A stretch of 64,000 nucleotides of DNA, from the NCBI RefSeq assembly GCF_042453785.1, contig NC_091671.1, forward strand, positions 12,532,001 through 12,596,000, in the 5' to 3' direction. This DNA comes from Malus domestica (Eukaryota; Streptophyta; Magnoliopsida; Rosales; Rosaceae). A model generated the notes under the pieces. That model worked only from the letters and a program-made list of their open reading frames with translations, searched no databases and was not told the DNA's origin. Of this stretch, positions 1-64,000 are shown piece by piece. Position 1 is the first letter of the stretch, and each line of letters opens with the position of its first letter. Both the position numbers and the translations under genes were made by a program.

Positions 1-103
1 TAAAAAAGCATGTGTGGATAGCATACCTCTTAAGATAACCCTACCTCACTTTATTTCTCTCCACCCTGCATCCACCTTCGATCTAATTCTTATCACTGAT
101 GAC

Positions 104-250
104 ATACCCCGACCGGAGTCGAGGCATAGTGATGTAAAAATGTGAATAAAATAAAACCAAAACTAGAACTTATTTAAACTAATAAAGTGAGTGCGCAGTA
201 GTGAATAAAATCCATAGAATACAAATATTCAGAGCATAGAACTGATCCAT
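104..250 (+). repeat. Fragment of the unclassified long-TIR element family
   Basis: The stretch beginning TGACATACCCCGACC and running through a GTGATGTAAAAATGTGAATAAAAT-like block to a GTGAGTGCGCAGTA block matches, in the same order, the reverse complement of the right arm of the nested element at 52094-54846. Only one end is recognisable here, and I cannot see where the fragment stops. It has no coding potential. Confidence 0.55.
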
Positions 251-871
251 CCAGTTATGATTATTTTCTATGAAAACAACCTTGAGGGATTAAAGCTAAT
301 TTCTCGGCAAGAAAAAGAAGGCAGAAATAAAAAGATTAGTCAAATATGGCTTGCTAATATTTTATAATCTTCTATATATATATCTATATATATATATATA
401 TATTTCCTTGTTTGGTGGAAAAAGAGATTAAGAGGTTGCCCTTTAATCATCGCTTTCCGTTGTGCTTTAGGAAGAGAGGATGAGTCCTTGTTTGTTGGAG
501 TTGTCGTGATATATTTGGTCATTAATATTTGAGACCAAAATATGAACTTTTTTTTATCAAGGATAAATAATTCATTCATATTAGAATTGAAATATTAACA
601 TCCGATGCTACAATATCAAACGATAATTCGAGTTCAAATATATCCCAATGACAATACTCGCGATTTGAAAACATACGTCGTGACCGCACCGCATGAACAA
701 TTTTATTACGTACTCTAGTTACATATGATTGACTACCACTTTGGAATGGTGGAATTCCAACTCAGGAAAAAACTGATCAACTTTCTTTCATGTCCGACCA
801 GTAAGTACCCTTTCTTTGGCTACCTAATGAATTAATTATGACCAAATATAGTTGATATAAAAAGTTCTTAT

Positions 872-1063
872 GCTACTTAGTACGACGGTTTAGTGGTATT
901 CTTCTTCACTTGCAAATGAAAAGTCTTATATTCGATTCTCGACAAATGTGAATTTGAACCACATTATTACTAGTTCATTATGAGGCTTAGCCCACTGTTT
1001 TACCCTCATTAGTGGCTTAGCCCACTGCTCTACCCATTAATATAGATAATATTATTTGTTCAA
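872..1063 (+). mobile_element. tRNA-derived SINE copy (family also at 13.5 and 35.2 kb)
   Basis: It has a pol III-like internal promoter: an A-box-like TAGTACGACGGTTTAGTGG and a B-box-like ATTCGATTCTCG about 35 bases later. Two further copies sit on the minus strand (13512-13675 and 35238-35424), and a weaker one lies at 6215-6345. The tail here is AT-rich. No convincing target-site duplication is visible for this copy. Confidence 0.6.
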
Positions 1064-1325
1064 ATAATAAAAAAGAAAGAAAATGTCTTATATTATATAG
1101 GGCCATTTTCTAGTTCCACTTGCCAAACATCTATTAACCCCGTGATCACGTTTTGTCCCTATTATTAGGAACATCCTTTTTCTTCAATTTCACGGCTTCC
1201 CACTTTCCATCAGTTATGCCATTAATTTCGAATCATCTGGATTGCTTCATACAACCTCAAAATTAGTTGTGTTCTACAAATTACAAATACCATGCATGCA
1301 TGCATGAATATAAGTTCAAGATTTT

Positions 1326-1411
1326 AGGTAAATATACGATTTAACCCTTTAGGGCTCATACAAAATAAAAACTAAAAATTAAAAGTCAAAAACATTTTAA
1401 AATTGTTTTTG
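1326..1411. repeat. About 85-bp direct repeat, copy A (copy B at 3446-3529)
   Basis: The block AGGTAAATATAC followed by TTTAGGGCTCAT and CAAAATAAAAA recurs about 2.1 kb downstream at 3446-3529 in the same orientation, with scattered mismatches. The two copies flank the copia-LTR-like relic. They may be remains of one older repeat split by an insertion, or two independent copies. The rest of 1064-1790 holds nothing I can identify. Confidence 0.5.
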
Positions 1412-1789
1412 TAAAGTCTAGATTTATTATTAACTTCCTTTGTCAAATGTTGTAAATTGTACCATCATGCTCTAATTTGATTTAAGGTTAAAATACTACT
1501 TTAGGATCTTGCTATTGAAAATATCATTTCAAGAGCTTAACTTCTTACATCAAAGGTTTGTTCATACATATGCATTTCATGCCATTATTTCCAGTTGATT
1601 TTGTCTAGTCAAAACTTCTTGCTACTTTCACGCAAGCTGGGCACACACTTTAAGACAATCCATTTGGGCCATTTGACAACTTTTTCCCGAAAATGGTTTT
1701 TTAGCCCTAGATCTTTCCAGATTGTTTATGCACATGTGGCTTTTCTTGTCATCTTTCTTGTCTGAAACTTAACCCTCTTTATAAAGACC

Positions 1790-2750
1790 AATCTAGGGTT
1801 CATTTGTTTTTGGGGTTTGAGATTGGAAAAGTTTTGAGAGCTTTATTTTCATCTCCATCTCAGATCTCCTAGGAGCATCAAACATATTTTATGAGTAATG
1901 TTCTTCATCGAATATTTCTAAATCTATCTTTGAAATTGCTTGCTTAAATTCATTTTATATGCTCATTTGTTTTGGCTAGGAGTTTTACATTTTCAAAAGA
2001 GTTGATTTTAGCTTTGAGCTACCACTTGTGTTCTTCATTGAAACCCTAGTCACAAAACCATATTCATGCATCAAATACCCAATCACTACATATTAAGGTA
2101 GCATTGTCTTCATGGTTTTATTTTAATTTAGTGGCCAAGTTCTTCAAGTTTCAAATCTTTAAACTGGCCCCATATTCGGATTCTCATCAATTTCTTTTTT
2201 CAACTGTTTGACTGAAGAAACTGACTAGTCATTGAATCATGTGCATTTGTTGTGTGTTGGTCTCGATGCCACAAGGTGAAGAGTTCAGGAGGAGCTGTCA
2301 TCTTGTGAAGATTGGAAACAATACATTTTCGGTGAGTTTCAAATCTTTAAACTGGCCCCATATTCGGATTCTCATCAATTTCTTTTTTCAACTGTTTGAC
2401 TGAAGAAACTGACTAGTCATTGAATCATGTGCATTTGTTGTGTGTTGGTCTCGATGCCACAAGGTGAAGAGTTCAGGAGGAGCTGTCATCTTGTGAAGAT
2501 TGGAAACAATACATTTTCGGTGCCACAAGGTGAAGAGCTTATGAGGAGCTGCCAAGACCGAAAGAATCCGTCTCATGTAAGGCAATGTGCACAAAGGTAA
2601 AGCTACTCCGTAGACTAGGTCTAGGAATTGAGCTTTGTGTGGTACTTTGTAAGAATCTTGTTTACACTAGTATATTAGACTCAGTGGAGAGTCCTCGGTT
2701 TTTTAACCCAGATGTGAGCTTTTTTTGCCAAAAACTTATTGCGTTCTTTG
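1790..2750 (+). mobile_element. Copia-LTR-like relic
   Basis: The block at about 2640-2750 (CTTTGTAAGAATCTTG, then AGTGGAGAGTCCTCGGTT and a run ending GTTCTTTGTCTC) resembles the transcribed end of plant copia LTRs as I remember them. A leader-like stretch precedes it. No gag-pol follows, and I could not define TG...CA ends, so this is a solo LTR or decayed fragment at best. It contains the 188-bp tandem duplication listed separately. Confidence 0.35.
2148..2523. repeat. 188-bp tandem duplication
   Basis: The unit at 2148-2335, starting GTTTCAAATCTTTAAACTGG and ending CATTTTCGGTGA, is repeated at 2336-2523. The two units look identical apart from the final base. A shorter third echo (CACAAGGTGAAGAGCTTATG) follows at about 2524-2555. 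Near identity implies a recent event. The 68-codon reading frame across it on the minus strand is a by-product. Confidence 0.85.
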
Positions 2751-2759
2751 TCTCTTAAA

Positions 2760-4110
2760 CTTATCCACATATCTTATTTACTTGCATATGCTTCATGCAT
2801 CCTATGAATTGTTAGTTGATATTTGTTAGAGACTAAGTTTACACTGCATATTATGAGCAACGAACTGAATTGTTGTTGACTAGAATGAATAACTAGTAGT
2901 GAACTAATTTTAAGTGGTAGATTTGCGTTTGATTAACTGACAAATTTGTATTTAGTTGCCTGGTGAACTTCACCAGTCAATCCAGTATACTTTAATTCAC
3001 AATTGTTTTGTCATTGTTGTTTGCATAATGAACTGATATGTAAATGTGTTCAAGTTTAGGAATTATTGTTGTGAAACTAATATGGGCAGACTCTGATTAG
3101 TTGAACATATTGGTCAGTTAAGTTTTGTTCTTCCAGTTGCACTTTTTATCACTGACTAACTTGTAACTAGTTGGCTAGCTCATTTGACTAGTTTACTGTA
3201 CAAAGTTAAATTTTTATTTGTATGATATTCCGTCTAGCTCATCTGACTAGTTTTCACTTTCAAGATTTTGTTTTGTTTCAACACTTCGATGCGGTTTTAA
3301 AATGTTGGTTATGAAAGTCTCGTAAACCTACATACTATGATGGGAGATGCAGAAGGGGCCTAAGCCTATCCTGACCCCTCATGTGGCTCTGTCACTATCA
3401 TAAGTTTATATTTCAGACAAATATACAATTTTTTTTCCAAGAAAAAGGTAAATATACAATTTAACTTTTTAGGGCTCATTCAAAATAAAAAGTCAAAATT
3501 TAAAGTAAAAAACTACTTAAGGTTGTTTTCACTTTCAAGCTTTTGTTGTATTCATTATTTGTTTATATTATCATCCTTCTTACTCCTACCTTTCCTCTAT
3601 ATACTTTCCTCACATCTCAAAGTACTAAAAATACGTAAAACATAAAATTAAAACAAAATGATTACCAAAGTACCTTTAAATATTTATATATGCAAAAAAA
3701 TCGCATACCACAATACTATATACATGGTCCATATAAGGGGTTTGTATCAATGCAGAATAAAATTAGGGATATCATCAAATAGCATATTGAAAGAGTTTCT
3801 TTTCACTCCTTGTGCATGTAATGGGGTTGCGCATTAGGTGACGTCTTATGTCATGCGTGTGGGGGCTATCATATGTGGGGTTGCTTTGAACCGAAGAGGT
3901 TGTTTAATTTTCTGACTTTTGATGTAAACATTTCAATTCGTATCTAATAATATTTAATCTTCAAATTTAGTGATGCGCCAATTCCAATTTAGTTGATGAC
4001 AAATTTAGGGTTGAAAGATGGATGTGTTTTCAAGCTTTGCATATTGGCATTGTTGTCAAATGAAAATTCAATGCTTGTCTGAAGAATTGTCTTTTCGAGT
4101 AAGGAATATA
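2760..4110. other. Intergenic, no gene recognised
   Basis: AT-rich sequence holding direct-repeat copy B (3446-3529) and short reading frames with no recognisable family. I see no RNA gene or complete mobile element here. Confidence 0.6.
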
Positions 4111-4111
4111 T

Positions 4112-4344
4112 GAGCTCATTTGGAAGTACTTTTAAAATTATTGAAAACACTTTTGGTGAAACTATTTTCAAAACCAATCATTAGTAAAAATTCAAGTGAA
4201 TCATGAAAAATCATTTTAAGTGCTTTCTCCAAGAAGCATATATTAGGTGCTTCTTCCAAAAAGACACTTAGTGTTTTTGGAACTCAAATCAATTTTAACA
4301 AAAACGCTTCCAATCATTTTAAAAGTACTTTCCAAACGAGCCCT
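4112..4344. mobile_element. MITE with about 30-bp terminal inverted repeats
   Basis: The left end, GAGCTCATTTGGAAGTACTT, is the inverted counterpart of the right end, AAGTACTTTCCAAACGAGCC, with few mismatches. The interior is rich in AAGTGCTTCT-like motifs and has no coding capacity. The duplicated target is unclear, so the superfamily is not assigned. Confidence 0.6.
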
Positions 4345-4871
4345 ATATCTCTTTCAACACTTTATATATCAATACATGCTTTACATATGTTAATTTAGGA
4401 CCACTTCTCTAGAAATGAGATCTCTTAACAAAATAATATTATTTACATAAACGAGATCGAAAATATATATACACAAGCCCTAGAAAATTTCTCTAGTTTG
4501 CACTTTTTGAAAGATCTTTCAATTTCAAACCATCTTTATGCATGTTTGATTGTGAATGTACATGATTCTAAAAATTTTATTTAACAAAAAGCTTAAGCTC
4601 AATGCATAGGATATTCCAATCGAAGACAAGCCGCCTACAATACTTTATTATTGATAGTCATGTTTCATTAAAATCTTCGCAACCCTTCCTTTGCACCGCC
4701 ATTCAAAAGTATATATGGAATCTTGTTGCTTTATCGACTGTGTATTTCTAGCCATCATTTTACAGGTTCAAACTCTCATTTTTTCACAAGCACTAAACTA
4801 AGATGAGAGTTACTTCCATTGTTTTAAAACTCAAGATTTCAACCGCATTTAGCCCAATTGACCTTTTTATT

Positions 4872-5034
4872 TTGGGAATTTTAACGAAAAGCACCCGTTA
4901 CTGTTCACTTTAACGAAAAGCCACATTTTTACACTAAAAAGTCAATCCTGATACTATTCACTTTACCCTTTATTTTGTCCTTATCATTAAAACTCAAAGT
5001 TTTCAAGCCTTTTTTATTAGTTTTCCTTTTTATT
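4872..5034. repeat. MITE fragment related to the element at 32844-33252
   Basis: The right part (CAAAGTTTTCAAGCC followed by TTTTTTATTAGTTTTCCTTT) is the reverse complement of the left arm of the 32.8-kb MITE. The left part carries TTTTAACGAAAAGCACCCG-type blocks. Ends and target duplication are not resolved. Confidence 0.45.
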
Positions 5035-5738
5035 TTTCTATACTTTGTCAAGGTGCTTTTCTAGGATAATGTATACTTGCAACAAGTGTACCACCAATAG
5101 GAATAGAATCCTCTCCAGATTCTCTTTATTGGAATCCGGAGGATTAATCAATCATATATCATACATCGTGCAATTAGAAATTATTTTTAATTTTTAATTT
5201 AAAATTAAATATAAATAGTACCTAACAAAAACTGACCTCATGATATACAATGAACGAACACAATTGATTGATCTCCGAATCCCCACAAAAAATATCTAGC
5301 GAGGATGCTTGTCCCCACCAATAGCCCTGATTAGTCCATCATTCTTGTCATTATTTATTTGTTTAAACTATTGTTAATGGTAAAAACAGTAATATATACA
5401 AGAGTATGTTTACAAATCAAGTAAGAACACCTCCACCCACTTATGCAATAATTGCCACGTCAATTGGACAAACACAATTATTACTTTGGTAAATGGTAAT
5501 TTCTTAAGTGTATCTCTAACTCATAAACTAAACAGGGCTGGCAATTAGAATCAAAAAAATATTTAAAATAATAAAAAAATTATTAAAATTAAAAGGAACA
5601 ACAACTCGTCTGATGAGCCATCGGAGGGGGAGGTATTCCGCGTCGTATTTGAGTTTCCAGAGCTTGGTTCGTTTGATGGGTCGTCTTCAGTTAGAAGGAA
5701 CAACAACTCGACTAATGGGTTGTCGTTGGGGGAGGAAT

Positions 5739-5940
5739 GGACAAGGATTATCTGCCCTCCCTTTTTCCATATCTTTCAATGTCTTTCTGTTTGTGTGGTT
5801 ACGGTTAAGCCACGTCAACATTTTATATTACTATTCATTTTTGTCTTATTATCTTTATAAAAAAATAATATAAAATGTTAACATGGCTTAACCGTGACCA
5901 CACAAAACAGGAGGACATGGAAGAAAGACAATCCTTGTCC
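5739..5940. mobile_element. Mutator-type MITE with near-perfect 9-bp TSD
   Basis: A 202-bp hairpin-forming element. Both ends read GGACAAGGATT inward, and the inner arms around GGTTACGGTTAAGCC also pair, leaving a short AT-rich loop near 5840. It is flanked by GGGAGGAAT (5730-5738) and GTGAGGAAT (5941-5949), 8 of 9 matching, which fits Mutator-like transposition. The short reading frame across 5613-5873 is not a gene. Confidence 0.7.
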
Positions 5941-6214
5941 GTGAGGAATCTGGCATCGAAAGAATATATAATGTTGGTCGATGTCAACCTGACATCAAAT
6001 GGACTCAGGCGCAGAGGCTGGCGGAAATGACATACAATACTTGAATTCTCGATGTAGATGCTACATGGTTGGTTCTCATCCTACACGTGGGTATTGGGGC
6101 CACTCGATTGCCTGACTGATGGGCGTGGGTTGGAGATGATTTTGTTTGTTTTGGGGGATTGAATCAACCCAATTGCTAAGGAAATTATTTTCTTTTTTGA
6201 ACCCATCGACATTT

Positions 6215-6345
6215 TTATATTAAGGGGAGGGAGAATTTGACTGAGCCACATAATGGGCAACCTAATTTGGTATCGAATTCGTCATTCACGATATTCGAAT
6301 TTAAAACCTTTCACTTCCAAATGAAGAAAAATATCATCAGATCAG
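6215..6345 (-). mobile_element. Degenerate tRNA-derived SINE
   Basis: Read on the minus strand, it has the layout of the 35.2-kb SINE: a TTTTTCTTCATTTGGAAGTG block, a B-box-like AAATTCGAATATCG, then CCCTCCCCTTAATAT. It is more diverged than the other copies and no target duplication is visible. Confidence 0.4.
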
Positions 6346-6839
6346 AGCAATTAGATAAGGTGGAAATGCTCTAATATAGGAGTTAATAATGAATATTCCG
6401 TACATATTTCTATCAGTCATTAATAAAAACAAACGATTTGCTAAACGTGCTTTAAAAATCAACCAAAAAAATTTCTTTATCTAGAATTTGATCAAAATAA
6501 TATTATATGTAAAAATGTTATGTTTGGATCAGAGAAATACTTTTAGTATTTCTTATAGTAACATTTATGAAAACACTAAGTGGTTATAGGTAGACTTGGT
6601 GATCGTGTCATGTCTGTGGTGTTCGTATCATTTTGGTGACATATCCGACATTTTAATGGTTTGTTTCGTGTCAAAGCTGTTAAAATGAACGGAGCTTGCC
6701 CCGTTAAAATTAACAGATAATATGACCCGACCCGTTACATGTTAAACAAAAAAAAAATTACTTCAATAAATAATCAAATAAAAAATGTCATACTAAATTA
6801 GTATCTATATACATTGTCACTAAATTAGTATCTACATAC

Positions 6840-7440
6840 CCTAAACCCTAAAAATCCGAATGAAGATGTAGTTATCGTCAAAGTATGGAGGATGCGGCCA
6901 CAAGCTTTGGCATGATTTTCACATTTTCATAGTTGTGAATAAATTACTTTGAATTATTATTATTTTTAACTCCTCTTAAAAATGTTGTTCATGGTTTGGA
7001 GGGTTTTAAAAATTCAAATGCCGACATACCCATCGTCAAAGCATAGAAGATGCGATCACGAGCACTTGCATATTTGTTTCACATTTTTCACACTTAAAAA
7101 AATCAATTATTATGAGTTTGTTAGTGTAATTTGATTTTTCCTATAAAATACCAAACCACATTAGAAAATTCATAATAATTAATGTACAAGTGTGAAAAAT
7201 GTGAAAGAATATGTAATCGTTTGTGATCACATCCGCTATGCCTTGACTATGGGTACATCGTCATTTGAATTTTTAAAACCCTCTGAACCCTTGTGAAAAC
7301 AAAAAAAATCATAATAATTAATTTACAAGTCTGAAAAATGTAAAAGAAATATAAAAACTCTCATGATTGCATCATCTAGGCTTGGATGATAGTTACATCG
7401 TCGTTGGATTTTTAAAACCTCTAAACCCTCATGAATAGTA
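6840..7440. repeat. Foldback and direct repeat cluster
   Basis: Two arms of roughly 120 bp face each other: about 7000-7120 (containing CATCGTCAAAGCATAGAAG) and about 7165-7285 (containing TATGCCTTGACTATGGGTA). Partial copies lie at 6845-6960 and 7285-7435. All carry a TTCACATTTTTCACAC-type block or its complement. There is no coding potential. It is probably a foldback element or a MITE array; the ends are unresolved. Confidence 0.55.
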
Positions 7441-7834
7441 TTTTTGTTTGAGTGCAAAATTAATAAAAATTCATAGTAATTAAACTACAAGTGTGATCAA
7501 TAAAAAAATATAAATATAAAATACTCGTAATGACAAGCTTTACAGCCTTCGAGATGGGGTCAACCTCGAAACTCCACACCATAATCCATAAACCCTAGAT
7601 TTAACCGTCGATTGTCATTTATGTTGACACTCCATTCATCTCACCTAATTTTGATTTTTTTCAGATTTTCTCTTTCGAAAATATGAACTTTTAGTGGATG
7701 CAGAAAGATGAACAGTTCGGATTGTTATATCACTTTGGGTTGATTATGTTTGTACTATACGTACACTTAGTCAAGAAGTAGTGCTACAAATTGTGCCTAT
7801 TAAAGTAAGAGGGATCTAGGGGACAATTTTTTTT

Positions 7835-8203
7835 AGCTTTTTATACCAAATGGTCACTGAAATTAGTCTAACTCCTCACTTTAATTCTTGAAATTTAAAA
7901 TTGATAGAATTGGTTCTTAAGCTTGTTCACAGTCAATCATTTTGGTTATTTCGTGAACAATTCAATTAAATAAGAAACACAATGACAAAATTACCCTCAA
8001 TTTTTGTCAAAATCATTTAGGCTCATTGTTTATTAAGTTAGGGGTATTTTTGTCATTATAGTCCTTATTTAACAGAGCTTTTTCACGAAATAACCAAAAT
8101 GATAGATGATGAACAACTCAGGGACCACTTCTATCGATTTCATATCTTATGAACCAAAGTACGGAGTTATGCCAATCTCAAAAACCATTTTAACTAAAAA
8201 GCT
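7835..8203. mobile_element. MITE with about 110-bp inverted arms
   Basis: The left arm starts AGCTTTTTATACCAAATGGT and the right arm ends in the complementary AAAATGGTTTTTGAGATTGG order. The inner ends TTTTGGTTATTTCGTGAA and TTCACGAAATAACCAAAA are complementary. The apparent 72-codon frame at 8106-8324 lies mostly in the right arm and is an artefact. Confidence 0.7.
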
Positions 8204-8710
8204 TTCTTTTTATTTTACCATGGAAGAAGAAACGTATGGATTGAAGCTCCCTACGTGTACCAATTCTTCATCACTCTCCAAGAGTAGTTTTTGGCTGCCA
8301 TATATGCATAATGTCCGCGGATAATTGATTTGGAATCGACTAGTAACTCTCACCGATCCATGACAATAGCAAAAATGTATGGACAATCTATTTGGAAGAA
8401 GTTGTTTCTTTCTTTTCCCCTTTATTAGACTTTAGAATCTATTTGAAAGTTTACATGTGAATGTCCCAATCATGCAGAAAGGTATTTATGTATAAGGAAA
8501 TGTACTCTTTGGCATGGAAGACCACACCTAATGGTGCGAACAATGCAAACCTTTGATATATAGGTACTTCATTATTTTGCACCTCCTCTTTAATATGAAG
8601 GCTGAGTTTTCTTTAATAACCTTTTAACTATTTATGTCTTTAACTTTCTTTTAATTACCTTTCTAGTAGATTTAAATCTTAAGTAGTTATCAAATTGGCA
8701 TATGGTTTTG

Positions 8711-9121
8711 AACAATACTTGGTTTCTAAAAGATGTGTAGGAACTCCTACTCAAAATTTCACAAAATTGTTCATTGTCAATTTATAGAACTTCGTGTTTA
8801 TAATCAGAATTGTTCATATTATAAATCACCCTTTAAAGATCGCCTCTGCAAAAAATCAATTAAAACTAAGGTCGTTGAGTCATCGAACTGTTTCAAAACA
8901 AATTAACGGAATTGGTAAAAGCATTACAAACCGTCTATGTATTTGCTACAATAGATTGACTAAACGACCTTAGTTATAATTTATTTTTTTTTGCAGAGAT
9001 GATCTTTATAGTGTGATTCATAGTATAAACGGTTCTGATCATAAGCACAAAACTCTGTGATTAAAACACTAAGAGTTTTAAGTAGGAGTTCCTACTCACC
9101 TTTGAGTAGCCAAGTATTGTT
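8711..9121. mobile_element. MITE-like inverted-repeat element
   Basis: The left end AACAATACTTGGTTTC pairs with the right end GTAGCCAAGTATTGTT. The next blocks, TAGGAACTCCTACTC and GAGTAGGAGTTCCTAC, also pair, as do inner blocks around 8815-8870 and 8985-9050 (CTAAGGTCGTT and AACGACCTTAG). At 411 bp it is non-coding. No clear target-site duplication. Confidence 0.65.
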
Positions 9122-9867
9122 TTATGATTTTACCTATTTTCGTAGTTGACGGGGAATTCTATGTTTGTGAATGTTGACCTATACCTAATTAATTTTAACT
9201 TAATTACCTTCTAATAGTTATCACATGGTAGATGAATATAACATAAACTGTTAGTGATTACGGATGTCGAGTGGTTGTCAACTTTTTGACAAGCAGGTTG
9301 TTCCAATCCGGACGAAAGTGACCACGGAGTTCTCATTTGTCCACAGAGGACACATTATTTTCTTTTAATTTCTTGGCTGGTCAACATCAGAGAAAGCTTC
9401 AAAGCCACACCAATGTTTTCAATAAAGAGAAAGACAAATTGGAGAAGGAAAAACTATGCACGTAATTCCATACAAGTTGATCATTTGATTGTATGCTTGT
9501 GAATGTGATCGAACATGCCTTGTTCCCAGCTCATTTGGAACATGCCCTCATCATTCGATTGTATTGTTCAGTGAGGAATGTTAGCTACGTTCTTCATTTA
9601 CCTTCTCTAATTTGTTTTTGCTCCTCATTAAGTGCCATGTGGACTTCAATAACACTCCAAAATAAGTATTTAATGCTTTAAAAACTCGTAAATATTTTTC
9701 CTGTTTTATCCCTAATAAAACCTCTTTTTACCTTCCATATTTCTAAACTCACTGACTCCTCCTTCTTCCTTAGTCGTTGGCAATTTTTAAGCACCCAATT
9801 TTTTGTCTATGGCCTTTTTTTTTTTTTTTTTGCTTTTCAATTTAGCATAATTTGCTCCATGTATCAT
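9122..9867. other. Intergenic, no gene recognised
   Basis: I see only short frames without family resemblance and a poly-T run near 9813-9830. Confidence 0.5.
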
Positions 9868-10595
9868 TCTAGGCTCAAGTGCTGAGTCTGAATATCACTC
9901 CCTTACTCATGTGTATACTGAGACCACTTGGGTTTGCTTCCTTCTTAGGGGTGGTTTGGGAGTGAGGTGCTTAAAAAAAAGCACCCATGAAAAAAAGCTG
10001 TGAGGGTTTTAAGTGTTTGGTAAACTGAAAAAAATGCCTTGTTTTGAAAGTTGTTGTGAGAATAAGCTGAAATCAAAGGAAAAAGCTGAAGCTGCTATTT
10101 GCAGCTTTGGAAAATTGGCTTTTTTTCAAAGCACACGAAGCTACAGTGCTCTTTTAATGAAAAGACCCACTATCAGACTGCTTTTTTTTCCACAATCACT
10201 TTTACAAAAAAGTTTACCAAACACTCTGCTGATTTATTTCACAGCCGCTTATTCTCATAGCACAGCCGCTTATTTTCACAGCAGTTTTTTTTCAAAGCAC
10301 AGCAATACCAAACCAGCCCTTAGTGAACTTAGGGTGCGATTGACTACTGTGTGATACTCTGAGTGCCACCTATCTTGCAGCTAATCCCATTCATCATGCT
10401 CGCACATGTCAGGTCGAACTTGATTATCACTTTGTCTATGAAAAAGTTGTTATTGGTAGTCATCGTGTTTTGTTATATTCCATTTGTCGATCAACCGGCT
10501 AACCTCCTCACAAAAGCCCTTCATCAGCATCGTCATGGAATCCTTTGTTCCAAACTTGTCCGACCAAGCTTGTCAAGTTTCGGGGGAGGGGAGAG
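9868..10595 (+). pseudogene. Copia RNase H C-terminal fragment, split by a MITE
   Basis: The 3' end of a copia polyprotein. Before the MITE one frame reads SSAESEYHSLTHVYTE, the copia RNase H 'S-x-A-E-A-E-Y' motif region. After it come LSELRVRLTT, NPIHHAR (canonical NPVFHARTKHIE) and DQPANLLTKALHQ (canonical DQxADxxTKAL). Stops and frame changes lie between these blocks. It ends in a purine-rich tract at 10581-10595 (CGGGGGAGGGGAGAG), the expected polypurine primer, directly before the LTR. The rest of pol is absent upstream. Confidence 0.75.
9948..10319. mobile_element. Tourist-like (PIF/Harbinger) MITE inside copia RNase H
   Basis: A 372-bp element with ends GGGGTGGTTTGG and CCAAACCAGCCC, flanked on both sides by TTA (9945-9947 and 10320-10322), the usual 3-bp target of PIF/Harbinger. 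The interior is rich in AAAGCAC/GTGCTTT and CAGCCGCTTATT motifs in inverted order. The 113-codon frame at 10013-10354 spans the MITE and is not a gene. Confidence 0.8.
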
Positions 10596-10759
10596 TGTTA
10601 GATTAGCCTTAATTAATTTTGATTCCTCTTAGTAATTGTAGCATGTATTATAGAACTGTAATTTCCAATTGCAATTAGTGTAGAATTCCTACCTCAATAG
10701 GGATTAATATAACCTTGTAATATTTTCCACAAATCAATACAAAGAGTCATAATTCTACA
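10596..10759 (+). mobile_element. Copia 3' LTR, about 164 bp
   Basis: It begins TGTTAGATTAGCC immediately after the polypurine tract and ends TAATTCTACA, giving TG...CA termini. It contains a CCTTGTAATATTTTCCAC-type polyadenylation region. The 5' part of the element is missing, so no LTR pair or target duplication can be tested. Confidence 0.6.
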
Positions 10760-13498
10760 GGTTTGGCATTTTCCTTGCTGTTAGTTTGATTGTTTTCTTA
10801 CCATAAACCATTGATAATAAGATTCATAAAGGCATTTGAACAAATATGTTACATATGCAATTTAACACCAACCCATTATCGTTCCCTGTATGTTATAATT
10901 TGAGGTGTTGAAATTAGTTGCCTTCTCACATGGCAGCATGATGTGTAAGAACTTTTTTGAGTTCTAGTTTCGTATGCCTTCTCAAAATTTAAACGTGTTT
11001 CCATAATTGTTATCTTTGCTAGTAGTTGCAAGATCCTATCAACCTATATATGTTACACAGATACACCATACCCCTCACTACTTATTGATATTATCACGAA
11101 CCTTTGAAATTGAGTGTGCTATTGACTTGTACCTAGGAAACTCGCGTGGCATGTTGGGATGCACAATGTGATACGTAGTGCAGTCCAATTGAGCATAGCA
11201 ATCTAATTGTTTGGCTGCTGCCATGTTGAGTCAGAATGCCATGAAGGAAAAATACAATCCTTTCTTATTTTGTTCAGAAGCAATTGATGAGATGCAGACA
11301 AAATCAGTTGTAACACATGTAGGGTTTATCCATTTTGTAGTGGTGTTTGCTGGTCATTAGGACAAGAGAAATTGAACACAAAAATGGATTGCTATCATTT
11401 GTTGTTGGTGGATTGTTATTCTTCTTTGCCTCGGTAATTATTATTTTAGGCTGAGAAAAATCATATGAAGAGTGAAAATTTTACGACAAGCATAAAAAAA
11501 AGGTGAGAAATTGTAGTATTAATTATCTGGATGTAATTTCTTGAATTGTTAGTTTTCAAACACTTAATCATGGGCAAAATGATTATTGCACTTCTTTCAA
11601 CAAATAAATAAGCACTAATTAAGCTTGGGTGATTATTGAGGTTTTAGTAGTGACATCTTTTCTCAAAAGCAGCACAATTAGGTCCGCAGCCCCCTTTTTC
11701 TTCCCCTTTAAAAATAAAAAATAAAAATTTCCCTTTCCTAATAAGAAATGAAAAATGTTAGATAGACCAACCTTTTAAACTATATATATAAATTATATGA
11801 TGCGTCATTAATGAGAAATAAACAAGTTAATTAACAGTTAAATAATAATTTAATCATCAACAACCATGCCATATGATTTATAAAAATTTAATTTCATCAA
11901 CAACCATATCATATAATTTATAAAAATTCAATTTGTATAGATGGTTTCTCTAGCATTTACCGATAAGAAATTGAATATGTAAATGTGTCATAATTTAAAA
12001 GCCATAAAGATGCTTTAGTTTATTTGACCTTAAGCACTTATTCACTTAGCTCAAATTGTCATATCCCAATGCTAATCAAGGACATGCAACCACTTTTATT
12101 GGGGAACACAATACTAGCTAGTCCGGACAGTAAAATCATTAGGGTTGTTGTTATATATGATTGCTTCTAACCTAATTTGTTCAAAGTAACTTGATTGTAG
12201 AAAACCATCATTGAGTGTCAAAAGTCTAAGCTTTAAGGGAATAATTCAACATTGCGTCTATAAAACCGAAAATATGTAAGACATGAAGAATTTGAGTTTT
12301 CAAATCTAGAACCTCCGAAAATTAAAACTCTAATACTATGTTAGACGACGATTAAAGTTGTTTAAACCAGAACCTCTAAAAGTATTAGGGTTAGTTACAT
12401 GTTAATAACTTTGTTGAAGTACGACCTTTAGGTTTTAACATGTTTTAGTAGAAACTTCGACGTGAAATAATACTTATTTTGCACATAAACTTATCCAGAT
12501 TCACTCCCTACGAACCAAGCTAGGCCGATGGTCAAAGTGGGTCCATAGTTTCATGACTAGGTTCTCACCAGAAGAAATGATTTGTAGTCTGACTGGGACA
12601 AATGGACCCATAAAATGTCTCTCAAAAGGAGGTTAATATGTTCTAGAGGAAGAATATGGGACTCTGACTAAGTCTTTGGGACCGATCTGCTTCCCTTTCT
12701 CATTGATGTTGTCTACCTTTTGGAGCTTAATTTATGTTTCATCTCATGAATTTGTCTACCACCCTCTCAAGTATGTATGAGCAACTACCAATAGATAAAA
12801 AAGCAAACTATATGAGACAATCTCAATCCTATCTCTCAGACCTATCTACTTTATGTCATCGACTAATTGCATTAGTGAAAAATAAATCAAACATACATAC
12901 ATTGTTAGCAATTTGTGCACTAAAAACACTAGTTATTAACTGGTTAATTAAGCTGGAAGAAGAACTGCCTTGATTAGGTTTCTTGCTTATTCTTTTCTTT
13001 TTCTGATTACTTTTTCTATTTAAAGTTTGATTTAAGATGGTTAGTCAAATATTATGGCTCCGAAAGTGCATGAAATTTTTCATCGTATTCTAATCTCTTT
13101 TAGGAATTCTTATGTTTCTTTTAATCACTTTTCCTATGTTTCAGTCAAGTTAAGCGCCTTCATGTCATTCTTTGAAATTGCATTTCAGAATCTTCAAAAT
13201 TAATTCATATTTCAAGTTCATTCTTCCTTCCATCAGATCAACTTTATTGGAAAATTAAGTTTTTTATTTTCTCACTAAGATTCAAGTTCTAAACTCTGAA
13301 AAATAGATTCAAGCTTGAGTGCATAAAAGTGAGTACATTATTCTGGCCAACCAACCTAATTTACGTTTGAGAAAAATAAAGTGAATTTAGCTTTAGACAA
13401 TGTTTTGGGATTTGAAATGGAAGCTAGATTTGTCAAGGCCCAGATGCTAAGCTCGGATCCTCAATAAAAGAATTAGAAGTTAAGCCCATAATGAGCTC
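10760..13498. other. Intergenic, no gene recognised
   Basis: AT-rich sequence. A 79-codon frame at 12734-12973 has no recognisable family and no supporting splice structure. Two near-identical short blocks around 11865-11935 (TCATCAACAACCATRYCATAT) are a minor local duplication. Confidence 0.5.
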
Positions 13499-13511
13499 AT
13501 TACTTAAACAT

Positions 13512-13675
13512 TTTTTAATAAACGATATTATCTACATTAAGGGAAGAGGGTATACTTAACCTCACAATGGACTAGCAATAATGTGGTTCAAAATCGCCTT
13601 TAACGAAAATCAAACCTAAGACCTCTCACTTACAAGTGAAGAAAAATACTACTAAACCGTAGTACTAAGTAGCTA
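13512..13675 (-). mobile_element. tRNA-derived SINE, minus strand, 12/13-bp TSD
   Basis: On the minus strand it has an A-box-like TAGTACTACGGTTTAGTAG and a B-box-like AGGTTTGATTTTCG, then a TAGATAATATCGTTTATT tail block shared with the 0.9- and 35.2-kb copies. The short poly-A tail appears as T-run on the plus strand at 13511-13516. Flanks ATTACTTAAACAT (13499-13511) and ATTCCTTAAACAT (13676-13688) match at 12 of 13. Confidence 0.7.
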
Positions 13676-14579
13676 ATTCCTTAAACATAAGCGTTACACT
13701 CTTCACAAATATGCACATCTCTTCGAAAAATGTAAAACTACTCCTTATTTTTTATGCTAACTACATTTTAAACCTCCAAGTTTGAAGTGGTTTTCTAAAT
13801 GGTCCATGAGATATCAATTTTGTCACATTGCACTTTGAAGTTTTAAAATTGTATCAATTTATGTGATTTGTCTAATGAATTACTTGAATTTTCATTAAAT
13901 TGGTGAAATGCTGAGATGGAATCCATAATTCAATTGATATGTAAGCCAGGTTTCCACCATATTGACCATAAGTTGTACCAACGCTAATATTTTGGTTCAC
14001 CTTCAAAGTTATGCTAAAATGGTTGAGTAATACTAGGTAACAAAATGTCAGTGTAATCTAAGTTTAATTAGGGGCAAAAGAAAAAGTTAAGAGCACATGT
14101 GGGCTGCGTATAAAAGTACCCGATTTAAAAATTAAAAAAAAATAAAAATAAACGCAGAGCAAAGATGTACAGAATTCGAATTCGTTGTCGGATAGAAGAG
14201 AAGTGAGAAGGCAAAGCAAAACAGGAACAACTATACAAGTTTGTCATGTAAAATTCTATATAACTTGTTGATAAATCGAGAATGATCAATCGATTTATAA
14301 GTATAATTGTGTAAATAAAATGACTGATTAATTCTTCAATTACCAAAACCCTAATTCTCGACTTTGTTCTTGATCTGCGCTAATTTTTCAACCTAGAAAC
14401 AGTAAATACTTATATAAGTTGTGTGTTTGATAATTTTGCAGACAAGAATCGTATCGTAGCCATAGAAGTACAAAGCACTTTCGGGAATGAAAGCGCTTTT
14501 CGTTACGATTTGTGTGGGAGAAAATTTTCGCCTCAAATTGAATTGACGAAAACCTACAAACACAAAGAAAAGAGACATA

Positions 14580-14633
14580 CGGAGTTAGATTAACACCGGT
14601 ATGGTGCGGAGTTAGATTAACACCGGTATGGTG
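14580..14633. repeat. 27-bp unit repeated twice in tandem
   Basis: Two adjacent copies of a unit beginning CGGAGTTAGATTAACACC and ending GGTATGGTG sit exactly at the left edge of the copia LTR. The second copy overlaps the first bases of the LTR. Confidence 0.8.
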
Positions 14634-15083
14634 TTAGCCAAACGGCCTCCAATGCCTAAGTTAAAATGGCTACAGGAAGTAATAGGAGTGTGGTAATAGT
14701 TCTTGATTACCAGAATAAAGTGGTTGGTCTTGGCTATTTAAAGAGAACTGAAGAGTTAACCCTACTCCAGGTTCATTAAACCTGTTAGCAAAGTGTCACC
14801 TATAAGTTTGTGAGTGTCAAGGAGAATAACTTCTTGTTCTTGACAAACTTGTAACCCAGGTTATGAGTTATCATGTTGAGAAAATCACATTCTTACTTGG
14901 CTAAGATTAAGAGTCCTAATAACATGCAATTATATTCAAGGAACTTTATTATGTTTTGACAAGAGTTCAATACCAAGTAGGACTATATCGAAACCCTAAT
15001 TAATGTGGAATATCTGGGTATCAGTTGATAGCCTGATATCAAGGATGATTGTCTATATATTAGGAGGTCCTTGCACTCACAGC

Positions 15084-15361
15084 ACCTATCCCTTTCAAGC
15101 GAAACCCTATTCTAAGCTGGAACTTTTTGGCTGTTGAGTGTAGAAGACCCTGTTCTCATTTCCTGCAGTAATGGTGAGTTCTTCTTCAGGTAAGCATGCT
15201 TCCTTCACATATGTATGTTGTTACCTATCCCTTTCAAGCGAAACCCTATTCTAAGCTGGAACTTTTTGGCTGTTGAGTGTAGAAGACCCTGTTCTCATTT
15301 CCTCCAGTAATGGTGAGTTCTTCTTCAGGTAAGCATGCTTCCTTCACATATGTATGTTGTA
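15084..15361. repeat. 139-bp tandem duplication in the copia LTR
   Basis: The unit starting ACCTATCCCTTTCAAGCG and ending CATATGTATGTTGT occurs at 15084 and again at 15223, differing by about one base (CTGCAG versus CTCCAG). Near identity indicates it is recent compared with the decayed coding region downstream. Confidence 0.85.
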
Positions 15362-15504
15362 ATATATATATATGTATGTATGTATGTATATATATATATA
15401 TGTATGTATGTATGTATGTATATATATATATATGTATGTATGTATGTATGTATATATATATGTATGTATATATATATATATATGTATGTATGTATGTATA
15501 TATA

Positions 15505-15538
<34 letters not shown>
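15361..15538. repeat. Compound (TA)n/(TATG)n microsatellite
   Basis: Alternating runs of TA and TATG/TGTA units form about 178 bp of low-complexity sequence within the LTR, next to the second 139-bp unit, which itself ends in TATGTATGT and may have seeded the expansion. Confidence 0.95.
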
Positions 15539-15574
15539 AGGTTCTATGCATGTAGTGTTTTAACGGCTTACATG

Positions 15575-15586
15575 TGGTATGAGAGC
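15575..15586 (+). promoter_or_regulatory. Copia primer-binding site (initiator tRNA-Met)
   Basis: TGGTATGAGAGC differs by one base from TGGTATCAGAGC, the site complementary to the 3' end of plant initiator methionine tRNA that primes reverse transcription in most copia elements. It lies 2 bases after the LTR end, the expected spacing. Confidence 0.75.
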
Positions 15587-16246
15587 ACACACTGTTGTGT
15601 TTAGAATCGTTATAAGCACAAGAATATAATTAACAAGTTTTTTTTTATCCTGATAAAAGACTTCCGCATTTTGAAATTGATATAATTGTTGCCTATTACA
15701 AATATGCACCAAGTTATTAAACTAACATCTTAATTCACTTATACACACGTATATTTATATGTGTACATATACCTGTTCTGCAAAAAATTTCTTCAGGAAA
15801 GTGAAGGAGTATCTCCAGACCTTGAGAACCAAAACCAAATGATTTGCTATCACTAAATGACTTGACAGACAAATCTATTTTGTGAATCATGATCAATTTC
15901 AACTAAAAAGTGTTTGTATCATGTTTTTAATTTATCTGTTCAAGTTGAACATAATGACTAAACTAATGGTGAATATATTTTGAGATAATTCTAAAGAATT
16001 CTTATATTCAGTCATGTTTAAATTGGTGTATAAGTGAGATGCAAAATTAATATTGATGCAATTTTATTTGCTCAAAAGTGTTAAAATTGTGTCGCATATA
16101 TGAAACTTTGTATTTTAGTTGTGCAAATCCTAATATAATCAGCTTTCGGTCCAAAGATGTGACTAGAATTATATGATTTTGATATCATTAATTGTTCATA
16201 TTTTGGAGTTTTAATGATGAACTTATAAGAATAACTAACGAACGTT

Positions 16247-18616
16247 ATGGTTGATGCAGCCATGACTTCTATTAACTTCTCCAACATTGAAACCTTAACT
16301 GGTTCCAACTATAAGAGGTGGAAAGAATACCTGGAGATAGCTCTTGGCATAATGGATTTTGACTTGGCCTTAAGAGAAGACAAACCTGCTGCAATAACTG
16401 ATACAAGCACAGCAAAAGAAAGATTGAAGTTTGCTCAATGGGAGAAGGCAAACAAAATGGCTCTTATGATTATGAGGAGGGCCATGACAAGCAGTGTGAA
16501 AGTTGGCATTCCAAAGAGTGACAGTGCATAAGAATTTTTCAATGCAGTGGGAAACAAATTCAAGGAATCAAAGAAAGCTAAAACTGGGAATTTTCTCACA
16601 AAACTGACATCCATGAAGTTTGATGGTGTTGGTAGTGTGAGAGAACACATTCTGAAAATGTCAGACATAGCACAGAAGCTGAAAGACCTGGAGCATCCAT
16701 TGACAGACCAGTTTTTAGTGCATATGGCGTTAAATTAATTTCCATGTGTGCACAAAAAGAGCTGAGGCAACGAACTCATAAAGTGGAGACTGTGAACCTT
16801 GTTCACATTGCAAAGGGCAAACATGCTGCAGTTGATCAGTCATATGTAGTTGCTGGTAAGCATAAGAAAAACTCAAATTTTTCTTATTTTAAAAATATTA
16901 ACCCCCTTAAACGATCTCAAAAGTTTAAAGCCACTCTTGAAGCACTAAAACCTTGTTATTTCTGCAAATAAGTTGGTCACCTAAGGAAAGATTGCACTGG
17001 TTTTAAAATTTGGCTTGTTAAGAAAGGTAATGAAATCAATGTTTATGTTTGTTTTGAGTCAAATTTAATTTATGTTCCTCCTTTTAGTTGGTGGTTTGAT
17101 ACTGGTTGCTCAATTCACATTACAAATACCTTTCAGGGCTTATCAAAACTAAGGGAGATAAATAATTAAGTTTACAATGTTTTTGTTGGGAATGGGAGCA
17201 AAGTAGCAGTCGAGTCCATTGGCAGTGTTTCTTTAAAGCTTTCTTTTGGTTTCATTTTGTTTTTAAGTCCAATACTCTATGTACCTTCTATGAGAAGGAA
17301 TTTGATTTTAGCTTCTAAGTTAGTTAAATCTGGTTATACTTTTATTGGAGACAATGAAAGTGTAAGACTTTTTCATTCGAATAAATTGGATACGTTGCTT
17401 GGTTATGCTTCCCTTCATGTTGATATATGGCCATTACAATGTGAGTATTTAGATGAATGCTTTATAGTTTGTCATATTGGTTCCAAAAGACTATTTCAAA
17501 ATGAAAACTCTCCTACAATTTGGCATAAAAGACTCGGCCACATATCCAAAGAAACACTTGTGATTTTAACAAAACAAAATCTCATACCAAATCTTGATTT
17601 TGAAAAGCTCCCAACTTGCATTGATTGTTTCAAAGGGAAAATGACCAATACCAGAAAATTAGGATCCACAAGAAGCAACCAACTTTTAGAGATAATACAT
17701 ACAGACGTGTGTGGCCCCTTCCCAAACAAAACAATCTATGGAAATTCGTATTTTGTCACCTTCATTGACAATTTTTAGAGATATTGTTATGTGTTCCTTA
17801 TGTTGGAAAAGTCTTTTGTTCTTGATTGTTTTAAAATATACAAAACTGAATTTGAAAACCAACTTGAAAAGGAAATTAATATAGTGAGATCGGATAAGGG
17901 TGGTGAGTATTTTGGCAGGTTTACGGAGACTGGACAACATAAGGGAGCCTTTGCATCTTACCTTGAAGCATTAAGAATTGTTGCTCAGTATACTACTCCA
18001 GGAACTCCACATCATAACGGAGTGGCAGAAAGAAAAAATAGGACCTTGAAGAACATGATTCGATCCATGTTTTCGAGGTCTAAGCTTCCAATTTTTGTGT
18101 GGGGAGAAGCACTCAAAACAACCAACTATACACTCAGTAAGGTTCCAAGCAAATCTGTCAAAGTTATACCTTTCGAAACTTTGACAGGTAGGAGGCCAAT
18201 TTTCAATCACTTCCATGTCTGGGGATGTAGGATTGAGGAATGTTTTATCAACCCTCAAAAGAGGAAGTTGGATCCAAGAACTGTAAGTTGCAAGTTTATT
18301 GGACATGCTGACAAATCCAAATGTTTTAAATTCTATTGTCTTGATTTTCACACTAGAATTCAAGAGACCAACAATGCAAAATTCATTGAAGATCTAGAAG
18401 AAGAAATAGTGCAACATAGCAGCTTAATTTTTGAAGAAATTGGAAGTGAACTCAAACAGCCTCCTGCAACAAATGATGCATCGTTACTTGTGAATCAAGA
18501 AACTTCATTTTCTCCCCATCATTATTCTCCAAGATGCTCAGCCAGTAAATACTACATTGTTTCCAGAACCAGTTCATGATCACAACCCTGAACAAGAAGT
18601 TCTTGAGCACCAATAA
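16247..18616 (+). pseudogene. Degenerate copia gag-pol, truncated after integrase
   Basis: Domain order and motifs identify Ty1/copia. The gag start is at about 16247-16740 (FSNIETLTGSNYKRWKEYLE), a broken CCHC zinc knuckle at about 16948-17000 (CYFCK, stop, VGHLRKDC), and an aspartic protease at about 17089 (WWFDTGCSIHIT; the usual DSG is DTG). The GAG-pre-integrase zinc domain follows (WHKRLGHISKETL, CIDCFKGK), then the integrase core (HTDVCGPFPNKTIYGNSYF; SDKGGEYFG; TPHHNGVAERKNRTLKNMI). In-frame stops occur at about 16529, 16736, 16969, 17167 and 17776. Reverse transcriptase, RNase H and 3' LTR are absent: similarity ends near 18616. It cannot make a polyprotein. The 5' LTR and PBS belong to it. 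Confidence 0.9.
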
Positions 18617-19370
18617 ACATATTTTGCCATTTGGTTTGTAGAAATAATCATTATTCATTAACGACAACATATTGATCATATATCTACAACACAAAGATGA
18701 TATAATAATGACTTATCATATACCTCCATCACCACATATTAAAACAGATTCAAATTGTGGATTTTTATGCCTCTATCTGGAAGGAATGTGTAATGCCTAG
18801 TTCTAAAACGTGATGTGCACTTTGTTTGGAGGTTGAATTTTTCATTGTTTTATTTTCGTGCAATAATGTAAATGTACGGAATTTTTCTTCTTCTTTGTGA
18901 TACAACAACCTCTATACTCTGTTGGTTTATTTTGAAAGATAACTTCTTCTTGTGATGATAATGTTTCGTTGTTTGAAACTTTCAAAGAACTTTCTCCGCA
19001 TATGCATGATTCCAGGAATTACTGTTTATTCAATAGCCATTGGTATGGTGGACCTTTGGTACGTTCACCCTACGTACTCATTATGTGTGCATAGATACAC
19101 TATCTAATTTGACCCCCTATGCATGTGACTGCGGTAAAAGGCTGCATGCGGCTAAATCTAGGCTTCCTGACACATATCTTGCTTCAAATCAGTACAAAGC
19201 AACAATGTGAGTTTCCAGCTGCCTAGTGCTTTAATTATTGTCATTTGTTTTGCTGCAATGGAAAATGGAATAATGGGATTGTTATCAAATTTTTTTCCAT
19301 CTATGCTTTGGATATATGTTCAAGTCATAATTGTAGGATAACAAGCACGTTTTGGTTATCTTTATTTTTC
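18617..19370. other. Intergenic, no gene recognised
   Basis: This follows the truncated copia element. No 3' LTR resembling 14632-15572 was found. A few polypyrimidine-AG sites occur but no supported exon. Confidence 0.5.
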
Positions 19371-19377
19371 TTGCCTA

Positions 19378-20892
19378 TTGTGTGTGTCTAACCGCATGCA
19401 TGTACTATGTCGTCCTGGTATCCCTCATGGAAAATTTGCTAATTTTATTCAAAATTGTGTTGGGAAAGTTAGAATTCATATAGGTGATCCTATGTTTGTC
19501 TATTTCAACAACATTAAACCTCCCACTGACAAGCAGGGCTGTAGTTCATTTTTGTTTCAGTCATAACAATACTCATCTTGATTCCAATTGTAGTTTTACT
19601 AACTCTTCTTCTTTCCCTGTTACATGGACCTTGAAGTCTAATGTTGATGATGCACATAAGGGTAGAGATGGATTTCTTCACATGACCTATAGTGGAGGAA
19701 AAGAGAAAGGAGTACTCAGTAGACGCAGTGATATGTTACAATTAAGAATCTTAGTGAATTATATACGTTTACTTTTTAGCAATGTTTTAAAAATGCACCT
19801 TGAGGTGAGTCTAGGCGGCTTTGGAGGCAGAGCAGGAGTGATAACACCTCTGCCCAGCGGGAGTAGGCTAAAACTCACCTAAATGTGGTCGAGGTACACC
19901 TGAAGGCAGTTGACTAGTGTTCCCAGATCCATTAGCAACCTGAAATTGAAGTCAAAGGCTCTGTTGGCTGGGTTTAGGGTTGCAATATGCGGTGGCGTCT
20001 TCGTAAAGAAGAAGAAGAAATTGTTATGTTGTATTTCTAAAGACTCTGGCCTAAAACAACATCGTTTTAGCTAAGTATATTTTTTTTTAAACTCACTGCA
20101 GTTGCCTATTCTTTTTTCAATAACCTACCACATTTTGTTTCTTTTAACAACCCATAATGGTCCTTGTATTTTTATAACTCACAGCAGTCCCCAATTATTT
20201 AGGTCCAATAAGGTTTTGCCTCACGTCTCAAGACTTTCGCCTAAGTGGGCTATCCATGAAATGCATCGTCTATGCCTTCGCCTTTTAAAACATTGCTTTC
20301 TGGATATTCAATGGACTTCTATTGTAATTTGAGCCTTTTATGTAGTTGATTGTGGAGTTTGGCCATGAATTCAATGACAGATTCCTGGCAAGGTTACCAA
20401 TACGAGGAAGTTAGTTATCTATTCCCTTGTCCTTTAAATATCTCAATTTGTATTTGCTACGATGGAACAAGATTATTCCTTTCTCTTTACGCTTGTAGGA
20501 TAAAAGGGTTTGAGCCTTATTCAACGCCCATGGTCTGTTGGATCCTTGGAATGACAATACAAACAAGTTGTTTATGGTAAGAATTTAAGCTGAATAAATT
20601 ATGATTGCATCCTACATTCCAGTGACACACAGAGTAGGATCAGCTTAAGAAACAGGTTAAGCTCGAGGAAAGATCTGTTGCTGATTTATTACCTAACAAT
20701 GACCCTTGCTTGGAAGTAGACGAGATAAATGCCTGGAAATTAAATAAGAGTGAACTAGATCATATACCAGTAAGAATTTCACTGCATCAAATGTGTTTAT
20801 TTCCTCCTGTTCAGGCTAGATCTGTCCCTCGCATAACTCCCCAGGGTCTTACATGTCGGGCAAGGTTTGCTGCTTTGTGTGCTATAATATGA
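19378..20892 (+). pseudogene. Decayed gene fragments of unknown family, first set
   Basis: I do not recognise the family. Several stretches look like old exons on the plus strand: 19410-19560 (GIPHGKFANFIQNCVGKV), 19640-19715 (GRDGFLHMTYSGGKEKGV), about 20345-20400 (IVEFGHEFNDRFLARLPI), about 20495-20577 (ALFNAHGLLDPWNDN, after CTTGTAG and ending before GTAAG) and about 20660-20860 (KLEERSVADLLPNND; LEVDEINAWKLNKSELDHIP). They are split by stops and by a 516-bp hAT element. Protein-like composition, splice-like borders and echoes near 22.0-22.6 kb suggest a dead or heavily rearranged gene. A functional gene with unusual introns cannot be excluded. Confidence 0.4.
19780..20295. mobile_element. 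Non-autonomous hAT-like element, 516 bp
   Basis: Ends are CAATGTTTTAAAAATGC and, inverted, CAATGTTTTAAAAGGCG, a common plant hAT terminus. Flanks CTTTTTAG (19772-19779) and CTTTCTGG (20296-20303) match at 6 of 8, the size of a hAT target duplication. The interior has no transposase. It interrupts the decayed gene fragments. Confidence 0.65.
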
Positions 20893-21965
20893 ATTTGCTA
20901 TTAGTTTGAATGGTGCCTTTGTGGGGCCTTTGTTAGGCCTTGAGGCTCACAAACAAAACTAATATAGATATGAGCGTGCCACTATTATCTTTGTATAATA
21001 GATTGTTCTTTTTTGGTTATTAACTGGGTTAATTACTTGCACCACAAGTTACTTAGACTTTTTGATCTTACTAGATTGTTACAAATGGGTTAAGTCTGTA
21101 TAAGGTTCTTTTTCTGGCCTTGTAAACAATGACTTTTACTCATAATATTGTATGTCCAGTTAAAGGGAGTTCAAGGCCCTTCCAACTATTATTTTATTAC
21201 AGTTAACACTAAAGAAGCACGGTTAATTAGTTTAGCTAGATTAATCACGAATGAACTTTGAAAAGCAGCTCAAATTGGTTAAAACATAAAGAAATATGCA
21301 TTAAACAACATATCTACTTTATGTAAGCATAAACAAAAGAGACTCGGACAAGATAATAACCTTGTCATTAAAGGTTCAACTTCTTACAGCCACCTCTCTT
21401 TGTGTTTTACAAGGGTTGCAATCTTTAGAGAATGAAAGGTAAAACGGGTTTACAAAAGGGATTCGATACTATAACGCTAGGGAAAAGTAGCTGAGCTTCT
21501 AAGACTTGACAAAAGATGGCTTTCTAAGATGGACCTATGACTAAAAGAGATGAGTGTGGGCATACTAAAGCTTTCTGGTTTCTTGCTTGTTTGAGAGCAA
21601 AATGAGATGTCTTTTGATTGATTGGTTGAGTATCTTTGTCTCTGGTGTCCCTTGTTGCTTTTATAGACCTTTTAATCCGCATGTCCAAGCCTTGCCTTTT
21701 GATGATAGCCTCTGGATCATGGTGAGTCACCACTTTATTTACCTATCAGTACCCTTAAAAAGTACTTTTTATTGGGGATGAGCTGCCCTCTGTCGCCCAT
21801 CACTTATCGCATAGGTTTGTTGCTTATTCTTTGCCAAAATGATTTTTAATTTTTTTGGGCTGTCGACTTGTCCGAGCCCAATCCTCCCTTCGCTTTTTGT
21901 GTTCTTAGGCCTTCATTCTCCCTCAGCCCAGCGTTAAATATGCACTCAAACACCTCCTATGCATT
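20893..21965. other. Intergenic or intron-like sequence
   Basis: I see nothing identifiable. Frames at 21524-21781 on both strands overlap one another and lack family resemblance. Confidence 0.5.
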
Positions 21966-22592
21966 CAGTGGATGTAATACCATGTTGTAATTTGAGCCTC
22001 TGTGCAGTGCAGGTGAGTATGAAGGATCCAAGCAGTGACATTCCTGACATTTACATGAAGAAGTTAGTTCCCGATTATCTTTTGCTTTTAGTTTTCTTGA
22101 TTTTTATTCCCATAATTGAATAGGTAGTCCCCTTTTTCACGTATGCTTTTGGTATATCATATGTTACGAAGTCCGTCAGCGAAAAAAAGGGAAGAGAAAC
22201 AAAAAAAGATATACAACTTCTTTTAGATGAAGGGGTTCTCACACAGATTTATTGCATATCCTGTGTTTGTGACTGCAGATACCTTCTCCATGGTGATACG
22301 CTTCTAAGAGAACTTATGGATTTTATTCGGGAGCATATTGAGGGGAAGGAAAGAAGACCATGGAAAAAGGCTTTGTTTTTCTGTTTCTGTTTCAACAAAT
22401 TTATTTTTTAGGCTGCAATCGACATAATGATATCCATCCATCTTGTTCCCAAATTGTTTTAATAACTCTAATTCTTCCAATATTATTACACACAAGTACC
22501 TTGATGCCTGTAATCGATAAGGAAAATCCGGATGATGACGGATTTCTTAACATCACCTACAGTGGACAAGAGAAAGGAGGCTGGACAAATTA
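21966..22592 (+). pseudogene. Decayed gene fragments, second set
   Basis: An intron-like end at about 21985-22015 (TTGTAATTTGAGCC, then TGCAG) repeats one at 20327-20344. It is followed by exon-like KDPSSDIPDIYMKK (about 22020-22065), YLLHGDTLLRELMDFIREHI (after TGCAG at about 22279) and DDDGFLNITYSGQEKGG (about 22535-22590). The last echoes DGFLHMTYSGGKEKG in the first set, so the two sets look like diverged copies of part of one gene. The family is unknown to me. Confidence 0.35.
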
Positions 22593-22744
22593 AGAGCTAG
22601 GAGTCAGTGATGTGACCTACTTAAATGATGGTATATAGTTCAGGACTTACTTACTTATACCGAGACTGATGACATTGCGTTGGACTTTAAATGCATCGAG
22701 TTGAAATATTTTTATCCTGTTATTATTTGTCTAACTTTTCGATA

Positions 22745-22857
22745 ATATTTTCTGAACTATTTTCAGTTTACATGAAGTGGGATTTGAACTCGGGTTTAAG
22801 GAAGTAGGCACAATGCCGTAGCCAAGTGTCCTAAACCGCTTTGCTAAACTTGGTCCT
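22745..22857 (-). mobile_element. tRNA-like SINE fragment
   Basis: Read on the minus strand it has AGCGGTTTAGGACACTTGG (A-box region) and CGAGTTCAAATCCCAC (B box), spaced as in a tRNA-derived promoter. No tail or target duplication is clear, and no cloverleaf can be completed, so it is not called a tRNA gene. Confidence 0.4.
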
Positions 22858-23109
22858 TATTTTTATATAAGTTGGACCATGTGCTAATATTTGGCCTCAC
22901 CTTAAAATTCACACTAAAAAGGTCTTGAAAGAGTCGCGAGTAGTCAAACATTCCTATCACCTAATGTCACCTAATGTAAATAATCAAATAATCATACAAT
23001 TATATTAATGCACTCCTGAATCTGATCGTATATATCCTAAGAGAGTAATTTACAGCACAGATCATCCATTCACACTATTTTAAAGTCCCTAGTTGTATGG
23101 ATTCTCCAT

Positions 23110-26100
23110 TCATTCCTCCTCAACTGAAAAATCAGGCTCCGCTGGCTTCTGCAATGAGCCAACGACCCCAGAATGCTTATTGGCACCACGTCTGGTGCTT
23201 GCAGCGAGCCTTGCAGCATAGGTAACCAAGTCCGACACAGGTGGAAGTTTTGCAGGCTCATTTTCTGTGTGGTTTTCTTTAGCCTTGAGTTCGGCTGCTT
23301 CCCTTCTTTTCTTACATCGACGCCATGCTGCCTGTATGAAACATGCAGACCATAATCTCCATTGATGTGAATAGAACCGGAACTTGTGTCTAAGTTGCTT
23401 GCTGTGAAGTCTTCTGAACTGGGATGCTACGAATTTCAAGTCCTCTGCTACTAGAGCAAATGCTTCTACTTCAGAGATGGATTTGACTGTGCGCGTTGAA
23501 GATGGCAGGATGACACTTGGACGAGGGTCCAAAGCCCATGTCAGCAGTTCCTCACCACAGAAGTCACCCGGACCAATACCGCATGAGTTGAAAAATCCGG
23601 TTCGACCACCATTTGTGGTGTAAGAATCAAGGTGGCCTCGAATTATGAAGAGCATTTCATTGACAGGGTCTCCTTCGCGGACTAGAAATGTGCCTTCGGT
23701 GCACAAGGCAGGTTTAAGCCTCTCACATATTGCATCCAGCATCCTTTCATCCATTTGATCGAACAAAGGAACCTGTTCACCAAATGAAAAAAGAAGACAC
23801 AAAAATTCGTAATGGTTACAATTACGATTATGCAGTAGTATAAAAAAAAATTATTTGTAGTTACAGGTTATCACTTACTCGTCGAACAAGGTCAAGGCAA
23901 AGGTGCCGCTTGATGTCCCTTCGAAGATCCATAGGTAGGCCATTGAGAAGAGCTTCCTCATCAACTCCTCGAGTAGCCAACCACTTGTATTGATCATACT
24001 TCCGTACAGACTGTCTTAGCTCCGGAGGCAGTTGCCTATGACGCATCCATTGTTCTGTGTCAGTTCTCTTTATCCTCCACTCTTCTAGTCTCACAGTTGT
24101 GGATTGGAGGTATGTCTGCAATTATAAAGGGTGATCGAAACTTAGAAATATGAACTTCGAAAAATATATGAGTTGTTTAGTAAAAGCCAAGTATTGAGAA
24201 GTCACTGATCAACGACTTACTTGCATATTACCAATCAGCAATGCAAAGAGAACCAGACCAAGAGTAGCGATGATTATAGCAAACATTATCTCTCCAACAT
24301 AAGTACTTGTTGAAAGATTTTGTCCCAAAGAACTGCACAAATTTCAACTAAAATTACTTAAAATTGTTTAAATCCAGAAAGCCAAAGCTTTTCATGCACT
24401 AAGCATTGTTAATCCCTTCGCAAACACATCTGGTGAAGAAGATTTGAAAAAAGGGTCGCTCAAAATTCTACAAAGAACATAAGTTGGTAATCTACTAATC
24501 TTAAATTATCAATCAGAAATGAGTGAACGCACATCATAAACAGATATTTGTAGAAACAACAGCTTACCTGAGGTTTCTTAGACCCCACCAGAGACAGTAA
24601 AAGTATTTGTTGAAGAACGACGAGGTTGTAACATCATATGTCACCGCGTCACCATAAATACCGAACTGATAATTATCTGGAATACAGAGATTTGTGACAT
24701 TACTCGACTGGTACCAGGACTTCCTGTTAGGGTCTTGAGCCCAACGACAGTCAAAGTAATCATATCTGCAAGACGTATTCGCAAGACCACAAACACTTCT
24801 CCAACAAGATTCTTGCCGCTCAATTGAAAGAAGGTACCAACAAGCTCCTAAAACCTTTTCACAGAGAAAAATAAAAAATCAGCAAGGCATATCAGTTTTA
24901 CATTTTGCTTACATATTTAATTGTTCAATGTATAAGAAAGGTGAGAAACCATCAAATGTCTGTTAGACAGTCAGGAAGATGAGCATGGCAGTTTAATTCA
25001 ATACAAGAATAGGAATTGAGGAATTTTGATTTTGGTCGTTATATGTAGAGTAATGACAGATGATCGTTTCAGGTTTCGACAAATCAATTAAGTCTTAAGA
25101 CCAAACAATCTGTTTCTGAAATACTTTTAACTGCAACACATTTTGCAAAAACCATGTAGGTTTGTAATTATTCCTTCTTTTGTGTTTCTATATGCTGGAG
25201 AAAGATAAGGTTCAGTGAAAATCCTTAGGCTTAGCCACTCGGTCTACCCATTCACTATATGCCATAAAGTGTTACTTGTGATCAAGCTGTAGATGCACAA
25301 CTATCTATCTTTTTCAAAGTTTCGAAAAGAGAAGCAACAAGCTTTTTTATACTTACATGACTTGCCAACATGTATAGCATCAGATTATATGCAGCCCCTG
25401 CCCAAGCTGTCTCTGTCACAACACCAGTGGCCTTAACTATTTGTGATGAGAGCGGATATATAAGAAAGAGCCTTGGTATGTATTGAAAGATTATGATGAA
25501 TCGAAGGACGTTTTTTGTGTTTGTCACTGTCGAACCGCTAAGGGTTGGGATTACAATCCAAATCAGGACCTAAAACAACGAAAATTTAGGACTAAATTTA
25601 GTGCATATTAGATTTGTCTCAATAGGGCTAGTACACGAAGTGTTCAAGTAACATACCTGAGGAAGGGGCAGCGCAGCAATGAGGTCTATCCAGAAATCCA
25701 GGCGTAGGTATCTCAATGCGATCTTTGAAGATTCTATTACAAGCTCTCCTCTCCCAAATACACGAGAGGAAGGTGCAATATAAGCTTTGCGAAAGTTAAT
25801 AAAAATTTGGATTATGTAAAAAACATCAGCCACTGATCGAACAAATGTTAGAACAACTTCAAGTGGTTCTCCAATACTAATGCAGAATTCATCTCTCGCC
25901 GATGGCAAGTAAAAGAATAGAGGGTCCACGAACAAAGAAACTAAACAAGTTACTAAGAAAATCTTGTTCCAACGGCGAACAGTCTGTCCTCGAGGATCTA
26001 ATATTTTCTTCTGCACTCTCTCATAGTCCTCGGAAAAGACTCTGGACAGAACTTTAGCCTTTAACGATTTTCCAGTATTCCGGGACACCTCCTTTTCGAA

Positions 26101-26443
26101 GGGCTCTGCTACTTCTCCCCCATCAATCTTATACTTAAGCTTGACCACACCAACCTCATTGACTGAAGGTAGCTTTGCTAGTTCAACATCATCTTGAAAT
26201 CTGAAAATTTCAAAATTCATATGTGAATGAAAAAAATTAAAAAAAAAAAATTAGAAGCCAGCTTATCATGCTAAGATCTATGATTAGACTACAAAACTCA
26301 TAACAAAAACAGAAATCCAATTGCAAAATATCGTTTAGAACACGATAACGTAAACTAAGATTACCTAAATTATATTTGCTTGAAACCGAAACAGAATTCA
26401 GAAAAAAGATGTACCTTATAGATTTTGAATTACCATAACCCAT
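23110..26443 (-). CDS. CNGC15: Cyclic nucleotide-gated ion channel, CNGC15-type
   Basis: A plant cation channel subunit with six membrane spans, a pore and a cytosolic cyclic-nucleotide/calmodulin module; CNGC15 is known for nuclear-envelope calcium release. Seven exons: 26415-26443, 25657-26200, 25357-25569, 24568-24854, 24221-24332, 23879-24115, 23110-23772. All introns are GT-AG, and the join gives 2085 nt, 694 aa plus stop, without frame breaks. The start MGYGNSKSIR lies in a 29-nt first exon. S1 is at about residues 88-108. The pore exon border carries SSLGQNLSTST with the GQN filter at about 361-363. The cyclic-nucleotide pocket PGDFCGEELLTWAL is near 543-555, and an IQ-type calmodulin site (FIQAAWRRCKKRR) near 619-631. 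It looks intact. The CNGC15 assignment rests on remembered group III sequence and on having NCRK nearby; a close paralogue is possible. Confidence 0.88.
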
Positions 26444-27085
26444 GATAATCTTCTAAGAATACCACTTTGTCTTCAGTTAACAGAATTGATCTGTAGTAAA
26501 ACACACTGGATAATCGAACATATATTAGGCCATGAATCAACTGTATCCAAATATCAAGGCTCTTCGAAATAAAAACCGAAAATGACACGGCATGAGCTCA
26601 AAGCCACAAGAACAGGGAAGATGTTGCAGCCATGGATACTCATTCACCGGGAATCATGTGAAACATGTGAAATAAAGATGTCAACTTGGAGATGAAGCTG
26701 TAAAGACTCTAACCCCCAAAGTGCAAATCAAACATGTGACTTGTACTGCATTCAGATTTTTGTGCATACACATTGAGGAGGGGAAAAAAAAGATTATTCT
26801 ATGATTAATAAAAATAAAAATAATTAGGCCTCCTAAAATTCCTTTATAAATATATTGTGTTGAAGCAATTGAATGTGTCAGAATTGTAGAGCAACCTGAA
26901 CTTGCAAAAACTAAATAGAAATATTAAACCAAAATAAATTAAAACAAGTAAATACAGTTGAAAACTCAACACTCTATCAATATTCAAATCAAGATTAAAT
27001 AAATAAATGCAACAGGTTCAGCATTCTGGGAATCTGGCAAATGGGTTTTACTAAAATATTATGCAAAACTAAAACTCACAAGAAT

Positions 27086-27088
<3 letters not shown>

Positions 27089-27142
<54 letters not shown>
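27089..27142. repeat. (GA)n tract in the CNGC15 leader or promoter
   Basis: About 54 bp of GA dinucleotides with one interruption lies about 650 bp upstream of the CNGC15 ATG. GA/CT tracts are common in plant 5' leaders and promoters. An intron in the 5' UTR is likely but not proven. Nothing else is recognised in 26444-27849. Confidence 0.85.
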
Positions 27143-27849
27143 AACTTACAAGTTTTTCTGTCTTCCATGGCCAAGCTTCAATAAACTATGAAATCACTCT
27201 TTCAGGCTTCTTACCGATTTCAGCTCAAAACCCAATTGGTATTACTCCAAAAAAAATTTTGGGCAAAGAAAATAATAAGAAATTAGCTCAAAAATGGAAA
27301 ATCTAAAATATAGGTGCTGAGTTTTTAGACTTGAAGAGCCCCATCGTTGTTCTTCCCGTCCAGAATACCTTTGGAATTTTGAGAAAATGACTGAAGTATT
27401 AAACTACTTAAGCAAAGAAATAATTATTTTAATTTTCATTAGCGTATTGGATTCCAAAATATAAAAATAGGGTTAGTAGTTATATATCTTTTCCATTGCC
27501 AATGGATACAAGACAGCCAGAGATCAAGAGAAGGTTGAGAAAAGACAGGAAGATGCTTCCGTTGCCTTGTTTATGCAATTTTGTTTTTAATCTAATGGTC
27601 AGAGTTGCTGTATTTTTACTATATTATTACTCGTTTCTTTGTAAAGATCCCGGGAGGGGTTGACTACGCTAGATATGCATGCTTTTGGAATCTTGACACG
27701 TGTTCTATCTGTGTCCTGTAGCGTGGTTTTTAAGTTGGGATTGAGGGGAGTATTTACTCTTAGACCGTTGAATACGTTATTAAAAACTCTTAATCTGAAT
27801 TATTTATATGAGATTGTAAATATACAATTGCATGATCCAAATTAATATA

Positions 27850-30061
27850 GGGAAATACTTTAAAAAGATAATTTCTTAATCTTGTGATAGAAATAGGACA
27901 AATCGGCCATGCACAAGTCATGCACACTATGCACAAAACTGAAATTAGTAGAATACCCACATATAAATACTACAAATCATCAGCCCATTGCATCATTGTT
28001 CTCATTTGGAAGAGAGGATGTCGAAGAGCTCTGTGAGTTATGAGTTTCTAAGTTGAGCTCAGATTTTTGAGCTTCGATTTCGAAGAGAGGGAAGTCCAAA
28101 GAGAAGCGAGGAGAGAGTTGGGTTTTAGGTTGACCTCATACCTCTGATTTCGAGCAAATGGATGCGAAAGAAAGGTGAGAAGAGTGAGCTGAGTTTTGCA
28201 CCATATTTTCTATTTTGGCCGGAAAGATCCTTTTTTTTCCGGTGACTAAAGCTTTGGCAGACATAGCAAAGTAGGGTGTTTAGTTCCAAGTTCCTTCATC
28301 AATGATTTATGGAATAAATGAGTTGTTTGTAAGATGAATTAATACTTAGAAGTTAAACTAGGGTTTGTATTTCATGTTAGGGCGTATGGGTTGTGGAATA
28401 AATTTCAAGTTTTGACGTGCTACAAAACTGAGATGGAACGATTTCTGGTTCAAGTGTTCAATTACAGAACTTTGTGAAATTTTTTTTGTAATGTGCATGT
28501 GTTGTGCATGGCTACATCTTAATATGAGAAGCGGGAATGTTCACTAGTTATGATGCACATATGTTGTACCCTGAAATTTAGCAAGTATGACCACAACCTA
28601 GTTGGCCTTGGTGAACAACAAAATTAAGAAAACATTTAGAGGACGTTATGGGTCATGCGTGTCCATGAAATAACGACAATGAGCATCATGGTTTCCACGT
28701 GCACGGTTAAGCGGTGGTTGATATATGTAACAAGACTTTTCAAATTGTCAATGTAACCTTATATACGTAACAATTATGTTTTACTTGTATCCACTACACC
28801 AATATGTTGCCGTTAAAGTTTCTCCCGTTCTATGCTTATCATGTGGATGCATTGTACATATTATGTGCATGTGGTGTGCATATATTGTATATGGTGCGTA
28901 TTTACATCTTTGATACTCTTCACATTAACATAGTTTACTACTTTTTCCTTTGATTCAAGCGTAGGCCATGCAAATACGAAAAAAACAAACGAGTTCGTGA
29001 AACAATTTCTTTTGATTCAGTTGGGTTCTTTCGTGCCCATGCAAGCTACAATTTTCAAATCATTGAAATATTTGAACCCAATCAAATTTGATACCAAATT
29101 CAAATTAATGAATCTTCGGTTCTTCATATAAAGTTTAGGGTTATTTATCTAATTGCATCATTTTTTTTTCAAAGAGAGAGCTGTGAGCTATGGGTTTTTT
29201 GGTTGAGCTCAGATCTGTGAGCATAACATGTGCATGTCGTGTACATACAGTGTATGAGCGAGCTTAATGCGAAAAGAGCGAACGAGTACATGAAACAATT
29301 TCGTCCATATCCTTCTCTCTTCCTTCTTTCCACTCTGATTTCTCTTTTTTCCCTCAAATTTATTTCTTCTCCAAAAGGCAACTAACCTTTAATACATTTT
29401 TTTTCATTTAATTGCAACAAAAGCCAAAACATATTTTAGTGCTTGTAAATTTGGATCGAGAGAGGGAGCAGAGGGAGGGATAAGACAGAAGAAATGAAAA
29501 CCCACATATAAATCAGAGAAATGATAAAATCAAAAATCAAAATTTAAGGATTTGGGTCTCCTCCAAGAAACACTAAACCAATCACTTCAACTCCAAAAAT
29601 TCATCAATCAAAAAGCAAAATTAAGCAAACCTAATTCACAAAACCTACAAATGAAAAGGTAAAAATTTGAAGAAGATGGATGGGTTAGAGAGAGAGCTCT
29701 TGTGCATATTCAAAATGTAGAGAGAGAGAAAGAAAGAGAGAGAGCTTGGATGAAGAAGATGGGTGGGTTAAAGAGAGAGATCTTGGATGAAAAAGATGGG
29801 TGGGCCGGTTAGGGTTTTTCGAACTGAATTGGGCAAGAGAGATTTTCTCTCTCTCTCTCTCCTCTCTATTTCTCTCTCTACAAAATGAGAAATGAGGCCT
29901 AGAATTTCTGGATAACCCATTTATATGAGAGGACAATTTGGTCTTTTCAAGGTTAGGAAAAATTATATTTCTATCCGATTGTTGTGCATGATGTGTGCAT
30001 ATTCAAAATGTCATATTTCTATCATAAGATTAAGAAATTATTCTATTTCTGGGTATTTCCC
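27850..30061. mobile_element. Non-autonomous MULE, 2.2 kb, with 9-bp TSD
   Basis: Both ends read GGGAAATAC inward, followed by a shared TAATTTCTTAATCTT(G/A)TGATAGAAAT, giving inverted repeats of at least 50 bp. Flanks ATTAATATA (27841-27849) and ATTAATTTA (30062-30070) match at 8 of 9, diagnostic of Mutator-like insertion. The interior has no transposase. It contains two related blocks near 28030-28070 and 29170-29215 (GAGCTCTGTGAGTTATGAG; GAGAGCTGTGAGCTATGGG) and AG-rich tracts at 29690-29880. Host-gene capture is possible but I cannot identify a donor. It lies upstream of CNGC15. Confidence 0.8.
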
Positions 30062-30070
30062 ATTAATTTA

Positions 30071-30833
30071 ACATAACAAGTTGAGCTTTGCACAATAAAA
30101 GGAACAGATTACACTTTGAACTCATGTGGTTCGAGACTAGGAACAATTTGATTCGCATCTTTTAAAGACAAAATTAATAACCCTTAAACGTTATAAGTTG
30201 TTACAACCTTTATTTGTTTGTCTAACTATCAAGTTAAAGGTATTTTTAGAAGTCGTTATGTGAAAATCAACGAGGGTGCTTTTAATGACTTGAGCTCAAG
30301 ATTGGTGAGTCACATGATTCATTTGTGAACAATTTGTACATCTAGGAGGTTAGAGTTTTCTTTGACAAAAAGTTCATATTGTTTGTATTTATGGCATTCG
30401 TGAATCCACATGCCAAAAATTAGCGCCGGTATAAGTAAAAAATAAGTCCAACAAGTGTCACATCATAAAATAGCAGTTAACTTGATAGTTAGCCTAGCAA
30501 AGAGTCCAATAGTCTAATAATTTGTAACTTTAAGAATAGATGTTGCCAATTTCAAAAAGATACAATCAAACTGTTACTGATCATAGATCACATAGATGCA
30601 ACATATGAATGTGGAGAACCTCTAATTCGAAGCAATATCGAGAATTAATCCAAAGCAATCGAGTTAAGAGTATTCATGGAGAAATTTTTTTTTTATCTAA
30701 TTGTTACTGTCATTGTATTTTCTAATTATAGAAAAAGATCTTAAGTTCAATTTTAATGCGCTCTCAACTATGGAAAAAACATGAACTAAAAGTTTCTATA
30801 ACTAAATCAAGTGAGTATTGAAAAACATCATGG
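30071..30833. other. Intergenic, nothing recognised
   Basis: AT-rich sequence between the MULE and the LINE insertion. No gene, RNA or repeat family is identifiable by eye. Confidence 0.5.
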
Positions 30834-30851
30834 ATGTCTCACCATAGTCTA

Positions 30852-31264
30852 CAACAACAACAACAACAAAGCCTTTTCCCACTAAGTGGGGTCGGCTATA
30901 TGAATCCTAGAACGCCATTGCGCTCGGTTTTGTGTCATGTCCTCCGTTAGATCCAAGTACTCTAAGTCTTTTCTTAGACTCTCTTCCAAAGTTGTCCTAG
31001 GTCTTCCTCTACCCCTTCGGCCCTGAACCTCTATCCCGTAGTCACATCTTCGAACCGGAGCGTCAGTCGGCCTTCTTTGCACATGTTTAAAATCACCGGA
31101 GCCGATTTTCTCTCATATTTCCTACAATTTCGGCTACTCCTACTTTACCTCGGATATCCTCATTCCCAATCTTATCCTTTCTCGTGTGCCCACACATCCC
31201 ACGAAGCATCCTCATCTCCGCTACACCCATTTTGTGTACGTGTTGATGCTTCACCACCCAACAT
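30852..31264 (-). mobile_element. 5'-truncated RTE-type LINE with perfect 18-bp TSD
   Basis: The minus strand encodes the C-terminal tail typical of plant RTE reverse transcriptases (QRRPTDAPVRRCDYG; RGRGRPRTTLEESLRKDLEY; DMTQNRAQWRSRIHIADPT), followed by a stop and a short 3' end of TTG repeats (CAACAA on the plus strand at 30852-30868). Both sides carry ATGTCTCACCATAGTCTA (30834-30851 and 31265-31282), a perfect 18-bp target duplication. Only about 413 bp of the element was copied, a classic aborted LINE insertion. Confidence 0.92.
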
Positions 31265-31282
31265 ATGTCTCACCATAGTCTA

Positions 31283-32500
31283 AAAAGAAAAATAGAAATG
31301 CACTTCAAATTTCATTTATGTATGCATTAAAAAAACACAACTTTATCCAAGAGTTGTATTAGTACCAAATGCCAGCTTGTTTGACAATAAAGAGGAAAAC
31401 CCTCCACTTCTTAGTGTTCTATGAATCTGTATTTTCTTGTATGTATTTGTCCCAAGGCCCACGCGGCATTACGTACGGCACCGAAATATTTAAGATTTGA
31501 GGTTGGAATGAGGATTTTCTTTGTATTCTCTTTGTGAGGATTTTGAGAATTTTCTAATCACATCTGTTCATTGTACATCATTCAATCAGTTTTCGTCAAA
31601 TGCTGTTTATATTTCATTTTAAATAAAAAATTTATAATAATTTCTGACCGTAAAATATATAATGAATGAATATACTTGAAGGATCTTCGAAATCTTCGCA
31701 CACAGCTTGAGGTTGATGAATATATGGCCCCCTTGACCCACTTGACGGTGACCCATTTATTGACTTTTTGACTTTCGGCTTTCTAGAGAGAGCTACCTAC
31801 CAAACCTGAAGAACTTGGACTAAATCAATCAAAGAATCCGCCCTTAATTTCCACATTGTGAGGAAAAAAGGTAGAGACTTCAATGGCTTTGTGTGTCCTT
31901 TACGAGAGCAATTTGTATGAGATGCGTACATCGTCAAATTAGCACTTCGTCCGAATCATACAAAGATAACAAACAAAACAAATTGTATTATTTGTACAAA
32001 ATACCACTATAACAGTGTATTTTTATCATATGCAAGTCCTTCTTATCTTTACGTGTCCAACCACCAACCACAATTGACTTTGGCACTTTTGTTAATTTTT
32101 CAGGCTATATTAATCCCATCAATTATATACAGTTAATCAGTATTGCTTTATTTTTATTTTTGTTTTGTTTTATTATTATTTTTGCTTTATTTTTTTTATT
32201 ATTATTATTATTTTTTGTTTTGTTTTAACTAGTTAAGAAAATAAGATTGACTCTAGGGAAAGAGAACTGCATTTGGGTTTGGTTGGTGGCACAAGTACGT
32301 ACGTACCCGACTCGTATCTAAATCCTAAACCCACACTACGTCCATCATCCATTTATAGTATGGAATGAGAGTAACAGACAGTCAGAGGCCGTTGCAGGAC
32401 TACCAATAGTAGTGGTCAGGTTCTATCAATTAAGCCCAAAAATGAAGGGTATGTATTGAGGAAAACCGCCCCTATTACTTACTGAGTGGATAACTAGGGT
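31283..32500. other. Intergenic, nothing recognised
   Basis: AT-rich, with T-rich low-complexity sequence at about 32145-32225. I cannot support a gene here. Confidence 0.5.
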
Positions 32501-32512
32501 TTAAGGCAGACA

Positions 32513-32640
32513 CTGATTTAGGCAAATTGATTTGAGCAATATGCTCCATTCACTTATATCAAGTTCGAATCTCCATTTGCATAATTCATATGAATTTAAT
32601 GTAATTATATTGAGCTATTAACTAATTAAGGGTTTGCATG
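32513..32640 (+). mobile_element. Possible SINE fragment
   Basis: A B-box-like AAGTTCGAATCTCC near 32562-32576 follows an A-box-like region about 35 bases upstream. Tail and target duplication are not visible. Confidence 0.25.
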
Positions 32641-32843
32641 CATGAAGGTTAGGACGTCTAAATTTACAGATCATCACATACTTATTCTTTTATTGTTGGG
32701 ACACTTTTGCGTCGATTTATGTTCAAGTTTCTAACTAAGATTCTAAAATTTCAATTATATAATGACCCAAAAATAAAAACTTCCATAAAAACTTATCCTA
32801 TCCATGAATGCCGGCCATGAAAGTTGATTTGGATTAGAGAACA

Positions 32844-33252
32844 AAGGAAAACTAATAAAAAAAAGGCTTCAAAACTTTGCATTTTAACAAAAAATCACCT
32901 AATAACTTTATTTAATGATAAGGACTAGAAAATTTAAAAAATAAAAATAAATAAAAAAAAGGAAGCATTGGCCCAACGCCTCCCACCTAGTATCGTTAAG
33001 TTTCATAAACAGTGTAATAAGTTTTATAAATAGTGTAGTAAGTTTCATAAACAGTATGTGTGAGGAGGTGCAGGTCCCGCGTGCCAATTTTTTTAAAATT
33101 TTTTTAAATATTAAAATTTAAGTTCTTTTGTCATTTTTATTAAAATTGAAGAGTTTTTCATTAAAATTTAAGTCTTTTTTATTAAATAAAGTTATAACAT
33201 GATTTTTTATTAAAATAAATTTAGTCCAAGCTCTTTTTATAAAAGTTCCCTT
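32844..33252. mobile_element. MITE with about 75-bp inverted arms
   Basis: The left arm, AAAGGAAAACTAATAAAAAA, and the right arm, ending TTTTTATAAAAGTTCCCTT, pair over about 75 bp, including the shared ATAACTTTATTTAAT block. AGAAC flanks both sides (32839-32843 and 33253-33257). The centre has triplicated AAGTTT(C/T)ATAAACAGTGT-like units at 32998-33055. A relative is at 4872-5034. Confidence 0.6.
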
Positions 33253-33365
33253 AGAACAATGCTAAAAATATTTTTAATTTTTTAGTCGTTTTTCAACTTT
33301 TAAATCACCACAACATAACTCGATAATTAAATTTAAAATTAAATATAAATTGGCGGATGTGCTAG

Positions 33366-33944
33366 TAGGGGTGAAATTTTTTGCCAAATGACCGTGCCAA
33401 CCGTACCATACTGATTTTGTGCCAATCGGTAATGGCACGGTCTAAATTTTTTTGGTAGGGTATTGATATTCGATATCATTACCACGGCATTACCATACTA
33501 TACCGAAACATATAAATATATATAATATATAAAAATAATAATGTATTTAATATTTCAATATTAGAAAAAGAAACCATTCAGATGCCTCTCACTCCCACCT
33601 AAATCAACCACTAGCCACATACCAAATCCCCCACAACACCCCAAACCCACCTTCAAAATTCCACCCTTATGAATATAAACTGGGAGAGCAGTACATGAAC
33701 CCAAAAAAGTGAAAAAAAACGAATCGGCCTTGAATTGGGTTGAAGGAAAAAAATCAAATTGTGGTCCAAAAAAGTGGTCTAAAACGAAGTAGTAATTTAT
33801 CATTATCATACCATACAAATCAAATTATTTGGCTTACCGAAAGTTTGGTATAATAATAATAATCAATTTCGTCATACCAAAAGTTTAGTATGGTTATTGG
33901 TACGAGAGTTTTGGTACAGTAACCGTACCCAAACCACCCCGACA
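33366..33944. mobile_element. Possible non-autonomous hAT-like element
   Basis: The left end AGGGGTGAAATTTTTTGCC and right end CCAAACCACCCCG are weakly inverted. Inside both ends are repeated ACCGTACCATAC/GTATGGTT motifs in inverted order. No convincing 8-bp duplication was found, so this is tentative. Confidence 0.35.
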
Positions 33945-34597
33945 CGCAAGACCAGGTTACTATTATTGAACCAATGGTAAGTTTTCGACAAAAAAAAATC
34001 CAATGGTAAGTGGAAAGGCGGTTAGATGATATCAGGAACTTGACAACGTCTTCCTGTCCCTGACTGTATATTATACATTGCCGGTGGGGGTACATTCATA
34101 AATTCAAACAACTCTTTGGGCCAATTTAAAAAGTTGAAAATATTTGTTTAATGATGATGATCAGTTCCTTAATTAAAAAAAATAGATTATCAAGACTAAT
34201 CCGACAAGCCAGCGAGATCTCGACCCCTCCCACATGCTGGCATGTAGTTGAAGGCCACCTTACCACCCAACATTGGAATTAAACATGCTTTTGGTTTTAT
34301 TTTTAATAAATTAAGATGTATTTATTATTTAATTTCATGTGGCCAATCGTGATTTTGGTATTAATCGACAATGATAAATAATAAATATGTCTATGGATCT
34401 TAAGAACATTGAAGGTACAGTAAGTACAAATTTGAAAAAGTATGAGACTACAATAAAGCAAGTTATGTTAATATTTGCTCTTATTTGTTTATTTTCTTTG
34501 GATAGATGATGAGATTAGTTAATCCATCACATTGATGTGTTTAATGCATGGCACTATCAAACTAATTAAGTCACGTTAAGGAATGCGAGGCACTAAT

Positions 34598-34883
34598 TGG
34601 GCCCGGGCTCCCACCACATTCCGGACTCGATTTTACTATAGCACAATATTATCCGTTTTTTTGTCCCGACCACGCCCTCACGGTTTTGTTTATGGGAACT
34701 CACACAAGAACTTCCCAATAAGTCACCCATCATGGGATTGCTCTTGCACGAACTTGCTTAACTTCGGAGTTCCGATGGAACCCGAAGCCAGTGAACTCCC
34801 AAAATGCCTCGTGCTAGGTAAATATGAGAATATACATATAAGGCTTACAGGATCCACTCCCCTGAACGATGTGGGATGTTACA
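34598..34883 (-). mobile_element. Cassandra TRIM solo LTR carrying 5S rRNA-like sequence
   Basis: On the minus strand it begins TGTAACATCCCACATCG and ends CCCGAGCCCGGGCCCA-like (TG...CA). It is 286 bp, bordered by a perfect 5-bp duplication CTAAT at 34593-34597 and 34884-34888. Its middle (about 34693-34816) aligns with plant 5S rRNA: TCGGAACTCCGAAGTTAAGC and GATGGGTGACTTATTGGGAA keep the internal control region. Cassandra is a known terminal-repeat retrotransposon in miniature with a 5S promoter in each LTR. No second LTR lies nearby, so it is a solo LTR left by recombination. The 117-codon plus-strand frame is an artefact. Confidence 0.92.
34693..34816 (-). ncRNA. 5S rRNA-derived domain of Cassandra, not a 5S gene
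   Basis: The 5S similarity spans box A/IE/box C-type regions (GAAGTTAAGCAAGTTCG; GATGGGTGACTTATTGGG) but diverges at the 5' end and is embedded in retroelement sequence. It should not be annotated as a functional 5S rRNA gene. Confidence 0.8.
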
Positions 34884-35237
34884 CTAATAGTTCAAGGGAT
34901 TATGAACACTTATTATTATACCCGATCGCGGTTTAAGTTTTACATCCCCTAATATTGTTTGTATCAAAATAATATTAAAGAAAAAAATCTAGCTTAAAGG
35001 TTTAACTAAAAATCAATGAGGTTTGAGTCAATGAATATTAGTGGCTAAGAACCAAAACCGAATTTCTCAGTTCAAAAACGCGGTTAGGTTCATTTAAAAC
35101 ATCTTTCATATGGATGTGTCAATGATAAAAGTATTAGTGGCTAAGAACCAAAACTGAATTTCTCAGTTCATTTATTTGTTCACTCAAATAAAAATGTACT
35201 TTTTGATTAAGAGGTTTGAATCAAGAGCTACATCCAT

Positions 35238-35424
35238 GTTTTTTTTTTTTTTTTAAACAAACGATATTATCTATACTTAGAGGGTAGGGTGTGGGCTAAG
35301 CTTCATACTAGAGCCTGAGCTAGCCATAATAATATGGTTCAAATTCGTCTTTAGCGAGAATTAAACATAAAGCTTCTCACGTATAAGTGAAGAGAAATAC
35401 TACTAAATCGTAGTACTAAGTGAC
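35238..35424 (-). mobile_element. tRNA-derived SINE with 14-bp TSD
   Basis: On the minus strand it starts at a CACTTAGTACTACGATTTAG A-box region, has B-box-like TGTTTAATTCTCGC, and ends in a poly-A tail (plus-strand T-run at about 35239-35254). AGAGCTACATCCAT is duplicated exactly at 35224-35237 and 35425-35438. Same family as 0.9 and 13.5 kb. Confidence 0.85.
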
Positions 35425-35438
35425 AGAGCTACATCCAT

Positions 35439-36350
35439 ATTAGAATGGTTGCTTATCCAATTCAGAAGGTTATCCTATCCTTGTAGAGGAACTACCATAC
35501 TAATATCATAATTTCCCTTAATCATTATTTTAGTTATTTCTACTTTTGTCCGTTTTGTTAAAAGAGATATCGAGCTTGATTCTCTCTTATAACATAAAAG
35601 AAAGACACATTGACATTATTTATGGATTGATAAGCAATAATCTATTCATTGCACAAATCAAAATACTAGTAGCTTGATTCTCTCTTATAATATAAAAAAA
35701 TTGAAAATAAAACATTAAAAGCATATCTATTTATTTGGCGCTCTTGATTCAAACCCCCAAATTAGTGATCATATATTTTTTGATCATCGAATGACTAAGA
35801 GAATATTCTGACGGTGACTGTAAACAAGCCTTGTGCTAGCCTTAATCAATCATAACAACTCATTGGGTGTACATGTCCTTCATGTTGGAATGCCCATTCG
35901 TTAGTGAACAGACTGGAACTGAACAGCTATGGACCCCAAAGGACAGGAGTCTCCACCGCACACGTGTGCCCGACCCACTGGAACTGAAGAACCAATATAA
36001 CATAAAACATGCACGGTTAATCGTTTATCTTTTTGCTTGAGAATTTGTTTAAAGTGTTTAGTGTTAAAGCGGATATTTCACATCGTTACTTCACATGTCA
36101 TAGAATAAGAGTAGGATCACGAAAAAACATATCATTCCTTTATTATATTATAACATGTAGAGTATCGCTTGTATATCCAGCAATTGAAAAAATCTCTCCT
36201 GCTGGCACTTAATTTTCAACCACAAAATCTTCATTTTTTTTCAGTTGTTGCACAATAATTATACCAAATTATTGGATTGGGTCATTGGTTTTGTACAATA
36301 TTGTAACAATATGTGCAAGCTAAAGTTTTTTGTTGATTTAAATTCCAATG
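35439..36350. other. Intergenic, nothing recognised
   Basis: AT-rich sequence without a supportable gene. A TTGATTCTCTCTTATAAYATAAA block occurs twice, near 35576 and 35674, as a minor direct repeat. Confidence 0.5.
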
Positions 36351-36357
36351 AGGAAGC

Positions 36358-36438
36358 AATTGATCGATCAGATACTGATCGATCAATTACGTATCTGATC
36401 GATCAATTACAAAACCAGTATCTGATCGATCAATTGCA
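36358..36438. repeat. Short repeats of TGATCGATCAATT
   Basis: TGATCGATCA-type palindromic units occur four times in about 80 bp, three of them followed by ATT, with CAGTATCTGATCGATCAATT-like spacing. This is a cluster of dyad symmetries with no coding function apparent. Confidence 0.8.
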
Positions 36439-37202
36439 CAACAATTTTGTAATGCCTCTAGTTAGCCCAACATAAAGAGGAAGTTGTTAGACATGCCTTC
36501 CAATTCTCCCTACTGAAAGAGAGAGTGCCTGATGACATTTTTTTCGACGTCAAGAATTTAAGACATGTTTGGAGAAAAAAGGGAGAAAAGATACATAATA
36601 AGGGTCAAATTTAGGATTACTCAACAATTTTGCTTACAACTTACAAGAAAAACTAATGATAGAAAATCGACAAAAAATTATCCAACTCTTCCAAGATAGA
36701 GAATCAAGTCCTTGCAAAGTTGCAAGCCTCCATTCTTCCAAGGTAGAATTATCGGTTACAACCTTCCACGCATGCCCTCATGTTTCTTCCAAGGCCGAAT
36801 TAGTCCCTTTCAAGCATGCCCTCATGATCACCACAAGCTTTGCGCAGGCATCCAGGCATATTTGCATTCCCTACTTGCAAAAACTATGTTAGTATTGTAG
36901 CCGCATCCATCTTTGTCAAACCGTAGCAGATATATGTTACCCCTCAGATTGGCCTATTGAAATGACCTTCCTACGGATTTTAGTGTATTCCGAAAATATT
37001 AGTGAATCAAGTGTCAAGAAGTTGTGTGAAATCGACCTAGAAAACATACTTTGACATTATAACCACCTCGTTGACTTTAAATGAAAGAGTTTTATCAACT
37101 AAAAGTATTGAAACTGACATGTAGCATGCAACAGCCAACCAAACAAGATCTTAAAGATGAACTTGCATGCATGCTTAATGCTATTTTTTACCATTCTCCC
37201 AG
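36439..37202. other. Region just downstream of the RRP41L-like gene
   Basis: I looked here for the missing C-terminal exon of the minus-strand exosome gene and did not find one. The sequence has a partial repeat of CTTCCAAGG(T/C)(A/C)GAATTA near 36738 and 36786, and otherwise nothing I recognise. Confidence 0.4.
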
Positions 37203-37283
37203 CTAGAAATAACGATCAGAAGTTCTTTGATCAAACAACATATGATACAATACAACAAAGAATAAATCAGCTATCTGTCGTAC

Positions 37284-40238
37284 CTCATTAACTTTTGGGG
37301 TTGACCATTCCCCAGTAATAGTTAGTTGAGTGACCTCGTAGCGAGAAGGTATACAAGTCAGCATTAAGCTTCCATCTTGGTAGCTTTCCTCCTCCAAAAT
37401 AGGATCGATAACAAGGTTCTTTCCGAGACAAGACTGAACCAAAAACAGAAAAACCATAAGTGACGAAAATCGAAGTGGACGGAAACAACTTTGATATGGA
37501 CGTCACTACAACGCACTTCATTAGTAAATCTAAAGACAAACCTATGAACTTCCATAAATTTGTGCTACATGACAGCTGATAGCACAGCATACTATTTACA
37601 GCCTCTGTGCCATAAACATTTTAGTGGCAAATTATTTTTCTTACACGCATGAGTGTAAGAGTCAGTTTAGCAGACTTCAAACCATCTAGTACCAGAAAGA
37701 AGAAAACATCTTCCAAGAAACCAAGAAATTAATGTTTAATAAAGCCATGGTATATACTCGCCAGCAATTTAGTATGTTAGATATCTACCAAAGTGACAGA
37801 TTCATATATTCAGAAACATGTGTACATGCACACACAAGAAATGCCATCTCGATATTTAAGCAGAAAATACCATAAATATAAATCATAAGAATTCTTCTCC
37901 AAAATAAATACTTACAGTACTGTACTATATGAATATAAACAAAAGGAGAAAACTTAGCAGTAATCTTGCTATTTAGTGGACTAGCCATAAGAATAGAATA
38001 AATACAAAGTGATCATCAGGGATCGAATTTTGTGCTCAGTACTGTGCCACGTGCTCAAGTTTTACAGGTCTCAATTCTTGCATATTCTGTACCGGGCAAT
38101 TTGTGCATAAATATGATGATTGCACAATAGTAAATGAAAATAACAAGAAAAACAAATGTTGAGCAAGGTAAGAGATTCAGTAACAAAATATTTGATCTAA
38201 ACTTGATTATGAAGAAAAAGTATAGAAGGCCCCATTTATAGGCTAGGTGCATACCACAGAAACCGAAGCAACAAGGTCATACATCATTATCCCGGCATCT
38301 GCTAGGGCAAGGCTAGCACATGATATGATTACAGGAAAATCACCTGCAACCAAAATGAAAGAGCTTATAACCATGCACAACGAACTGAATGGCACAAATG
38401 AAGACACAACCAAATGATCGGTGGCAGAAATGCACCGATAATATAACAACATAAAAATCATTCTTATATCTCAATTCTGGTCGCAAATGACTTGTCTATA
38501 ATTCTAATTGCTTATCAATTATACATCTTTATTAACACAATGACATTATCAAACTCATACAAGCAGTCAATTACATGTCAGCTCGTGAGCTAAGTAAGAG
38601 GTAATTTCAAACAATTATAATTTTTCCCCAAGCAAAAACCTTAGTGCGCCAAACTTGAGTCCAAGGAATAACAGAAAAGTGACTGTGGACACTGAACACC
38701 GCAAGTCATGGCCAGCACCTTTACATTCAAATGGTGAGATTCTTTTATGTAGGAGAAATAAACAAAAAAAAAGTACACGCATTCAGAAGTTTACATGTTA
38801 TATATTGACATACACATAAACATTGAACACAAACATCTACATTGACATAGCAGGAGTATAATCATATTTGTTCCACTTCAAATTCTCTCCTCTGTTATTT
38901 CTGTTCATTCCTTTTCTACACATTAATTTGTCCTCAACCTAAACATACAATGGCAGAAAGAACAGAAGTTTAAACGTTAAAAACCAATCGAAAACTTACT
39001 GCCTCCAGATTCCAACACCAATGCAAAAACATCCACAGTAGTCTTGGGGAAAGTTTCCAATATTATTGCACCCTCTAAAGCTTTATGAAGCATTGAAGAA
39101 AATTCTTTGTGGTCCAACCCCTAGAAAATCAGGAGTTCAAATATTAGTAAAGTGGTTTAAAAAAGAGTGGTTAAAAAGAGGATTAGAAGATACATTAACA
39201 CAAACTTATTTACCTGTCCACGAACTGGGGTAGCAAAAGTTGTATAGCTGACATCGCAATTTAAGCGTCCTATATCACTGTACATCATTGCCTTCTTACT
39301 CTCTCTTGGCCCAAATCTAAACCAACCAAGACAAATGAAATATCACGCATGGTTCATCGTCTCTCTTTGCATTTTAAATCATATGGTGTTGCACTTACTC
39401 TCATGAAAAAAAAAAAAGAAGTAAAAACAGTGAACTTATGATAGAAATGTAATTAGTAGAGCTAAAAGCCAGCGAGAATATGAATTTATAAATCAGATAC
39501 ACTCACACAGAAACAATGACCTTGGTATTTCCAAACTCTGCATAAGCTGATCCTGAAGCACAATTTACAGCACCAGTCTTGAAAACTGTAAATTACCAAC
39601 AACCTGTTAGAGGAGTCCTATTCTGTTTCTATCCTAATCCACATGACTCGGGCAGACTACACATGCGCTTGTCGTAGGTTCAGCAAATCAAACACGCATC
39701 TATCCCACATTACATCAAATTCATACATTTGTACCTCCCCAACAGAAGAGTATTTTGAACCCCGAAAATGGATTAACACGAATGAATAACACAACCAATC
39801 AATACAACAGAGCAACAAAATCCCAACAGCATCGAGCAGTATATCGAAAGAAGGACGACGCTGTACAGATTGATTATCCAAGTTAGACCAAACTAAACCA
39901 CATTCATTAAAAAGTAAAATCCCTCTTAAGCTGATTAACCAATTCAATAACTCCATATTTGGACATGCAAAAGCAATAAAATAACAACAACCCACAACAG
40001 AAAATCCATGAAAATCATCCACAAAAATAAAAATAAACGAGTAAAGGAATTAAATTTATGTGAAAACAAAATAAGGGGAAGTAATAGAAGGCTTACAGGC
40101 AGGTCGGCATTGGTGGAATTCACGGCCGTCGGAACGGACCCAATCAACGTCGTCGTTTCCGAAAATTAGGGATTTGGCCTTCTGGGTCGTCGGAGACGGC
40201 GCGTAAGTGCTCGGGGTTGCTCCTCCTTTCCCGGCCAT
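37284..40238 (-). CDS. Exosome-core RNase PH-fold protein, RRP41L/MTR3-like (3' end unresolved)
   Basis: Member of the RNase PH family that forms the ring of the RNA exosome, which degrades and processes RNA 3'-to-5' in nucleus and cytosol. Six exons on GT-AG rules: 40097-40238, 39507-39585, 39214-39316, 39000-39120, 38255-38343, 37284-37433 (684 nt, 228 codons, frame kept). The start MAGKGGATPSTYAPSP leads to VRSDGREFHQCRP (the RxDGR motif), GSAYAEFGNTKVIVSV, FGPRESKKAMMYSDIGRLNC, and the C-terminal lobe CASLALADAGIMMYDLVASV and PILEEESYQDGSLML. The last coding exon expected by family length (about 25-30 residues) is not found; reading on through the last donor adds 26 residues and stops at 37203. 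The N-terminal extension before RSDGRE fits RRP41L/MTR3 better than RRP41. Confidence 0.8.
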
Positions 40239-41130
40239 CTCGTGTTACTGTGTGCTGCTACTTCGAGCCTTTTCGTTTGTCCTTCTCCACCTTTAAACGG
40301 TACGTTTTGCTCTCTGTGGTTGGTGCGTCAGTGGGTGGGTCGGACTTTGCCCGTGCTTATTACTCTTTTGGGCTTTTATTGAAGGCCTATTAGAGGAATT
40401 GAATATGCAACTAAACCTGCGGTTTTTCTTCCGGGCCACCCAAGGCACCTGACGTAGGCTTTAGGTTCAGGGTTTAGGGTAGAACAGGTCATCAAGTTCG
40501 CAGCCAGGCCCACCCACGAGTGATGCCACCCACAACTCTCTTTATGGCAATATTTTTGCTTACCACCCTCAAGTGATGGTAATTTCACTGTCATCACTAT
40601 ATCTATAACCGTTAGATGAGTTTAAATTTTGACATCAGTGTAGTGAATAGACACAAATCTCAAAATTTAAACTCATTCAAACAGAATAAATAGAGTGGCG
40701 AACATTACTCTTACTTGAGTGTAGTGAGCAAAAATGCACTTCTCACCCAACCCCCTCCCAAAAAAACAGAAAAGCAGTGATGTAATCAAAGCAACCCCAT
40801 ATTCTCAAACGGCTGCCCATTCGCCTAAACGCAAAGTCTAACATCAATCGCAACCAGTCCAGTCGCCACTATTTTTTTCAAGCAGTTGGGGTTGGCTGAT
40901 GGATGGTTATGTGTTTTTCTATTCAAAAATATTATTCGCACATTGCCCATTTTGTACACACGACTGCCGACTTCTCAGTTTTGAATTATTTTGCAATATA
41001 ATAGCCTATTGCAAGTCATCCATTCACTCTCTTCAGCCACACATTCATATCTAACTCTCATTAATTGGTACCAAAGAGTGCGTTTATTTCACCTTCTTGG
41101 GTGAGAGTGTGTGTGTGAACTTGGGGACTC
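40239..41130. other. Upstream region of the RRP41L-like gene
   Basis: It holds the leader and promoter of the minus-strand gene. Two short near-complementary blocks near 40615 and 40665 (GAGTTTAAATTTTGA and TCAAAATTTAAACTC) make an inverted repeat. No gene recognised. Confidence 0.45.
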
Positions 41131-41134
41131 ATTA

Positions 41135-41572
41135 AGAAATCTCCAATGAAGAGGGCTAAAAGTCCAAAAGGCAAGCTAGCAAAATGTAGCCATCCTCTTA
41201 GGCCTTTTATGGTGTTCAGCTCCTTAGTTGCAATAATTAATTCAAACTCAACAATTAGATTTGAAAGCATCCAAAGGTAGTTTAATTAAATGAACCAATA
41301 AATTTAAAATATAAAGTTCGGTCGTACCCAGTGCACAAGGCTCCCGCTTTACGCAGGGTATGGGAGGGTGAATGTCAGCTAGCCTTACCCTCATTTATGA
41401 AGAGGCTACTCCCAAAAATTTAAAATAGTAAATTATCGAGAAGGTTATGTTTAGCTCCTTTGGTTGGAAACATTATATGAATATAGCCTATCACTGTTCA
41501 TTTAAAAATAATTTTTTATAGGGCTATAATTATGGATTGGGCCATGTTTAGCCCTTTCGGTTAGAGATGGTC
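41135..41572. mobile_element. Tourist-like MITE, diverged, containing a SINE-like block
   Basis: Ends AGAAATCTCCAATGAAGAGG and, inverted, AGACCATCTCTAACCGAAAG resemble the element at 59143-59527. A block at 41316-41408 (CGTACCCAGTGCACAAGGCT; GGTGAATGTCAGCTAGCC) belongs to a widespread plant repeat; a short piece also occurs at 63178-63199. Confidence 0.4.
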
Positions 41573-41859
41573 TTAGGTCGTCAAAATTTAGTATGCGCTG
41601 AAGCATAGGAAATAGGTATTTTCGAAAAAACAAAAAGGGGAATTTTAGTTACTAAGCTACAGTGGTGTCAGCGGTGGAATCTAATGGATCCACAACGGCA
41701 TGGCCGACGGTGATGATCCTGCTACTGAATCGGAGAAGAATATGGTTGGGCTATCATTGTATCATGATTTCTATATTGCTATATTTAATTTGGAAGAGGA
41801 TAAGGAATTTGTACTTAATGGTCGGTCCATGGATAGTTGCTCACCATTATTTGACGGGA

Positions 41860-41970
41860 AATTTGGAAAAGTAACCATATTTTAGACCCCATATAGAATT
41901 ATAGCCATCATTTTAATTTTATGATAATTCTAACCAAAACTTAATGTAAAAGTACTAATATACCCTTAAT
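41860..41970 (+). mobile_element. Left terminal inverted repeat of the 14.4-kb MULE nest
   Basis: This 111-bp arm (AATTTGGAAAAGTAACCATA to TACCCTTAAT) is the inverted counterpart of 56184-56294 with about 7 mismatches by eye. It encloses the MULE coding remnants and everything nested inside. No clear 9-bp target duplication remains outside. Confidence 0.8.
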
Positions 41971-42394
41971 GACAAAAAATTCCCCATTGCTCTTAACCAT
42001 GAAAAAACAACAATTAGTTGAGATCTTGAAGCATAAAAGAGGTAGCCTCTTAAATACTACTGAATACCCCTACTCTCGAACCCCTCCATTTCTTACACTT
42101 TTTTTTTAATCAATATATATATATATATGGGGTAGATATAGATATTCAAGTGTAATTAGAGAATGTGAAAATTGAAGATAACCCAGTAAACTAAACATAA
42201 AAATTAATCAAAAACTGAATCTTCGAAGCAAAATTTGAATCTAAAAATAAAGGAGCAAAAACTCTTTTAAGCTAAAATCTGTGTGAGGTTTTTCTGCTAA
42301 ACTGGTGATTGAAAATATAAAAGCCAATAATGTAATAAATCCCGAATAATATAAAAGCCAATAATGTAATAAATTCCGAAGAAAAACATTCACA

Positions 42395-43182
42395 TCATGC
42401 GCTGGAATGGAGTCTAATTGGATTCTTGCAAGTTTGGCGATTGTGGCATGTCCCACCACAGTGACTACACTTTTTCACTATCCTTTCCTCCCCTTGAGAT
42501 GGGATTCTGTTTGTCTTGCGTCTTCCAGATACAACTTGTCTAACTGGAGGTAACACAACTTTATTCTGCACCTCTTCTGGCACACTCAATTCACTCTTGT
42601 TTCCAACCGGCCAAACTGGCTTTGCATACGCTAGCACAACTACATTGGCTGTGTAGAATTTGGAGCACATATTGTACACTAATGTGTTGTGAATTCAACA
42701 TGCAGCAGTTGCATGGACACATGGAAGTTGGTCGACATCAAACCTTCTACATGTGCATGTCTTGGCATTTAGGTCAACTATATGATATAAGTTTGTCTCA
42801 TGTACTTGCAATGCATAGTGATTAATGGAAGATACTTGCATAGTTGTCAACCATGTGAATTTTTTTTTTTAAAATGCACACACAATACCTTGAAGAAACA
42901 CCAAAACCGAGAATATGTCTAACTCAAAACTCATATCTATTGAAGTCTCACTAATCTAGGCATTGTCTTGAAGAACTTGACTTGGTTATTCATCACCTAA
43001 AATGTCATCATTCTCTTGAATTGCCACTGTTGGTGATGGGGAACTGAATGTTGGGTGTTCATCTTTAAGTTCATTTAGAGGATATGTTGTGACATATAAC
43101 AAAATCTTGTCGGGTTTGCAGAAAGACTTTCACATACCCAACTAGTCACATCGTCATTGTCTACAATCTCCGTCATATTTTA
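42395..43182 (-). pseudogene. MULE transposase C-terminal remnant (SWIM zinc finger plus knuckle)
   Basis: On the minus strand: EIVDNDDVTSWVC (an acidic N-terminal-region motif of plant MuDR proteins) right at the gypsy junction, a broken stretch, then a SWIM zinc finger (CTCRRFDVDQLPCVHA), a TGA at 42695-42697, VYNMCSKFYTANVVVLAYAKP, PEEVQNKVVLPPVR, SQGEERIVKKCSHCGG and a CCHC knuckle (CSHCGGTCHNRQTC). The DDE catalytic core normally between the N-terminal domain and SWIM finger (several hundred residues) is missing: only about 345 bp separate them. The N-terminal part is at 55488-55693, on the far side of the gypsy insertion. Confidence 0.82.
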
Positions 43183-44686
43183 TGATAGGATTTTTAGGTA
43201 CCTTCGCAAAGAGGTTAAAATCACACAAAATCCTTGCAAGAGAACATGGTAGTTGCAGTATAAACGGCGCAAACAATGTCGTTTTCTGCTGGGATTGTTT
43301 AAAACAATGAATGAAAAACCCTAATCCTAGTTAATTATCTGAAAATAAAAATTGGAAAATGTTGATTTTGAATTTAAAAGTAATTAAAAATGAATTTTAA
43401 TAAAAGTAATTTAGGAAAAACAACTAATAACCAATTAAAAAGGAAACAAATCAAAGAGAAAAGGTTTTGAGAAACAAATTTAGAAAAGCACTAGGGTTCT
43501 GCCGTCCTCCTAACAATCCTACGTAATTATTCTAATTTCTTACGAATTACACATGCATATTTTGAAGGTTAGGTTTTTCTAAAATATATCCTATTTGGAA
43601 CCTCCAACATAGAACGTATATTTAACATGCAACATGTCCATGGCATCCATATCGGATGTGAACATGCAAGACTCATTAAGTTTTGTGAAAACCTTTTAAA
43701 AAAATCATATAACTCTTAAGACGTGTCGTCCATCCTAAATAGTTACACATGTTAACCACAAGAAGCCTTAGTCAATTTTAGGGGCAACCCTCCACCAAAA
43801 TTGCATCAAATTACTTTTCTAAATATCCTAATGGTCGTGAATCACTAAGACAAATAGATAGTTTAAACCAGTAATTAACAATCCAAAACTTGCATGCATA
43901 AATTCATAAGAAAATTAAAAAGAGACTACATTTTCTTGCTAAGGATCATGGCCTCACCCTAGCAAAGAGAATTAGTTACGCATATTGATAATAAAAATCA
44001 CAAAGTCTTTATTAAAAATAGAAAAAGAATGAAAAAACCTTGAAAGTATAAGTCTTGAAATCTCTAAGCTTTGCCCAAAATATTCTCTCCAAAAATTGCA
44101 TAAAAGAGAACCCTAGGGGCGGCCAAAAAGGCTTATTTATACTACTCTAATTAAAATCCTCCTAGTAAAGTTCTTAGAATAAGACTAGGAAACCTAATAA
44201 ATTAAAATAAAATAGGAAACATAATCTTAAAATTAACTTGGTAAATTTGCCCAAAAATCTAAACAACCACGTTTTGGACCCAATTCAGCTCCAAAACTGG
44301 CCCAAATAGTTGGATTTAAAGCTTGGGCTATTTTGAACACTTCTCTAGAAGGCCATAAACCCATCTAAGGTCATCTTGGGCTCCAAAAATGCAGTTTAAG
44401 CCTCAAAACATCACTTTCCAAGAACGCACACCGCTCCTCTAATAAATCGTCAAAAAATAACCGCTTGGTAGAAAAAATCCCAAATTAAAATGAATACGCC
44501 AAGAGACACACGAACATCCTCCAATTTGGATCGCTCCAAAATTCGTCTGTTTGGTCATATTTTGCTCTAGATGAAGTCGAATATCCTACATTGAAAATAT
44601 AAAGCAAAGTATCAAAATTCTACCAAAATAATTACCAAATTATACTAAGAATAGGGTAAAATATATAATATAATATTGACTCATCA
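43183..44686 (-). repeat. 3' LTR of the gypsy element
   Basis: 1504 bp with TG...CA ends. It matches the interrupted LTR at 51212-55487 closely along its length (for example CGCAAAGAGGTTAAAATCAC and AGACGTGTCRTCCATCCTAA in both), with scattered substitutions and short indels, which makes the insertion old. On the element strand it is preceded by GTTTGCGGGTATTT (44687-44700), the likely polypurine-type primer. Confidence 0.9.
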
Positions 44687-44705
44687 AAATACCCGCAAAC
44701 TTAGC

Positions 44706-45838
44706 TTTTTTCTTGTCCTCAAGCAAAATAAAACTAGAAAACAAAAATAAAAGCTAACAAACTAGAAACTTAACTAAAACTAAATGACAAAAAATTTCAC
44801 CTTCAAGTTGCAATACATAGAAAATGTTAAAAATCAGAATATATTTTCAAAAGTTTCAGCTAATCCCACTATAAAGTCTAAGCCATTTAGAAGTGATTGG
44901 AAAAGAATTCACAAACTTCCTTTGGTGTAAAGTGAACCAACATAGCTAAGGAGACTCGACTAAAACCCTTACTCCTTGTCCATTTATTTCTTACATACTT
45001 TATTTAAATATAACTGTTATATATATTTTTTTTCTTCTTATTTTCGATTTTTCTATTTTTTTTCTTCATCTTTTCTTCTTCTTCTTCTTCTTCTTTTTTT
45101 ATTTTTTTTCTTTTTCAGTAATAGTAGTGGTCGTGCAATGTCAATTCCCTGTAGCTTTCTCTCCAACCTATGTAACGAGCTTTAGGTCAATGACTCCCAA
45201 ACCACAAAGGTTTTAGGGCACTAGGTGTAGAACACCCCTAAGGGCTTATTAACTCGAGTTGAAAAGGCTACGAAACCAACTAACCATCCTGCCCCATGCT
45301 AAGACTCTATCGTTTGACGAGAGAATCACTCCTGATTAGGCAGGACTGGCCTGGTTACTAGGTAAAGCCTCGGGTGGAACAATTATTACTTTATTCATAA
45401 CAATAGCTAACTTTACTTAGCTAAGAAAATAAATTAAAATACACTTAGACTAAAAATAAGTGTTTCAATCTCACTCCCTGCAAGCCATGTTGATGTGAAT
45501 GTGCAAGGTTTCAAAGTATAACTCATGAATTAGTGTCTAAGCAACGATAAATAGAAAAGACTCTACTATGGGATTAACATTCACCATGTCCTTTTTTTTC
45601 TAACGTTTAAATAATCTATGGATATTAACTTAAAAAGAATGAAAATTTTGTTTTAACTTGACCCAAAAATTAAAATCCTAAAATTTTACTTTCCCACCCC
45701 CAAACTTATTTCACATTTTGTCCTCAAGGTGTGGAAAATGAAATAAACGAAAAAGAACAAAAATAATAAATCCTAAAATAAAACGTACAACAACTAACAT
45801 AGATAAACGAAATAAACTAGGACAATAAAAACAACACT
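44706..45838 (-). other. Gypsy 3' non-coding region
   Basis: Between the integrase and the 3' LTR. It holds CTT-rich tracts (45020-45120), a CCACCCCCAAACTTATTTC block (45696-45714) typical of this clade, and no gene. Athila elements can carry an env-like frame here; I see none. Confidence 0.5.
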
Positions 45839-46860
45839 TTAATATGGAACTGAATAACAACACTTTCTGCTCTGGTTGGAAATCTTTTCCGAGAATTTGT
45901 TTGTCATGGAATGCTTTTGTTTTGTCTTTGTATATGCATGCATTTTCATAAGCCTCAATACGAATTTCCTCAAGCTCATTGAGCTACAGCTTATGTTTTT
46001 CCCATGCTGAATCATAAGCAAAATTCAACTCCTTAATAGCCCAAAACGCTTTATGCTCTAGCTCCATAGGTAAATGACAGGCCTTGCCATACATGAACCG
46101 AAACAGGGACATCCCAATCGATGTTTTAAATGCTGATTTGTAGGCCCAAAGTGCATAATTTAATTTCAAACTCTAGTCTTTACGAGTAGACCCAACTGTT
46201 TTCTCTAAAATATGCTTTATTTCCCTTTTTGAAACTTCAACCTGCCCTGATGTTTGTGGATGATAAGGAGTGGCAACACGATGAGATATCCCATATTTTG
46301 CAAGCAACGCAACAAACTGTTTATTAATAAAATGTTTTCCCCCATCACTAAGTATAACTCACGGGATTATAAACCATGGAATAATAACCCTTTGAAGGAA
46401 TTTCAGAACTTCTGATCCTTGATTGGTTGGTGCTGCAGTAGCCTCAACCCACTTAGAAACATACTCAACAACCACTAAGATGTATTGATTGCCATGTGAC
46501 TATGGGAATGGTCCCATAAAATCAACACCCCAAACATCGAATAATTCAACTAAAATACCATGTTGTGGCATCTCATTTCGTTTGGATTGATTTCCCACTC
46601 TTTGACACTTATCACAAGCTTTGCACCAATGGTTGGCATCCTTGAAAGGTGATGGCCAAAACAACCCACTCTGTAATATTTTTTTTGCTGTCCTCTTGGG
46701 CCCAAAATGTCCACCACGTGCATAGTAATGGGCAAATTTCAACATACTCTCTTGCTCCCTTTTAGGAATACAATGCCTTATAATATGATCTAGACAACAT
46801 TTGTATAAATATGGCTCATCCCAAAAATAATGTTTAACATCTGCTAAAACTTCTTTTTCT
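45839..46860 (-). pseudogene. Gypsy integrase, broken
   Basis: Starts with an HHCC zinc domain (GGHFGPKRTAKKILQSG; CKACDKCQR), then the core WGVDFMGPFP, a stop at about 46498, [54 protein letters not shown], and [19 protein letters not shown]. Catalytic Asp, Asp and Glu positions can still be traced, but several stops break the frame. Confidence 0.8.
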
Positions 46861-47085
46861 GCTGAAACGAAAAATCAGGAAGTAACGCTCATTTTACCGA
46901 ATAATTCACAAAATCAGTAAACCACAGGGTTCTGTTGTGGATAGTGTAAAGTTGTTCATTTGGAAAACTTTCACTCAATGGGAGTGAATCTTCTTCAACA
47001 ATAGTTGGAAGAATTAACCTTGATAAATGGTCAACCACCACATTTTCACTACAATTTTTATGTCAAATTCTTGAAGCAAAAGAAC

Positions 47086-48429
47086 CTAACGAATTAATCT
47101 AGGCTTAGCATCTCTCTTAGACAACAAATATTTAACGGCAGCATGATCAGTATAAGCAATGACCATAGCTCCAACCAAATGCGACCGAAACTTCTTTAAA
47201 GCAAATACAATTGCCAATAATTCCTTCTGTGTGGTTGCATAGTTGAGCTGTGCATCATTGAGAGTACGACTTGCATAATAAATGACATAAGGAATCTTGT
47301 CTTTACACTGCCCTAAAACTGCCTTAACGACATAATTTGAAGCATCACACATCAACTCAAACGGTAAGCTCCAATCCGGGACTAAAGTTAGAAGTGTCTT
47401 CAACCTATTGAATGCCTCTAAACAATCTACATCAAAATTGAAAACTGCATCCTTAGCCAATAAATTACATAAAAGACGGCTAATCTTAGAGAAATCTTTG
47501 ATGAACCGTCCATAAAAACCTCCATGCTCAGGAAATGACCTCACACTTTTGACCATGGTGGGAGGTGGCAATTTGTCAATAACGTCAATCTTAGCCTTAT
47601 CAACTTCAATTCCCTTGTTGGAAATTAAGTGGCCTATAACAATACCTTGCTTAACCATGAAGTGACACTTTTCCCAATTTAACACCAAGTTTGTCTCTTG
47701 ACATCGTTGAAGAACCAAAGATAAATTTTGTAAGCATTGGTTAAACAAATCCCCAAATATTGAAAAATCATTCATAAACACTTCTACAATCTGCTTAACC
47801 AAACCAAAGAAAATACTCATCATACAACGCTGAAAAGTAGCCGGTGCATTACATAACCCAAACGGCATCCATTTGTAAGCAAATGTTTCAAAAGGACAAG
47901 TAAAAGTTGTTTTCTCCTGATCTTCCGATGCAATTGGAATATGATTGTACCCGAAATAGCCATCTAAGAAACAATAAAATGTTCGCCAAGCCAATCTTTC
48001 CAACATTTAATCAGTAAAAGGTAAAGGAAAGTGATATTTTCTGGTTACTGAATTAGGCTTCCTATAATCAACACACATGCGCCAGCCAGTAGTTAAACAT
48101 GTAAGAACCAGCTCATTGTTATCATTCTTGACTATCGTAATTCCAGTATGCTTAGGCACAACCTGTGTAGAACTCACCCATTGGCTGTCTAAAATTGGGT
48201 AAATCATAATTGCGTCAAGAAGTTTCATTACTTCAGTTCGAACCACTTCCTTCATGATTGGATTAAGGCACCTTTGGGCATCAACTATGGGTTTAATGCC
48301 TTCTTCCATTAAAATTCTATGTATACAAATAGTTGGGCTGATTCCTTTAATATCTGCAATAGTCCACCCCAATGTATCCTGATATTTACGCAACACTCTA
48401 AGCAATTTTTCCTCTTCAAAAGGTGTCAA
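47086..48429 (-). pseudogene. Gypsy reverse transcriptase and RNase H, broken
   Basis: Two frames separated by one stop at 48007-48009. RT motifs: RMCVDYRKPNSVTRKYHFPL, GYFGYNHIPI, KWMPFGLCNAPATFQRCMMS, and the catalytic box VFMNDFSIFG, where the usual FMDD is FMND, so an essential metal-binding aspartate is lost. RNase H follows with LMCDASNYVVKAVLGQ, YYASRTLNDAQLNYATTQKE and AYTDHAAVKYLL. Confidence 0.88.
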
Positions 48430-48467
48430 GTTTGCTGCAATAATAACTAGCAGCGTCTAGGCAACGC

Positions 48468-49338
48468 CTAAATACAATATTTCAAGTGTTCGGGCAAATG
48501 TTTCAGCTCTAATTTTGGTGGCTGTAATTTGGACGGATTTAATGGATGTTTTGGCTTTCCCAAACTTTCATAAACATGTCTCCATTTAGACAAAAATTTA
48601 GGCACGCTGTCTAGAGCTTGAACAACTTCTAGAATGTCTTCATCATATGTTTCTGCATCAAAGTTCCCATATAAAACCTGCTGCAAATGATCTTTTATTG
48701 AATGAGCCATATAATTTGCATGAACAAACCCATCCAACACATCAAAACGCATACAGTCAAGCATTTCTGCTGGCTGTTTGGCTGCTTCAAACAAATTAAA
48801 AACCACTGAATGATCTTGGACCCTTAATGTTAAAGTTCCCGCTTCCACATCAATTAATGTTCTTGCTAGTGCCATAAATGGTCTGTAAATCTTCATCCAT
48901 GTCCGAAACAACAAAATATGCTGGCAAGTAGAGATTGTCAACTTTGATGATCAAATCTTCGATGATGCCCCTAGGATATGTAACTGATTGGTCAGTTAAT
49001 TGTAGGATAACTGAAGTAGGATTTAGCTCTCCTTGTCCTAGCCGCTAAAAAACAGAATAGGGCATTAGATTAATACTAGCACCTAAATCAATTAAAGCAC
49101 GCTTAAAATCAGAATTTCCAATAGTGTAAGAAATAGTGAAACTCCTTGGATCTTTCTTTTTCGGGGGTAGTTTGTGCTGTAAAAATACACTACATTGTTC
49201 AGTGAGAATCACTTTTTTGAAGTCCACGAGTTTTTTCTTGTGTGTGCATACATTCTTTAAAATTTTGGCATAAGATGGAATCTTCTTAATAGCATCCAAC
49301 AATGGTAGATTAATCTGAACATTGGCTAATGTTTGCAT
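48468..49338 (-). pseudogene. Gypsy protease region, broken
   Basis: The minus strand encodes INLPLLDAIKKIPSYAKILK, then ALIDLGASINLMPYSVF with the aspartic protease D-x-G-A-S-I-N-L-M-P signature of the Athila/Tat group, a stop at 49045-49047, LTDQSVTYPRGIIEDLIIKV, and a linker frame to 48468 (LEVVQALDSVPKFLSKW-like). The family usually shows ALCDLGAS; here C is I. Confidence 0.75.
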
Positions 49339-49415
49339 GAAATCTCTTAATTGTTGATCTTTGAGCTTTGGTTGTAACCTTTCATGATAGGGAAGAGGAT
49401 GATCATAAACACGTT

Positions 49416-50920
49416 CTAATTTCTGTGCAGGGGCAAATTCTGAGTTGTTTGAAATCTATCCAGAAAAAGATGCAGAATATGTTTCTGCAGTTGTAGATAC
49501 TGGGTTGTTAATTTATGCAGCTTTGTCCTTACTATCAATTTTTCTTTGTCACGATTATCGTAACTTTTTCCACTGCGTAAAGCTCTCACTGCATTGCAAT
49601 CTATTGTACCCCTTGGATTAGGCACTATTTGACTAGGAAACTTCCCTTTTTCCCTTTTCTGTAATATTACCTGCTAGCTACCCAAATTGTCTCTCCAAAT
49701 TAGTTATGGAAGCCTACATATTCTACATGTTTTGATGCATTGGCTGCTATATCTTTTTACAAGTTCTGATTGCTTTGCTCAAAATTGATGTGAGTAATCT
49801 CTGCCAACTTGTCAATTGCAATTTCCCAAGAAGCTTTGGCTGGTGTAGCAGGTTGCTAGACTAGTGGTGGAAATGGTGGTTTTACTTGCTGCTCACCACC
49901 CCATTTTAAATTTGGGTGATCTCTCCAACTTGGATTTTAAAATTTTGAATAAACATCATTTCTTTGCCTTGGATAATTGTTGAATGCGTTAACTTGCTCT
50001 ACAACAAAATCTGGATATGCATCTCTCTGTGGACAGCCCATAAAATCATGTGTGGGTTGGCTACAAATCTCACAATGTGCTGGTGCAGGTTACTAGACAG
50101 CAACTGCTATTTTCTGCAAAATCATGTCGAATTTTGCATCAAATTTTTCAATTTTTTTTTCTATCTTTTCAATTTGAGCAGAAACATGTGGAGACCCCAT
50201 AAACATTTAAAAAATGCCCTTATTTTGTGTTTGATCCTCTACCCATTGTTAAGATTCAGATGCCATGTTGTCAAACAATTGATAAGCTTCCTAGGCATTT
50301 TTAGTTAAATATGAACCTCCTGATAAAGCATGAACATGATTCTTGGTGTTTGAATTTAGTCCTCTGAAAAATATGCCCATCTGTGTGTCTCATTTAATGC
50401 CTGCGTGGGGACACTTTCTAAATAACTCCTTAAAACACTCCAATGCCTCGTGAAACTCTTCATTAGGCTTTTGGGAAAAAGATAAAATTTGAGTCCTCAT
50501 ATCAAGAGTTTTAGAAATTGGATAATATTTGTTAAGAAATTTATCACTCATATGTTCCCAAGAAGTGATACTGGCAGATCGTAATGTAAGCAGCCATGTT
50601 CTTGTCTTGTCCTTCAATGAATAAGGGAAAAGATGGAGTTGGATTGACTCTGCAGTAAACTCATTCACTATAATATTTCTGCACCCCATTAAAAACTTTG
50701 TGATATGCATATTAGGATCCTCATGAGTTAAACCATGAAAAGTAGGCAGAATCTCCAACATGTGATGTCTGATCTCGAGTGTGTCGTCTTCCTCTTCTGG
50801 ATAAACAATGCAACTTGGTAATTCATTAGCATGGGCTGCTAATGTATCCCTCAATGGACGCCTAGCAGCTAGTATGGCAAAAGCCATGGTATCCTTACTG
50901 TCCAAAATCCCAGAAAACAA
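49416..50920 (-). pseudogene. Gypsy gag, broken
   Basis: The 176-codon frame 50390-50920 matches the retrotransposon gag core (LEILPTFHGLTHEDPNMHI; FPYSLKDKTRTWLL; WEHMSDKFLNKYYPISKT). After a stop, reading continues through GLNSNTKNHVHALSGGSYL to a zinc knuckle CEICSQPTHDFMGC near 50050-50092 and a Pro/Gln-rich tail. Frames are interrupted by several stops. Confidence 0.8.
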
Positions 50921-51188
50921 ATTTTTTAGGAAAGTGTCCTCCGATGAAGGTTCACACGCTAAAAATTGCTCCCTGCACCTTTGTTGTAAAGTGCGTTCCG
51001 GCTTTGGATCAAATTCTATTAGCTATTGATTTTGGGATCTGGTGCAAACCATGTACATGATCTGTCTAGATTATGGGCTCTGCGCAAAGAAAATGAAAAT
51101 TAAATTAATATAAATAATTTTTTTAAAATTTTATTTACAACAATAATTAACAAAGAATTATGATTAACACAAATTGTTTAAAAACAAT

Positions 51189-51205
51189 CCCCGACGACGA
51201 CGCCA
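51189..51205 (-). promoter_or_regulatory. Gypsy primer-binding site, tRNA-Asp-like
   Basis: On the minus strand, TGGCGTCGTCGTCGGGG lies a few bases after the 5' LTR end. It differs by two bases from TGGCGCCGTTGCCGGGG, the site complementary to plant tRNA-Asp used by Athila/Tat elements. Confidence 0.75.
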
Positions 51206-52093
51206 ATTTCTTGATAGGATTTTTAAGTACCTGCGCAAAGAGGTTAAAATCACACAATACTTGCGCAAGAGAACAAGGTAGTTGTAGTATAAATGGCTCA
51301 AGCAATGTTGTTTTCCGCTGGGATTGTTTAAAACAATTAATTAAAAACCCTAATCCTAGTTAATTATCTGAAAATAAAGATTGGAAAGGGTTGATTTTGA
51401 ATTTAAAAGTAATAAAAACGAATTTTAATAAAAGTAATTTAGGAAAAACAACTAATAACCAATTTTAAAAGGAAACAAATCAAAGAGAAAAGGTTTTGAG
51501 AAACAAATTTTGAAAAGAACTAGGGTTCCGCCATCCCCCTAACAATCCTACGTAATTCTTCTAATTTCTTACGAATTACACATGCATATTTTGAAGGTTA
51601 GGTTTTCCTAAAATATATCTTACTTGGAACCAACAACATAGAACGTATATCTAACATGCAACTTGTCTATGGCGTCCAGATCGAATGTGAACATGCAAGA
51701 CTCATTAAGTTTTGTGAAAACCTTTTGAAAAACCACATTACTCTTAAGACGTGTCATCCATCCTAAGTAGCTACACATGTTAACCACAAGAAGCCTTAGT
51801 CAATTTTAGGGACAACCCTCCGCTAAAATTGTATCAATTTACTTTTCTAAATATCCTAATGGTCGCGAATCACTAAGACAAATAGATAGTTTAAACCGGC
51901 AATTAACAATCCAAAACTTGCAGCATAAATTGATAAGAAAATTAAAAAAGACTACATATTTTTGCTAAGGATCATGGCCTCACCCTAGCAAAGAGAATTA
52001 GTTACGCATATTGATAATAAAAATCACATAGTCTTTATTAAAAATAGAAAAAGAATGAAAACACCTTGAAAGTATGAGTCTTGAAATCTATAC

Positions 52094-54846
52094 CAAACTG
52101 ACACACCCCGACCCGGAATGCCCACTAGGACTCCGAAACAAGCTGTGCTAGCCGACACCTGGAAGGTGATAAAGCTACGAAGTGCAGTGATGTGGAAAAT
52201 GTGAATAAATTTAAAACCTAAAAGTGCCTAATTATAAGAGTGCGCTGTGAGCGGGAATGAACCCATTTCATACATGATGACGGAGTATAAGTACAGTACA
52301 GTAAATAGGTTGAGGAATTATACCATTGAAGGTAATCATATACACCAAGACTTGTCAAGAATCCTCGTTGATATGAAAGCTCAACTACTAAACCTGGAGG
52401 TGCGAAAACAAGGGTGAGTGGGCCTGAAAATAAAGTTTTAATTAAAAACCTTTTGAAAATGTTATAACCAGTGGCGAAGCCAGGAATTGTAGAGGGGAGG
52501 GGTGACATTTAAAAGGTTTAAGGTCCTAAAAAATGTGGACATCCGTTCAAGGTCCAAGTCTTGGGTTGGCAAGAAGATTATGTGAACTACCCAGAATATT
52601 CATAGGAGAATTTGTACTGACCAAAATATTCGAAATATTCGAAAGAGTATTTGAACTACATTATTATGTGGAGGAGGATTTAAGCATCCTTTATCCTTTC
52701 TTGTTGTATCATGTCATTACATAACTATATAACGATTAAAGTTCTAAGACGTAAGTGCTAGATGAGCGGTGGACGTGACCCAACGCTTAGGTGAGGATCT
52801 AGATGAACTAGGTTGTACGTATAAATAAGTGTTTATTTATTATATAGTGATAATATCTAAAAAAATTGATTAAAAAACACATAATATATAAAAATATTGA
52901 CAATTTTATTTGTTATTTGTTGAATTTGATGTAAGACATAAAAATTCAAAGCATTACAAGTTCATAATACAACAAAATATTTTTGAAGCTAGTATGAATT
53001 TATAGTTACTTTTAACATAAATAAGATTGGCAAATACGTAGTTTGAAAACTATGTGGGCAAACTCATTAGACAATAACTAAAAAACAAATATAAGAAAAG
53101 TACATGTAAATATCAAAGTTAGGTGGTGCAAATTGGTTGGACAATAGTTAAAATTGGGTGAATTTTACAAGGACACGTGGGATGGGATGGAAGAGAGAGT
53201 CTCTTCTTCCTCCCTCGTTTTCTTCATTGGAACCTGAACTCCATTTCAGAAACTGCAAATTACAGGTCTCCCTTCCTCCTTTCTTTGGCCTTGGGTATTT
53301 TGAAAAAAATGGACAGCTCACGCGCAGCCTGCGCTACGCAGCAGAAGGGAAACCTAGAAAGCCAGAGCACCAGACGGAATTTCATCGCTTTCAACGTGAT
53401 CAAAGAGGCAGAACCATCACTCCTGGGCTTGATTTCCAGCGAGAGGAGGGGCGGCCGCCCCTCCTCGCCCTTATGTAGCTTCGCCTATGGTTATAACCTC
53501 TCGCCGTAAAACATATATAGTTTCCAAAATATACATACTACGTATAGTATGAAAATATTTACCGTAGCTTGCAAAACATAAATAAGGCATGATATATCAA
53601 AATCACAAAGTCTCCACAGTAATATAAGTAAAATCAGGTGCTCAACAACCTATGCTAGCATATCAGTCGGAGTCGCCTAATGTGACTTGTACGACTGAAC
53701 CTATTGCTCATCAATCTATGCTAGCACACGAGTCGAAGTTGCCTAACGCGACTTGTACGGCAGGACTAGGTGTAATAATATACGCTTTAGTGCTACAATC
53801 ACGTGAAGACTAGCGCTATTCGCTGTCACATATGAGTTAGAATTGCCTATTGCAATCTGTACGACAAGACTAGCACCAATTTGGATCCAAGGCGAGTGTG
53901 CGGTGCTGATGTGAACATGTGAAAGATTAGCCTAGCCTTGGGCTGAGCACTAACATGTGGGTGTAGCAATGATGAGCAGACTATATGAATATATGCATGC
54001 CATAATGATGCAATAATTCTAGCCAACATAATAAACTTACCTGAACTTACATGTGCATCCCGTAGGATCATTTTGGCATTTCACAGTTTCATAACAATGC
54101 AACATTTCTTAAGTAGGATCATTTTGGCATTTCACAATTTCATAACAATGCAACATTTCTTAATCATGGCATGAAATTCACAAATCAATTCAAAAGCATT
54201 TGTGGAAACTATAAAATACACACACACACACACACACTATAAAAAGGAAAAGACCCACTCACCTGAAGTCCGTGCTACAACTCCCTAGCATGAATATCGA
54301 GGCATCTCAAACGATCAGCATCTAGAACAATTATCAAATCACGTCTCAGAATTCTTATCGATAGAACACGTAACTTACATAAAAACGCATCCCCAAGGAT
54401 GTTCTAGAATGATTTGAAACCTATTGACTTAAAGTCAACCGTCGGTTAAAAGTCGACGGTAGGGTCTACAACCCTACGTAACCCGATTCAGAAGATCCAC
54501 ACCTCGGATTTCCGATCCGTAACTTCCAAAACTCCACATTATACTTCTAGAACATCATACTAAAGTTTCATTACAATCCAATACCCCAATGGAAATGGGA
54601 AGATGTCACAATGGATTTCGTGTATAAGTACTTCTCTAGTTTGACTGCTTTACCCTTATGTTAACTATGCTCTGAACATTTGTAGTTTATGGGTTCTACC
54701 TATTACTGCGCACTCACTTTATTAGTTTAAATAAGTTATAGTTTCGGTTTTAATTTATTCACATTTTACATCACTCACACTTTTGGTTACATCATCTTTG
54801 GGTGACGGCCAGCACGCCTCGTCTCCGGTTGAGGTGTGTTAGTTTG
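52094..54846. mobile_element. Unclassified 2.75-kb element with long imperfect TIRs
   Basis: It sits inside the gypsy 5' LTR: the uninterrupted LTR reads on from GAAATCTCTAAG to CTTTGCCC, and here the same point is opened. Ends are CAAACTGACACACCCC (left) and GAGGTGTGTTAGTTTG (right), inverted. Behind them about 150 bp of diverged inverted sequence contains GTGATGT(G)AAAATGTGAATAAAT and a GAGTGCGC block in both arms. The interior has GCTAGCA(C/T)A(C/T)(G/C)AGTCG and GACTTGTACG repeats at 53650-53870 but no transposase. No clear target duplication. A relative lies at 104-250. Confidence 0.65.
52469..53489. mobile_element. Non-autonomous hAT element with perfect 8-bp TSD
   Basis: 1021 bp flanked exactly by GTTATAAC (52461-52468 and 53490-53497). 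Ends are CAGTGGCGAAGCCAGG and, inverted, CATAGGCGAAGCTACA. An 8-bp duplication and short CA-starting inverted ends are hAT hallmarks. No transposase is visible. The GC-richer part at 53158-53489 with overlapping 106- and 110-codon frames might be captured host sequence, but I cannot assign it. A perfect 24-bp palindrome lies at 53443-53466. Confidence 0.85.
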
Positions 54847-55437
54847 CTTTGCCCAAAATCTTTTCTCCAAAAGTTGCATAAGAGAGAACCTTAGGGCCGG
54901 CCAAAATGGCTTATTTATACTACTCTAATTAAAATCCTACTACTAAAAGGTCTTAGAATAAGACTAGGAAACCTAATAAATTGAAATAAAATAGGAAACA
55001 TAATCCTAAATTAACTTGGTAAATTCGCCCAAAAATTTGCACGGCCACGTTTTGGACCCAATTCAGCTCCAAAACTGGCCCAAAATAGCTGGATTTAAAG
55101 CTTGGGCTATTCTGAACACTTCTCCAGAAGGCCATGAACCCATCTCAGGTCATCTTGGGCTCTAAAAACGTAGTTTAAGTAAAAAAACATCACTTTTCAG
55201 CAACTCGCATTGCTCCTTTAATAAATCGCCAGAAAATAACCGCTTCGTAGAAAAATTCCAAATTTTGATACGAACATACCAAGAGACACACAAACGTCTT
55301 CCAATTTGAATAACTCCAAAATTCGTCCGTTTGGTCATGTTTTGCTTAAGAGGAAGTCAAATATCCTACAGTGAAAATATTAAGCAAAGTATAAAAATTC
55401 TATCAAAATAATTACCAAATTATACTAAGAATATGGT

Positions 55438-55439
<2 letters not shown>

Positions 55440-55474
<35 letters not shown>
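55440..55474. repeat. (TA)n microsatellite in the gypsy 5' LTR
   Basis: About 34 bp of TA repeats. The matching place in the other LTR (about 44660-44672) is a short ATATATAATATAAT, so the tract expanded after insertion. Confidence 0.9.
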
Positions 55475-55478
<4 letters not shown>

Positions 55479-55487
55479 GACTCATCA

Positions 55488-55693
55488 TTTTGCATCCCTA
55501 AGTTGCTCATGCATTGATAATATACTGAGATTCTAAATTCACTCGGACTAACACGAAGACATTTATATATATCATGTATAAGATCTTGATGAGTAACTTT
55601 GGTTGACACTACCATTGCTTTCGCTTGACCAAATATGTATTGGCTATCAACCCTCCTCCATCCGTAATGGACCACGGTCACAAATTGAGTCAT
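55488..55693 (-). pseudogene. MULE transposase N-terminal remnant
   Basis: The minus-strand start MTQFVTVVHYGWRRVDSQY continues through KVTHQDLIHDIYKCLRVSPS and SVYYQCMSNLGMQN, the N-terminal domain of plant MuDR-type transposases. It ends exactly at the gypsy LTR junction; the continuation (EIVDNDDVTSW) is at 43182 and below. The predicted 93-codon frame running on into ESILYIYIYI reads into the LTR (TA)n tract and is not real beyond 55488. Confidence 0.8.
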
Positions 55694-56183
55694 ATTCTGA
55701 AAGAAAAAAACTAATTAGCGCATCTAACTAACCTATAAATATATTTAAAATAGGAAAATATTTTAAAGAAAAATTAATTAGCACATATAACTAACCTGCA
55801 TATGCAAAGTGCCAAAGAAACACTGATATGGTTGCTTTATTGGAGCTTCTAATTCTTCAATCAACTTGTTGATTTGTCGAAGGATTCATAATATATTCAC
55901 CTGCATTGGAACATGAAAATCATTAAAGTTTTGACTAAAACCATGATATGAAATATCAAAAAGTTGATTTAGGAATTGGAAGCTACAATTGACCAACCAT
56001 ATCATTGTTTCTTGGACAATTTGAAAAGGCTATTGCGTCCTGCGCCTTTTTTTTTGGTCAAAACATCCCTACTGCTTAATTATGCAAAATCGGCAAAGAG
56101 TGCTTTTCTGGTTTAAGGTGAGAAACTAGAAGGTTGCAAGAGAGTTTGAAGAAGGTTTTATTTTTGTTGTGAGAAACCCTAAT

Positions 56184-56294
56184 ATTAAGGGTATATTAGT
56201 ACTTTTACATCAAGTTTTGGTTAAAATTATCATAAAACTAAAATTGTGGCTATAATTCTATATAGGATCTAAAATATGGTTACTTTTCCAAATT
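56184..56294 (-). mobile_element. Right terminal inverted repeat of the MULE nest
   Basis: The 111-bp partner of 41860-41970. Together they bound a Mutator-like element that, without the gypsy insertion, would be about 2.1 kb, too short for a full transposase and consistent with the missing catalytic core. Confidence 0.8.
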
Positions 56295-56930
56295 TTCAAA
56301 ATTGGAGATCAGGATTTCTCCCTGCGACTGAGCTTACTCGTATGGCAGTGTCGATTGAGTATTGAATGGGGGTATTTATTATGCTGAAATCAATAATACT
56401 AATTTTGAAAATATTTTTAATAGAAAAGAAATTAAAATAGAACAATAATTTAGTTCTTCTTTGAGCAAACACCAAAAATTGAGGATAATACTATTTTTAT
56501 TACCTACCCTGCTTCCTTATCTAATACTGCACCAAATGCTTCACTAAGTCATTTCTGCTTAGTATATTCTAAATTAGTCCAACTTAGCACCTAATTGTCG
56601 AACAATCGTTTTGGCTTCCGAAAATAAATTCTGTTTTGAAAACTTAGGCAACCAAGGTTGTAGGCGGTGTTGGCTGTTGATATTCAATACCAAAATCATT
56701 CGGTCAATGAAAACGATTAATTTTATTTATTATAACTTACATTTTTAAGTAGGATGACAATCTACACGAATATTCTTAGAAAATTAGACCCTCTAATTCG
56801 ATCCCCAAAGAGGTTTGAATGTACAAAGTGTATGTTTTATCAAGGATCATAGAGGATTGATTTAATCAAATGAGTTCACAAGGTATGTTTTGTGATGAAC
56901 TAAACTCCATTTTTTTTGTGGTATCCAAAC
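56295..56930. other. Intergenic, nothing recognised
   Basis: AT-rich sequence between the MULE end and the SINE. No supportable gene. Confidence 0.5.
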
Positions 56931-56944
56931 TATTGTCACAAAAG

Positions 56945-57081
56945 GCAAGTGACCATTTACACAGTGGTGGAAATATGTTGAGCTCTTACGTGACGGCGTG
57001 GTTTCAAACTCCGCTGATGACTAATATAACATCTAATCTAATACAATTTATTGTTTGACAAAAAAAAAAAAAAAAAAACCC
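56945..57081 (+). mobile_element. tRNA-derived SINE with 13-bp TSD
   Basis: It has a B-box-like GGTTTCAAACTCC near 57000-57012 and ends in a poly-A tail (57060-57078). ATTGTCACAAAAG is duplicated at 56932-56944 and 57082-57094. The surrounding sequence also has further TTGTCACAA copies, so part of the match could be local repetition. It is a different family from the 35.2-kb SINE. Confidence 0.6.
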
Positions 57082-57094
57082 ATTGTCACAAAAG

Positions 57095-58267
57095 TGATAA
57101 TTGTTGTGACAATGGTTATTTTTTGTGGTATCCGAGTCTAGTTCATTTTTTGTGGTATCTGAGCCATTGTCACAAACGAGTATAGTGCTTATTTTTTGTG
57201 ATTAAAAAGAAACGGAACACGGTAAAAATGGTAAAATTTATTAGTTACAAATTAGTAGAGAGATAAAACTAAAAAAAAAAAAAAAGAGATTCATGAACAG
57301 CTAAAGCCACATTGGAATAGTTTAGATCTAGCAAACATTCAGTCTACCAATTACAAAAAACAGTTCATAATTTCGTACAAAGTAGGGTCATAAGAAAATG
57401 TAGCACTATGGTGGAGGCGGCCCAGGCTCAAACAGTGGAGGGCAGCAGCATTTAAATATACCGCAGCAGCATAGAATCCACAAGCTGCATAATCAAAACC
57501 AAAATTTAAAACAAAAATGCAGTAGCATTGTATATGCAGAAATTCTCCAATGTGGATAAATTAATCTTGCGGGATGCAACCATTTGTATTGTGTTGGCAG
57601 CTGGCTTATGCTCAAATCCCGCATTAGAGAAACATGTATATGATGTAGACCAAAAATATTGAAGTGAAAAGATCTTACCAGAATTCCAAGCATCCTGGTT
57701 GGTGATAGGGAGGAGGAGCGGTGGCTAGGAGCGGCGTGCTTGGTGGCGGCGGATCCATATCTGTAGAGGGTATTGGCAGGTGATGAGGAACAACAAAGTC
57801 TAATGAAAAACGTTATATATATGTATATGATCGAACAAACCATGCTCCCTATCGCCAAGTCAGACACTCTTCCAACTACCATTCAAGGGAAGAACTTCCA
57901 AGTCATTTGCATAATGTTTGTTCAACTAACACCACTTGGCAGTTAAATTCAAAAATGGATGTGCATCTGAACAACTACTACTCCCTAAACTTAAGAGAAC
58001 CACGAAAAACATTGCAGAGTACAAAAAGCACCAGCAGGTGGCTTCGTCGCAGCAATCCATCATTCCGAAGGTTGGGAAGACTCACCAATTGGGATCATTA
58101 AATTGTCTAGTCTAGGACTTTTTCATGGAAATTGACACAATTTATCGCATTGAATAATTTGTTCTAAATATGTGCTTTATCAATGAAACTATTGCCATTT
58201 CAAATATAAAAATTAAAATTAAAAAAAAAAACAAAAACAAAAGAGTTGTTATAAAAATGTTATTATG

Positions 58268-58270
<3 letters not shown>
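57095..58270. other. Intergenic, no supported gene
   Basis: Contains TTTTTTGTGGTATC(C/T) repeats near 57120-57165. A 129-codon minus frame at 57493-57882 and a 64-codon plus frame at 57907-58101 have no recognisable domain. A small lineage-specific gene cannot be excluded, but nothing supports it. Confidence 0.4.

Positions 58271-58277
<7 letters not shown>

Positions 58278-58329
<52 letters not shown>
58278..58329. repeat. (AG)n microsatellite
   Basis: About 50 bp of AG repeats immediately left of the first of two related hairpin MITEs. Confidence 0.95.
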
Positions 58330-58331
<2 letters not shown>

Positions 58332-58728
58332 GCCTTTAAGGGAATGGATCCCTATTTTTTTTTTATAAAAATGAGGATTAGTTGGGGTCCACATCACATC
58401 GAACTTTAACGATCTGAACCGTCTATTTTTCAAGTTGCATCTCATAGATCATCCTTGCAAAATATTAGTCAAATCGGAAATATTTAATACTTCTAATTGA
58501 GTTCAAAAAAATTAACGAATACTTTGTTATATAAAAAACAATAAAATTTTTTATTGATAATTAAATAGGTAAATGATTTCTGATTTGAATTGAATTTTTG
58601 TAAGGATGATCTATATCGAGACTTACAAAATAGACGGTTCAAATCATTGAATTTCGATGTGAAGTGGGCCCTATACCTAATCCCTATATTTGCAAAAAAA
58701 TGAGAATCCATTTGCATAAAGGGCCTAT
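58329..58728. mobile_element. Hairpin MITE, first of a related pair
   Basis: Inverted arms of about 140 bp: the left contains GATCTGAACCGTCTATTTTT and the right ATAGACGGTTCAAATCATTG. The ends, GAAGCCTTTAAGGG and ATAAAGGGCC, resemble those of the neighbour at 58757-58972. TA-rich flanks obscure the target duplication. Confidence 0.7.
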
Positions 58729-58756
58729 AGATATATATATATATATATATATATAT

Positions 58757-58972
58757 GAAGCCTTTAAGAGAAGAGATCCCCATTTTTTCAAAAAAAAAAT
58801 AGGGACACTCTCTTGACCGTTAAATCTGACTTTAATGAAATTATGTGATTGAGATTCTGTGGTCTATAATTTAATCTTAATCACAAAATTTCATTAAAAC
58901 TATATCTAACGGTCAAGAGGGTGTCTCATATTTTTTTTTTTGAAAAATGGGGATCTCTTTGCTTAAAGGGCT
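58757..58972. mobile_element. Hairpin MITE, second of a related pair
   Basis: 216 bp, nearly all inverted: GAAGCCTTTAAG plus GAGATCCCCATTTTTTC on the left, GAAAAATGGGGATCTC plus TTAAAGGGCT on the right, with arms around TGACCGTTAAAT and ATCTAACGGTCA. It shares its ends but not its interior with the first MITE, and is separated from it by a TA tract. Confidence 0.75.
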
Positions 58973-59142
58973 ATATATAATTGCTTGGGGCGGTAGCTCA
59001 CGCGCACGTCCCTTAAGGCAACTTAAATCTAAAAGGAAATTTAAATGATAACCTTAAAGATTAGAAAACTAGAATTCACTAGAAAGTAACAAAAAAAACT
59101 CTCAAAATTTATGATTGAATACATGAAAGAAAATAACCCTAA

Positions 59143-59527
59143 GACCATCTCCAACCCTTGGGCTAAAAGCCAAAATTTTTAGCCCGGAAAATTTAGCTTT
59201 TAGCCCAGAAACATCTTTTCTGCTCCAACCCTTCTACCCTAAAATTTTAGCCCGGAATTATTAAAGAATGAAATTAGCCTAAATTTTTTTCTTAAATCAA
59301 TTTTTTTAAAAAAATAAATATGTAGATTATTGTAAATTAATTTTATGAACATTTTAATCTAAAAAAATTTAAATTCCGATAAACATTTCGCATTTAGCCC
59401 GGGGGGAAAGCTGAGGGGTATTTGGTCCAGAAATAGCATTTGGCATTTAGCCTAAAATTGTAGCATGGGTTGGAGAGTGTTTGGGAGGGGGGGTAATTTG
59501 ACTTTTAGCCCAGGGTTGGAGATGGTC
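59143..59527. mobile_element. Tourist-like MITE with TAA target duplication
   Basis: 385 bp. The left end GACCATCTCCAACCC is matched by the inverted right end GGGTTGGAGATGGTC. Flanks are TAA (59140-59142 and 59528-59530), the 3-bp TWA target of PIF/Harbinger. The interior repeats TTTAGCC(C/T) motifs. It lies about 0.6 kb beyond the NCRK stop codon. Confidence 0.8.
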
Positions 59528-60144
59528 TAAGACCACATAAATATGGTTGTATACCCTATGTGCAGCTGTATGCCATGGGAATAGAAAAATGTATAGTGAC
59601 CATGTGAGAGCGGTTTGACTTTTATCTTTACAAGATTTTATATTCTATGATACTTTAATTTATGGAAATGAGCATTCACACAGGTGCAAACATACAGGCA
59701 AACTATCATGACTAACTGACCTAATCAGCCCGGACAGATAACTGTTATCCCAAGCATTGCATGTGTTTTCTTCTTTGCGGTGCTCCGGGATAAATGGGAT
59801 ATTAGGGAATCAAAGTGCTCCTTGGTAAGAAAAAGAATTGCTGGTTATATGAAAACATGAAGGAACAAAAGTGCTTTAAAAACTACCTTTTTGCATTTAC
59901 TGAATTACAAGCAGCATACCATCCTTTTCATCTCCTAACATATTTTGAATGCTATGATTTCTGTACAACAACCAAACAAATACACAACTATGATTTTCTT
60001 CAAAGAAAAAAGTATCAAGGAACTAATCTTCAGAAACCCGCTTGCTTCCTCGTGATTTCTTTGAGCAACCAACCGCAAACAAGTATTTGAAATAAGCTTA
60101 AAATCTGGTTTACTTCCTATCCGTGTGCTTCAAGTTTTCTCTGG

Positions 60145-62784
60145 TCATGGGGGCTTACCATTTGTTACACAAAAAGACTCCAACCTGGGCTCAGTTAAAT
60201 CCACTGTCTCAATATCAGTGGCACGACAACTCCTGGCATTTGAAGTCAAGAGGATCAATCTCTCCATATAGTTATCTGAAACAGAATCCGTGTCTCTTTC
60301 AGCACATAGGTTACGGTCAATGTCTAGTGGCAGTGAACACCGAACCGAACCTTTACTGGATTTCGCTCGCCTTAGCTCCCCAGCATCTTTATGGCCATCC
60401 ATGCCTATGTGCTGTCCAGAAGAATACTCAGATCAAGTCTCTATACGCATTGCTCAAATCATACAATATGACCTCCATACGACATATGAAAAGTTAAAAA
60501 ATGACATCAACCACATAGGTGCGTAATTACCTGAAAAAGATTTACAGAAAAGTTTTTCCTTTTAGATCTCTCTGGTGAAATAGTCGAAAGGATTTGGACA
60601 ACCTCACTCATGTTTGGTCTAGCATCAGGATCCAACAGTAGACATTCTTTTGCCAAGTAAGCCATTATCTGCATCTCCTCTTCTGGGAAGTTTCCATTTA
60701 AATCTGGATCCGCCAACTCTGTGATTACTCGCCTACTATCCAGTAAACGAGGTGTAGCCTACAACAAAGACAAAAATGTTCATATGCTACATCAATTTTT
60801 ATTAACCCATAGACGTATTTCTGAACTGGTTTTCTACGATAAATTCATGTTAATCAGCAGCATCGTGGTAACAAAATGGAAATTCATGCAAAAGAAATGA
60901 TGGATATATGTTCCTAGTAATAAAGTTGGCAATTTTCTATACCCATATGACAAGGCTTTCTTCTCCCTTAGTTGTTGATTTATGGATGGGCTTCCGACCA
61001 GTGATAAGCTCAAGAAGAACTACGCCAAAACTGAAAACGTCTGACTCAAGAGATGCTCTTCCAGCAATAGCATATTCCGGTGCAAAATAACCAAAAGTCC
61101 CCTGCATTCTTGCTGGAGAACTAGATGTGCTAGGGACACCATCAGCTTTTAAGCGTTTCGCCATACCAAGATCAGTTATCTGCACATATATAACAAATAT
61201 AAGAATTATAAGAAATGCGTGCCAAATATCCGCTTCAAACTAGGCTATCTTTCAGTTCCAAAAGAGAAATGTAAACCGTGTTCGTAGCCAAATATCCACT
61301 TCAAACTAGCCTATTATTATTTCCCTTGTTTCATAAAAGAATCGGAGATTTCAATCGATGTTTCAAATAATCACATCTTACTTTTGCTTGCCAATTTTCA
61401 TCCAGAAGAATGTTTGTGGATTTGACATCTCGATGCAGAATTCTTGGAGCAGCTGCTTCATGGAGATATTCCAAACCCCTTGCAGCTCCAATGGCAATTG
61501 AAACTCGAGTGACCCAATCCATGTTTTTCCCTTCATCCCCGTTCAAACAATCTCTCAGGTTACCGTTATCCATGTACTCAAATATCAATAACCTCTCGAC
61601 ATTTTTTCCATGGGTTTCAAAGCAGTAGCCAAGCAAAGGCACCACATTAAAATGATTAAGTCTGGCTAACATTTCAATCTGAGAAAAAAACAGATTGATT
61701 AAGTTGTTTCTTCTGTTAAGAAACCAATAAAAAGGATGTTGATGTATATCGACAAATGCACAGAAAGATGAGGTATTACCTCTGTTAAAAAGACAGAGTC
61801 CATGTCTGGCCCTTTCAAAGCTTTTAGACGCTTAACTGCCACAACTTCGCCATCATTGAGCTGGCCACGATAGACATAGCTGCTTCCACCAAGTCCTATT
61901 AGATTGGAATCTGAAAACTTATTGGTTGCACTTTCCAGTTCAAAATATGAAAATTGAATAATTGCTCCAGGTGTAGCTCGGGGTTTGCTCCTCAATACAC
62001 AAGAGGTAAAGCAGCCTGTTAACTGAAATGGAATAGTTATAGCAGTTCCTGTACAGAGAAAAATATACAAACAAAAATTATCAGGTTTAAAGGAGTACTA
62101 TGAAATGAACAGGCTGAAAAGATGAGCGGGATTTATAGACTAAGAAACAAACTCTGCTAAAACACTCCATAGATCAAATTACCTGTGCCTTTACCGATGG
62201 GGGAATCCATATTTATTTTGGTCTCAAACAATGAGGAACTCTTATAGCTAATTAAGTTGGAAGCACTATTGCAACTTGATTCCTTATCAGGCGAAAATAT
62301 TGGCGCTTGAATAGAGCACTTAGCCCTTCGGCAGAAGTAGCATACCACCGAGGAAATAAAAGCAAGGGTTGTGAGTATGACACATGCTAAAAGAATAATC
62401 ACAACAACTTTGCTCGAAAGATGATTTTTTGAAGGCTTTGCTGCATTGAGAGATCCTGTTAAGAAGAAACACAGACACAGAACAAGTCACAATCAAATGA
62501 CTTCAGAATTCAGATAAAGAAGTAATGTCGAAGATATAACAAAGTCTATCTAACTTGTAAATCAAAGATATAACAAAATGTCAGATGTATGTAAAAAAAA
62601 TATCTGGAAATTCTTTGTGGAATAGATTATGGGTGCGTCAATACATATAAGTCAAAGATGGGATGACCGTAAACAGGATTCTCACAGTAAATCAAAATCC
62701 ATGGTCCCATAAACCAATCAGCTTTAAAAAACAACATGATTTATCATTGTTCTATGTAAAGTGGATCGGTTGACTGATGTGTGC

Positions 62785-62852
<68 letters not shown>

Positions 62853-63751
62853 AAGTACCATAAGTGCAGTTGCAGGCTGTAAAACAATTAGGATCATGAC
62901 CGTCAGCTGTGACTTTAGGAAGCCCATTGGCAGCACATATGCATGTCCATGTAGTATTACTTCCAGCATCTGTATCAGAGGCATTCAGTTTATATTGTCA
63001 TACATCATATAGTATATACAAGAAAAACAGGTACATAAGAATATTCTAGTCACGAAAAAAGGGATAGTTCTTAATCAATGCAACGAACGCACAAACATAA
63101 CTGAAGCATTTTTATATATGAATTAACTTATATAGAGCTTCCACCTAAACATTGAGTGAACAACATTTAAAGAATCATACCCAGTGCACAAGGCTCCCGA
63201 CTGTTAAAAGTTTATTGGCAAATAATGGTGTATCAAAAGAAGTGTAAAGCTTTTGGGTGATTGTAGCATAAAGATCAGCAGCATACCCTGACTGCAATTA
63301 CAGGATGCTGAACAGTAAGGTTCTAGAGTGTAGCTCACGTTTCCTTGATATGAGCACCTACATGTCCAGTCAGTCGCATTCCACGCACCGGAAACCTCAT
63401 CTGCTACGACAAATAATGAAAAGAAGATTTCCATGTATTATTTAAACGATACTGATACTACGGAGAAGTTTGATGGGTAACCCTTCTAATATGGAAGCTC
63501 AAGACTCTATAAAAGGGAAACAATATGTGCAGGGTTATTTGGATGTTGGAAAAATATAAGTTTCGCCAAGCAACATACTTAATTCCAGATTTGAAGGCAA
63601 AAGGTGTGTCTATAATTTCCCATATTGCAATATCAATAAATCTTTTCATAAACATATCGGCAATGAGAAATCAATACTAACCGCAAACACCTTGCTGAAT
63701 CACGATCAAGGTTATGACACAGGCAAGGGCAACCTTCACTTGGAACTTCAT
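60145..63751 (-). CDS. NCRK: Receptor-like protein kinase, NCRK type
   Basis: A single-pass receptor-like serine/threonine kinase; NCRK is a known Rop GTPase interactor. Nine exons: 63682-63751, 63287-63400, 62859-62969, 62183-62455, 61780-62048, 61382-61678, 60943-61179, 60531-60758, 60145-60411. All introns are GT-AG, giving 1866 nt, 621 aa plus TGA. The start [20 protein letters not shown] is a signal peptide. Two tandem Cys-rich units follow (residues about 24-98: [16 protein letters not shown] and [14 protein letters not shown]), then a membrane span at about 115-138 and a kinase domain at about 226-533. The glycine loop is [12 protein letters not shown] (239-250), the ATP lysine K261 (VAVKRLK), and the catalytic loop HRDVKSTN from 361. 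DFG is DLG (381-383), followed by [11 protein letters not shown]. The tail is Ser/Arg-rich. It appears intact. Confidence 0.9.
62781..62846. repeat. (GT)n(GA)n microsatellite in NCRK intron 3
   Basis: A compound dinucleotide tract begins only about 13 bases from the exon 3 donor side. Frames across it on both strands are artefacts. Its closeness to the splice donor is notable. Confidence 0.9.
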
Positions 63752-64000
63752 TTATCCTAACCTGAACAATATAACAACTGCATATTGAATTCAAAACGAA
63801 AATGAATATTACATAAGAAAAATAATAAAAACTGATTTGGATACACTTTCTACTCCTGATGGCAAACATAGCGCAACAATTATGTAAGAACCAAGTAATG
63901 TTTTCCCTCAAATGCTGTGAAATACAAACAGAAACAAGTGACTTCATAACAACGTATTGTTAGAAAACTAAAGTCATAGAGATCTTGATATAAAACAAAC

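What the first reader, a model, noticed from the sequence alone, without database searches (positions are those of the whole stretch)
41860..56294. Four transposons nested inside one another, each with readable borders
Order of insertion can be read directly: a Mutator-like element with 111-bp inverted ends, then a gypsy element inside its transposase gene, then a 2.75-kb long-TIR element inside the gypsy 5' LTR, then a hAT element inside that with a perfect GTTATAAC duplication. Few loci give four ordered, internally datable layers in 14 kb.
Basis: partly seen in the sequence, partly recalled or inferred. Interest (0 to 1): 0.75.

Follow-up and report, generated by a model that had tools for sequence, protein, structure and literature searches.

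The report
Nested transposons with a patched-in layer

Summary
The four-fold nest is real; the window's own genome holds copies without the inner layer for layers 2, 3 and 4. Layer 1 is a Mutator-like element whose transposase remnant lacks the catalytic core; its ends are clear but no target duplication is readable. Layer 2 is a Ty3/gypsy element: 7 of 7 sibling MULEs show the empty site, and the transposase frame is open across it. Layer 4 is a hAT element with a perfect 8-bp duplication, as in 5 of 5 close siblings. Layer 3 is misread: not a 2.75-kb long-TIR transposon but three pieces of one LTR-retrotransposon lineage: 1454 bp of an LTR in antisense, about 40-50 bp of integrase gene, and 222 bp of a second LTR's end in sense. 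It has no target duplication, 4-5 target bases are lost, and no second copy spanning the joints was found. Its outer ends stop 6 and 2 bases into the tRNA primer-binding site, where retrotransposon cDNA begins. I think chimeric, aborted reverse-transcription products were end-joined into a break, as known from yeast and mouse zygotes; copying of genomic repeats during repair is the main rival. Only gypsy LTRs and hAT siblings give usable dates.

The parts
41856..56298 (-). Layer 1: MULE, deletion derivative; ends GGGAAATTTGG.../...CCAAATTTTCA; no readable TSD
   Evidence: TIRs; sibling ends and TSDs; whole-length sibling L021
41859..41970 (.). MULE left TIR (conserved 112 bp)
   Evidence: 93.75% to 56184-56295 inverted
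56184..56295 (.). MULE right TIR (conserved 112 bp)
42398..42868 (-). MULE transposase C-terminal remnant: SWIM finger 42698-42868, in-frame stop, zinc-knuckle-like tail
   Evidence: PF04434 SWIM E=3.8e-8; zinc knuckle read by eye
43075..43177 (-). MULE transposase N-terminal region, part after the gypsy site
   Evidence: frame open across the site
55490..55714 (-). MULE transposase N-terminal region, part before the gypsy site
   Evidence: one relative, P0121, 85% over 67 aa; frame; no Pfam family
43178..43182 (.). gypsy TSD, left copy TTTTA (one transition from TTTTG)
55488..55492 (.). gypsy TSD, right copy TTTTG
43183..44686 (-). Layer 2: gypsy 3' LTR
44687..51211 (-). gypsy internal region: gag 50393-51022, RT/RNaseH 47089-48006, integrase pieces 46503-46874 and 46176-46358; interrupted by stops and frameshifts
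   Evidence: Pfam (the integrase core piece scores 26.6 against a cut-off of 32.6); broken frames; relatives in Malus and Prunus
51212..52089 (-). gypsy 5' LTR, part left of layer 3
   Evidence: target site in 12 sibling LTRs
54847..55487 (-). gypsy 5' LTR, part right of layer 3
52090..54846 (.). Layer 3: composite insert of three retrotransposon pieces, no TSD, 4-5 target bases lost (borders +/- 3 bp)
52090..52098 (-). left end of the composite: spacer GTT plus first 6 bases of PBS (TGGTAT), antisense
52099..54581 (-). LTR-A piece: last 1454 bp of an LTR of about 2.6 kb (hAT and one TSD copy not counted)
   Evidence: solo LTR L065, 2593 bp, TSD CATTG
54577..54629 (+). integrase-gene fragment (overlaps both neighbours by microhomology)
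54620..54841 (+). LTR-B piece: last 222 bp of an LTR of about 2.5 kb
   Evidence: solo LTR L069, 2520 bp, TSD TCCAA
54842..54846 (+). right end of the composite: spacer GTT plus first 2 bases of PBS (TG)
52469..53489 (.). Layer 4: hAT element, 1021 bp, apparently non-autonomous
   Evidence: no transposase recognised by eye
52461..52468 (.). hAT TSD GTTATAAC, left copy
   Evidence: single copy or variant in siblings
53490..53497 (.). hAT TSD GTTATAAC, right copy

Best explanation
Shown: a MULE that had already lost its catalytic core received a Ty3/gypsy element inside the remnant of its transposase gene. The 5' LTR of that gypsy element later received a composite insert made of three pieces of a second LTR-retrotransposon lineage, and a hAT element then jumped into that insert. 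Inferred: the composite was made by aborted reverse transcription. One end is the start of minus-strand cDNA (end of LTR-B, with 2 bases of the primer-binding site). It switched at a 5-base microhomology into integrase sequence of the same lineage, and was joined with 1-2 shared bases to a plus-sense LTR-A strand copied 6 bases into the primer-binding site. This chimeric cDNA was not integrated by integrase but end-joined into a double-strand break in the gypsy LTR, losing 4-5 bases and making no target duplication.
For: Order: 7 of 7 sibling MULEs that hold the region lack the gypsy (L021-L027, of 20 stretches fetched). 12 of 12 sibling gypsy LTRs that I read lack the composite (the 12 best of the 39 other rows that span the site, so chosen for being continuous). 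7 of 7 LTR-A siblings lack the hAT by match spacing; 5 of the 7 were read at the site, 2 with GTTATAAC and 3 with a variant. Composite: LTR-A and LTR-B are true LTR ends (solo LTRs L065 and L069 with 5-bp TSDs; a primer-binding site follows in 8 of the 22 ends listed). The integrase piece lies in elements with B-related LTRs about 1.1 kb downstream in the same orientation, 5 of 5 loci, so all three pieces come from one lineage. Joints share GTGTA and 1-2 bases. Both outer ends stop inside the PBS, 6 and 2 bases in; of the 22 ends, besides these two, 8 continue into a PBS, 10 go into unrelated DNA, 1 is doubtful and 1 (L090) stops after the GTT spacer. No TSD, 4-5 target bases lost. No second copy over the joints. 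In yeast, 40 of 56 Ty1 3'-LTR inserts at breaks carried nucleotides present only in cDNA (PMC10802722, passages).
Against: The right-end PBS stretch is only 2 bases plus a 3-base spacer. The LTR-A and LTR-B arms are 66% alike, so two different source elements must have met. The LTR-A piece is long for a strong-stop product and must come from a later intermediate. Nothing shows that the donors were RNA or cDNA rather than chromosomal copies, which also carry LTR and PBS. The divergence clock does not itself show that the MULE is older than the gypsy (24/796 against 0.041 per lineage).
Confidence: 0.6

Rival explanations
1. Break repair by copying chromosomal repeats: a double-strand break in the gypsy LTR was filled by synthesis that jumped between genomic copies of the lineage (SDSA / polymerase-theta type filler DNA), without any reverse-transcriptase product.
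For: No TSD, small target loss, microhomology at joints and several donors fit filler DNA equally; the lineage is abundant (2917 and 2087 first-look candidates), and chromosomal 5' LTRs carry the same PBS.
Against: Gives no reason why all three donors are one retrotransposon lineage and why both outer ends fall within 6 bases of the PBS start.
Confidence: 0.28
2. Stepwise history: ordinary insertions of two related retrotransposons in opposite orientation, followed by deletions that left two LTR ends facing outward.
For: Solo LTRs and other copies of both subfamilies exist.
Against: The gypsy LTR resumes within 4-5 bases on the other side, so both deletions would have had to stop at almost the same target base and near each PBS; no TSD remains.
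Confidence: 0.08
3. One reading: a genuine 2.75-kb DNA transposon with long terminal inverted repeats.
For: The ends match as inverted repeats, CAAACTRACACACC and about 66% over 185 aligned positions.
Against: The arms are 3' ends of two LTR subfamilies, the right arm being closer to other loci (83-90%) than to its partner; no second copy spans the joints among 40 scored of 359 candidates; no TSD.
Confidence: 0.03

Closest known systems
Capture of Ty1 cDNA at double-strand breaks in yeast (PMC10802722, passages read; Moore & Haber 1996 and Teng et al. 1996 seen only in the reference list of PMC4516963)
   Same: LTR-end inserts with cDNA-only nucleotides; inserts of two to four joined fragments (most of those, however, of mitochondrial DNA); made by end joining
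   Different: Induced breaks in yeast; here an old natural event in a plant, mechanism inferred
RT-product-mediated break repair in mouse zygotes (PMC4516963, abstract and passages)
   Same: Truncated LTR-retrotransposon pieces, usually without TSD, 1-5 bp microhomology between joined pieces
   Different: Induced breaks; no PBS-ended, outward-facing LTR pair in the passages I saw
Template-switch complex LTR elements of Triticeae (PMC1950507, abstract and passages)
   Same: Chimeric products of reverse transcription between related plant elements
   Different: Those carry flanking TSDs and are taken as integrase products; this one has none and is inverted
Nested LTR retrotransposons of plants (PMC6911290, abstract and one section)
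   Same: Younger elements inside older ones
   Different: That study found the lowest nesting frequency in LTRs and the integrase domain; here an LTR was hit, probably not by integrase

Membership tests
Mutator-like element (layer 1) | long TIRs shared with a family | tested here: met
   112 bp, 93.75%; siblings
Mutator-like element (layer 1) | 9-11 bp TSD | tested here: not met
   5 of 9 in this copy; of 13 siblings with both ends held, perfect in 9, 8 of 9 in one with the end moved by a base, none in three. The name rests on TIRs, transposase remnant and the siblings' TSDs, not on a TSD of this copy
Mutator-like element (layer 1) | MuDR-type transposase | tested here: inconclusive
Ty3/gypsy LTR retrotransposon (layer 2) | two LTRs TG..CA and 4-6 bp TSD | tested here: met
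   TSD 4 of 5, with empty sites
Ty3/gypsy LTR retrotransposon (layer 2) | gag, RT-RNaseH, then integrase in that order | tested here: met
   (integrase core below its cut-off, zinc-binding domain above); Ty3-G Gag-Pol second among 12 solved-structure matches
Athila lineage (layer 2) | lineage by RT tree and tRNA-Asp-like PBS | not tested
   recalled likeness only; no tree built
hAT transposon (layer 4) | 8-bp TSD and short TIRs with GGCG | tested here: met
   perfect TSD here and in 5 of 5 siblings at 94-96%; ends CAGTGGCGAAGC / CATAGGCGAAGC
hAT transposon (layer 4) | hAT transposase | not tested
   none recognised by eye among frames of 50 aa or more; no profile search was run (the one asked for fell)
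Integrase-made LTR retrotransposon insertion (layer 3) | LTR termini at both edges with 5-bp TSD | tested here: not met
   edges lie inside the PBS; no TSD
Reverse-transcription-product capture at a break (layer 3) | no TSD, truncated pieces, microhomology joints | tested here: met
Reverse-transcription-product capture at a break (layer 3) | pieces derive from cDNA, not from chromosomal DNA | tested here: inconclusive
   ends 6 and 2 bases into the PBS fit cDNA ends, but chromosomal 5' LTRs carry the PBS too

The most novel reading that the evidence does not exclude
Pairs of LTR 3' ends facing outward, with both outer ends cut a few bases into the spacer and primer-binding site, are a recurrent by-product of aborted reverse transcription that plant genomes take up at breaks and that can be mistaken for long-TIR transposons. 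L090 may be a second case: two LTR-B ends back to back, 579 bp, 90.7% self-inverted, one outer end stopping after the GTT spacer.
Probability: 0.3. Interest if true: 0.6.

Novelty: new variant of a known kind. Interest (0 to 1): 0.42.

Why it matters
If the composite is captured cDNA, it is a fossil in a plant chromosome of a process shown with induced breaks in yeast and mouse, with ends that can be searched for genome-wide (LTR end + spacer + partial PBS). It also shows how two LTR ends in opposite orientation can pass for a long-TIR transposon. The nest itself is ordinary.

Tried and rejected
Rejected: long-TIR DNA transposon for layer 3. Rejected: simple solo LTR for layer 3 (no TSD, two orientations). 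Considered and rejected: dating the MULE by its TIRs (7 of 112 differ, but TIRs need not be identical at birth). The excess LTR divergence right of the insert (Fisher p = 0.002) turned out to be one 200-bp patch, 44369-44568, with 37 of 200 sites different against 86 of 1296 elsewhere; not explained.

Led nowhere: two DNA patterns in viral contigs, 0 matches each. P0121 ends at the gypsy site but on a 763-bp contig, so it proves nothing about the site. The search for solo LTRs looked for CA plus the 5 bases before the LTR end in 8 loci: two (L065, L069) gave solo LTRs with like ends; L065 also gave one more 5-base match further on, L066, L067, L068 and L072 gave matches that I took as chance, L070 none, and in L071 no start was found. 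Literature searches: (8 of 10 used); in these listings and the passages read I saw no plant report of PBS-ended, TSD-less, outward-facing LTR pairs, which is not a proof of absence.
Full report
The window lies in contig C11 (12532001-12596000) of a 651-Mb genome of 19 contigs. Contigs C1 to C17 are each over 31 Mb by the contig lengths and hit positions shown, and the best named matches of the gypsy reverse transcriptase are mostly Malus and Prunus, although the top row by E-value is Hibiscus at 66%.

Layer 1, MULE. The inverted ends 41859-41970 and 56184-56295 are 93.75% alike over 112 bp. A genome search with the right arm (40 of 314 candidates scored) gave a family, from which I fetched 20 stretches. 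One, L021 on C12, has both arms over their whole length (2072 bp, 89.0% left, 92.6% right) without the gypsy, so it is the same deletion derivative. In 13 siblings with both ends held, the usual termini are GGGAAATTTGG...CCAAATTTCCC with a perfect 9-bp target duplication in 9, 8 of 9 in L021 with its end moved by one base, and none in three (L030, L032, L034). The window copy has GGG on the left but TCA instead of CCC on the right, and only 5 of 9 flanking bases agree, which random pairs of 9-mers from its flanks do in 8% of draws. So the element is a MULE by family, but its outermost border is not 'readable' in the usual sense; one flank may have been altered. The transposase remnant has an N-terminal part (no Pfam family; one relative, P0121, 85%), a SWIM finger (E = 3.8e-8) followed by an in-frame stop, and a zinc-knuckle-like tail (read by eye). 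About 200 bp separate N-terminal part and SWIM region, so the catalytic core is gone (inference from size; no catalytic domain was hit in the four pieces scanned). L021 shares the derivative, so the loss predates the gypsy.

Layer 2, gypsy. LTRs 43183-44686 and 51212-52089 + 54847-55487, minus strand, TG...CA, flanked by TTTTA and TTTTG. In 7 of 7 sibling MULEs that hold this region (L021-L027 of the 20 stretches) the site is uninterrupted; the target reads CAAAA in four and CAAAC in three, so the left duplicate probably changed by one transition. Across the site the transposase frame is open when one duplicate is dropped. Gag, RT-RNaseH, integrase zinc-binding and integrase core pieces lie in Ty3/gypsy order on the minus strand (the core piece scores below Pfam's cut-off); the frame is broken by stops and frameshifts. 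The likeness to Athila and to a tRNA-Asp primer site is recalled, not tested.

Layer 4, hAT. 52469-53489, 1021 bp, with GTTATAAC on both sides. Genome search (40 of 396 candidates scored) gave five siblings at 94-96%, ending at the same bases (in L046 the first base is changed), each with its own perfect 8-bp duplication. Of two further loci at 75-76%, L047 shows a duplication only if its end is moved four bases out, and L048 is incomplete. At the site in layer 3, 7 of 7 LTR-A siblings are uninterrupted by match spacing; 5 of the 7 could be read there, two with GTTATAAC and three with a variant.

Layer 3, the composite. The arms called TIRs are 66% alike over 185 aligned positions, and the right arm is 88% like a 112-bp stretch at the window's start. 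Genome copies of the left arm (40 of 2917 candidates scored) include some that begin at TGACACACC and some that continue outward into ACCAAAC; in L006 and L007 the continuation is GCTCTGATACCAAAC, the complement of GTT-TGGTATCAGAGC, a primer-binding site of initiator-tRNA type (tRNA identity recalled). Of 8 loci tested, L065 of this family is a solo LTR of 2593 bp with CATTG on both sides, and L069, of the right-arm family, a solo LTR of 2520 bp with TCCAA on both sides. So the left arm is the end of an LTR in antisense (LTR-A, 1454 bp present) and the right arm the end of a related LTR in sense (LTR-B, 222 bp present; other copies of it 83-90%). Between them, 54577-54629 matches other loci at 87-94%. 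In two of the five I looked at, a frame with few stops reads IPQWKWEDITMDFV there; the stretch around it in one locus hits the integrase core domain weakly (E = 0.0013, 19.4 bits, below Pfam's cut-off of 32.6). All five such loci fetched carry a B-related LTR (67-75% at its start) about 1.1 kb downstream in the same orientation. Joints: A/integrase share 1-2 bases, integrase/B share GTGTA.

The insertion point was read in 12 sibling gypsy LTRs, the 12 best of 39 other rows that span it (40 of 872 candidates scored); all are uninterrupted, 8 of 12 read AATCTCTAAGC and four differ by one substitution. The window has GAAATCT | insert | CTTTG, so CTAA(G) was lost and nothing was duplicated. The insert begins with ATACCAAAC (6 PBS bases and spacer, in antisense) and ends with GTTTG (spacer and 2 PBS bases). 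One search lists 22 LTR-like 3' ends in the held loci: the window's two, 8 that continue into a PBS, 10 that go into unrelated DNA, one doubtful match and L090, which stops after GTT. The search with a probe over both joints found only the window itself (40 scored of 359 candidates).

Mechanism. Both outer ends lie where retrotransposon cDNA starts, all pieces are one lineage, joints show microhomology, and there is no sign of integrase action. I therefore prefer capture of chimeric reverse-transcription products at a break. In yeast, 40 of 56 Ty1 3'-LTR inserts at breaks carried cDNA-only nucleotides, and inserts of two to four fragments occur, mostly of mitochondrial DNA but also of Ty DNA (PMC10802722, passages); in mouse zygotes joined retrotransposon pieces share 1-5 bases (PMC4516963, passages). 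Plant template-switch complexes have been described, but with flanking duplications (PMC1950507, abstract and passages). Copying from chromosomal repeats remains possible and would differ only in the source of the pieces.

Dating. Gypsy LTRs: 123 differences in 1496 sites, K2P 0.088, 0.041 per lineage (0.034-0.048); without the odd 200-bp patch 86 in 1296. MULE, window branch against L021 and L022: 24/796, 0.030 (0.018-0.042), not different from the gypsy (p = 0.18) and, if anything, lower, so the clock does not show the MULE to be older. hAT, changes private to the window copy: 17/988, 0.017, lower than the gypsy (p = 0.0002); its siblings have 9 to 14 private changes. At a recalled rate of 1.3e-8 per site and year the gypsy would be about 3.4 million years old, at a recalled slower rate of 4e-9 about 11 million. 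Layer 3 has no clock of its own and lies between gypsy and hAT by position.

Verdict. A good, verifiable nest; three of four layers as stated, with a caveat on the MULE's missing duplication; the third reassigned. Ordinary as a nest, of moderate interest for the composite layer.

Noticed in passing
L090 (G000:C17:14768200-14769070), 149-727: Two LTR-B 3' ends back to back with outward 3' ends, 90.7% self-inverted, next to a pol stretch; one outer end stops after the GTT spacer. Possible second case of the layer-3 structure.
   Followed up: partly
window 44369-44568 against the 5' LTR: A 200-bp patch with 37 differences while the rest of the LTR pair has 86 in 1296; perhaps conversion or recombination with another copy.
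   Followed up: partly
window about 98-270: Truncated LTR-B-type 3' end in antisense orientation.
   Followed up: partly
window 55798-56030: Imperfect palindrome (81-bp arms, 79%) in the MULE right arm, present in part also in siblings L021 and L022.
   Followed up: no
window 2147-2522: Perfect tandem duplication of 188 bp.
   Followed up: no
window 23113-23850, 61334-61831, 17170-17775: Gene pieces: cyclic-nucleotide-binding domain, protein kinase domain, and a broken Copia-type polyprotein.
   Followed up: no
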